Made by a program: the position numbers and the translations under genes
Assembly: GCA_035512495.1 (NCBI GenBank)
Contig: DATKDW010000014.1
Location: 1 to 37,118, forward strand
Reading direction: 5' to 3'
DNA from: Acidimicrobiales bacterium
GTDB taxonomy: Bacteria; Actinomycetota; Acidimicrobiia; Acidimicrobiales; CADCSY01
Length of the DNA stretch: 37,118 nucleotides
Shown here: piece by piece, positions 1 to 37,118 of the stretch
Position numbering within the stretch: the stretch's first letter is position 1
Layout: the number at the start of each line of letters is the position of its first letter
Notes under the pieces: model-generated
What the model saw: the letters and a program-made list of their open reading frames with translations, nothing else
What the model was told of the DNA's origin: nothing
The model's database searches: none

Positions 1-2
1 AG

Positions 3-98
3 TGGCGGAGGTGGACGGGAATCGAACCCGCCGGACGGGGATCGCCCGTCCCACCCGCTTTGAAGGCGGGGGCAGCCACCAGGTCTGCGGACACCTCC
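3..98 (-). tRNA. selC: tRNA-Sec (UCA anticodon)
   Basis: Decodes UGA as selenocysteine with SelA/SelB. The minus strand gives a 96-nt tRNA with encoded CCA. The anticodon stem-loop is CCCGC-CTTCAAA-GCGGG, which puts TCA in the anticodon position. A long variable arm (GGACGGG/CCCGTCC) follows. The T arm is GCGGG-TTCGATT-CCCGT, and the extended 8-nt acceptor (GGAGGTGT against CCACCTCC) has one mismatch at the eighth pair. The over-long acceptor, long variable arm and UCA anticodon together identify tRNA-Sec rather than tRNA-Ser. A TAGGTT -10-like box lies at 106-111 on the minus strand, 7 nt upstream of the 5' end. No selA, selB or selD is in the window; they may lie to the left. Confidence 0.93.
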
Positions 99-214
99 GC
101 CGGGCAACCTACCGGCTCCGGCGCGACCGGCCTCACCCCAACGTGGGCGGCTCGGGCCGACGCCCGCTGACATCGGCGGACCGCAACGGCCGGCGAAGCG
201 GTAGCGTCGCCAGC

Positions 215-289
215 ATGAAGAAGCTCCTGATCCTGGCCGTGCTCATCGCCCTCGGCGTCGTCGCCTCCAAGAAGCTGAAAGAGGTCTGA
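215..289 (+). CDS. 24-aa hydrophobic micro-protein (hypothetical)
   Basis: A very short ORF starting MKKLL, with a single hydrophobic core (ILAVLIALGVVA) between lysine-rich ends, so a tiny single-span membrane peptide is plausible. It resembles in style the small Lys-start membrane peptides common in actinobacteria (DLW-39-like), but it is too short to assign by eye. No clear Shine-Dalgarno precedes it. Its last 47 bp overlap antisense the 3' end of the HAD hydrolase gene, which makes it either a convergent overlap or a chance ORF. Confidence 0.4.
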   Translation: MKKLLILAVLIALGVVASKKLKEV

Positions 290-1100
290 GCCACCACAGC
301 CACCGGCTCCGCGGGGCCGGTGGCTGACGGCGCAGCCACCACCAGACCACACCAGCGGCGATCGCCACCCCGATGCCCGACCCTGCCGCGGCGGTGGCCT
401 TCGGACCGGGCATCGTCACCCGGTCGCGCAGGCGCACCGGCTTGACGAAGCGGCGCACCTCCCACCCCCGCTCCTTCGCCACCCGCAGCAGGGCCCGGTC
501 GGGGTTCACCACCACGGCGTGGCCCACCACCTCCAGCATCGGGACGTCGGTGATCGAGTCGGAGTACGACCAGCACTCGGCCAGGTCGAGCCCGCGCTCC
601 TCGGCCATGGCGATCATGGCCTCGGCCTTCACCGGCCCGTAGCAGTACCGCTCGAGCTCACCGCTGTAGCGACCCTCGCTGTCGAGTCGGGCTCGGGTCG
701 CCACGGCCACGTCGGCGCCGAGGTACGACGCCAGCGGCGCCACGATCTCCTCCGGTGAGGCGGAGATGATGACGACCAGGTCGCCCGCCTCCTGGTGTGC
801 GCGGATCAGGTCGAGCGCCTCCTCGAACACGATGGGGTCGATGACCTCTTCGAGCGTCTCCCGCACGATCGAGGAGATGTGGGCGTGGTCCCAGCCCTTG
901 GTGAGGCGCAGCGCCGCCTCGCGCATGCGGGCCAGGCGGCCCTCGTCGGCGCCGAGGTAGAGGTACACGAGCTGGCCGTACAGCGCCCGCAGCAGCAGCC
1001 AGCGCGAGAGGAGGCCGGCCCGGTAGAGGGGGCGGCCGAAGGCGACCATCGACGCCTTGGCGATCACGGTCTTGTCGAGGTCGAAGAAGGCGGCCCGCAT
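243..1100 (-). CDS. HAD-IB family hydrolase (phosphoserine phosphatase-like)
   Basis: A cytoplasmic-facing phosphatase of the haloacid dehalogenase superfamily, subclass IB, 285 aa. Motif I is FFDLDKT with nucleophile Asp7 and Asp9. Motif II is the serine in VVIISAS near residue 112. A conserved Lys lies near 158 (GPVKAEAM), and motif III is YSDSITDVPML near residue 180. A hydrophobic stretch (GIGVAIAAGVVWWWL, about 242-256) suggests a C-terminal membrane anchor, followed by a low-complexity Arg/Trp tail that may simply be read-through to the stop. The substrate is unknown; the family includes SerB-like and CicA-like proteins. It is divergent from the tad operon, a placement recalled for Rv3661 in mycobacteria. 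The start is supported by a -10 box 9 nt upstream. Confidence 0.85.
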   Translation of the reverse strand: MRAAFFDLDKTVIAKASMVAFGRPLYRAGLLSRWLLLRALYGQLVYLYLGADEGRLARMREAALRLTKGWDHAHISSIVRETLEEVIDPIVFEEALDLIRAHQEAGDLVVIISASPEEIVAPLASYLGADVAVATRARLDSEGRYSGELERYCYGPVKAEAMIAMAEERGLDLAECWSYSDSITDVPMLEVVGHAVVVNPDRALLRVAKERGWEVRRFVKPVRLRDRVTMPGPKATAAAGSGIGVAIAAGVVWWWLRRQPPAPRSRWLWWLRPLSASWRRRRRGR

Positions 1101-1109
1101 GTGGCGGAC

Positions 1110-1115
1110 AGCCTA
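1110..1115 (-). promoter_or_regulatory. -10 box TAGGCT, near-leaderless start of HAD gene
   Basis: On the minus strand TAGGCT lies 9 nt before the ATG at 1100. This places transcription start within a few bases of the codon and leaves no room for a ribosome binding site. Confidence 0.55.
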
Positions 1116-1144
1116 GGAGCCGGTGTCGCCGTCGCATGGACCCC

Positions 1145-1173
1145 TTGTGGGGGCGTGCGGGCGTCGCTACCGT
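1145..1173 (+). promoter_or_regulatory. Predicted promoter of the tad operon
   Basis: TTGTGG (1145-1150) and TACCGT (1168-1173) are separated by 17 nt. They precede a leader of about 45 nt that carries an AGGAG ribosome binding site before the ATG at 1225. The position, divergent from the HAD gene, fits the first gene of the pilus operon. Confidence 0.4.
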
Positions 1174-1224
1174 CACTGCCACCACTCCCCCCGGTCCCGG
1201 TCCGGCGCGCCCCAGGAGTGGTCC

Positions 1225-1884
1225 ATGCTCATCGCCTGCTGGTCGGTCAAGGGAGGCAGCGGCACCACGGTGGTGTCCGTCGCCCTGGCCGCCACCCTCG
1301 CCCGCTCGCACCCCCGAGGTGCCCTCGTCGTCGACCTCGACGGTGACGTCCCCGCCGTCCTCGGCCTGCCCGAGCCGGACGGCCCCGGTGTGGGCGAGTG
1401 GGCGGCTGCGGGCGAGAGCGTGCCCGTCGACGCCCTCCGTCGCCTCGAGCTCGACGCTGGCGCCGGCCTGCGGGTCCTCCCCGCCGGCTCGGCGTCGCTC
1501 GCCACCGACCACGTGGCCGGCCGCGGCGAGGTCCTCGCCGGGTTGCTGGCGGCCGACGGGCGCCCGGTGGTGGTCGACTGCGGGCGCGACCCGGCAGGCG
1601 TCGCCCTGGCCGTGGCCGCCGCCGCCACCTCGTCGCTCCTGGTGCTGCGGCCGTGTTACCTCTCGTTGCGCCGCGCCATGCGGGCCCCCCTCAGGCCGTC
1701 GGGTGCCGTGCTGGTCGTCGAGGCGGGTCGGGCCCTTGGCTCCTCCGACGTCGAGGCGGTCCTCGGGGTCCCCGTCCGGGCCCAGGTGGCGGTCGACCCC
1801 GCCGTTGCCCGGGCGGTCGACGCCGGCCTGATGGCGGGGCGCCTGCCCCGCTCGCTGGCCCGGTCGGTGGCTCGTGCGGCCTGA
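1225..1884 (+). CDS. CpaE/TadZ/Ssd-like P-loop ATPase
   Basis: A MinD/ParA-superfamily protein of about 219 aa and the first gene of a tad-type pilus operon. In this family it localises the pilus machine or, for the actinobacterial Ssd branch, affects septum placement. The deviant Walker A KGGSGTT at residues 9-15 follows directly on the N-terminal strand (MLIACWSV). ALVVDLDGD is the Walker A' region, and VVVDCGRDPAG is the switch region. The ATG at 1225 has AGGAG 5 nt upstream and starts exactly at the fold, so longer upstream reading is rejected. There is no receiver domain, and the protein is shorter than proteobacterial CpaE. It overlaps the tadA start by 11 bp, indicating translational coupling. 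Confidence 0.8.
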   Translation: MLIACWSVKGGSGTTVVSVALAATLARSHPRGALVVDLDGDVPAVLGLPEPDGPGVGEWAAAGESVPVDALRRLELDAGAGLRVLPAGSASLATDHVAGRGEVLAGLLAADGRPVVVDCGRDPAGVALAVAAAATSSLLVLRPCYLSLRRAMRAPLRPSGAVLVVEAGRALGSSDVEAVLGVPVRAQVAVDPAVARAVDAGLMAGRLPRSLARSVARAA

Positions 1885-3070
1885 CGGGGGTGCGCATGGC
1901 GAGCGCGCGGCGCTGGTGGAGCGGGTCCACCGCCGCCTGGCCGACGGCGAGCCGGTCGGGTCGGTCGACGACCTGCGCGTCCGGCTGGCCGACATCGCCC
2001 GGCAGGAGGCGCCGCTGCTGGGGGGCGGGGCGCTCGAGGCGGTGGTCGACGCCGTGGTCTCCCGCAGCACCGGCCTCGGCCCGCTCGACGCCGTGCTGGC
2101 CGACCCGGAGGTGAGCGAGGTGATGGTCAACGGCGACGGCCCGGTGTGGGTCGAGCGACGGGGGCGCCTCGAGCTCCTCGACCTCCGCCTCGACCCCGCC
2201 ACCGTCGAGCACCTCATCGAGCGGGTCGTGCGCCCCCTCGGCCTGCGCGTCGACCGGTCGTCGCCGATGGTCGACGCCCGCCTGCCCGACGGCTCGCGGG
2301 TCAACGCCGTGGTGCCGCCGCTGGCGGTCGACGGGCCCTGCCTCACCATCCGGCGGTTCTCGGCGCGGCCAGTCCTCCTCGCCGAGGTGTGCCCGCCGGG
2401 TGTCGACCTCCTGTTGGCGTGGGCGGTTCGGGCTCGGCTCAACGTGGTGGTCTCCGGCGGCACCGGGGCGGGCAAGACGACGCTGCTCAACGCTCTGGCC
2501 GGCTGCATCCCGTCGGGGGAGCGGGTGGTGACGGTCGAGGACGCCGCCGAGCTGCGCCTGCCCGGCGCGCACGTGGTGCGCCTGGAGGCCCGCGCCGCCA
2601 ACGCCGAGGGGGCGGGCGGGGTCGCCATCCGCGACCTGGTGCGCAACGCCCTGCGGATGCGCCCCGACCGGATCGTGGTGGGGGAGTGCCGCGGTGGCGA
2701 GGCGCTCGACATGCTCCAGGCGATGAACACCGGCCACGAGGGGTCGCTGTCCACCGTGCACGCCAACAGCCCCGTTGACGCCCTCCGCCGGCTCGAGGTG
2801 ATGGTGCTCACGGGGGCGACGGCCCTGCCTCTCGATGCGGTGCGCCAGCAGGTCGGCGCCGCCGTCGACCTCGTGGTCCAGATCGCCCGCCGGCCCGACG
2901 GGTCGCGCGCGGTGGTGGAGGTGGCCGAGGTCGACCTCGACGACCCCGCGCGGGTGACGACCCTGGCCACGGCGGCGGGCCTGTCGGCGCTGCCCCGCCG
3001 CCCGCCACGGGCACCCGGTTCGCCCCCGCCCGCCAACCGGTGGGTCGTGGCCGCCGGGGGGGCCCGGTGA
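1874..3070 (+). CDS. tadA: TadA/CpaF-type secretion ATPase
   Basis: The hexameric GSPII_E/VirB11-type ATPase that powers Flp pilus assembly at the inner membrane, 398 aa. An N-terminal helical domain leads into EVMVNGDGPVWVERRG, typical of CpaF. The Walker A is GGTGAGKTT with Lys201. Asp box VTVEDAAELRLPG, LVRNALRMRPDRIVVGECRGGEALDMLQAMNTGHEGSLSTVHANS (Walker B and His box) follow; all are hallmarks of the family. The C-terminal 25 residues are Pro-rich. The GTG start at 1874 overlaps the previous gene, and the TGA stop overlaps the tadB GTG by 4 bp (GTGA). Confidence 0.95.
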   Translation: MRPDGGAHGERAALVERVHRRLADGEPVGSVDDLRVRLADIARQEAPLLGGGALEAVVDAVVSRSTGLGPLDAVLADPEVSEVMVNGDGPVWVERRGRLELLDLRLDPATVEHLIERVVRPLGLRVDRSSPMVDARLPDGSRVNAVVPPLAVDGPCLTIRRFSARPVLLAEVCPPGVDLLLAWAVRARLNVVVSGGTGAGKTTLLNALAGCIPSGERVVTVEDAAELRLPGAHVVRLEARAANAEGAGGVAIRDLVRNALRMRPDRIVVGECRGGEALDMLQAMNTGHEGSLSTVHANSPVDALRRLEVMVLTGATALPLDAVRQQVGAAVDLVVQIARRPDGSRAVVEVAEVDLDDPARVTTLATAAGLSALPRRPPRAPGSPPPANRWVVAAGGAR

Positions 3071-3951
3071 GCGCGCCGCTGCTCGCCGGGGCGGTCGTCC
3101 TGGGCGTGGCTGGTGCGGTTGACGTCGCCCGCCGCGCCCGCTGGCGGGCCGTGGCCGCCCGACGCCTGGTCCCCGGGGGGAGCCCTCGCCGACCGGGGAT
3201 CGACCGACCGGCACCGCCGGCGGCGGTGGTGTCGATGGTCGATGCTGCCTGTCTGTCGGTGCCGGCCGAGGCGGTGTGGGCCTCGTGGGTCGCCGCCGGT
3301 GTCGTCATCGTCATCCTCGGCGGGGCTGCCGGCGGGGCCGCGGCCGCCGTGCTCGGCCTCGTGGTCGTCACCGTCGCCCCGGTCGTGGTGCTCCGGGCCG
3401 GTGGCGACCGGCGCGACCGGGCCGTCGAGCGCGGTCTGCCCGACGCCCTCGACGCCGTGGCCCGGAGCCTCCGCAGCGGTGCCGGGCTCCATCGTGCGCT
3501 CACCGAGGCGGCGGCCGGACCGGGCCCGGTGGCCGACGAGCTGCGGTCGGTGGTCGCCGAGGTCGACGCCGGCGACGGCCTCCTCGCCGCCCTCGACGGC
3601 TGGGCTGCCCGCCGCCCGCTGCCAGGGGTCCGCCTCGCCGTCGCCGCCCTGGCCGTGGGCCTCGAGACGGGTGGCGCCCAGGCTCGCGCCGTCGACGGGG
3701 TGGCGGCCACCATCCGCGCCCACCAGGCCCTTGCCGGCGAGGTCCGCGCTCTCTCGTCCCAGGCGAGAGCCTCGGCGGTGGTGATCGCCCTCGCCCCGGT
3801 CGGCTTCGCCGCGCTGGCGGCGGCGACCGACCCCCGCACGGCGACGTTCCTGCTCCGGACCCCTGCCGGCCTGGCCTGCCTGAGCCTGGGCCTGGCCCTC
3901 GACGCGGCAGCGGCGGCCTGGATGCACCGGCTGACGGCGGTGGAGCTGTGA
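3067..3951 (+). CDS. tadB: TadB-like T2SSF-type inner membrane protein
   Basis: A platform protein of the pilus machine, about 294 aa. Hydrophobic segments lie at the N-terminus (LLAGAVVLGVAGAV), near 78-112 (AGVVIVILGGAAGGAAAAVLGLVVVTVAPVVVL, written here in part) and at the C-terminus. Between them is a T2SSF cytoplasmic domain (GLPDALDAVARSLRSGAGLHRALTEAA, then VDGVAATIRA). The RSLRSG.GL.RAL pattern is characteristic of TadB/TadC. The chosen GTG at 3067 sits in a GTGA overlap with tadA. Upstream in-frame starts would lie inside tadA and would add an unrelated Arg-rich extension. Confidence 0.85.
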   Translation: MSAPLLAGAVVLGVAGAVDVARRARWRAVAARRLVPGGSPRRPGIDRPAPPAAVVSMVDAACLSVPAEAVWASWVAAGVVIVILGGAAGGAAAAVLGLVVVTVAPVVVLRAGGDRRDRAVERGLPDALDAVARSLRSGAGLHRALTEAAAGPGPVADELRSVVAEVDAGDGLLAALDGWAARRPLPGVRLAVAALAVGLETGGAQARAVDGVAATIRAHQALAGEVRALSSQARASAVVIALAPVGFAALAAATDPRTATFLLRTPAGLACLSLGLALDAAAAAWMHRLTAVEL

Positions 3952-4685
3952 CCGGGACGGTCCTGGCCCGCGCCCTCCCGGCGGCCTGGGCGGCCCTGGT
4001 CCTCGCCGCCTGCTGGCGAGGCCGACCCCACCCCACCCGCATCGACGGCCTGGTCCCCGCCCCTCAGGCTCCGGAGCGCCCCGCTTTGGCGTTGTCGGCA
4101 GCTGCCCGTCGCCTGGCCCCAGCCGGTCTCGCCGGTGTAGCGGCGCTGGTGCTGTGGCCGCCCCTCGTGCTGGCGGTGGTGGCGGTGGCGGTGGTGGTGC
4201 CCCGGCGCCGGGCCCGCCAGGCGGCGGAGCGCCGTCGCCGTCGGGTCCGGCGAGACCTCCCCGAGGTGGTCGACCTGGTGGCGCTGGCGGTGGGCGCCGG
4301 GCTGACCGTCGCCCTGGCGGTCGCCGTCGTCGCCCGCCGGGTCGACGGCCCGGTGGGCGACGAGCTGGCCCGAGTCGAGCGCGAGGTCGCCCACGGCCGG
4401 CGCCTGGCCGATGCCCTCGATGAGGTCCCCGTGCGCCTCGGCGACGAGGTCCGCCCCCTCATTGCCGCCCTGGCGGCCTCCGACCGCTACGGGGCACCGC
4501 TGCTGACAGGCCTCGAGCGCCTGGCGGCCGACCTTCGGGCCGACCGGCGCCGGTCGGCCGAGGCGGCGGCCCGGCGGGTCCCCGTCGCGCTCCTCTTCCC
4601 CCTGGTGCTCTGCATCCTCCCCGCCTTCGCGCTGCTCACGGTGGCGCCCCTCCTCGCCGGCGGCCTCGCGGCCCTTCGGCCCTGA
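3948..4685 (+). CDS. tadC: TadC-like T2SSF-type inner membrane protein
   Basis: The partner of TadB, about 245 aa. The N-terminal TM is at ALPAAWAALVLAACW and a second hydrophobic block is at LAGVAALVLWPPLVLAVVAVAVVV. The T2SSF core contains RRDLPEVVDLVALAVGAGLTVALAVAVVA and GRRLADALDEVP. The C-terminus has a hydrophobic FPLVLCILPAFALLTVAPLL segment, the standard TadC ending. The GTG start overlaps the tadB stop as GTGA, so TadA-TadB-TadC are likely co-translated. Confidence 0.85.
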   Translation: MTGTVLARALPAAWAALVLAACWRGRPHPTRIDGLVPAPQAPERPALALSAAARRLAPAGLAGVAALVLWPPLVLAVVAVAVVVPRRRARQAAERRRRRVRRDLPEVVDLVALAVGAGLTVALAVAVVARRVDGPVGDELARVEREVAHGRRLADALDEVPVRLGDEVRPLIAALAASDRYGAPLLTGLERLAADLRADRRRSAEAAARRVPVALLFPLVLCILPAFALLTVAPLLAGGLAALRP

Positions 4686-4705
4686 GCACCTCGCTCGACC
4701 CGTCC

Positions 4706-4715
4706 GAACCGGTTC
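4706..4715. promoter_or_regulatory. GAACCGGTTC palindrome upstream of the pilin gene
   Basis: A perfect 10-bp palindrome lies in the 58-nt gap between tadC and the Flp pilin gene. It has the same half-sites and 2-nt spacing as GAACTAGTTC at 5434-5443. A shared dimeric regulator is a possible but untested explanation. Confidence 0.3.
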
Positions 4716-4743
4716 ACCCGTCCCGACCCGAAGGAGGAGCCCC

Positions 4744-4992
4744 ATGCTCCGATCGATCGTCCATGTCACCCGCCGCCTCCCCGCGCTGCTCGCCACCGCC
4801 CTGCTCGCCCACGCTCCCGCCCCGCCCCGGTGGCGCGACGAGGGCGGCCAGACGTCGGCCGAGTACGCCCTGGTGGTCCTCGGGGCCGCCTCCGTCGCCC
4901 TCCTCGTCGCCGTGTGGGCCCGCAACACCGATCAGGTCGGCAGCCTGCTCGACACCATCTTCGGCGGCATCTCCCGGATGGCCCGGGGGTGA
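4744..4992 (+). CDS. flp: Flp/type IVb pilin (DUF4244-like)
   Basis: An 82-aa major pilin candidate. It has the type IVb prepilin processing pattern G|QTSAEY: Gly35 is followed by Glu at +5 and Tyr at +6. The hydrophobic helix ALVVLGAASVALLVAVWA comes next, then a short C-terminus (NTDQVGSLLDTIFGGISRMARG). The 35-residue leader is unusually long and contains its own hydrophobic patch (LPALLATALLA). A strong AAGGAGGAG ribosome binding site before the ATG fits a highly made structural subunit. No prepilin peptidase gene (tadV) is in the window. The stop overlaps the next GTG (GTGA). Confidence 0.85.
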   Translation: MLRSIVHVTRRLPALLATALLAHAPAPPRWRDEGGQTSAEYALVVLGAASVALLVAVWARNTDQVGSLLDTIFGGISRMARG

Positions 4993-5381
4993 GCGCCCGG
5001 GGGCGGCGAGGGCGGGTGGGCGAGCGCGGCCAGGCGGCGGTGGAGCTCGCCCTCGTCCTCCCCCTGGTGGTGACCCTCGCCCTGTTGGTGGCGCAGGTCG
5101 GGCTGGTGGTGCGCGACCAGGTGCACGTGACCCACGCCGCCCGCGAGGCCGTCCGTCGAGCGGCGGTCGACCCCGACCCCGCCGCGGCGCGGGCCGCGGC
5201 CCTCGCCGGCTCCCCGCTCGACCCCGGGCGCCTCCAGGTGGAGGTGGGGCGACGCGGTGCCCCCGGGGAGCAGGTCCGGGTGGTGGTCCGCTACCGCTCC
5301 CCGGTGCGGGTCCCCGGGCTGTCGACCCTCCGCTCCGAGGTCGGTTTGTCCGATTCGGCCGCTATGCGCGTCGAAAAGTGA
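4989..5381 (+). CDS. TadE-like pseudopilin
   Basis: A 130-aa minor pilin-like protein. After a short basic N-terminus it carries the TadE signature ERGQAAVELALVLPLVVTL, with Glu19 at the +5-like position and a single hydrophobic helix (about 17-42). A small extracytoplasmic domain follows (RDQVHVTHAAREAVRRAAVDPD, then a beta-rich tail). It is coupled to the Flp pilin gene by GTGA. In mycobacterial tad loci two or three small TadE/F-like genes lie at this position; here there is only one. A 17-bp inverted repeat lies just after the stop. Confidence 0.8.
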   Translation: MSARGRRGRVGERGQAAVELALVLPLVVTLALLVAQVGLVVRDQVHVTHAAREAVRRAAVDPDPAAARAAALAGSPLDPGRLQVEVGRRGAPGEQVRVVVRYRSPVRVPGLSTLRSEVGLSDSAAMRVEK

Positions 5382-5385
5382 CGCT

Positions 5386-5402
5386 CCGTGAGAAATTCAC
5401 GG
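5386..5402. terminator. Inverted repeat after the tad operon
   Basis: CCGTGA and TCACGG form a perfect 6-bp stem around a GAAAT loop, 5 nt after the TadE-like stop. There is no U-tract, so it could be a weak terminator or an operator for the downstream LPxTG gene. Confidence 0.35.
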
Positions 5403-5425
5403 AAAATGTTGGAGGAACTGCGTCA

Positions 5426-5454
5426 TGGACGGCGAACTAGTTCGTCTATAGCCT
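5426..5454 (+). promoter_or_regulatory. Predicted promoter of LPxTG gene with palindromic spacer
   Basis: TGGACG (5426-5431) and TAGCCT (5449-5454) are 17 nt apart. The spacer contains the perfect 12-bp palindrome CGAACTAGTTCG (5433-5444), a typical repressor position between -35 and -10. An alternative reading is an 8-codon leader ORF (ATG 5425 to TAG 5451) preceded by GGAGGA. The leader to the ATG at 5530 is about 70 nt. Confidence 0.45.
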
Positions 5455-5529
5455 GACCGCACCCCGCGGAGTGACCTTTTCGTCCCTCCGGCACCCCCGT
5501 CCTTCGTGGACACATCTGAAGGAGCACAC

Positions 5530-6837
5530 ATGAGGAAGATCCGCCGTCACGCCACCGTGGGCGTGGCGCTCGTCGCAGCGGGGTTGCTCGTCGGAGGCCC
5601 GGCGCTCGCCCAGAGCACCGCCACCGAGACCTCCAGTGGTACCGCGTACGATGCCCGGGCCACGGCCGAGGCCCTCAAGATCGTGCTCTTCGGCACCGAG
5701 GTCACCGGCAGCACCGCCGTCGCAGCCCTCGACGGGACCCCCGTCGCCGGTGCGTCGGCCACCGAGGTCTTCCTCGGCCCGGTCTCCACCGGCGAGGCCG
5801 AAGCCCGCGTGGAGAACGTCGACGGCACGGACGAGAACACCACCGACTGCGCCACCGGCCTCGAGGCCATCCCCGGCGTCGGTCGCTTCGACGTCACCTG
5901 CCCCACTGCTACCGCCTCCATCGCCGACGGCCTCCCGAGTGCCAGTGGCCTCGGTGCGCAGGCGGTCATCGACGCGTCGGCCAGCGAGCTGCTCGACACC
6001 ATCGGGCTGCAGGAGCCGGTCAACGACATCGTCGACGAGACGTACGAGCAGCTGCTCGACCCCCTCGTCGCGGAGCTCACGGGCAACCCGATCGGCGACC
6101 TGGTGGAGGACACCACCATCACCCTCCGCCAGCTCCTGACCGAGGTGTTGAACCTCGAGACCACCGCCCGCATCGTGGTGGCGCCGGCGCTCGCCGAGGT
6201 GGACGCGACCGCCGACCAGGCCTCGGCCTCGGCCCAGGCCCAGGGCCTGCGCATCGAGCTCCTGCCCGCCGACGTGCTCAGCGACACCAACAACCTGCTG
6301 CCCGCCGACCTCGAGCAGGGCGAGCCCCTGATCACCATCATCGTCGGCGAGGCCAAGGCCTCGAAGACCATCGACCGCGCGACCGGTGACTTCTCCACCG
6401 AGCAGTCGGCAGCGCTCGTCACCGTCAAGATCGGCACCCTCGAGCTGCTGGAGACCCTCGGTCTCGCTTCGCAGGAGATCGCCCTCGAGGTCGGCCAGAG
6501 CCTCTGCCTGCTCGAGGACACGCTGCTCGAGACCTGCATCACCGTCGCCGACTCCGGCGTCGACGCCAACGGCACCTCGTGGGCCGACGGCACCAGCATC
6601 CAGATCTTCAAGGGTGTCGGCGAGTCGGAGGTCGGCGCAGGCGACGGCGGCGTCGACCTCACCGTCGGCCGGGTCACGGCCGGTGCAAGCATCACGCCCG
6701 CCGCCGAGGCACCGCAGGTCGATCTTCCCGTGGAGCTGCCCCGCACCGGTGGCGACCCCATGGTCCCGCTGGCCGGCGCCGCTCTCCTCGGCCTGGCCGT
6801 CGGTGTCCGTCGCCTCGTGCGACGCTCCGCCGCCTAG
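5530..6837 (+). CDS. Secreted LPxTG-anchored surface protein
   Basis: 435 aa. The signal peptide covers residues 1-27 (MRKIRRHATVGVALVAAGLL, then ALAQ). A Thr/Ala-rich acidic ectodomain carries two cysteine pairs (near 106/124 and 325/337) that could form disulfides. The C-terminal sorting signal is LPRTG, followed by the hydrophobic VPLAGAALLGLAVGV and RRLVRR tail. The ectodomain fold is not recognised. It looks repetitive in style (TAEALKI.LFGTEVTGS, then ALVTVKIGTLELLETLG), as in secreted choice-of-anchor proteins. GAAGGAG precedes the ATG at 5530. The class E sortase gene follows immediately, separated by a strong terminator, and is its probable anchoring enzyme. Confidence 0.85.
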   Translation: MRKIRRHATVGVALVAAGLLVGGPALAQSTATETSSGTAYDARATAEALKIVLFGTEVTGSTAVAALDGTPVAGASATEVFLGPVSTGEAEARVENVDGTDENTTDCATGLEAIPGVGRFDVTCPTATASIADGLPSASGLGAQAVIDASASELLDTIGLQEPVNDIVDETYEQLLDPLVAELTGNPIGDLVEDTTITLRQLLTEVLNLETTARIVVAPALAEVDATADQASASAQAQGLRIELLPADVLSDTNNLLPADLEQGEPLITIIVGEAKASKTIDRATGDFSTEQSAALVTVKIGTLELLETLGLASQEIALEVGQSLCLLEDTLLETCITVADSGVDANGTSWADGTSIQIFKGVGESEVGAGDGGVDLTVGRVTAGASITPAAEAPQVDLPVELPRTGGDPMVPLAGAALLGLAVGVRRLVRRSAA

Positions 6838-6876
6838 TCCCACCTCGGGGTCGACCCCCCACATTGATCAACCTGG

Positions 6877-6905
6877 AGGCCCCGAGGTCTGAGACCTCGG
6901 GGCCT
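6877..6905 (+). terminator. Strong hairpin terminator after the LPxTG gene
   Basis: A perfect 13-bp stem with a TGA loop (AGGCCCCGAGGTC / GACCTCGGGGCCT), followed by TCGTT. It separates the LPxTG gene from the sortase gene. Confidence 0.85.
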
Positions 6906-6909
6906 TCGT

Positions 6910-6915
6910 TACTCT
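6910..6915 (+). promoter_or_regulatory. -10 box TACTCT for sortase
   Basis: TACTCT lies 9 nt upstream of the sortase ATG and begins 5 nt after the terminator stem. The sortase therefore probably has its own near-leaderless promoter embedded in the terminator tail. Confidence 0.45.
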
Positions 6916-6924
6916 GGGAGCATC

Positions 6925-7686
6925 ATGATCCAGGCCGTCGCTGTCACCTCGGTGGCGGTCGTCCTCGTCGCTCTCGTGGCGACCCAGGTCGGCCGTCCGC
7001 GCCGAGCGTCCCGCCCCGTCCCCACCTCCGTCGGCGCCGCAGCGGCACCGCCGACATCGCGCGACCCGATGTCCAAGCTTGTCGACGTGCTGCGCCGCCG
7101 CCGCTGGGCCCGGGTCTCGCTGTCGGCGCTCTCGGCAGCGCTGCTCATCGGCGCCGTCGCCGTGCTCGGCTACCCCTTCTACACCAACGTCTACCAGAGC
7201 CGCATCCAAGGCCAGCTCGATCGCCAGCTGGCCTCCCCCGAGCTGCAGCAGGCCTACAAGACAGGCCAGGTGGCCACCGGTGACGCCCTCACCCGCATCA
7301 AGATCCCCTCGCTCGGCGTCGACACCGTCGTGGTGTCGGGCGTGACCGCCAGCGCCCTGCGGGCCGGGGCGGGCCACTACCCCGACACCCCCCTGCCGTG
7401 CGAGCTCGGCAACGTGGCCATCGCCGGCCACCGCACCACCTACGGGCGTCCGTTCCACAACCTCGACCGCATGGCGGTGGGCGACACCATCGTCCTCGAG
7501 ACGCCGATCGGGGAGTGCACGTACGTGGTGGAGGCAGCCCCGTTCATCGTGCAGCCCGACGCCCTCCACGTCGTCGACCCCACCCCGCACGGGGCCCTGA
7601 CCCTCACCACGTGCCACCCGAAGGGGTCGGCGGCCCAGCGCCTGATCGTGCGAGCGAGGCTCCAGGGGCCCACGGCCGGCGCATGA
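6925..7686 (+). CDS. Class E sortase
   Basis: A membrane transpeptidase that attaches sorting-signal proteins to the cell wall, 253 aa. Two N-terminal hydrophobic segments (residues 3-22 and about 65-86) flank a Pro/Arg-rich linker. The catalytic domain starts near residue 125 (LTRIKIPSLGVDTVVVSG). Catalytic residues visible are His169 (AIAGHRTTYG), Cys230 in TLTTCHPKGSA, and Arg239 (AQRLIV). The TLTTC motif and single-domain layout fit class E. Class E enzymes characterised in streptomycetes prefer LAxTG, whereas the neighbouring substrate has LPRTG. The stop overlaps the next gene's ATG (ATGA). Confidence 0.9.
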   Translation: MIQAVAVTSVAVVLVALVATQVGRPRRASRPVPTSVGAAAAPPTSRDPMSKLVDVLRRRRWARVSLSALSAALLIGAVAVLGYPFYTNVYQSRIQGQLDRQLASPELQQAYKTGQVATGDALTRIKIPSLGVDTVVVSGVTASALRAGAGHYPDTPLPCELGNVAIAGHRTTYGRPFHNLDRMAVGDTIVLETPIGECTYVVEAAPFIVQPDALHVVDPTPHGALTLTTCHPKGSAAQRLIVRARLQGPTAGA

Positions 7687-8906
7687 CGTCCACCCGGCGG
7701 TGGGCCACCCTCGTCGGCGCCCTCACCCTCGTCCTCGCCCTCACGGCGATGCCGGCGGGTGCGGCGCCGCCCGAGGTCCGGTGGACGAGCCCCTCCCAGA
7801 CCGATCCCGTCCTGCGCGAACGCGGCCCCCTCCGGGGCGAGGCCAGCGACCCCGACGGCGGGGGGATCGAGACCATCACCTTCACGCTCGAGCCCGACCA
7901 GGCGATGGAGCCGGATGACCCCTGTCGCCCGTCGATCCAGGACGGCGACCAGGTGCAGACCTACGCGGGGAGCCCGGCGGTGTCGTTCGCCGTCCGGGTG
8001 AACCTGCCCTGCAACGGCACCTTCGTGGCCACGGCCGTGGTCCGCACCCGGCCGGCGAGCGCCTTCGACGAGCAGAACCAGGCCACCGCCGTGCTGCGCT
8101 TCGACGCCGCCGTGCCCCCCCTTCCGGTGTCGGGGCTCCGGGGCAAGGCCGGCTCGGAGCCGCCGCCGGACGACGCGCCGCAGGAGCAGGTGCCCCCGCC
8201 TCCCTCCGAGGTCGACGAGGTCGCGCCCGACGACGGCGCCGACGACGGCGACGAGGACTTGGTGCCGCAGGTGGTGACCCTCGTGTGGGACCCCAACCCC
8301 GAGCCCGATCTGCTCCGCTACGAGGTCCACCGGGCGGCGCCCGAGCGCCCGTTCTGGCCCATCGGCAGCGTCGAGGCCGGCTACACCCGCTACGTCGACG
8401 ACCTCACCGGAGCGAAGGGGGGGAGCTACCGCTACCGCGTCTTCTCCGTGCGCGAGGGGCCTGGGTCGGCCACCGAGGTGGTGGTGGCCGACGAGCCGGC
8501 CGAGACCGCCGTGGACGTCCCGGGCCGGCGCATCGCCACCGGCGACGAGACCACGACCACCACCCAGGCCGGGAGCGCCTCGCCGTCCCGGCAGACGACG
8601 AGGTCGGGGGCGTCGGTCCGTCGCTCGCCGCTCACCACCCGCGACACCGGCTTCGAGCCGACGCTCGACTTCGGGGAGCTGCCCGCCCCCGCCCCCGGTG
8701 AGGCCGAGGGCGAGCAGCCGCAGGGCGATCCGGGCGACGACGCTGCCATCGCCCGGTTTGATGACGACGACGACCCGATGCCGCTGGACCTCCTGGCGCC
8801 GGTGGCGGGGAGCCTGGTGCTGCTCATGGGGGCCATCCACCTGCGCCACCTGGCCAAGCGGGCATCTGAGTCACCGGACCCCGTCGACGTGGTGGTCGAG
8901 GGCTAG
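7683..8906 (+). CDS. Secreted/membrane fibronectin type III-like protein
   Basis: 407 aa, coupled to the sortase by ATGA. A signal peptide (residues 1-28) is followed by an Ig-like domain with SPSQTDPVLRERGPLRGEAS and two cysteines (CRPS and LPCNG). A Pro/Asp/Glu-rich linker leads to an Fn3-like domain (VTLVWDPNPEPDLLRYEVHR, then YRYRVFSVREG) near 200-280. A Thr/Ser-rich disordered stretch and a C-terminal TM (LLAPVAGSLVLLMGAIHL) with a basic stop-transfer end the protein. It has no LPxTG of its own. It may scaffold or sense the wall-anchored neighbour, but its role is unknown. Confidence 0.75.
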   Translation: MTSTRRWATLVGALTLVLALTAMPAGAAPPEVRWTSPSQTDPVLRERGPLRGEASDPDGGGIETITFTLEPDQAMEPDDPCRPSIQDGDQVQTYAGSPAVSFAVRVNLPCNGTFVATAVVRTRPASAFDEQNQATAVLRFDAAVPPLPVSGLRGKAGSEPPPDDAPQEQVPPPPSEVDEVAPDDGADDGDEDLVPQVVTLVWDPNPEPDLLRYEVHRAAPERPFWPIGSVEAGYTRYVDDLTGAKGGSYRYRVFSVREGPGSATEVVVADEPAETAVDVPGRRIATGDETTTTTQAGSASPSRQTTRSGASVRRSPLTTRDTGFEPTLDFGELPAPAPGEAEGEQPQGDPGDDAAIARFDDDDDPMPLDLLAPVAGSLVLLMGAIHLRHLAKRASESPDPVDVVVEG

Positions 8907-8937
8907 CCCACCGGGGTCCGTGGCCTGCCCCGCGGCC

Positions 8938-11211
8938 TCACGCCGAACGGCGGGTGGTGGCGACGCCGAGGACGGCGTCGAGGAGGGCGACGGCCCCGCC
9001 TTTGTCGAGCTGCTCGTTGAGGTTGCCGCACTTCGGGGACTGCACGCACGAGGGGCACCCGGTGCCGCAGGGGCAGCCGGCGACGGTCTCGAGGGTGGCG
9101 GTGAGGAGGTCGGTCCCGGCCTCGAAGCCCAGCTCGGCGATGCCGGCTCCGCCCGGGTAGCCGTCGTAGACGACGATGGTGGGGCGGCCCGTGTCGGGCT
9201 GGACGGCGGTGGACACTCCGCCTACATCCCAGCGGTCGCAGATGGTGAACAGCGGCAGGAGGCCGATGGCGGCGTGCTCGGCGGCGTGCAGGGCGGCCGG
9301 GCGGCCGCCGGGAGTGATGCCGGCGTCGTCGAGCACCTTCGGCTCCACCACGTACCAGAAGGCCCGAGTCACCAGGCGGCTCTCGGGGAGGTCGAGCGCT
9401 TCGGTCCCCAGGACCTCGCCGGAGGCCGCGTCGCGACGCTGGTAGCCCACCACCGTGGTGACGACCTCCACCTCGCCGAGGTGCAGGCGCGCCCGGCCGG
9501 CGGGCACCGACTGCTCGTCGGTCAGGATCCGGATGTCGGTCTCGCTGCGCACCTGGGTGACCTCGTCGCCCGCTGACCGCGAGACCCACGCCACGTGGTC
9601 GTCGAGGTCGAGGTCGTCGACCTTCCAGGCCTGGCCCTGGTGGAGGTACACGGCCCCGGGGTGCACGACGTCGAATGCCCGCGCCGCGTCGACGGTGCCC
9701 ACGAGACGGCCGTCGGCCTCGGCAATGCGGTACTCGACCGACGAGCTCGAGCGCAGCCCGACGCCCCCGGCGGGGGACCCGTGCCCCGCCCAGTAGCCCC
9801 GCTGCTCGCGGACCCGCAGGTGGTCGGACTGCACCAGCCGCCGGACACCGTCGGAGAGGTCGTCGCCCCACCACCGCTCGTCGTCGTGGCCCAGGGGGAG
9901 CTCGAAGGCGGCGCACGCGAGGTGGGGGAGCAGGACGTAGGGGTTCGAGGGGTTGACCACGGCCGGCTCCGGCTGGCGTGAGAACACCTCGTCGGGGTGG
10001 CCCATGAGCCACTGGTCGAGCTGGTCGTCGCCGGCGACCAGGACGGCGAGCGAGCGCTGCTGGTCGCGCCCGGCCCGACCCGCCTGCTGCCACATGGAGG
10101 CGATGGTGCCCGGGAAGCCGTCGAGCACACAGGCGTCGAGGCCGCCGACATCGACCCCGAGCTCGAGGGCGCTGGTGGCGACCACGGCTCGCAGCCTGCC
10201 GCCGAAGAGCTCGGCCTCGATGGCCCGCCGCTCGGCGGCGAGGTAGCCGCCCCGGTAGGGACGGACCAGCTCGGCCTGGTCGCCGACGCGGCGGCGGGTC
10301 GTGGCAGCGACCACCTCGGTGCCCTTTCGGCTCCGGCAGAACGCGATGGCGCGCGAGCCGTTGCGGACCAGCTCGGCGAGCAGCGCCGCCGTCTCGCCGT
10401 GCGCCGACGCCCGAGCCCCGGACCCCTCGTCGAGCAGGGGCGGGTTCCAGAGGGCGAAGAGGCGCTCGCCGGCGGGGGAGCCGTCGTCGGTGACCGCGGT
10501 GACCTCCAGGCCCGAGAGGGCCGAGGCGAGGGCATCGGGCTGCCCGATGGTCGCCGACGAGAAGATGAAGGTCGGGTCGGCGCCGTAGTGGGCGCAGAGG
10601 CGACGCAGGCGACGTAGGACCTGGGCGACGTGGCTGCCGAAGATGCCCCGCATGACGTGCAGCTCGTCGACCACCACGTAGCGGAGCCGCATGAGGAACG
10701 TGGCCCAGCGGCCGTGGTGGGGGAGCAGCCCGGCGTGGAGCATGTCGGGGTTGGTGAGGAGGACCGAGGCGTTGCGCCGTGCCCACGCCCGCTCCTCGGG
10801 TCCGGTGTCGCCGTCGTAGCAGGCGGCCACCACCTCGGGGAGGTCGAGGGCGGTGAGCGCCCGCAGCTGGTCCTGGGCCAGGGCCTTGGTCGGGTAGAGC
10901 ACGAGCGCCGTCCCTGGCCCGTCCCGGCGTCCCGAGGGGTCGAGGCCCAGGGCCGCCTCGGCGATCGGCGCCTGGTAGCACAGCGACTTGCCCGAGGCCG
11001 TGCCGGTGGCCACCGCCACCGACCGACCGGCGCGCGCCAGGTCGATGGCCGCCGCCTGGTGCGACCAGAGCCGGGGTGGGAGCCGCTCGGCCACCGCCGG
11101 GGGCAGCGGCCGGGCCGGCTCCGCGTAGCGGGGAGCCCGGGCGGGGAGCCGCTCGAGGTGCACCAAGCGCCCGCCGGTGCCGAGGCGCGTGACCAGCTCC
11201 TCCAGCTCCAC
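8938..11211 (-). CDS. DEAD/DEAH-box helicase with DUF1998 (MrfA/YprA-like)
   Basis: An SF2 helicase, 757 aa. In Bacillus the MrfA branch acts in repair of mitomycin C damage; that role is assumed here, not shown. Motifs seen are the Q-like region WSHQAAAIDLA, Walker A GTASGKS (70-76), VLYPTKALAQDQ (Ia), DELH (182-185, motif II), FSSAT (III), AIAFCRSRKGTE (IV), TSALELGVD (V) and QQAGRAGR (VI). The C-terminal DUF1998 zinc site has Cys713, 715, 719, 722 and 728. The GTG start at 11211 is supported by TAGCCT 6 nt upstream. It is divergent from a STAS gene, the same arrangement recalled for bldG and its helicase neighbour in Streptomyces. Confidence 0.93.
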   Translation of the reverse strand: MELEELVTRLGTGGRLVHLERLPARAPRYAEPARPLPPAVAERLPPRLWSHQAAAIDLARAGRSVAVATGTASGKSLCYQAPIAEAALGLDPSGRRDGPGTALVLYPTKALAQDQLRALTALDLPEVVAACYDGDTGPEERAWARRNASVLLTNPDMLHAGLLPHHGRWATFLMRLRYVVVDELHVMRGIFGSHVAQVLRRLRRLCAHYGADPTFIFSSATIGQPDALASALSGLEVTAVTDDGSPAGERLFALWNPPLLDEGSGARASAHGETAALLAELVRNGSRAIAFCRSRKGTEVVAATTRRRVGDQAELVRPYRGGYLAAERRAIEAELFGGRLRAVVATSALELGVDVGGLDACVLDGFPGTIASMWQQAGRAGRDQQRSLAVLVAGDDQLDQWLMGHPDEVFSRQPEPAVVNPSNPYVLLPHLACAAFELPLGHDDERWWGDDLSDGVRRLVQSDHLRVREQRGYWAGHGSPAGGVGLRSSSSVEYRIAEADGRLVGTVDAARAFDVVHPGAVYLHQGQAWKVDDLDLDDHVAWVSRSAGDEVTQVRSETDIRILTDEQSVPAGRARLHLGEVEVVTTVVGYQRRDAASGEVLGTEALDLPESRLVTRAFWYVVEPKVLDDAGITPGGRPAALHAAEHAAIGLLPLFTICDRWDVGGVSTAVQPDTGRPTIVVYDGYPGGAGIAELGFEAGTDLLTATLETVAGCPCGTGCPSCVQSPKCGNLNEQLDKGGAVALLDAVLGVATTRRSA

Positions 11212-11217
11212 CCGGCC

Positions 11218-11223
11218 AGGCTA
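11218..11223 (-). promoter_or_regulatory. -10 box TAGCCT, leaderless helicase start
   Basis: TAGCCT on the minus strand ends 6 nt before the GTG at 11211. This spacing puts transcription start at or next to the start codon. Confidence 0.6.
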
Positions 11224-11337
11224 GCCACGAACATCCGTTCTGCACTGGCGTCCATGCACAGAGTCACCCGAGTCTTCGCTACGGTTGTCGCCAGACGGGG
11301 CGCGAGGCGCTCTGCGTGCTACGAGGAGATGCCTTTC

Positions 11338-11682
11338 ATGGACCTTGGTCTCGACGTCACCGAGCGCGACGGGTTCGCGGTGCTCGCCGTCTCCGGCGAG
11401 GTCGATGTCGCCACGGTGCCCCGCCTCCGGGAGCAGCTCCACGGCCTGGTGGCCGAGGGGAGCAACCAGATCATCGTCGACCTCGACGGCGTCGACTTCC
11501 TCGACTCCACCGGTCTCGGCGTGCTGGTCGGTGCCCTCAAGCGGGTCCGCTCCAACGACGGCGACCTCCACCTCATCTGCACCCAGCCCCGCATCCGCAA
11601 GGTGTTCGAGGTGACCGGGCTCACCAAGGTCTTCTCGCTGTACGACTCGGTCGACGACGCCGTCGCCGGCGCCGGCTCCTAG
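11338..11682 (+). CDS. STAS-domain anti-sigma factor antagonist (BldG/RsbV-like)
   Basis: A single STAS domain, 114 aa. The family releases sigma factors by binding an RsbW-type kinase; phosphorylation of a conserved Ser turns it off. That Ser is Ser57 in VDFLDSTGLGVLVGALKR. The fold is otherwise complete (VLAVSGEVDVATVPRLREQL at the N-terminus, VFEVTGLTKVFSLYDSVDDA at the C-terminus). The start at 11338 has GAGGAG at 11323-11328, a 9-nt spacer; the in-frame ATG at 11329 would overlap that site. No kinase or sigma gene is adjacent: nhaA follows after a terminator. Its position divergent from the helicase matches BldG in Streptomyces. Confidence 0.92.
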   Translation: MDLGLDVTERDGFAVLAVSGEVDVATVPRLREQLHGLVAEGSNQIIVDLDGVDFLDSTGLGVLVGALKRVRSNDGDLHLICTQPRIRKVFEVTGLTKVFSLYDSVDDAVAGAGS

Positions 11683-11699
11683 CACCACCCCCCTGAGTT

Positions 11700-11720
11700 G
11701 CCCCTCCGCGGCGGAGGGGC
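11700..11720 (+). terminator. Hairpin terminator after STAS gene
   Basis: GCCCCTCCG and CGGAGGGGC form a 9-bp stem with a 3-nt loop, followed by TTCAC, 17 nt after the STAS stop. It isolates the STAS gene from nhaA. Confidence 0.7.
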
Positions 11721-11733
11721 TTCACTGCCCCGC

Positions 11734-13161
11734 GTGCGAAGTCCGGAGCGTGACGCTGTCCGTCACTCGTGGAGCGAGTCCGATCGCTTCGTCCCACGCG
11801 CCTTCGTCCAGCCCGCCCGCCGGTTCATGGCCATGGGGGCATCCGGCGGCGTGGTCATGGTGGTGGCGGCCATCGTCGCCCTGGCGTGGGCCAACTCGCC
11901 GTTCCACGGCTCCTACCAGGCGCTGTGGGACACCCGCTTCGACATCGCCCTCGGGAACGTGGCCCACGTCGACCTGACGTTGCGGGAGTGGGTCAACGAC
12001 GCCGCCATGGCGATCTTCTTCTTCGTGGTTGGCCTGGAGATCAAGCGCGAGCTGGTGACCGGTCAGCTCCGCGACCGTCGGGCGGCGGCGCTGCCGGCGG
12101 TGGCCGCCGTCGGAGGGATGGTCGTCCCGGCGCTGGTCTTCCTGGCCTTCAACGCCGGCCACGCCGGCGCCCGTGGGTGGGGCATCCCCATGGCGACCGA
12201 CATCGCCTTCGCCGCCGGCGTCGTCGCCCTCCTCGGCCGGCGGGTCCCCTCGGGGGCCAAGCTCTTCCTGCTGACGCTGGCCATCGTCGACGACCTCGGC
12301 GCCATCGTGGTGATCGCGGTGTTCTACACCGCCGACGTCTCCCTCGGCTGGCTGGTGGCGGCGGCGGCGACCCTCGTCGTGGCCACGGCGCTGCGCAGGC
12401 TCGACATCCGATCGCTCCTCCCGTACACGGCCCTCGCCGTCACCTGCTGGCTGGCCCTCCACGAGTCGGGGGTGCACGCCACCCTGGCGGGCGTGGCGTT
12501 CGGCCTCCTCACCCCGGTCTGGTCGTTCTACGACCCCGCCCGCTTCGGCGCTCGGGCCCGGGCGGTGGTCGAGGAGATCGAGCACACCTTCGCCGACGGT
12601 GTGCTCGACCACGACGAGTACGAGCGGAACGACGCCCGCCTGCGCGACCTCATCCACCTCTCCACCGAGACGTCGTCGCCTCTCGAGCGCCTCGAGCGCC
12701 GGCTGGCGCCGTGGGTCTCGTTCATGGTGGTGCCCACCTTCGCCCTGGCCAACGCCGGTGTCCGCCTCACGGGCGACACCCTCACCGGGGCCCTCGGCAA
12801 CCGGGTCGTGCTCGGCGTGGCAGTCGGGCTGGTCGTCGGCAAGACGGTCGGCATCGTGGCCACGACGTGGCTGGCGTGCCGGGTGGGCATGGGCCGCCTG
12901 CCGGCGCAGACCACGTGGCGCCACCTGTTCGGCCTGGCGGTGTGCGCCGGCATCGGATTCACCGTGGCGCTGTTCGTGGCCGGCCTGTCGTTCACCGACG
13001 GGGCCCTCACCGATGCGGCCAAGGTCGGGATCCTCGGAGGGAGCCTCATCGCCGCCGTGCTCGGTGCCGCCATCCTGCGGTCGGCCCCGATGTCGGGCGG
13101 TCCCGACGATGACCCGACCTCGGTCGTGGCGCCGGAGCCGGTGGGCACCCGATCGGCGTAG
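11734..13161 (+). CDS. nhaA: Na+/H+ antiporter NhaA
   Basis: An inner membrane antiporter of about 475 aa that exports Na+ for H+. Family marks are ALAWANSPFHGSY after TM1, EWVNDAAMAIFFFVVGLEIKREL, the GIPMATDIAFAAGVVALLG segment and LTLAIVDDLGAIVVIAVFY with the paired Asp of the ion site. LHESGVHATLAGVAFGLL and GIGFTVALFVAGLSF complete the pattern. A charged insert of about 70 residues (FGARARAVVEEIEHTF, then ERLERRLAPWVSF) sits between helices, as usual for NhaA. The GTG at 11734 was chosen because the earlier TTG at 11698 falls in the terminator hairpin; the exact start is uncertain. Confidence 0.93.
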   Translation: MRSPERDAVRHSWSESDRFVPRAFVQPARRFMAMGASGGVVMVVAAIVALAWANSPFHGSYQALWDTRFDIALGNVAHVDLTLREWVNDAAMAIFFFVVGLEIKRELVTGQLRDRRAAALPAVAAVGGMVVPALVFLAFNAGHAGARGWGIPMATDIAFAAGVVALLGRRVPSGAKLFLLTLAIVDDLGAIVVIAVFYTADVSLGWLVAAAATLVVATALRRLDIRSLLPYTALAVTCWLALHESGVHATLAGVAFGLLTPVWSFYDPARFGARARAVVEEIEHTFADGVLDHDEYERNDARLRDLIHLSTETSSPLERLERRLAPWVSFMVVPTFALANAGVRLTGDTLTGALGNRVVLGVAVGLVVGKTVGIVATTWLACRVGMGRLPAQTTWRHLFGLAVCAGIGFTVALFVAGLSFTDGALTDAAKVGILGGSLIAAVLGAAILRSAPMSGGPDDDPTSVVAPEPVGTRSA

Positions 13162-13269
13162 ACCGGACGAGGCAGGGGTGGGAAACGGCGGGGCGACCGC
13201 CGCTCGCTCGGGGCGCCGTCGCCCGGGCCACGTTTGACACGGGAGGCATCGTGGGCTTTCCCTTGAGCC

Positions 13270-15990
13270 GTGTCCAAGCCCCTCGTCATCGTGGAGTCAC
13301 CCGCCAAGGCCCGGACGATCGCCGGGTTCCTGGGCGACGACTACGTCGTCGAGTCCTCGATCGGGCACATCCGGGACCTGCCCCGCAACGCCGCCGACGT
13401 CCCCGCCGCCTACAAGGGCGAGAAGTGGGCCCGAGAGGGCGTCGACCCCGACAACGACTTCAAGCGGCTCTACGTGGTGCCGAGCGAGAAGAAGGAGCAG
13501 GTGGCCAAGCTCAAGCGGGCGCTCAAGGACGCCAGCGAGCTGTACCTCGCGACGGATGAGGACCGCGAGGGCGAGGCCATCGCCTGGCACCTCCTGGAGG
13601 TGCTGAACCCGCAGGTGCCCGTGCGGCGCATGGTCTTCCACGAGATCACCCCCGCCGCCATCCAGGCGGCGATCGACGAGCCCCGCGAGCTCGACCTCCG
13701 CCGGGTCGACGCCCAGGAGACCCGCCGGATCCTCGACCGCCTCTACGGCTACCGGGTCAGCCCCGTGCTCTGGCGCAAGGTGGCCTCTGGCCTCTCGGCC
13801 GGCCGGGTCCAGAGCGTCGCCACCCGGCTGGTGGTCGACCGCGAGCGCGCCCGCATGCGCTTCCGCTCCGCCTCGTGGTGGGACCTGGAGGGCACCTTCG
13901 CCACGTCCGTCAACCCCGGTGACGCCGCCGCGCCCACCGAGCTCAGCGCCGGCCTCTTTGCCCTCGACGGCACCCGTCTCGCCACCGGCAAGGACTTCGA
14001 CGAGGACGGTCAGCCCACCCGTACCGACGTGGTCGTGCTCGACGAGGCCCAGGCCACCGCCCTGGTCGACGACCTGGCCGATGCCGAGGTCAGCGTGCGG
14101 TCGGTGGAGCGCAAGCCCTACCGGCGCCGGCCGGCGCCGCCGTTCATGACCTCCACCCTCCAGCAGGAGGCCAGCCGCAAGCTGCGGCTGTCGGCCGCCC
14201 AGGCCATGTCGACCGCCCAGCGGCTCTACGAGGGCGGCTACATCACCTACATGCGAACCGACTCCACCACGCTCTCGGAGTCGGCCGTCGCCGCCGCCCG
14301 CGCCACGATCCGCCAGCGCTACGGAGCCGACTACGTCCCCGACGCCCCCCGCAGCTATGCCCGCAAGGTCAAGAACGCCCAGGAGGCGCATGAGGCCATC
14401 CGCCCGGCGGGCGAGACCTTCCGCACCCCCGAGGAGGTCGCCCGCGAGGTCGACCCCACCGCCGCCCGGCTCTACGAGCTGGTGTGGCAGCGCACCATCG
14501 CCTCCCAGATGCCCGACGCCGTCGGCGAGACGGTGACCCTGCGCCTCGGCGGCACCGGCGCCTCGGGGCGCGACGCCGAGTTCGCCACCAGCGGCACGGT
14601 CATCACCTTCCCGGGCTTCCAGCGGGCCTACGTGGAGAGCACCGACGAGGGCGACGATGCCGACCAGACCGAGCGCCGCCTGCCCCCGCTCACCGAGGGC
14701 GATCGCCTCGACGTCACCTCGCTGGTCCCGAGCGGCCACGAGACCAGCCCGCCGCCCCGCTTCACCGAGGCCAGCCTGGTGAAGCGCATGGAGGAGCTCG
14801 GCGTCGGGCGGCCCTCCACCTACGCCGCCACCATCCAGACCATCCAGGACCGCGGCTACGCCTGGAAGAAGGGCAACGCCCTTGTGCCCTTCTACATGGC
14901 CTTCGCCGTCACCACGCTGCTCGAGCGGCACTTCCCCGACCTGGTCGACTACGCTTTCACCGCCCGCATGGAGGACGACCTCGACGAGATCGCCGGCGGG
15001 CGGGCGGAGTCGATCCCGTGGCTGCGTCGCTTCTACTTCGGCGAGGACGGCGCGTCGGGCCTGAAGCACATGGTCGACGACCGCCTCGGCGACATCGACG
15101 CCATCGACGTGAGCACCATCCCCGTCGGTGTCGACGACGAGGGCACCGAGATCGTGGCCCGCGTCGGCAAGTACGGGCCCTACCTGGTGCGCGGCGAGCA
15201 GAAGGCCAACATCCCCGAGGACACCGTCCCCGACGAGCTCAGCGTCGAGCGCGCCATCGAGCTGCTGGAGGCGCCGAGCGGCGACCGCGACCTCGGCACC
15301 GACCCCGAGTCGGGCCTGTCGGTGCAGGCCAAGGCGGGCCGCTACGGCCCGTACGTGCAGCTCGGCGAGATGGAGGACGGCGCCAAGGAGAAGCCCCGGA
15401 CCGCATCGCTGTTCAAGACCATGACCCTCGAGCGGCTCACGCTCGAGGATGCCCTCCAGCTGCTCACCCTGCCTCGGGTCGTGGGCGTCGACCCGGCCGA
15501 CGGCGAGGAGATCACCGCCCAGAACGGCCGCTACGGGCCGTACATCAAGAAGGGCAGCGACTCCCGCACCATCGACAACGAGGAGCTGCTCCTCACCATC
15601 ACGCTCGAGCAGGCGCTCGCCGTCCTGGCCGAGCCCAAGCGCCGTCGGGGCCAGAAGGCCTCCACCGCCCTCAAGGAGCTCGGCGACGACGTGGTGTCGG
15701 GCAAGCCCATGGTGGTGAAGGACGGCCGCTTCGGCCCCTACGTCACCGACGGCGAGACCAATGCCTCGCTGCGCAAGGGCGACGCCGTCGAGGACATCAC
15801 CCCGGAGCGGGGCATGGAGCTGCTCGCCGAGCGTCGCGCCAAGGGCCCCACCACCAAGAAGAAGGCCAGCCGCAAGAAGGCCCCGGCCAAGAAGAAGGCG
15901 GGTGCCAAGAAGGCGGGTGCCAAGAAGGCGGCCAAGAAGAAGGCCACGGGCGCGCCCGGCCCGACGTCCGGCGACACCGAGGAGCCGTAG
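13270..15990 (+). CDS. topA: DNA topoisomerase I (type IA)
   Basis: Relaxes negative supercoils through a 5'-phosphotyrosyl intermediate, 906 aa. The Toprim domain opens with VIVESPAKARTIAGFLG and carries ATDEDREGEAIAWHLLE. The catalytic Tyr327 is in GGYITYMRTDSTTLS. The core ends with LGVGRPSTYAATIQTIQDRGY. Instead of zinc fingers, the C-terminus has several repeats of the GRYGPY type (GKYGPYLVRG, GRYGPYVQLG, GRYGPYIKKG, GRFGPYVTDG), typical of actinobacterial TopA. A Lys/Ala-rich tail of about 35 residues (AKKKAGAKKAGAKKAAKKK) probably binds DNA. The start is GTG at 13270. TTGACA is present at 13234 but without a convincing -10. Confidence 0.97.
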   Translation: MSKPLVIVESPAKARTIAGFLGDDYVVESSIGHIRDLPRNAADVPAAYKGEKWAREGVDPDNDFKRLYVVPSEKKEQVAKLKRALKDASELYLATDEDREGEAIAWHLLEVLNPQVPVRRMVFHEITPAAIQAAIDEPRELDLRRVDAQETRRILDRLYGYRVSPVLWRKVASGLSAGRVQSVATRLVVDRERARMRFRSASWWDLEGTFATSVNPGDAAAPTELSAGLFALDGTRLATGKDFDEDGQPTRTDVVVLDEAQATALVDDLADAEVSVRSVERKPYRRRPAPPFMTSTLQQEASRKLRLSAAQAMSTAQRLYEGGYITYMRTDSTTLSESAVAAARATIRQRYGADYVPDAPRSYARKVKNAQEAHEAIRPAGETFRTPEEVAREVDPTAARLYELVWQRTIASQMPDAVGETVTLRLGGTGASGRDAEFATSGTVITFPGFQRAYVESTDEGDDADQTERRLPPLTEGDRLDVTSLVPSGHETSPPPRFTEASLVKRMEELGVGRPSTYAATIQTIQDRGYAWKKGNALVPFYMAFAVTTLLERHFPDLVDYAFTARMEDDLDEIAGGRAESIPWLRRFYFGEDGASGLKHMVDDRLGDIDAIDVSTIPVGVDDEGTEIVARVGKYGPYLVRGEQKANIPEDTVPDELSVERAIELLEAPSGDRDLGTDPESGLSVQAKAGRYGPYVQLGEMEDGAKEKPRTASLFKTMTLERLTLEDALQLLTLPRVVGVDPADGEEITAQNGRYGPYIKKGSDSRTIDNEELLLTITLEQALAVLAEPKRRRGQKASTALKELGDDVVSGKPMVVKDGRFGPYVTDGETNASLRKGDAVEDITPERGMELLAERRAKGPTTKKKASRKKAPAKKKAGAKKAGAKKAAKKKATGAPGPTSGDTEEP

Positions 15991-16024
15991 GGGGTTGTGG
16001 CGCGGGCTGCGTTCCTCGTCCACC

Positions 16025-16030
16025 TAGCCT
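16025..16030 (+). promoter_or_regulatory. -10 box TAGCCT, leaderless MFS start
   Basis: TAGCCT lies 6 nt upstream of the ATG at 16037, identical in sequence and spacing to the box before the helicase GTG. Confidence 0.6.
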
Positions 16031-16036
16031 GACCAG

Positions 16037-17518
16037 ATGGCCGAGGCGCGACGTCAGCCGCCCAAGGGCGGCTCGGCCCCCGATGGAGGTGCCGAAGGCG
16101 ACATCGAGCCCCTCGACGTCCCCACCCGCCAGCTGCCGGCGGTCGATCCGTCGGCTCCCCGGCCCGACCGCTCGGCGGTCGTGCGCCTGTTCGGCTCCGA
16201 CGACTTCTTCCGCCTCTGGTTCGCCCAGGTGGTGTCGGCCCTCGGCGACTGGCTCGGCTTCGTGGCCATCGTCGCCATCGCCACCCGCATCGGTGGCGCC
16301 TCACCGGCGGCCGCCGTCTCGTTGGTGATGAGCGCGCGGCTCATCCCCGGGTTCTTCCTCGCCCCGGTGGCGGGGGTGCTCGTCGACCGCTGGGACCGCA
16401 AGAAGGTGATGGTCGCCTGCGACATCACCCGGGCTGCCACCCTGGCAACGTTGCCATTCGTCACCACGATCTGGGGCCTGGTCGTCGTGTCGCTGGTGCT
16501 GGAGATCGCCACCCTGCTCTGGTCGCCCGCCAAGGAGGCGTCGGTCCCCAACCTGGTGCCCAAGGAGCACCTCACCACCGCCAACTCGCTGTCGCTGGTC
16601 GCCGCCTACGGCACCTTCCCGGTGGCCACCCTCCTCTTCGCCCTCTTCGCCAAGCTGGCCGAGTGGCTCCAGGGGATCCAGGCCCTCGAGGTGCTGCGCA
16701 TCACCCAGGAGTCGGTGGCGATCTACGTCGACGTGGTCACCTTCGCCGCCTCGGCGCTCATGATCTCCACGCTGGCGATCCCCCGCCGCCGCCGGGCCAC
16801 CACCGAACGGCGCATCGACTTCGGTCAGGCCGCCCGGGAGCTGCGCGAGGGCTGGCACTTCATGTTCCTCAACCCCACGGTGCGAGCGGTCATGGTGGCG
16901 ATCGGCACCGGCCTCATCGGCGGCGGGATGCTGGTGCCCCTCGGCGACGTCTTCTCCCGCCAGGTGCTCGGCGGCGGCTCGGCCGGCTTCGGCCTGCTCC
17001 TCACCGCCCTGGGGTTCGGCATGGCGGCCGGGGTGGGCGTGCTCTCGGTGTTCCAGCGTCGCATCCCCAAGGTGGGGGTGTTCTGCGGCGCGATCATCGC
17101 GGCTGGCACCGCCCTCATCGCCGGCGCCGCGGTCTCCACGCTGACCCCGGCCCTGGTGTTCGTGTCCATCCTCGGGGTGTGTGCCGGCGCCATCTACGTG
17201 CTGGGCTTCACGATCCTCCACGAGACGGTGCTCGACGAGCTTCGGGGTCGCATCTTCGCGGCGCTCTACACCCTCGTCCGGTTCTGCCTCCTGCTCTCGT
17301 TCGCCGTCGGGCCGCTGCTCGCCGACCGCCTCGGTGTCCTCTCCGACGCCCTCCTCGACGGCCAGGTCGGCATCGGCGGGACCACCATCGCCCTGCCGGG
17401 GGTGCGCCTGGCGTTGTGGTTCGCCGCCGTGGTGATCCTGGCCGCCGGGGTGTTGGCCATCGTGAGCCTGCGCCTGAGCGACGAGCCCGACGGCGAGCAC
17501 CGCTCCGGGCCGGCGTGA
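16037..17518 (+). CDS. MFS transporter (MFS_3/EntS-like)
   Basis: 493 aa. About 48 disordered, Pro-rich cytoplasmic residues are followed by a major facilitator domain. FFRLWFAQVVSALGDWLGFV is the usual first helix of MFS_3 transporters, and VLVDRWDRKKVMVACDITRA is the loop 2-3 motif (D-R-x-x-R/K-K). An intracellular loop with RRIDFGQAARELREGWHFM divides the halves. The substrate cannot be read from the sequence. A regulator or efflux partner is not adjacent. It is coupled to tmk through a GTGA overlap, so it is inserted between topA and tmk, which are direct neighbours in streptomycetes (from memory). Confidence 0.88.
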   Translation: MAEARRQPPKGGSAPDGGAEGDIEPLDVPTRQLPAVDPSAPRPDRSAVVRLFGSDDFFRLWFAQVVSALGDWLGFVAIVAIATRIGGASPAAAVSLVMSARLIPGFFLAPVAGVLVDRWDRKKVMVACDITRAATLATLPFVTTIWGLVVVSLVLEIATLLWSPAKEASVPNLVPKEHLTTANSLSLVAAYGTFPVATLLFALFAKLAEWLQGIQALEVLRITQESVAIYVDVVTFAASALMISTLAIPRRRRATTERRIDFGQAARELREGWHFMFLNPTVRAVMVAIGTGLIGGGMLVPLGDVFSRQVLGGGSAGFGLLLTALGFGMAAGVGVLSVFQRRIPKVGVFCGAIIAAGTALIAGAAVSTLTPALVFVSILGVCAGAIYVLGFTILHETVLDELRGRIFAALYTLVRFCLLLSFAVGPLLADRLGVLSDALLDGQVGIGGTTIALPGVRLALWFAAVVILAAGVLAIVSLRLSDEPDGEHRSGPA

Positions 17519-18126
17519 GCACGGGTCGGCGGGGGCGCCTGATCGCCCTCGAGGGCGGCGAGGGCTGCGGCAAGTCGACCCAGGCGGCGCTCCTCGCCGA
17601 GCGCCTCGGGGTGCTGCTGACCCGCGAGCCGGGCGGCACCGCCATCGGCGAGCAGGTGCGGGCCCTGCTGCTCGACCCCGCCACCGCGGGCCTCGCCCCG
17701 CGTGCCGAGGCGCTGTTGATGGCGGCGGCCCGGGCCCAGCACGTGGCCGAGGTCATCCGCCCCGCCCTCGATGCTGGCCGTGACGTGGTCACCGACCGCT
17801 GGGTCGGATCGTCGCTCGCCTACCAGGGCCATGGCCGGGGCCTGCCGGTGGCCGACGTGGCGGCGGTGTCGGCCTTCGCCGTCGACGGTGTGACGGCCAC
17901 GGTCGTGGTGCTGCTCGACGTCCCGGCCGGGGAGGCCGCCGCGCGACGGTCCGGGACCTCGGCCGACCGCCTCGAGCGGGAGGGTGGCGGCTTCCACGGG
18001 CGGGTGGCCGAGGGCTTCGCCGCCCTCGCAGCTGCCGACCCCGGCCGGTGGGTGCTGGTCGACGGCACCGGCGACCCGGCCGAGGTAGCCGAGCGCGTCT
18101 GGGCCGCCGTGGAACCCCGCCTCTGA
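17515..18126 (+). CDS. tmk: Thymidylate kinase
   Basis: Phosphorylates dTMP to dTDP, 203 aa. The P-loop is EGGEGCGKST (residues 13-22). LLTREPGGTAIGEQVR is the dTMP-binding segment, TDRWVGSSLAYQGHGRGL carries the DRx(3)S motif, and the LID region follows LLDVPAGEAAARR with RLEREGGGFHGRV. The length is normal. GTG at 17515 overlaps the MFS stop (GTGA). In many actinobacteria holB (delta prime of DNA polymerase III) follows tmk; here the next gene is convergent and unrelated, so holB must be elsewhere. Confidence 0.95.
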   Translation: MSTGRRGRLIALEGGEGCGKSTQAALLAERLGVLLTREPGGTAIGEQVRALLLDPATAGLAPRAEALLMAAARAQHVAEVIRPALDAGRDVVTDRWVGSSLAYQGHGRGLPVADVAAVSAFAVDGVTATVVVLLDVPAGEAAARRSGTSADRLEREGGGFHGRVAEGFAALAAADPGRWVLVDGTGDPAEVAERVWAAVEPRL

Positions 18127-18197
18127 CCAGGTGCGTGCGGTGCGGCGGAGCACACAGACGCTACGCCGCGGTGGCCCCGTGTGGCCGTCGGGTCGTC

Positions 18198-19394
18198 TCA
18201 GTCCTCGGGCAGGTCGATTCGAGCCAGCCAGAGTCCGGGGGCGTCGACCTCGGCGGGCGTGGGGAGCTCGCGCTCGGTCGCCCACAGGCGGGGCAGGGCA
18301 TCGGGTGCGCGCTCTACGACGCCCGCCACGAACGCCTCGCCGCGCTCGTACTGCTCGCGGCCGAGCTCGAGGCCGAGGAGGTGCTCCACGAACGAGTCGC
18401 TGGAGCTGGCCTCGACCCGCCGGCGGTGCAGCGCCTCGGTGAGCATGCCGTACGACCCGATGAGGGTGGTGCCGACCGAGTCCATGATGTGGTCGACGTA
18501 CCCGACGATCACGGCGAGGAGGGCGTCGAGGCGGGGCCTGATGGCCTCCTGCTCGGGGGAGCGGATGGCGCCGAGCAGGGCGGCGGGGTCGCCGAGGGCC
18601 TGCTGGAGGGCAGCTGGGTCCATGGGGTCGACCTCGCCCAGGCGGGACTCGAGGGCGTTGGGGTCGACGCTGAAGGCGTCGAGGTACTCGTCGACCAGCG
18701 CCGTCAGGCGCGCCCGCACGTGGGGGACGCCGAGGAGGGCATGGGTGGTCAGCTCCGACAGGCAGATCCAGAGGCGGAGGTCGTCGGCAGGCAGGCTCCA
18801 CTCGTCGCCGAAGGCCTCGATGTTGGCGCTCACGACGATGAGCTCGTCGGAGGGAGGCCGGGGCAGCGGCAGGTCGTACTGCCCGAGCGACCGGCTGGCG
18901 AGGTGGCCCACCATGGCCCCGGACTGCATCCCGAGCATCATCGGCCCGATCATCGAGAAGATCCCACCGAGGAGCTGGGCGGTGGGATCGGCCTCGTCGT
19001 CGGAGTCGCTGGAGCCGAGGCCGCCGAGGCCGCCGCCGGCGGAGAGCGAGCCGGCGAGGCGCTCGAGCAGCGGCCGGTACGCGTCCAGCGTGCGCCGGGC
19101 CCACTCGCCGCGGCTCACCGGGACCACCGTCACGATCGAGCCGGTGGTCGATGTCGGGAGCCCGGTGGCGTCGGCGACCCGCATCTCCGCCACCCGGCCC
19201 AGCTCCTCGAGCCGGATGCGGTCCATGGGGTCGGGGTTGTCCTCGGCCTGGCCGCCGGTGGCCACCTGGTGGGCGAACTGGCGGGCGGCGTCCCAGCTGA
19301 CGGGACCCTGCGACTGGAACATCTTCGCCAGGTCGCCGAAGAAGGGCATCCCCTCGAAGGGGTTGTCGCCTCCCATTGGACCGATGCCACCCAC
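18198..19394 (-). CDS. DUF2342 zincin-like protein with degenerate HExxH
   Basis: 398 aa. This actinobacterial family is annotated as zinc-dependent metalloprotease or F420-associated protein. Recognised by NPFEGMPFFGDLAKMFQ at the N-terminus, LGGIFSMIGPMMLGMQSGAMVGHLASRSLGQYDLPLP (written in part), VVSANIEAFG, and the C-terminal domain with RRVEASSSDSFVEHLLGLELGREQYERG. Where the family has HExxH, the sequence is SELTTH at 18741-18758, so the zinc site looks broken and a non-catalytic role is likely. A Gly/Asp-rich insert lies near residues 119-138. The GTG at 19394 is preferred because TACGAT ends 6 nt upstream; ATG 19376 is the alternative. Confidence 0.8.
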   Translation of the reverse strand: MGGIGPMGGDNPFEGMPFFGDLAKMFQSQGPVSWDAARQFAHQVATGGQAEDNPDPMDRIRLEELGRVAEMRVADATGLPTSTTGSIVTVVPVSRGEWARRTLDAYRPLLERLAGSLSAGGGLGGLGSSDSDDEADPTAQLLGGIFSMIGPMMLGMQSGAMVGHLASRSLGQYDLPLPRPPSDELIVVSANIEAFGDEWSLPADDLRLWICLSELTTHALLGVPHVRARLTALVDEYLDAFSVDPNALESRLGEVDPMDPAALQQALGDPAALLGAIRSPEQEAIRPRLDALLAVIVGYVDHIMDSVGTTLIGSYGMLTEALHRRRVEASSSDSFVEHLLGLELGREQYERGEAFVAGVVERAPDALPRLWATERELPTPAEVDAPGLWLARIDLPED

Positions 19395-19400
19395 CCGGGC

Positions 19401-19406
19401 ATCGTA
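19401..19406 (-). promoter_or_regulatory. -10 box TACGAT, leaderless DUF2342 start
   Basis: TACGAT on the minus strand ends 6 nt before the GTG at 19394, inside the 17-nt divergent gap with the epimerase gene. Confidence 0.4.
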
Positions 19407-19411
19407 GGCAC

Positions 19412-20503
19412 GTGGCGACCGCATCACACCCTGACCCAGCTCCCGTTCCCGGTGGGGGCCGCACCGTCGCCGTCACCGGCGCAGCCGGGAACCTCGGGCG
19501 CCGGGTCGCATCCCTCCTCCTGGCCTCGTCCGAGGTCGGGCGAGTGGTGGCCATCGACCTCCGGCGACCCCGTGGGGTGGTGGGCGAGCTCGACTTCCGC
19601 CCCGCCGACCTGGCCACCACCGATCTGGTGCCGCTCCTGGAGGGGGTCGACCAGGTGGTGCACCTGGCCTTCGCCGTCGGCCCCGAGGTCGACGAGGCGG
19701 GGACGGCCCGCGCCAACGTCGACGGTGCCCGCCGCCTCCTCGAGGCTGCCGGCGTGGTGGGCGTCGACCACGTCGTGATGATGTCGAGCGCCTCGGTGTA
19801 CGGCGCCTGGCCCGGCAACCCGGTGCCCCTCACCGAGGAGGCGCCGCTGCGGCCCAACCCCGGGTTCTCCTACGCGGCGCAGAAGGCCGAGCTCGAGCGT
19901 CTTGCCGGGGAGTGGCGCGGCGCCCATCCCGACGCCGCCGTGGCGGTGCTCCGTCCGGCAGCGGCGCTCGGTGGTGACGAGGAGAGCTGGCTGAGCCGCT
20001 CCCTGCGGGCCTCGTCCGGCGTTCGTGCCGGCGACGGCGACCCACCGGTGCAGTTCGTGCACCTCGACGATCTCGCCGCCGCCGTCGTCCTCGTGGCCAC
20101 CGAGCGCCTGGACGGGACGTGCAACGTCGCCGCCGACGGGTGGCTCAGCGGCGAGGCGGTGCGTGCCCTCCTTGGTGCCCCGCCCCGCCTGCCCGTGCCC
20201 GAGGTGGTGCTGTCGTGGGTGGGGGCCTGGGCATGGCGCCGCCGTCTCGGGGGCCTTCCGCCGGGGATCATCCCCTACACCGCCCACCCGTGGGTCGTGG
20301 CCAACGACCGTCTGAAGGCGGCGGGATGGGCGCCGGCCCACTCCAACGAGGTGGCGTTCGTGGAATCCCGGCCCGGGGCCCCGTGGTCCACGTGGTCACC
20401 AAAGCGTCGCCAGGAGGTCTCCCTCGGTGCGGCCGCAGCCACCCTGCTCGCCGGCGTGGCCGGCACCGTGGCCCTGGTGCGCCGCCGCCGTCGCCGTCGC
20501 TGA
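19412..20503 (+). CDS. NAD-dependent epimerase/dehydratase (extended SDR)
   Basis: 363 aa. The Rossmann NAD motif is VAVTGAAGNLGRRVASLLL, followed by VVAIDLRRP (Asp prefers NAD+). VVHLAF, and the catalytic Ser-Tyr-Lys triad as MMSSASVYGAW and GFSYAAQKAELERL, are all present. The C-terminal substrate domain contains FVHLDDLAAAVVLVATE and GTCNVAADGWLS. The last 30 residues carry a hydrophobic segment (AAAATLLAGVAGTVALV) and a polyarginine end, suggesting membrane attachment, unusual for an SDR. The GTG at 19412 is the only start close to the fold. It is divergent from the DUF2342 gene. Confidence 0.85.
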   Translation: MATASHPDPAPVPGGGRTVAVTGAAGNLGRRVASLLLASSEVGRVVAIDLRRPRGVVGELDFRPADLATTDLVPLLEGVDQVVHLAFAVGPEVDEAGTARANVDGARRLLEAAGVVGVDHVVMMSSASVYGAWPGNPVPLTEEAPLRPNPGFSYAAQKAELERLAGEWRGAHPDAAVAVLRPAAALGGDEESWLSRSLRASSGVRAGDGDPPVQFVHLDDLAAAVVLVATERLDGTCNVAADGWLSGEAVRALLGAPPRLPVPEVVLSWVGAWAWRRRLGGLPPGIIPYTAHPWVVANDRLKAAGWAPAHSNEVAFVESRPGAPWSTWSPKRRQEVSLGAAAATLLAGVAGTVALVRRRRRRR

Positions 20504-20515
20504 GCGGCCGCCTCG

Positions 20516-21727
20516 CTACGGGCGGGTGGCCAGCACCACTCGGAGGGTCATCGACGACCCGTCGCGGACCAGGCCGAGGCTGACCTCGTCGCCGGGGTCC
20601 AGGCGGCGGAGCTGGATGACGAGGGCCGACATCGAGATCACGTCCTCGCCCGACACAGAGAGGATGACGTCGTCGGCCTCGAGACCGGCGGCGTCGGCAG
20701 GGCTGTCGTCGACCACCCGTCGCACCACCGCGCCGCCCTGGACGCCCAGGCCATCCGCGGTCGCGGCGTCGAGGCTCTGGCCCTCGATCCCCAGCCACAC
20801 GTGGACCGCGGAGCCGGTGGCGATGATGTCGTCGGCCACGGCGCGGGCGATGTCGATCGGCACCGCGAACCCCAGTCCCTCGGCGCCGACCTCCGACACC
20901 GCGATGGCGGTGGTGATCCCGATCACGTAGCCCTCCCCGTCGAGCAGGGCCCCACCCGAGGAGCCGGGAGCGATGGCGGCGTCGGTCTGGATCATGTCCA
21001 ACAGCGGGGGCCGGTCGCTGGCTGCCACGACCCGCCCCAGCTGGCTCACCACCCCGGTGGTGACCGAGGATCCGCCGACGAGGCCGAGGGGGGACCCGAT
21101 GGCGATGGTGGGCTGGCCGATCCGCAACCCGGCAGCGGAGCCGAGGGCGGCGGTGTTGAACGGCTCGTCCCGCTCGACCTTCACCACAGCTACGTCGGTG
21201 TCGGCGTCGGAGCCGACGAGCTCACCGGTGAGCTCGCTGCCGTTGGCGAGGATGACGGTGATCCGCTCCGCGTTCTCCACGACGTGGGCGTTGGTGAGCA
21301 GGTAGCCGTTGTCGCGGAACAGCACGCCCGAGCCACCGCTGGTCGTCTCGCTCTGGGCCACGATCCGGACGATGGCGGGCGAGACCTCCTCGGCGATCCG
21401 GATCACCCCGCCCGGGTCGTCTGGGGCCCGGTCTGCCAGGGAGGCCGGCCGGACGGTCTCGCGGACGAGCACCTCGCGCGGGGGGCTGGGGCTCAGCCCG
21501 CCGGACACGGCGATGAGCCCGAAGGTCATCACCGAGCCGATGAGGCCGGAGATGACGCCGACCGACCATCCGGAGTGCGGCCGGCGGGCTGCGGGGATCA
21601 GCGCCTCGGCGGGGCCGGGGCCGGCGTGGACCTCGGAGGGGTGACGCCAGATCCGGTCCTCGGGGGGAAGCGGGGCACGGAACGGGACCTCGTCGTCGCG
21701 CCCCTCGCCGGCCATGCCCTCCTCCAT
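20516..21727 (-). CDS. HtrA/DegP-like membrane serine protease with PDZ domain
   Basis: A 403-aa envelope quality-control protease. A cytoplasmic N-terminus of about 50 residues is followed by one TM (WSVGVISGLIGSVMTFGLIAV, in part). The trypsin-like domain has His148 (LLTNAHVVE), Asp178 (DADTDVAVVKV) and Ser257 (AIAPGSSGGALLD). One C-terminal PDZ domain follows (VQGGAVVRRVVDDSPADAAG, then DVILSVSGEDV). Architecture and length match actinobacterial HtrA/PepD-like proteins. It converges with the epimerase gene. TATCCT lies 7 nt upstream of its ATG. Confidence 0.93.
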   Translation of the reverse strand: MEEGMAGEGRDDEVPFRAPLPPEDRIWRHPSEVHAGPGPAEALIPAARRPHSGWSVGVISGLIGSVMTFGLIAVSGGLSPSPPREVLVRETVRPASLADRAPDDPGGVIRIAEEVSPAIVRIVAQSETTSGGSGVLFRDNGYLLTNAHVVENAERITVILANGSELTGELVGSDADTDVAVVKVERDEPFNTAALGSAAGLRIGQPTIAIGSPLGLVGGSSVTTGVVSQLGRVVAASDRPPLLDMIQTDAAIAPGSSGGALLDGEGYVIGITTAIAVSEVGAEGLGFAVPIDIARAVADDIIATGSAVHVWLGIEGQSLDAATADGLGVQGGAVVRRVVDDSPADAAGLEADDVILSVSGEDVISMSALVIQLRRLDPGDEVSLGLVRDGSSMTLRVVLATRP

Positions 21728-21734
21728 GGCGGCG

Positions 21735-21740
21735 AGGATA
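21735..21740 (-). promoter_or_regulatory. -10 box TATCCT, leaderless HtrA start
   Basis: TATCCT on the minus strand ends 7 nt before the ATG at 21727. Confidence 0.5.
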
Positions 21741-21809
21741 GGACCGGCGGGCCGCCCGACACCGTCGCCCCCGTGCCGGCCCCCTCACCGTGGGCGGGAC
21801 CGACCGCAA

Positions 21810-21815
21810 TAGCAT
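21810..21815 (+). promoter_or_regulatory. -10 box TAGCAT before moaE
   Basis: TAGCAT ends 7 nt before ATG 21823 and overlaps the alternative ATG at 21814. The spacing matches the other leaderless starts here and favours 21823. Confidence 0.4.
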
Positions 21816-21822
21816 GGAGGCG

Positions 21823-22326
21823 ATGCGCACCCCCGCCGACCAGGACACCTGGGTCGCCCTCACCGAGGAGGAGCTGCCGGTCGGCACCGTCGCCGACTGG
21901 GCCGTGCGGCGCGACTGCGGTGCCGTGGTCGTCTTCAGCGGGACGGTGCGCGACCACGCCGAGGGGCGCCCGGGGGTCTCACGGCTCGCCTACGAGGCCT
22001 ACGCCGGCGAGGTGGTCCCCCGGCTCGAGGCCATCGTCGGGGAGGCGCGGCGCCGGTGGCCCGACCTCGGCCGGGTGGCGCTGCTGCACCGCACGGGCGA
22101 CCTCGGCCTGGGGGAGTCGTCGGTGGTGGTTGCGGTATCGGCGCCGCACCGGCCCGAGGCGTTCGAGGCGGCCCGGTTCGGCATCGACGCCCTCAAGGCG
22201 ACGGTGCCCATCTGGAAGCGCGAGACGTGGGAGGGCGGCGAGGACTGGGGCCTGTGCGCCACCGACCTCACCGAGGCGGCGGAGGTCGCGTCGCCCGCCG
22301 ACACGGCGCGGGCGGTGCGTCGGTGA
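21823..22326 (+). CDS. moaE: Molybdopterin synthase catalytic subunit MoaE
   Basis: Transfers sulfur from MoaD thiocarboxylate to precursor Z to make molybdopterin, about 167 aa. Family motifs are CGAVVVFSGTVRDHAEGRPGV (in part), LAYEAYAGEV, LLHRTGDLGLGESSVVVAVSAPHR, and IDALKATVPIWKRETWEGGEDW, which holds the two active-site lysines. A short acidic N-terminal extension (about 15 residues) precedes the fold. No other molybdenum cofactor gene is in the window, and MoaD is not adjacent. The stop overlaps the next GTG (GTGA). Confidence 0.95.
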   Translation: MRTPADQDTWVALTEEELPVGTVADWAVRRDCGAVVVFSGTVRDHAEGRPGVSRLAYEAYAGEVVPRLEAIVGEARRRWPDLGRVALLHRTGDLGLGESSVVVAVSAPHRPEAFEAARFGIDALKATVPIWKRETWEGGEDWGLCATDLTEAAEVASPADTARAVRR

Positions 22327-22529
22327 GCGGGGGGCTGGCGTTCCTCGTGGTGGCGATGCTGCTGAGCATCCTCGGGTCGTTCGTGCTGTGGCTGCGTCAC
22401 CGCAAGCCGACCTCGCTGGAGCACGGGATCGACTCGTTCAGCCGGGAGATGGGCGCACTCGCGCCCGGGCGCGAGCAGCGCGCCAGCCGGGGCCCCGGCC
22501 AGGCCGGCGACGACACCGGGCAGCGGTAG
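22323..22529 (+). CDS. 68-aa single-span membrane protein (hypothetical)
   Basis: GTGA-coupled to moaE and ending 6 nt before mreB, so it probably sits in the same transcript. An N-terminal hydrophobic helix (residues 4-23, LAFLVVAMLLSILGSFVLWL) is followed by LRHRKPTSLEHGIDSFSREM and a Gly/Arg/Asp-rich tail. The basic residues after the helix suggest the tail is cytoplasmic. The HRKP...EHGIDSF.REM block looks like a conserved motif, but I cannot name the family. Placement next to mreB makes a cell-envelope role possible. Confidence 0.7.
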   Translation: MSGGLAFLVVAMLLSILGSFVLWLRHRKPTSLEHGIDSFSREMGALAPGREQRASRGPGQAGDDTGQR

Positions 22530-22535
22530 CGCCGC

Positions 22536-23540
22536 ATGGCCCGCGACCTCGCCATCGACCTCGGCACCGCCAACACCCTCGTCTACGCCAAGGGCCGTGG
22601 GATCGTGCTCAACGAGCCGTCGGTCATCGCCCTCAACATCCAGACCGGCGACGTGCTCGCCATGGGCCACGAGGCCTGGCAGATGATCGGCCGCACCCCG
22701 GGCTACATCCAGGCCGTGCGCCCCCTCCGCAAGGGGGCCATCACCGACTTCGACGTCACCCAGCGGATGATCCGTCTGCTCCTCACCCGCGCCGGCGTCA
22801 GCCGCTTCAACCGGCCCCGGGTGCTGATCTGCGTCCCGTCGGCCATCACCGAGGTTGAGCGGCGGGCGGTCACCGAGGCGGCGAGGCGGGCCGGTGCTGC
22901 CGACGCCCAGCTGATCGAGCAGCCGGTGGCGGCGGCCATCGGCGCGGGGCTGCCGATCAACGAGCCCCTCGGGAACATGGTCGTCGACATCGGTGGTGGG
23001 ACCAGCGAGACGGCGGTCATCTCCCTCGGTGGCACGGTGGCGCTGCGGGCCATCCGGACGGGCTCGTTCGACATCGACGCCTCCATCCAGAGCTACGTGA
23101 AGCGCGAGTACGGCATCGCCGTCGGCGAGCGGACGGCGGAGGACATCAAGGTGGCCATCGGCTCGGCGTGGGCCGTTCCGGGCGAGGTCAAGGCCGAGGT
23201 GCGCGGCCGCGACCTGATGAGCGGTCTGCCGAAGACGGTGATCCTCTCGCCGGAGGAGGTCCGGTTCGCCATCGAGGAGCAGGTGGGCGCCATCTGCGAC
23301 TCGGTCGTGTCGTGCCTCGGGCAGGCGCCACCGGAGCTGGCGCAGGACCTCATCCACCAGGGGATCCACCTCGTCGGCGGCGGCGGCATGCTGCGCGGCC
23401 TCGACATGCGCCTGTCGGAGGAGACCGGGATCCCGGTGCACCTCGTCGACACGCCGCTCGAGTGCGTGGTCTACGGAGCCGGTCGCTGCATCGAGAGCTA
23501 CGACTCGCTCAAGGTGATGTTCATGGGGGCCCGCACCTAG
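22536..23540 (+). CDS. mreB: Rod-shape determining protein MreB/Mbl
   Basis: A bacterial actin homologue, 334 aa. Phosphate-1 is LAIDLGTANTLVY; phosphate-2 is MVVDIGGGTSETAVISLGG; the adenosine motif is LVGGGGMLRGLD. TDFDVTQRMIRLLL and LICVPSAITEVERRAV are typical MreB blocks. It forms membrane-bound filaments that guide wall synthesis. Usual partners mreC, mreD, rodA and pbp2 are absent; upstream are moaE and a small membrane protein, downstream a convergent HEAT gene overlapping by 4 bp. That isolation suggests a stand-alone Mbl-type copy. Confidence 0.93.
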   Translation: MARDLAIDLGTANTLVYAKGRGIVLNEPSVIALNIQTGDVLAMGHEAWQMIGRTPGYIQAVRPLRKGAITDFDVTQRMIRLLLTRAGVSRFNRPRVLICVPSAITEVERRAVTEAARRAGAADAQLIEQPVAAAIGAGLPINEPLGNMVVDIGGGTSETAVISLGGTVALRAIRTGSFDIDASIQSYVKREYGIAVGERTAEDIKVAIGSAWAVPGEVKAEVRGRDLMSGLPKTVILSPEEVRFAIEEQVGAICDSVVSCLGQAPPELAQDLIHQGIHLVGGGGMLRGLDMRLSEETGIPVHLVDTPLECVVYGAGRCIESYDSLKVMFMGART

Positions 23541-24190
23541 GACTCGTCGAGGAGGTCCTCGGCGGCCTGGCGCACCTGCCAGTCGCGGTCGCTGGTTGCC
23601 CGCGCCAGGGCGGCGTCGACCTCGGGCCCCTCGAAGGGCGCCAGGGCGATCACCGCCCGGCGTCGCACCGTCGCCCGGTCGTGGGTGGCGGCCAGGATGG
23701 CGTCGAGGCCGGCCGGGTCGCCGATGGCGCCGAGGGCGGCGACCGCCGCCTCCCGGCACAGTGCGTCGTCGTGGGACGTGGCCACGCGCACCAGGGCGTC
23801 CAGCGCCCCACCACCAGCGTCCTCGCGCTCGCCGCACGCCCAGGCTGCCTGCTCGACGACGGTGGGGTCGGTGTCGTCCAGGGCGGCGACGATCGGGACC
23901 GAGGGCCTGGCCACGGCGTCGGCCAGGGCCCGCCGGCGGACCGAGGGATCGGTGTCGGTGAGCGCCCGGCGCACGTCGTCGTCGGTGGCGGCACCCATCC
24001 GGGTGAGGGCGCCGAGGGCCGTCGAGCGCACCGTGGGGTCGGGATCGCGGAGGAGGGACCTGGCCGCGCCCTCGTCGCCCTCGTGGCCGGCCACGGCCGC
24101 CTGGCTGCGCCGTGCCGCGACCGCGGTGAGAGCCCTGTCAGTGACGCCAGTGTCGGCTACGGTCCGGTCGTCCTCGGCCACGGGTGCCAT
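23537..24190 (-). CDS. HEAT-repeat protein
   Basis: 217 aa, built of about five HEAT/PBS-lyase-like repeats of roughly 30 residues: DPDPTVRSTALGALTRMG, DTDPSVRRRALADAVAR, DTDPTVVEQAAWACGE, SHDDALCREAAVAALGAIGD and ATVRRRAVIALAPFEGPEV, ending DRDWQVRQAAEDLL. These form an alpha solenoid for protein binding. No enzymatic motif is seen. The start at ATG 24190 leaves a 46-nt gap to the divergent TetR gene; the in-frame extension to 24283 would overlap that gene. The partner is unknown. Confidence 0.8.
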   Translation of the reverse strand: MAPVAEDDRTVADTGVTDRALTAVAARRSQAAVAGHEGDEGAARSLLRDPDPTVRSTALGALTRMGAATDDDVRRALTDTDPSVRRRALADAVARPSVPIVAALDDTDPTVVEQAAWACGEREDAGGGALDALVRVATSHDDALCREAAVAALGAIGDPAGLDAILAATHDRATVRRRAVIALAPFEGPEVDAALARATSDRDWQVRQAAEDLLDES

Positions 24191-24236
24191 TCTGGCGGCA
24201 GCCCGGGTCGACTGCCGCAGACCGAGGGGGCTGACG

Positions 24237-24875
24237 ATGGCCGAGCGAACGCCGACGAAGCGCCAGGCACGAGCCGCCGCCACCCAGGACCAGCTGCTGG
24301 GCGCCGCCCGTGAGGTCTTCGAGGCGAAGGGCTACCACGCCACCACGGTGGGGGCCATCACCGCCGCGGCCGACACCGCCCACGGCACGTTCTACCTGTA
24401 CTTCAAGAACAAGGAGGACGCCTTCGCCAAGGTGATGGAGCTGGTCACGGGGGAGCTCTTCGACCAGGCGGGCGGCCGCTGGGACGTCGGTGACCCGTAC
24501 ACGTCGATCGAAGCCTCGATGCGTGCCTTCCTCGAGGTCTTCACCGCCCACCGTGGCCTCTGGCGCTGTGCCCTCGAGGCCAGCTTCACCAGCCCGAGCA
24601 TCGAGGCGATGTGGCTGGGCATCCGGCAGTCGTTCGTCGACCGCATCGAGCGCCACCTTCGACACCTCGACGCCGCCGGAATGCTGCGGCCGCTCGACCC
24701 GGCGCTCACCGCCAACGCCCTCGGCTCGATGGTGGAGTGGACGGCCACCACCCGCTTCGTACTCGACACGCCGCCAGCGTCCGACGCCCTCGAGGACGCC
24801 GTCCGCAACTTCACCGACCTGTGGTACCACGCCATCTTCCCCGACGGCGCGGAGGGCGGACCGCCCGCTCGCTAG
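24237..24875 (+). CDS. TetR-family transcriptional regulator
   Basis: 212 aa. The N-terminal helix-turn-helix is canonical: QDQLLGAAREVFEAKGYHATT, then VGAITAAADTAHGTFYLYFKNKEDAF. The C-terminal ligand domain (residues 70-200) has no class-specific motif I can name. The target is unknown; the divergent HEAT gene is the nearest candidate. It converges with the next minus-strand gene with a 4-bp stop overlap. Confidence 0.92.
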   Translation: MAERTPTKRQARAAATQDQLLGAAREVFEAKGYHATTVGAITAAADTAHGTFYLYFKNKEDAFAKVMELVTGELFDQAGGRWDVGDPYTSIEASMRAFLEVFTAHRGLWRCALEASFTSPSIEAMWLGIRQSFVDRIERHLRHLDAAGMLRPLDPALTANALGSMVEWTATTRFVLDTPPASDALEDAVRNFTDLWYHAIFPDGAEGGPPAR

Positions 24876-25177
24876 AGGACGGCCGAGCGCGTGCCCAGCA
24901 CGATCAGGGTGAGGATCGTCCCGATGGCGAGGGCCAACAGCGCGCCCACCAGCCCCAGCATGACGATCAGCGCCAGCGTGGAGCGGATGCGCCTCGCCCG
25001 CCCGGGCCGGACCTCGAGGATGGTCGTGCTCCGTCTCGCCGCGGGCCCGTCGGCTTGGCTCGCGCGGTGGCGTGGACGCGGCGGCGTGGCAGGCTGGTGC
25101 TGATCACTGAACGTGATCTGGATGACGGCGGCGCAGGCCACCACGACCACCACGAGGCAGACGACGATCGTGAACAC
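24872..25177 (-). CDS. Two-TM small membrane protein (hypothetical)
   Basis: About 101 aa from GTG 25177. Two hydrophobic helices (residues 2-22, FTIVVCLVVVVVACAAVIQI; and near 71-96, LALIVMLGLVGALLALAIGT) are separated by a basic Pro-rich loop of about 48 residues. With this start the gene is divergent from, and 1 nt away from, the YlbL GTG at 25179. Other in-frame starts reach 25297 inside ylbL and are less likely. No family recognised. Confidence 0.55.
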   Translation of the reverse strand: MFTIVVCLVVVVVACAAVIQITFSDQHQPATPPRPRHRASQADGPAARRSTTILEVRPGRARRIRSTLALIVMLGLVGALLALAIGTILTLIVLGTRSAVL

Positions 25178-25178
25178 G

Positions 25179-26273
25179 GTGAGCGAGAGCGTACCGCCCG
25201 CCGTCCTTGCGACCGGCGGCCGGCACCGTGGGTGGTGGCGCTGGTGGTACGTGGTTCCCCTGATGGTCTTCGCCCTCTCCGGCGTGGGCGCGTCCACGTT
25301 GAAGATCCCCTACTTCGCCATCTCCCCGGGCTCCGCCGTCGACGTGAGCGCCCTCGTCGAGGTCGTCGACGCCCCGAGCTTCGAGCCCAAGGGACAGATC
25401 TTCCTGACCACCGTGAGGCTCCGACAGGTCACCCTGCTCGAGGCGATCACCGGCTGGCTCGACCCTCAGGTCGACGTGGTCGAGCAGGCGGTCGTGCTGC
25501 CGCCGAGCGTCCCCTCGGGCGAGCTGCGGGACTTCAACCTCCGGCTGATGGACACCTCCAAGCAGACGGCGCTGGGCGTCGCCCTGCGCCAGCTGGGGAT
25601 CGACGTGATCCGGGGGTCGGGCGCCGAGATCGTGGGGGTGCTCGAGGGCGCACCCGCCGACGGCCTGTTCGAAGCGGGTGACCTGATCGTCGCCGTCGAC
25701 GGCGTGGAGGTCACCCTCCACGACGAGGTCGTCTCCCTGCTCGCCGACCGGGCACCGGGCGACACAGTCGCGGTCACCTTCGAGCCGTCCGGCGGCGGGG
25801 AGTCCCGTACGGTCGACGTCACGCTCGGGGCTCGCGACGACATGCCCGGACGCGCCCTGATCGGCGTCACGCTGCAGACCAGGGACCTCCGCTTCGAGTT
25901 CCCCTTCACCGTCAACATCGCCTCGGAGCGAATCGGTGGCCCGTCGGCAGGGCTCGCCTTCACCCTCGAGGTCCTCGACGTGCTCACCGAGGGCGAGCTC
26001 ACCGGTGGCCGCCGGATCGCCGCCACGGGCACCATCGAGCTCGACGGGTCGGTGGGCTCCGTGGGCGGTGTGGCCCAGAAGACGGTGGCGGTGCAGCAAC
26101 ACGGCATCGAGCTGTTCCTCGTGCCGAGCGACACCTACGAGCTGGCGCTTCGGTTCGCGGGCGACGGGCTCCGGGTGGAGCCCGTCGACAACTTGGAGGA
26201 CGCGTTGCGTATCCTCGAGGCATTCGGAGGCGATCGCCTCACCGGCGAGCTGGGCGGTGCGGACCCGGCCTAG
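25179..26273 (+). CDS. YlbL-type membrane PDZ-Lon (S16) protease
   Basis: 364 aa. The N-terminal TM (WWYVVPLMVFALSGVGA) is followed by IPYFAISPGSAVDVSALV, typical of YlbL. A central PDZ domain spans about 150-230 (AEIVGVLEGAPADGLFEAGD). The C-terminal Lon protease domain has ERIGGPSAGLAFTLEVLD with Ser256 and GGVAQKTVAVQQHG with Lys301, the catalytic dyad. YlbL is studied in Bacillus as a regulated membrane protease; the substrate here is unknown. Neighbour families DUF2342 and UPF0182 also surround it in mycobacteria (Rv3193c-Rv3195, from memory). The alternative start is GTG 25170. Confidence 0.92.
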   Translation: MSESVPPAVLATGGRHRGWWRWWYVVPLMVFALSGVGASTLKIPYFAISPGSAVDVSALVEVVDAPSFEPKGQIFLTTVRLRQVTLLEAITGWLDPQVDVVEQAVVLPPSVPSGELRDFNLRLMDTSKQTALGVALRQLGIDVIRGSGAEIVGVLEGAPADGLFEAGDLIVAVDGVEVTLHDEVVSLLADRAPGDTVAVTFEPSGGGESRTVDVTLGARDDMPGRALIGVTLQTRDLRFEFPFTVNIASERIGGPSAGLAFTLEVLDVLTEGELTGGRRIAATGTIELDGSVGSVGGVAQKTVAVQQHGIELFLVPSDTYELALRFAGDGLRVEPVDNLEDALRILEAFGGDRLTGELGGADPA

Positions 26274-26319
26274 GACGGGCAGGCTCAGTTCGACCGGCCC
26301 GCGTGCCGAAGGAAGAGAG

Positions 26320-26427
26320 ATGTCCTCACGAGCGGCAGGAGCGGGCTGGTGCGACCAGCGCCGGCACCACGGCGCGCTCCCTGCCGCGCCCGGTGAGCGC
26401 CGGGTTCTGCCCGTGAGGCGACGATGA
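26320..26427 (+). CDS. 35-codon upstream ORF/structured leader of the kinase operon
   Basis: An ATG at 26320 follows a good purine-rich site (GAAGGAAGAGAG). Its TGA overlaps the kinase ATG at 26424 (ATGA). The product is Arg-rich (MSSRAAGAGWCDQRRHHG, ending PVRRR), not an obvious functional peptide. The RNA can fold: 26333-26343 pairs with 26375-26386 (11 bp, one bulged C) around a 6-bp hairpin GCTGGT-gcg-ACCAGC at 26345-26359. This combination suggests a translationally coupled leader controlling kinase expression. High G+C makes some pairing expected by chance. Confidence 0.4.
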   Translation: MSSRAAGAGWCDQRRHHGALPAAPGERRVLPVRRR

Positions 26428-29093
26428 GCGTCGAGGCCGCACAGCTCGCTTTCGCCGCCGAGCTCGTGGTCTTCCTCGTCGCCGTGGCCGGTGTGGCGGT
26501 CATCACCCTGCGCCCGACCCTGCTCGCCTCCGGCAGCGCGTCCCAGGCCCTGCTGACGCTCGGCTTCGTCGCCCTCGGCGGAGCGGCGTTCCTCCACGGT
26601 TCGCTGCTGGTGGATGCCGGCGACGCCTTGGTCCTGGGGGTGCGCTTCGTTGCGCTGGCCCTGCTCGCCGCCGGGGCGTTCCGGGCACTGGGTGGCAGCG
26701 TCGTCGTCGGCTGCCTGTGGGGAGCGATCGTCGCGCTCGGTGTTGCCGAGGTGGTGACCGGCGCCGTCGACGGCGACCCGGTCGCGGCATCGGTGCTCCG
26801 TGGCATCGGCGGCCTGGTGCTCGGCGTCGCCCTCTTCGTCGCCAGCCGGCGCTCGATCCCGGCCCGGGTCGCCGCCGGGGCCGCCGGGTCGATCCTGCTC
26901 GTCGTGCTGGCGGTGTCGCTGGCGCTGTCGACGGTCGTGGTCGACAACGTCGAGGAGGAGGCCCTGCGGCGGACCTCGACCCGTGCCGAGGGCGAAGCCG
27001 ACGAGGCCGGTCGTGCCGCTCGAGACGCCATCCTGTCGGCCCGCCTGGCGGCCCGGCTGTTCTCCAACTCGCAGAACCCCGCCGTGGTGAGCCCCCTCAT
27101 CATCCTGGCCCAGCATCCCGACTCGCCGGAGGGCACCGCCGCCGCGTCCCAGCTCCGGGCCCAGCTCGACGGCATCGCCGACGAGTTCCTGCTCGCCGGG
27201 CCGCTGCTGGCCTTCGTCACCGACGCCGCCGTGGTGGTGCCGAGCACCGGTCTCGACAGCCCCAGCGCCCAGGTTGAGGTCTCGGGGTCGCGCATCGTGC
27301 GAGAGGCCCTCGACAACCGCCAGGAGCGCCTGGCGCCGATGGAGGTCGCGGGCCAGGCCCTCGCCGCCGGCGCCTCTCCGGTGGAGGTCCGCACGACCGA
27401 CGGGGTGCCCACCTTCGTCGGGGTCGTCTTCGCCGCCGAGCGGCTCGACGACCCCTACCTCACCCGACGCCTCGAGCGCGACCCCGACCTCAGCCTGGCG
27501 CTCGTGGGCCGCGACGGGGTGCTGGCCCGAGCCGGCCCGCAACCCGACGACGCCGTGCTGCTGGCTCTGGCCGGCGACGCGCTCGACGCCGAGGCGCGCA
27601 GCGCCGGTGCACCCGAGCGGCTGGTCGACGGTCGCTACGTGGCGGCCCGGCCCGTGCTGGCGGGCACCGACTCCGTGTTCGTGGTCGTGGCCTCGGCGCC
27701 CACCACGCTGCTCGACCGGACCCAGGAGTCGCTGTTCCGGGTGCTCTTCGTCGTGGCGCTCGGGGCCGCACTGGTGGCCCTCCTCCTCGCCGCCCTGGTG
27801 GGCGAACGCATCGGGTCCGGGCTGCGGGCCCTGGCCGGTGTGGCCGACCGCATCCGCAGCGGCGACCTCGACGCGTCGGCGCCGGTCGGTCGCCATGACG
27901 AGCTCGGCCAGCTCGGGGCGGCCTTCGACGACATGGCCCTCTCGCTGCGCACCATGACCGGCGACCTGCGGCAGGCCGCGGTCGACGAGGAACGCCTCCG
28001 CAACCGGCTCGAGGCCGTCGTCGCCGGCATGGGCGAGGCGCTGCTGGCGACCGACGCCGACGGCCGGGTGACCGACTTCAACACTGCGGCGGAGGAGCTG
28101 CTCGACCTGGCTGCGCCTGCCGTGCGGGGTCGTCCGGTGGGGGAGGGCCCGCTGGCCGCGGCACTCGGTGAGACCCTGGCTGCGCGCCTCGCCCGGCCGC
28201 GCCTCGAGGCGTGGACCACCACCACCTCGGTGGGTCGCCCCGACGGCGGCGAGGTGCCCGTGGCAGCCTCCGGCGGGGTGATCCGCGACGCCAACGGCGA
28301 CATCGCCGGCGCGGTGGTGGTGCTGCGCGACATGCGCCGAGAGGCGGCGGTGGAGCGGATGAAGACCGAGTTCCTCTCCAACATCAGCCACGAGCTGCGC
28401 ACCCCCCTGACCCCGGTGAAGGCCTATGCGGGGATCCTCGCCACCCGCGACGTCCCCGGTGACAAGGCGCGCTCGTTCGCGTCGGAGATCCTGACCGGAG
28501 CCGACCAGCTCGAGCGGGTCATCAACCAGCTGGTCAACTTCGCAACCGTGGCGGCTGGCGACCTCGACGTCCGCCCGGAGCCCACCCCCGTCCGCCAGGT
28601 GCTCGACGACCTCGTGGATCGGTGGGCGCGCCGGCTGGGTGACGGTCACTCGATCGCCCGACGCCCCATCCCCCGCGGCACGCCGAACCTGCTGGTCGAC
28701 CGCCGCCACCTCGACCAGGCCCTCGACGAGGTCGTCGGCAACGCCGTGAAGTACTCGCCGGGAGGCGGCCGCATCACCGTTGCCGCCGAGGCGGCGAGCA
28801 ACGGCCGCGGGCCGGCGGTGGCGCTGTCGGTCACCGACCGCGGAGTGGGCATCCCCCCGGAGCGCCTCGACGCCATCTTCGAGGACTTCGCCCAGGCCGA
28901 CGGCTCGTCCACCCGGAGCTTCGGTGGCCTGGGCCTCGGCCTGGCGCTGGTGCGGGCGATCGTCGATGCCCATGGCGGCCGCCTCTTGGCGACCTCTGTC
29001 CCCGACGAGGGGGCGACCTTCACCCTGGTGCTGCCGGCCGCCCCGGCGACCAAAGGGGCGCGACGTGTCGCCGGGCGGGAGCGGGCACGATGA
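26424..29093 (+). CDS. Membrane sensor histidine kinase (HAMP-PAS-HisKA-HATPase)
   Basis: 889 aa. Residues 1-175 hold five or six TM helices. A large extracytoplasmic sensor region follows (about 175-430, starting VDNVEEEALRRTS and ending before the TM at VLFVVALGAALVALLLAALV). Then come HAMP (ADRIRSGDLDASAPVGRHDELG), a PAS domain (VVAGMGEALLATDADGRVTDFN), HisKA with phospho-acceptor His656 in FLSNISHELRTPLTP, and a HATPase with EVVGNAVKYSPGGG, DRGVGIPPERL and GGLGLGLALVRAIVDAHGG. No response regulator is adjacent. It is coupled by ATGA to a FecR-domain gene and upstream to a short ORF. The signal is unknown. Confidence 0.94.
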   Translation: MSVEAAQLAFAAELVVFLVAVAGVAVITLRPTLLASGSASQALLTLGFVALGGAAFLHGSLLVDAGDALVLGVRFVALALLAAGAFRALGGSVVVGCLWGAIVALGVAEVVTGAVDGDPVAASVLRGIGGLVLGVALFVASRRSIPARVAAGAAGSILLVVLAVSLALSTVVVDNVEEEALRRTSTRAEGEADEAGRAARDAILSARLAARLFSNSQNPAVVSPLIILAQHPDSPEGTAAASQLRAQLDGIADEFLLAGPLLAFVTDAAVVVPSTGLDSPSAQVEVSGSRIVREALDNRQERLAPMEVAGQALAAGASPVEVRTTDGVPTFVGVVFAAERLDDPYLTRRLERDPDLSLALVGRDGVLARAGPQPDDAVLLALAGDALDAEARSAGAPERLVDGRYVAARPVLAGTDSVFVVVASAPTTLLDRTQESLFRVLFVVALGAALVALLLAALVGERIGSGLRALAGVADRIRSGDLDASAPVGRHDELGQLGAAFDDMALSLRTMTGDLRQAAVDEERLRNRLEAVVAGMGEALLATDADGRVTDFNTAAEELLDLAAPAVRGRPVGEGPLAAALGETLAARLARPRLEAWTTTTSVGRPDGGEVPVAASGGVIRDANGDIAGAVVVLRDMRREAAVERMKTEFLSNISHELRTPLTPVKAYAGILATRDVPGDKARSFASEILTGADQLERVINQLVNFATVAAGDLDVRPEPTPVRQVLDDLVDRWARRLGDGHSIARRPIPRGTPNLLVDRRHLDQALDEVVGNAVKYSPGGGRITVAAEAASNGRGPAVALSVTDRGVGIPPERLDAIFEDFAQADGSSTRSFGGLGLGLALVRAIVDAHGGRLLATSVPDEGATFTLVLPAAPATKGARRVAGRERAR

Positions 29094-30487
29094 ACGACGT
29101 GACCATCGACCGCCCGGAGGAGACGCCGCTCCCCACGCGGATCGCGGCCCTGGCCGCCAGCGTGGTCACGCTGGTCGGGGTCGTGGCGCTGGCCACCTAC
29201 GGCGGGATCTTCGGCTCGGGTGCCGGTGGTGCCCGCCTGGAGCTGGCGGGCCGCGCCGTGGTCGAGGTCGAGGGAGAGCGCCGGATGCTCGATGGCGGCA
29301 CCCACGACCTGGCCGAGGGGGCCACCGTCGAGCTCGTCGACGGGTCGGGCGTGGTACGCCTGCCCGGAGGGTCGTCGGTCGAGCTTCGCTCGTCCCGCGG
29401 TGTGGCCGACGACTCGCACCTCCTGGTGGATGCCGTCCCGGTGCTCCTTGCCGGTGACGCGCTCGTCGAGACGGGCGACCGTGCCCTCCGGCTCGAGGCT
29501 GCCGGAACCACCTTCGGGGTCGACGCCGACAGCGCCGCCCGCCTTGCCGCCTCGACGGGCGCCTCGGTGGCCACCTACCGCGGCGGTGTGGCGGTGGCCT
29601 CGGGCGGGCGGACCCTCGCCGGGGGCGTCCCCGCGCTGCGTCAGGCGGCGGTGCCGGGCACCGGGCTGGTGCCCCGCCGGCCCGATCCCATTGCCATCGC
29701 CCCCGAGCCCGACCCGTGGGACCGCCGCCACCTCGGTGACGCCATCGAGCTGAGCGTGCAGCTCGACCGCCGCTCGGCAGGCTTCACCGCCTCCGTGCGG
29801 GGCGACTCGGTGTCGACCGCCGGCGTGCTGCGCGTGGCGCTCACCGAGCTCGCCGCCGAGCCGGCGGTCAACAGGGGAGCGCTCGACGATGGGCGGTCGC
29901 CGGGAGAGCACCTCATCGGCGTCGGCATCGCCCTGCTCGCCGACGGCGGCACCTTCGAGGAGCGCTGGCAGGCGGCGCTGGGGTTCCGCGACGACGGGGC
30001 CGACTGGGGCATCGTGGCTCTCGACGGGGGCGTCACCCGCGGGCCGTTGCTCGACCTGCTCGACCGGGCGGTCGACCGCTCGCCGATCCTGTTCGCCTCG
30101 CTGCCGGTCGGCACCGGCGTGGACCCCACCGCGCTCGACGCCCCGCCGCCCCCCGCGCCCACCGACCCCGATCGGCCCCCGCCCGACGAGAACCCGCCAC
30201 CGCCCGACCCCGACGACCCGTCGCCCTCGCCGACGCCCCTGCCGCGCACCACCGAGCCGCTGGAGCCGATCACCGACCCGGTCCTGGAGCCGCTGGAGCC
30301 GATCACCGACCCAGTCCTGGAGCCGCTGGAGCCGATCACCGACCCGGTCGATGATCTCCTCGGGGGGATCCTCGAGCCGGTCTCGTCCTCCGGCGGGGGC
30401 GAGCCGCTGGCACCGGCCACCGACCCGGTCGAGGAGGTCGTCGACGTCGCGGGAGGGACCGCCGGCGGCGAGCTGGGCGGGTCGTGA
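29090..30487 (+). CDS. FecR-domain membrane protein with Pro-rich repeat tail
   Basis: 465 aa. One TM (about 22-42, IAALAASVVTLVGVVALATY) leads to an outside FecR-like beta domain (about 50-190: EGATVELVDGSGVVRLPGGSSVELRSS, in part; TTFGVDADSAARLAASTGASVATYRGGVAV, in part). A second module of about 150 residues of unknown fold follows (HLGDAIELSVQLDRRSAGF). The C-terminus is Pro/Asp-rich with three 11-residue repeats EPLEPITDPVL. FecR domains usually pair with sigma factors; here the partner is a histidine kinase (ATGA overlap). It may be an external co-sensor or wall-contact element. Confidence 0.75.
   Translation: MNDVTIDRPEETPLPTRIAALAASVVTLVGVVALATYGGIFGSGAGGARLELAGRAVVEVEGERRMLDGGTHDLAEGATVELVDGSGVVRLPGGSSVELRSSRGVADDSHLLVDAVPVLLAGDALVETGDRALRLEAAGTTFGVDADSAARLAASTGASVATYRGGVAVASGGRTLAGGVPALRQAAVPGTGLVPRRPDPIAIAPEPDPWDRRHLGDAIELSVQLDRRSAGFTASVRGDSVSTAGVLRVALTELAAEPAVNRGALDDGRSPGEHLIGVGIALLADGGTFEERWQAALGFRDDGADWGIVALDGGVTRGPLLDLLDRAVDRSPILFASLPVGTGVDPTALDAPPPPAPTDPDRPPPDENPPPPDPDDPSPSPTPLPRTTEPLEPITDPVLEPLEPITDPVLEPLEPITDPVDDLLGGILEPVSSSGGGEPLAPATDPVEEVVDVAGGTAGGELGGS
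30254..30352 (+). repeat. 33-bp tandem repeat, three copies
   Basis: Three in-frame 33-bp units, each starting GAGCCGCTGGAGCCGATCAC, lie inside the FecR-domain gene. They differ only by G/A in the second copy and by the last codon of the third. The near identity indicates recent expansion and possible length variation. Confidence 0.92.
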
Positions 30488-30516
30488 CGGTCCCTGGTTC
30501 GGGGCGGCGTGGGTCG

Positions 30517-30522
30517 TAACCT
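30517..30522 (+). promoter_or_regulatory. -10 box TAACCT, leaderless DivIVA start
   Basis: TAACCT ends 7 nt upstream of the ATG at 30530, so the DivIVA-MuF-like gene probably starts its own transcript after the kinase-FecR operon. Confidence 0.55.
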
Positions 30523-30529
30523 CGTCCCG

Positions 30530-32635
30530 ATGGCGGAGAAGCACAAGATCGTGGCCGACGAGGTGGCGCGCAAGGCGTTCGCCACCTCCTTCCGCGGCTT
30601 CGACCAGTACCAGGTGCGGGCCTTCCTCGGTGAGGTCGCCGCCGAGCTGGCGGCCACGCAGGAGCGCGAGCGCAGCCTGCGCACCGCGCTCGCCGTCGCC
30701 GAGGAGCGGGCCAAGCCCGTCGAGGCGGCCGAGGCCGACCTCGACCTCGTCCTCGGTCAGGAGACGGGCAAGGTCCTCCAGGCCGCCCATCATGCCGCGG
30801 CCGAGATCCGCAGCCGCGCCGAGGAGCAGGTCGGCCGGATGGTCCGGGAAGCCAACGACGAGGCGGCCAGGCTTCGCAAGGAGGCCGAGACGGTGCTCGG
30901 GGTTCGGACCGCCGAGGCCGATGCCGCCGCCCGGGAGATCACGGAGGAGGCTGCTGCCCGGGCCGCCGAAGAGCTCGAGACGGCCCAGGCTCGGGGCCGG
31001 GAGATGGTGGCCGAGGCCCAGGAGGTGCGGGAGCGGGTGTTGCGCGACATGGCCCGGCGCCGCAAGCTCGCCCACCAGCAGCTCGAGCGGCTCCTCGCCG
31101 GCCGTGAGCGCTTGCTGGCGGCCTACGAGGTGGTGCGCGGCAACCTCGACGACGCCACCGGCGAGCTCACCGTCGCGGAGGCCGAGGCCCGGTTGGCCGC
31201 GCAGGCGGTCGCCGAGCCCGACGACGGCGACGAGGAGCCGATGGCGGCGCTCGAGGCCGAGGTTGCGGCGGCGAGGGCGGCGGGCCTCACCGTGGAGGTG
31301 CGTCCCGCCGGCGACTCCGACCACCCCGTCGGTGCCGACGCGGGGCTCGATACAAACGGGGTGCCGGCGGCCGAGCCGCCGGCCGTCGACGAAGCGACCG
31401 AGCCGCCGGCGCCACCTGCCGAGGTCGGGGCGGCGCGAGATGAGCCACCTGACGAGCCCCGCGTTGGCCCCGCCGAGGAGCGCAGGACGTCGGCGCTGCG
31501 GATCCTCCGTCGCCGTGCCGAGGTTGTCCCGGTCCCGGGCCGCGTCGTCGCCGAGACCTCGGCACACCACCCGGTGGCGCCGGCCGACGAGCACGAGGGC
31601 GTCCGCATCATCCCGGCGGACCCCGAAGCGCCGGCGGGGCAGGCCCACACGGGTGGGCTGACGCTGGTACCCGAGGAGGAGCCCGCGCCCGCGTCGCCGG
31701 CCGGGGTCGACCAGGAGGCCGAGCCGGCGAAGGCACCGGCGTCGGGATCGGCGGAGGGACCGGCCGAGGCGGTCCGACCACCTGATGAGGAAGCGCCTGC
31801 GCCGGTGGAACCGGCCGACGCCGGACCTGAGGTGACGCCGGAGCCGGCCAAGGCCGAGCCTGGGGTCGACGACCTCTTCTCACGCTTGCGGGCCAGCCGG
31901 GCAGCGGCGGTGGCCGAGGCCCAGGTCTTCCTCGGCGCCGACGACAGCGGCACCACCCCCACGGCACCAGCCGACGAGGCCGTGGTGGCCGACCGTGCCG
32001 ACGACGAGGCGCTGATCGACGGGCGCGACGCCGCCGTCGAACCGGCCGAGCGTGCCCTCGGCCGGGCCCTCAAGCGGTCGCTGGCCGACGAGCAGAACGA
32101 GGTACTCGACACCCTTCGCCGTCACCGCGGCGCCCCGGTGCTCGCCGACCTGCTGCCCGACGCCGACGACCACGCCGCCCGCCACGCCAAGGTGGCCACG
32201 GCTCCGCTCGTGGAGGCGGCCGAGGCCGGTCGGGCGGGCGCGGGCGGACCGGTGGCCGTCGACGACCTCGCCGGCGCGCTCGCCAATGAGGTGGTCACGG
32301 CCCTGCGTGGGCGGGTCGACCGCGCTCTGGCTGATGCCGGGGGAGACGACGACGCCCTCGTGCAGGCGATCTCCGCGGGGTACCGCGAGTGGAAGTCGTC
32401 GCGCCTCGAGGCGCTGGTCGGCCACCACGTGCTTGCCGCCCACGAGCGGGGCCGCTACGACGCCCTCGATGGGCCGGCTCGCTGGGTCGTCGACCGCACC
32501 GGCGGCTGCGGTCCGGACTGCGACGACAACGCCCTGGCCGGGCCAACACCGAAGGGGTCGGCCTTCCCGACGGGGCACCGCCACCCGCCGGCGCACCCGG
32601 GTTGTCGGTGCCTGGTCGCTCCACCCATCCCCTAG
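30530..32635 (+). CDS. DivIVA-domain protein with phage MuF-like C-terminal domain
   Basis: 701 aa. Residues 1-60 match DivIVA (VARKAFATSFRGFDQYQVRAFLGEVAAEL, in part), which binds curved membranes at poles or septa. A long coiled coil follows (about 60-235, Glu/Ala/Arg-rich), then a disordered Pro/Glu/Ala linker (about 240-445). The last 230 residues differ: ALGRALKRSLADEQNEVLDTLRR, an alpha-rich part, and an end reading WVVDRTGGCGPDCDDNALAG, then FPTGHRHPPAHPGCRCLVAP. The CxxxC...PPAHPGCRC ending is the hallmark of phage Mu F/SPP1 gp7 head-morphogenesis domains. This is by-eye recognition, so the fusion assignment is inference. ATG 30530 has a -10 box 7 nt upstream. Confidence 0.8.
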   Translation: MAEKHKIVADEVARKAFATSFRGFDQYQVRAFLGEVAAELAATQERERSLRTALAVAEERAKPVEAAEADLDLVLGQETGKVLQAAHHAAAEIRSRAEEQVGRMVREANDEAARLRKEAETVLGVRTAEADAAAREITEEAAARAAEELETAQARGREMVAEAQEVRERVLRDMARRRKLAHQQLERLLAGRERLLAAYEVVRGNLDDATGELTVAEAEARLAAQAVAEPDDGDEEPMAALEAEVAAARAAGLTVEVRPAGDSDHPVGADAGLDTNGVPAAEPPAVDEATEPPAPPAEVGAARDEPPDEPRVGPAEERRTSALRILRRRAEVVPVPGRVVAETSAHHPVAPADEHEGVRIIPADPEAPAGQAHTGGLTLVPEEEPAPASPAGVDQEAEPAKAPASGSAEGPAEAVRPPDEEAPAPVEPADAGPEVTPEPAKAEPGVDDLFSRLRASRAAAVAEAQVFLGADDSGTTPTAPADEAVVADRADDEALIDGRDAAVEPAERALGRALKRSLADEQNEVLDTLRRHRGAPVLADLLPDADDHAARHAKVATAPLVEAAEAGRAGAGGPVAVDDLAGALANEVVTALRGRVDRALADAGGDDDALVQAISAGYREWKSSRLEALVGHHVLAAHERGRYDALDGPARWVVDRTGGCGPDCDDNALAGPTPKGSAFPTGHRHPPAHPGCRCLVAPPIP

Positions 32636-32638
32636 GCT
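32633..32638 (+). promoter_or_regulatory. -10 box TAGGCT overlapping the DivIVA stop codon
   Basis: TAGGCT lies 9 nt before the UPF0182 ATG. Its first three bases are the TAG stop of the DivIVA-like gene. Confidence 0.5.
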
Positions 32639-32647
32639 CCGCCCATC

Positions 32648-35584
32648 ATGCAAACTCCTGCGGATCTGCCCCGTCGACGGGCCGGCGGGATCGGCACGCG
32701 TGGCCGTGCCGGCCTCATCGTGTTGGCCGTCGCCTTCTTCCTGCTGCTCACCTCCCTTCGCGGCATCGCCGGATTCTGGACTGACTACCTGTGGTTCGAC
32801 TCACTCGGGCTGTCCGGCGTGTTCACCGGCGTGCTCGGCGCGCGGATCGTCCTCGGCGCCCTCTTCACCGGCATCTTCTTCCTGATCCTGTGGCTGAACC
32901 TCCTGATCGCCGACCGCGTTGCACCCCGCTTCCGGCCGGCGGGCCCGGAGGAGGAGGTCATCGAGCGGTACTACGAGATCGTCGGCCAGCGCACCGGCCT
33001 GGTGCGCGCCGGCGTCGCCTTGCTGTTCGCCCTCATCGTCGGCGTCGGGGTCTCGGGCCAGTGGAACACCTGGATCCTGTTCACCAACGCCCGTGACTTC
33101 GGGGTGACCGACCCTCAGTTCGGCATGGACATCGGCTTCTACGTGTTCCGCCTGCCGTTCCTCACCTTCCTCGTCGACTGGGCCTTCGCCAGCCTGGTGA
33201 TCATCGCCATCGTCGTTGCGGCGGCCCACTACCTCAACGGGGGCATCCGCGTGCAGGGTGCGGCCCAGCGGGTCACCCCCCAGGTCAAGGCGCACCTCTC
33301 GGTCCTTCTCGGGATGCTCGCCCTGGTCCGGGCAGCGGGGTACTTCCTCGCCCGCTACGAGCTCAACTTCTCCACCCGGGGCACCGTGCAGGGCGCCACC
33401 TACACCGACGTCAACGCCCAGCTGCCGGCGCTGTTCCTCCTGATCCTCATCTCGCTCGCTGCCTTCATCCTCTTCATCGTCAACATCTGGCGGCGGGGCT
33501 GGGTCCTGCCGGCGCTGGCCGTGGGGCTGTGGGCGTTCGTTGCCCTGATCGTCGGCGGCCTCTATCCGGCCTTCGTGCAGCGCTTCCAGGTGGAGCCCAG
33601 CGAGTCGTCCCGCGAACGCCCCTTCATCGAGCGCAACATCGAGGCCACCCGGGTCGCCATGGGCCTCGACAACGTGCGCACCCGCGACTTCGCCGCCGAC
33701 AACCAGCTCGACGCCGCCGACCTCATCGAGAACGAGGCCACCGTCCGCAACATCCGGCTGTGGGACCCCCAGGTGCTCATCCGCAGCTTCAAGCAGCTCC
33801 AGGAGATCCGGCCCTACTACAACATCAGCGACGTCAACGTCGACCGCTACGACATCGACGGCGAGATCACCCAGGTGCTGGTGTCGGCTCGCGAGCTCGA
33901 CACCGCCGGCGTCCCCCAGAACTCGTGGGAGGCACGCCAGCTGGCGTTCACCCACGGCTACGGGGCGACCCTGGCACCGGCCAACGCCAAGACCCCTACC
34001 GGCCGCCCGAACATCATCGTCGGCGACGTGCCGGTGTCCGACGAGGCCGGCATCGGCCTCGAGCAGCCGGGCATCTACATCGGCGAGAACCTCGGCGGCT
34101 ACGTCATCACCCAGACCGACCGCGCCGAGATCGACTTCCAGACCGCCGAAGGCGAGACGGTGCTCACCGAGTACGAGGGTGCCGACGGCGTGGGCATCGG
34201 CTCCTACACCCGCCGGGCGGCGTTCGCCCTGCGCTTCGGCGACATCAACCCCCTCATCTCCGGCAACCTGCGCGCCGACTCCCGGATCCTCTACATCCGC
34301 GATGTACGAGAGCGGGTGCAAGCGGCGGCGCCGTTCATCCAGTTCGATGCCGACCCCTACCCGGTGCTGTCCGGCGGGGAGGTCCGCTACGTGATCGACG
34401 GCTACACCACGTCGAACCACTACCCGTATGCCCAGCGGGCCGACACGACGCAGGTCCGGCGCGAGAGCGGCCTCAACCGGGACTTCAACTATGTGCGCAA
34501 CTCGGTGAAGGCCGTGGTCGACGCCTACGAGGGCACCGTGAACATCTACATCATCGACCCCGACGACCCGGTGGTGGCCGCCTACGCCGCGGCGTTCCCC
34601 GAGCTGTTCTCCGACATCGACGACCTGCCCGAGGGTCTCGACCGGCACTTCCGGTACCCGGAGGACCTCTTCACCGTCCAGACCAACATGTGGGGCGAGT
34701 ACCACGTCGAGGACCCCGACGTCTTCTACAACGGCAACGACGCGTGGGACGTCGCCGCCGACCCCGGCACCGCCGGCTCCGCCGCCGCCACCCAGGAGGT
34801 CGACGCCCAGGGCCGGCCCATCGGTCCCGCCCGCGACGCCCGCATCGAACCCACCTACATCCTCACCCGGCTCCCGGGCGAGGACAAAGAGGACTTCATC
34901 ATCCTGCGGCCCTTCGTCCCGACCTCCGGCGACGACCAGCAACGCCTGTTGACCTCGTTCATGGTGGCAAAGGGCGATCCAGGGAACTACGGGGAGCTCG
35001 AGAGCTTCGTGATGCCCCGCAGCGCCCTACCCGACGGGCCCGGCATCGTGGCCGCCTCGATCGGCGCCGACCAGGAGGTGTCGGAGCTCGAGACGCTGCT
35101 CGGGACCTCGGGCTCGCGCGTGCTGTTCGGGAACCTCGTCGTCTACCCCATCGAGCAGTCGCTGCTCTACGTGCGCCCGATGTACGTCGAGCCGGTGGCC
35201 ACGCAGATCCCCGAGCTGCGCAAGGTGATCGTGTTCTTCAACGGCCGGGTCGAGGTCGAGGACACGCTCGAGCAGGCGCTGATCAACCTCTTCGGTGACG
35301 CCCCCGAGACCCAGGAGGAGGGCCCGACGATCGGCTCCGATAGTCCTGACCCGGTGGATCCCGATGCCGAGGTCCCCGCGCTGCCCGCGACGGTGGCCGA
35401 GATGCTTGCGCAAGCCGAGGCGGAGTTCGCCGAAGGCCAGGCCGCTCTCGAACGTGGCGACCTGGGCGCTTACCAGGAGCACAACGACGAGGGACGCCGC
35501 CTGCTCAGCGAGGCCATCCGCGCCGCCCGCGAGGAGGAGTCGCCCACGACGACCACCACCCAGGAAGAGGCGGCGACCGCCTGA
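32648..35584 (+). CDS. UPF0182 family membrane protein
   Basis: 978 aa, a normal length for the family (mycobacterial Rv3193c and relatives). Seven TM helices fall in the first 320 residues (first IVLAVAFFLLLTSLRGIAGFW, in part; last VLPALAVGLWAFVALIVGGLYP, in part). A conserved extracytoplasmic domain of about 550 residues follows (QRFQVEPSESSRERPFIERNI, in part; TRVAMGLDNVRTRDF; RLPGEDKEDFIILRPFVP; LRKVIVFFNGRVEVEDTLEQAL, in part). The C-terminus is acidic and ends in a Thr run. Function unknown; its recurrent neighbourhood with YlbL and DUF2342 suggests an envelope role. Confidence 0.95.
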   Translation: MQTPADLPRRRAGGIGTRGRAGLIVLAVAFFLLLTSLRGIAGFWTDYLWFDSLGLSGVFTGVLGARIVLGALFTGIFFLILWLNLLIADRVAPRFRPAGPEEEVIERYYEIVGQRTGLVRAGVALLFALIVGVGVSGQWNTWILFTNARDFGVTDPQFGMDIGFYVFRLPFLTFLVDWAFASLVIIAIVVAAAHYLNGGIRVQGAAQRVTPQVKAHLSVLLGMLALVRAAGYFLARYELNFSTRGTVQGATYTDVNAQLPALFLLILISLAAFILFIVNIWRRGWVLPALAVGLWAFVALIVGGLYPAFVQRFQVEPSESSRERPFIERNIEATRVAMGLDNVRTRDFAADNQLDAADLIENEATVRNIRLWDPQVLIRSFKQLQEIRPYYNISDVNVDRYDIDGEITQVLVSARELDTAGVPQNSWEARQLAFTHGYGATLAPANAKTPTGRPNIIVGDVPVSDEAGIGLEQPGIYIGENLGGYVITQTDRAEIDFQTAEGETVLTEYEGADGVGIGSYTRRAAFALRFGDINPLISGNLRADSRILYIRDVRERVQAAAPFIQFDADPYPVLSGGEVRYVIDGYTTSNHYPYAQRADTTQVRRESGLNRDFNYVRNSVKAVVDAYEGTVNIYIIDPDDPVVAAYAAAFPELFSDIDDLPEGLDRHFRYPEDLFTVQTNMWGEYHVEDPDVFYNGNDAWDVAADPGTAGSAAATQEVDAQGRPIGPARDARIEPTYILTRLPGEDKEDFIILRPFVPTSGDDQQRLLTSFMVAKGDPGNYGELESFVMPRSALPDGPGIVAASIGADQEVSELETLLGTSGSRVLFGNLVVYPIEQSLLYVRPMYVEPVATQIPELRKVIVFFNGRVEVEDTLEQALINLFGDAPETQEEGPTIGSDSPDPVDPDAEVPALPATVAEMLAQAEAEFAEGQAALERGDLGAYQEHNDEGRRLLSEAIRAAREEESPTTTTTQEEAATA

Positions 35585-35617
35585 CGCCCGTCTTCGCGCG
35601 GCCGGCGGGAGAACGGT

Positions 35618-35646
35618 TTGGAACCAGTCGCGCGGGCGGGTATCGT
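35618..35646 (+). promoter_or_regulatory. Promoter of initiator tRNA gene
   Basis: TTGGAA (35618-35623) and TATCGT (35641-35646) have a 17-nt spacer and end 11 nt before the tRNA 5' end. This is the best -35/-10 pair in the window. Confidence 0.65.
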
Positions 35647-35657
35647 CGTCACCACGC

Positions 35658-35734
<77 letters not shown>

Positions 35735-35746
35735 ACTCGCAGGTCA

Positions 35747-35770
35747 GGCCCCACTTCTCGGAGTGGGGCC
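35747..35770 (+). terminator. Terminator of the initiator tRNA
   Basis: A 9-bp stem GGCCCCACT/AGTGGGGCC with a 6-nt loop, 12 nt after the CCA end, followed by GCTTGCTTTG. Confidence 0.85.
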
Positions 35771-35821
35771 GCTTGCTTTGTGCGGCCGTTCGACCTTTGG
35801 GCCGACAACCCGACGATTTCC

Positions 35822-36211
35822 ATGGCGAGCGAGTGGGCTACGCCGGGTCACGGCTCCAACCTTGACGGGAGGACGGGAACTCGATATGCGATCCCGGTGC
35901 AGGCTCTGGCCTGGCACGGCGAGCTCGTCGTGCTGACGCTGCGGCGGAGGATCTGGTGGCGCAACCTCCGGGCTCGACCAGCTCTCGAACTGCTTCTGCG
36001 AGGAGAGCGGATCCCCGGACACGCCACCGTCGCAGACGGCGAGCGTGCGCGGGCGGTGGTGGCCGACTGTCTCGAGGAGAACCCTCGAGTTGCGAAGTTC
36101 TACGGCGTCGAGTTGGGCCCGAGAGGCGCGATCGACGACGCGACCCTCGACAAACTCGTCGAGATGCTCGCGGTCATCGTCATCGACCCCGGTCCCGAGC
36201 CTGCAGGTTGA
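35822..36211 (+). CDS. Split-barrel (deazaflavin/PNPOx-like) oxidoreductase-like protein
   Basis: 129 aa from ATG 35822; a GTG at 35780 would add 14 residues but lies only 9 nt after the terminator. The core LDGRTGTRYAIPVQAL, then WHGELVVLTLRRRIWWRNLR, LLLRGERIPGHATVADG and LVEMLAVIVIDP resemble the F420-binding nitroreductase-like split-barrel family (G-R-x-T-G-x-x-Y-x-I-P-V, W-W-R-N). The N-terminal segment is short for that family, so the protein may be truncated or divergent. A cofactor-binding role is inference. It is preceded by no clear ribosome binding site. Confidence 0.55.
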   Translation: MASEWATPGHGSNLDGRTGTRYAIPVQALAWHGELVVLTLRRRIWWRNLRARPALELLLRGERIPGHATVADGERARAVVADCLEENPRVAKFYGVELGPRGAIDDATLDKLVEMLAVIVIDPGPEPAG

Positions 36212-36286
36212 TCTCGATGACCGTGACGACCATCGGATTGAGGTTCAACGGTCCACCCGACTCGGCAATGGCGGCTACGCCTGCGG

Positions 36287-36469
36287 GTGGCCGACATGGC
36301 CAACGTCCTCCTGCTCTCCACCGGGCTCTTCTGGGCTGCAGCCCTGTGGTGGGGTTCGACCGCCACGCATCCCGGCACCATCCACACGCCGGCCGCGTCG
36401 GTGGGCGAACCTGTCTCATCCAAGAATCCGGCGGCCCAGGTCCCATCGAACGAGAAGGCATCCCTATGA
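36287..36469 (+). CDS. 60-aa small membrane protein (hypothetical)
   Basis: GTG 36287 (or ATG 36296) to a TGA that overlaps the lipoprotein ATG (ATGA), which suggests translational coupling. It has one hydrophobic helix (ANVLLLSTGLFWAAALWWG) and a Pro/Ser/Thr-rich tail. No family recognised. The 75 nt before it (36212-36286) show no gene or clear promoter. Confidence 0.5.
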   Translation: MADMANVLLLSTGLFWAAALWWGSTATHPGTIHTPAASVGEPVSSKNPAAQVPSNEKASL

Positions 36470-37118
36470 CACGATCCACCCGACTCCTGGCGATCCCCTT
36501 CGCGCTGGCGCTGCTCGCCACCGCGTGCGGCGACGACGATCAGCAGCCTGCGATGTCCGGCGACGTCGCAGAGTCCGAGACCGACACCACGGTCACGCCC
36601 GATGACACGGACACGACAGCGTCCGCGTCGGAGGGCTCGGCGTCGCTCTCGGCGCCCGAGGATGGCGCCACTGTCGCTCGGCGGTTCACCGTCGAGATGA
36701 CCGCAGAGGGCATCGAGATCGAGCCGGCTGGAGAGGTGCGCGACGGCGCTGGTCACTTCCACGTCATGGTCGATGCAGGCTGCGTCGAGCCTGGTGAGGC
36801 GATCCCGAAGGACGACCAGCACCTGCACTTCGGTGGTGGCCAGCTCGAGGCGCAGCTCTTCCTGGAGCCGGGTGAGCACGAGCTGTGCCTGCAGGTGGCG
36901 GACGGCGCGCACGTGGCGCTCCCGATCACCGACGAGATCACGGTGAACGTCGACGGCGAGGAGCCCTACGTGACCCTTGAGGTGCCGGAGGGTGAGACCG
37001 CCACCAGCCCGCTGCCCGTGACGATGACCGCAGAGGGCATCGAGATCGAGCCGGCTGGAGAGGTGCGCGACGGCGCCGGTCACTTCCACGTCATGGTTGA
37101 CGTCGGCTGTGTCGAGGC
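36466..37118 (+). CDS. Lipoprotein with tandem DUF4399 domains (3' truncated)
   Basis: Cut by the window end; at least 217 residues. A lipoprotein signal peptide has Cys21 in LLATACGDDD, then a Thr/Asp/Ser-rich linker (to about residue 65). Domain 1 (about 66-170) shows the DUF4399 pattern: GHFHVMVDAGCVEPGEAIPKDD, in part, QHLHFGGGQLEAQLFLEPGEHELCL, in part, and LQVADGAHVAL. Domain 2 starts near residue 185 and is nearly identical over its first 25 residues. AGAAGG precedes the ATG. His-rich, periplasmic/outer-face binding is plausible, function unknown. It is coupled to the small membrane protein upstream. Confidence 0.8.
   Translation, partial: MTRSTRLLAIPFALALLATACGDDDQQPAMSGDVAESETDTTVTPDDTDTTASASEGSASLSAPEDGATVARRFTVEMTAEGIEIEPAGEVRDGAGHFHVMVDAGCVEPGEAIPKDDQHLHFGGGQLEAQLFLEPGEHELCLQVADGAHVALPITDEITVNVDGEEPYVTLEVPEGETATSPLPVTMTAEGIEIEPAGEVRDGAGHFHVMVDVGCVE
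36697..36791 (+). repeat. Direct repeat copy 1 (DUF4399 coding)
   Basis: This 95-bp segment is nearly identical to 37024-37118, 327 bp (109 codons) downstream. The first 75 bases differ by one silent T/C change; the rest drifts. Confidence 0.85.
37024..37118 (+). repeat. Direct repeat copy 2 (DUF4399 coding, cut by window end)
   Basis: The second copy of the segment at 36697-36791. It runs into the window end, so more copies may follow. Confidence 0.85.

Follow-up and report, generated by a model that had tools for sequence, protein, structure and literature searches.

Gene content and layout of the locus

The window, the whole stretch of 37,118 nucleotides that we analysed, comes from a member of the Acidimicrobiales and carries genes for HAD, an ssd-like protein, tadA, tadB, tadC, a pilin, tadE, SUB, SRT, FN3, a helicase, STAS, NhaA and topA, in this order (Table 1). 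A preliminary description of this DNA had given the order HAD, Ssd-TadABC, pilin, TadE, helicase, STAS and topA, with three surface genes between tadE and the helicase; gene calls and family matches bear out the former, and the gene coordinates the latter. The NhaA antiporter gene is the member of the block that had been left unnamed. Many genomes carry homologues of SUB, SRT and FN3 in this order, which is more than chance would give.

Table 1 Positions of genes and smaller features in the window.
Feature	Position	Strand	Description
HAD	243-1100	-	first gene of the syntenic run
ssd-like P-loop gene, tadA, tadB, tadC, pilin, tadE	1123..5381	+	flanking genes
DUF4244/Flp-like pilin	4744-4992		both families score below cut-off
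tadE	4989-5381		directly upstream of SUB
SUB	5530..6837	+	secreted surface protein, LPRTG sorting signal, 435 aa
LPRTG pentapeptide	6736..6750	+	SUB residues 403-407; then hydrophobic helix and Arg-rich tail
GC hairpin after SUB stop	6874..6908	+	strong, terminator-like, no clean T run
SRT	6925..7686	+	class-E-like sortase, 253 aa as listed
SRT Tyr152	7378..7380	+	equivalent of SrtE1 Tyr229 (GHY), aligned with 5CUW
SRT Cys159	7399..7401	+	first Cys of clade-specific pair
SRT Cys198	7516..7518	+	second Cys of clade-specific pair
SRT catalytic Cys230	7612..7614	+	TLTTC
FN3	7683..8906	+	signal-like helix, two Ig/Fn3-type domains, linker, C-terminal helix
FN3 linker peptide FEPTLDF	8652..8672	+	window copy of [FY]x2-4L[PD][FY]
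FN3 C-terminal helix	8793..8870	+	residues 371-396, taken as transmembrane
MZB helicase	8938..11211	-	convergent; bounds the SUB-SRT-FN3 module
NhaA antiporter	11698-13161		between STAS and topA
topA	13270-15990		beyond STAS and NhaA

The sequence of SUB has the layout of an LPxTG surface protein (LPxTG, hydrophobic stretch, positive C-terminal tail): a signal-like helix stands at the N-terminus, and LPRTG, a hydrophobic helix and an Arg tail stand at the C-terminus. This confirmed the LPRTG signal already described for the protein beside the sortase. The TIGR01167 model scores SUB at 16.6 bits in the genome scan, against a cut-off of 15.9, and at 11.5 bits, below the cut-off, in the protein scan. 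Whole-model comparison with Foldseek and VIA returned no recognised fold. Kinship with outer-membrane barrels was considered and rejected: the Foldseek barrels score at TM-score ≤0.16 by query length, and the VIA matches of a second look (Z up to 7.4, mostly barrels) were taken as common antiparallel sheet.

The SUB stop codon in the window is followed by a hairpin region with a z of -3.4 against a dinucleotide control; the terminator scan of the window did not report this hairpin. Hairpins of ≤ -20 kcal/mol follow 21 of 37 SUB genes, compared to 3.5 expected from mononucleotide shuffles, a lenient control, and 16 of the 37 lack a strong hairpin. SRT matches Pfam Sortase at 104 bits and contains the class E motif TLTTC that had been noted before. 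The clade-conserved part of SRT begins near the ATG at 7069, inside the listed frame.

The start of FN3 overlaps the stop of SRT in the sequence ATGA (7683-7686). With FN3 starts placed by script near the profile start, such an overlap was found in 36 of 53 loci, 22 times by 4 nt as in the window. A Pfam scan of the window FN3 gave no match, fn3 included, and 6 of 15 FN3 homologues match fn3 at E ≤ 0.1 (best 2.5e-05). The domain description of FN3 comes from its predicted model. The linker motif [FY]x2-4L[PD][FY] is present in 36 of 44 FN3 proteins of clade A (see below) versus 0.05 in shuffles, in 5 of 8 of the second clade versus 0.1 in shuffles, and in 15 of 17 FN3 rows outside both clades; the window's own copy was excluded from these counts, and L193, at a contig end, was also left out. 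The linker peptide is apparently a new feature. The idea that its LP[FY] mimics a sorting signal was weakened by the replacement of P by D in several lineages, including the window (LDF).

Sortase class and sorting signal

We next considered class and signal. The best NCBIfam class for SRT is E (NF033747, 134-135 bits), under the curated cut-off of 160 bits, and 0 of 19 aligned SRT members reach E ≤ 8e-47 (an estimated ~160 bits) on this model. In the genome scan, three sortases came up, and class E is the nearest class for each. No class A model is among the NCBIfam matches of these three, and class A chains gave only weak matches to SRT in a PDB search; the class A-like enzyme for LPRTG that had been raised as an alternative was not found.

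The equivalent of Tyr152 is Tyr in 27 of 27 SRT orthologues. It is also Tyr in 131 of 135 aligned rows, a set that includes duplicates and paralogues; the named loci were found with patterns including GAGHY or IAGHRTT, so that Tyr counts there are partly selected, which leaves the 27 of 27 unaffected. A pair of cysteines, Cys159 and Cys198, is all-or-none: among distinct catalytic domains, 61 have both, 49 have neither and 0 have one. The pair marks the main Acidimicrobiia clade, in which the two residues would form a disulfide, and it is apparently a new feature. The L160 copies carry the Acidimicrobiia label but no such pair, and the tree places them apart from the main clade.

The commonest sorting signal is LPRTG, found in 25 of 37 distinct SUB tails; three motif-less rows (pieces in L170 and L171; L180) and the duplicate L151 were omitted before this count. 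L171 belongs to Aquihabitans sp. G128, a relative named as an isolate, and its SUB is split over two reading frames. Position P3 is Pro in 34 of the 37 and Ala (LAKTG) in 3, all from one nested lineage, and all 25 of the 25 aligned SUBs keep the signal's L, T and G. The preliminary description had set LPRTG against the LAxTG favoured by class E enzymes. The contrast is real, since the partner adjoining SRT carries LPRTG and not LAxTG, but it is weaker than it sounds given published class E cleavage. According to the passages available of PMC5148588, both LPETG and LAETG are cleaved by SrtE1, whose preference is only 2-fold, and LPVTG substrates are on record for another class E sortase (PMC13251363, in part). 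The orthologous sortases show that a class E assignment does not predict LAxTG. Nor does the tyrosine proposed to select LAxTG predict the signal, since it is found in all 27 orthologues.

A change of the sortase pocket was considered for the step from LPRTG to LAKTG; Tyr152 is unchanged. Within the catalytic domain, the only rare residues common to the LAKTG rows (L130, L148, L149) and absent from their LPRTG sister (L143) are at positions 161 and 222. At 161, which lies in the beta3/beta4 loop two residues past Cys159, the LAKTG rows have Gly in place of Thr; at 222 they have Glu in place of Asp. By sequence comparison, position 161 stays a candidate for the choice between Pro and Ala, a choice that was out of reach of mutational tests in the SrtE1 study (PMC5148588, passages available). 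The LPRTG, LPFTG and LAKTG partners of orthologous sortases offer a natural test bed for it.

SUB lies directly 5' of SRT as a rule in the named loci. Among the 59 genomes sampled, 13 SUBs are near full length, a count that leaves out a 72-aa match in G012, and 12 of the 13 directly adjoin SRT. The 13th, in G006, is cut by the end of its contig, and its LPRTG tail is found ahead of SRT on a different contig. SUB stands beside SRT in 26 of 49 clade A loci, some of which are cut by contig ends, and in 0 of 11 clade B loci. As many loci have no SUB beside SRT, the sortase must there act on other substrates or serve another purpose.

SUB might instead be anchored by the second sortase of the genome, on contig C77, which would serve all LPxTG proteins while SRT acts on FN3 or another protein. 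C77 passes the class E cut-off at 187.6 bits, whereas SRT stays below that cut-off and none of its 19 aligned relatives is estimated to reach it, a profile scan found four more LPxTG-type tails elsewhere in the genome, and many genomes retain SRT but have no SUB adjoining it. No LAxTG protein was found among seven NF058582 matches in the genome, the two profiles used being short enough to miss some. We nevertheless regard anchoring by C77 as unlikely: near-full-length SUBs keep to the side of SRT, the 13th being consistent with this, and SUB, SRT and FN3 also occur together outside this locus.

Distribution and age of the module

Orthologous SRT was found in 26 of 59 genomes of the Acidimicrobiales, mostly at the same place. 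FN3 is present in 44 of the 49 named loci of clade A, the tree clade to which the window's SRT belongs, each time following SRT, and the helicase or STAS lies downstream in 42; FN3 follows SRT in 9 of 11 clade B loci. Clade B, the second syntenic clade, is labelled Nitriliruptoraceae, Egibacteraceae, Frankiales, Mycobacteriales and others. Of 14 additional genomes from outside the class, 6 to 10 have the locus as well. A strict-threshold match was absent in 101 of 119 genomes of the phylum sample, so the locus is not universal. Of another 19 named loci, outside the two syntenic clades, 13 contain FN3, 5 the helicase or STAS and 3 tad genes. The locus sets overlap (L174 is L222 and L200 is L233, for example), and counts from different sets are not additive. 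The tree groups the order's syntenic SRT copies together with support of 94/89; it is unrooted (midpoint for drawing), has some long branches and omits L168, L188 and L201. The stretches examined in sortase-less blocks hold no SUB or SRT profile match in the gap. One weak FN3-like ORF, without the linker motif, lies beside the helicase in G037.

The tad genes are not counted in the module because they are absent from nine named loci that keep it. In 32 of 49 loci they precede the module on its own strand, and the gene run ends at the convergent helicase, as might be expected if the sortase and FN3 were parts of the Tad pilus machine, for example a pilus base anchored to the wall. Because the module outlives tad, we judge a role in the pilus improbable. 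Among 17 tad-less loci, 9 have HAD upstream, so that tad is gone and the module stayed, as also in G057, while the remaining 8 begin within 1.7 kb. Conversely, tad occurs without this sortase in G003, G015, G016, G023, G029, G034, G050, G052 and G054. SUB, SRT and FN3 are also found in order away from tad, with no recognised tad or helicase nearby in L222, L233 and L234.

The three surface genes had been described as an insertion into the block, and their recent arrival by horizontal transfer is very improbable and largely refuted by synteny, tree and composition: tadE directly adjoins the helicase in some genomes of the order (G003, G050), stand-alone copies of the triple exist and the loci outside the two clades are mostly off-block, but SRT keeps its place across the order and in a second clade, the tree unites the order's copies, the base composition of the cassette is unremarkable with no GC anomaly, no SUB relative was found in phage or plasmid collections, and G003 lies inside a family with the sortase in 11 of 12 genomes, which fits loss. 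The synteny comparison instead indicates an ancestral cassette, an alternative that the preliminary description had named, at least for the order and the second clade.

Proposed role and comparison with known systems

The gene content, adjacency, conservation, motif counts and cysteine-pair pattern that we observed suggest that SUB, SRT and FN3 probably form an old, self-contained cell-wall anchoring module, in which SRT anchors SUB and FN3 is a co-translated partner. SUB would be exported via its signal peptide and retained in the membrane by its C-terminal helix. SRT, a membrane sortase, would then cleave at LPRT|G and join SUB to the cell wall. Translational coupling would let FN3 be made in step with SRT, and FN3 might stand in the membrane beside it as an extracellular Ig/Fn3 stalk, with the linker peptide probably docking SRT or its substrate. 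The hairpin after SUB may let the substrate outnumber the enzyme.

The usual view of a sortase is of one enzyme that recognises its substrates through a short signal. More tentatively, and with some doubt, SRT could be an undescribed two-component sortase between classes D and E, spread over several actinobacterial lineages, with an Ig/Fn3 membrane partner that is co-translated and linker-docked, and locked by Cys159-Cys198 only in the main Acidimicrobiia clade. If so, sortase control would gain a new layer in the form of a conserved membrane partner that is co-translated and carries a docking peptide, and the switch from LPRTG to LAKTG at an unchanged Tyr229 equivalent would mean that the tyrosine alone is not the P3 selector.

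In the open-licence literature, we found no account of sortases from Acidimicrobiia or Acidimicrobiales, nothing on these sortases in connection with disulfides, and apparently no description of the cysteine pair of this enzyme branch or of the FN3 linker. Among the titles listed there for sortases with LPRTG, none concerns native actinobacterial enzymes. The matches listed for sortase and Tad hold nothing on these sortases, and the sortase passage seen in PMC3244431 is only introductory.

The likeness of FN3 to WxLIP of Enterococcus faecium (9I1Y), which we take to be a membrane-anchored surface protein, lies in the tandem Ig-like domains. In Foldseek, WxLIP ranks third at a TM-score (by query length) of 0.21, similar to the scores of many tandem Fn3 chains from eukaryotes; the match is thus unspecific and shows only a common domain type. 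The SrtE of Actinoplanes missouriensis is an actinobacterial class E enzyme with LPxTG (LPVTG) substrates, in line with the LPRTG partner of SRT. In contrast to SRT, it is 792 aa long with the sortase domain at the C-terminal end, and the passages available mention neither an Fn3 partner nor a position at a tad locus (PMC13251363).

SRT resembles class E, represented by SrtE1 of Streptomyces coelicolor (5CUW), in NCBIfam class, TLTTC and the GHY tyrosine. It differs in its score below the cut-off, its LPRTG partner, its extra cysteine pair and its beta6/beta7 loop before TLTTC, which in a comparison with 5CUW, 5GO5 and 5GO6 is the shorter by ~8 residues. The best PDB match of the single window SRT sequence is 5UUS, presumably C. 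diphtheriae SrtF, at 82.9 bits. With the SRT profile, the best match is 4D70, which we assume to be the class D sortase CpSrtD of Clostridium perfringens, at 108.8 bits versus 102.4 for the next, and it has a similarly short loop. CpSrtD reportedly prefers LPQTG (PMC5148588, passages available). However, 4D70 comes only fourth with the single sequence (67 bits) and has Phe where SRT has Tyr, and on the NCBIfam class D model SRT scores 78.9 bits, under the cut-off of 165 and also below its class E score.

Gene order and age of the locus

The window is a complete contig (C14) of the 97-contig, 2.8 Mb source genome, whose estimated completeness is 96%. Its relatives assign it to the order Acidimicrobiales, class Acidimicrobiia. 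We found all genes named in the preliminary description in the order that it gave, together with an additional gene for an NhaA antiporter, which lies between STAS and topA and has relatives near the same place in several other loci.

Positions of features in the window and, in the last row, in a related locus
Feature	Positions	Strand	Description
Pilin-like protein	4744-4992		DUF4244 and Flp matches below cut-offs only
SUB	5530-6837	+	LPRTG-tailed secreted protein
SRT	6925-7686	+	Class-E-like sortase (TLTTC)
FN3	7683-8906	+	Ig/Fn3 membrane protein
SRT-FN3 overlap	7683-7686	+	ATGA
NhaA	11698-13161		Na+/H+ antiporter
SUB gene of L171	8346-9851 of L171		Aquihabitans sp. G128 (complete genome); split over two overlapping reading frames

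The three surface genes had been described as an insertion in a conserved block with HAD and tad genes upstream and helicase and STAS genes downstream, which our comparison did not bear out. Of 59 Acidimicrobiales genomes, 26 carry SRT orthologues (identity of at least 54%, >215 bits), at 27 places in total; among them are 11 of the 12 genomes of the source genome's own family. Nearly all of these orthologues lay between tadE, or HAD where the tad genes are gone, and the helicase/STAS gene, contigs permitting; a second sortase copy in genome G011, on a 4.5 kb contig, had no such neighbours. The module and its neighbours differ little in GC content (0.69-0.76 and 0.70-0.80, respectively).

Among 79 named loci, the sortase tree resolved a first clade with 50 rows, for the most part under the label Acidimicrobiia or simply Actinomycetota (support 94/89). 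A second clade held 11 rows, under the labels Nitriliruptoraceae, Egibacteraceae, Frankiales, Mycobacteriales and others (89/87). Seven sortase paralogues from the order were separate from both (76/79). Downstream of SRT, 44 of 49 first-clade loci carry FN3 and 42 a helicase or STAS gene, the other seven sequences ending within 2.5 kb. Upstream, tad genes are present in 32 of the 49; nine of the remaining 17 have HAD in their place and eight begin within 1.7 kb. The second clade is also syntenic (11 loci: FN3 in 9, helicase or STAS in 10, tad in 5). Most of the 19 other named loci are not in the block; 13 have FN3, 5 a helicase or STAS gene and 3 tad genes. The module persists in L135, L163, L165, L167, L172, L173, L175, L179 and L187 although no tad genes separate the sortase from HAD. 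Adjacent FN3 duplicates occur in L160, L177 and L234, which belong to divergent lineages, with the sortase also doubled in L160 and L234.

Across the phylum, 18 of 119 sampled genomes had sortase matches (E <= 1e-42), 14 of them outside the class. In six of these 14, at least two block markers lie near a sortase copy (L224, L227, L228, L230, L232, L239), and four have a tad gene as the only marker (weak matches in L223, L225 and L226; 8 kb away in L229). The remaining four have only sortase copies without recognised block genes. From the synteny across the order, the second clade and the phylum, and the lack of a GC contrast, we conclude that the sortase-FN3 pair is an old feature of this locus that some genomes, G003 for one, have lost; it is not universal in the phylum.

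The putative substrate and the FN3 protein

The predicted structure of SUB (pLDDT 79.5) comprises a signal-like helix and a beta-rich body with a helical insert, ahead of the C-terminal LPRTG tail. No Pfam or NCBIfam family was found for the body. Two cysteines of SUB are nearly invariant. SUB directly adjoins SRT in 12 of 13 near-full-length cases in the 59-genome sample, and the 13th is consistent. It is present in 26/49 first-clade and 0/11 second-clade loci; since SRT and FN3 are kept where it is missing, SRT probably serves other substrates too. Strong hairpins were found downstream of SUB in 21 of 37 loci and in the window, which suggests that more substrate than enzyme would be made.

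FN3 is predicted to consist of a signal-like helix and two Ig/Fn3-type domains, joined by a poorly ordered linker to a single C-terminal helix; LPxTG is absent from it. In 36 of 53 loci it begins before SRT has ended, the overlap being 4 nt in 22 of those and in the window. The linker motif [FY]x2-4L[PD][FY], 23-46 residues ahead of the membrane helix, occurs in 36 of 44 first-clade and 5 of 8 second-clade proteins (0.05 and 0.1 expected from shuffles), the window's own FEPTLDF not being counted. It also occurs in 15 of 17 FN3 rows outside the two clades, and is missing from the only FN3-like protein that we identified next to a helicase where the sortase is absent. From these gene arrangements, we infer that SRT would anchor SUB, with FN3, tied to it by overlapping genes, as its putative partner.

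Sortase class and sorting signals

SRT is closest to class E yet scores under the class cut-off; all 19 members of its alignment likewise fall short of approximately that value. The SRT profile matched 4D70, which we take to be the class D sortase CpSrtD, at 108.8 bits, slightly above class E structures (102.4 and below); with the single sequence, 5UUS ranked first at 82.9 bits and 4D70 came fourth at 67 bits. Cys159 and Cys198 are both present in 61 and both absent in 49 of 110 distinct domains, and never occur singly. The pair marks the 50-row clade, L168 and L201 (related rows excluded from the tree) and further copies of the same orthologue outside the named loci, and is missing from the 11-row clade, the paralogues and other loci. 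This all-or-none pattern is what a disulfide would give.

Compared with SrtE1 of Streptomyces coelicolor, SRT has a loop before TLTTC about 8 residues shorter, and retains the equivalent of Tyr229 (Tyr152). Kattke and colleagues propose this tyrosine as the LAxTG selector, and the study primers place it as the Y of GHY (PMC5148588). It is Tyr in 27/27 SRT orthologues and 131 of 135 aligned sortase rows; the four others are two distant rows without a catalytic Cys and the two further sortases found in the source genome, on C77 (Phe) and C93 (Trp). The C77 sortase (L001/L020) is a clear class E enzyme, with a long C-terminal extension containing a hydrophobic stretch. The C93 sortase (L003/L021) is divergent, with the active site TIFAC.

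The preliminary description had set LPRTG against LAxTG. The LPRTG partner was confirmed; an oddity of the locus was not, with LPRTG in 25 of 37 distinct SUB tails, followed by LPFTG (4), LAKTG (3) and LPTTG, LPVTG, LPLTG, LPYTG and LPETG (one each). The LAKTG rows (L130, L148, L149) form a single supported group (98/98) with an LPRTG sister, L143; their Tyr229 equivalent is the same, and nearby loop position 161 differs. Four further LPxTG-type tails occur in the source genome: LPRTG on C70, C73 and C76 (L209, L205, L210) and LPATG on C83 (L206). LPRTG therefore seems to be this organism's usual sorting signal; that it contrasts with LAxTG is a matter of lineage and no peculiarity of the locus. 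In published work, SrtE1 cleaves both LPxTG- and LAxTG-type signals (PMC5148588), SrtE of Actinoplanes missouriensis has substrates with LPVTG (PMC13251363), and a class E enzyme of B. bifidum presumably accepts [LIV][SAP]XTG (PMC8603203).
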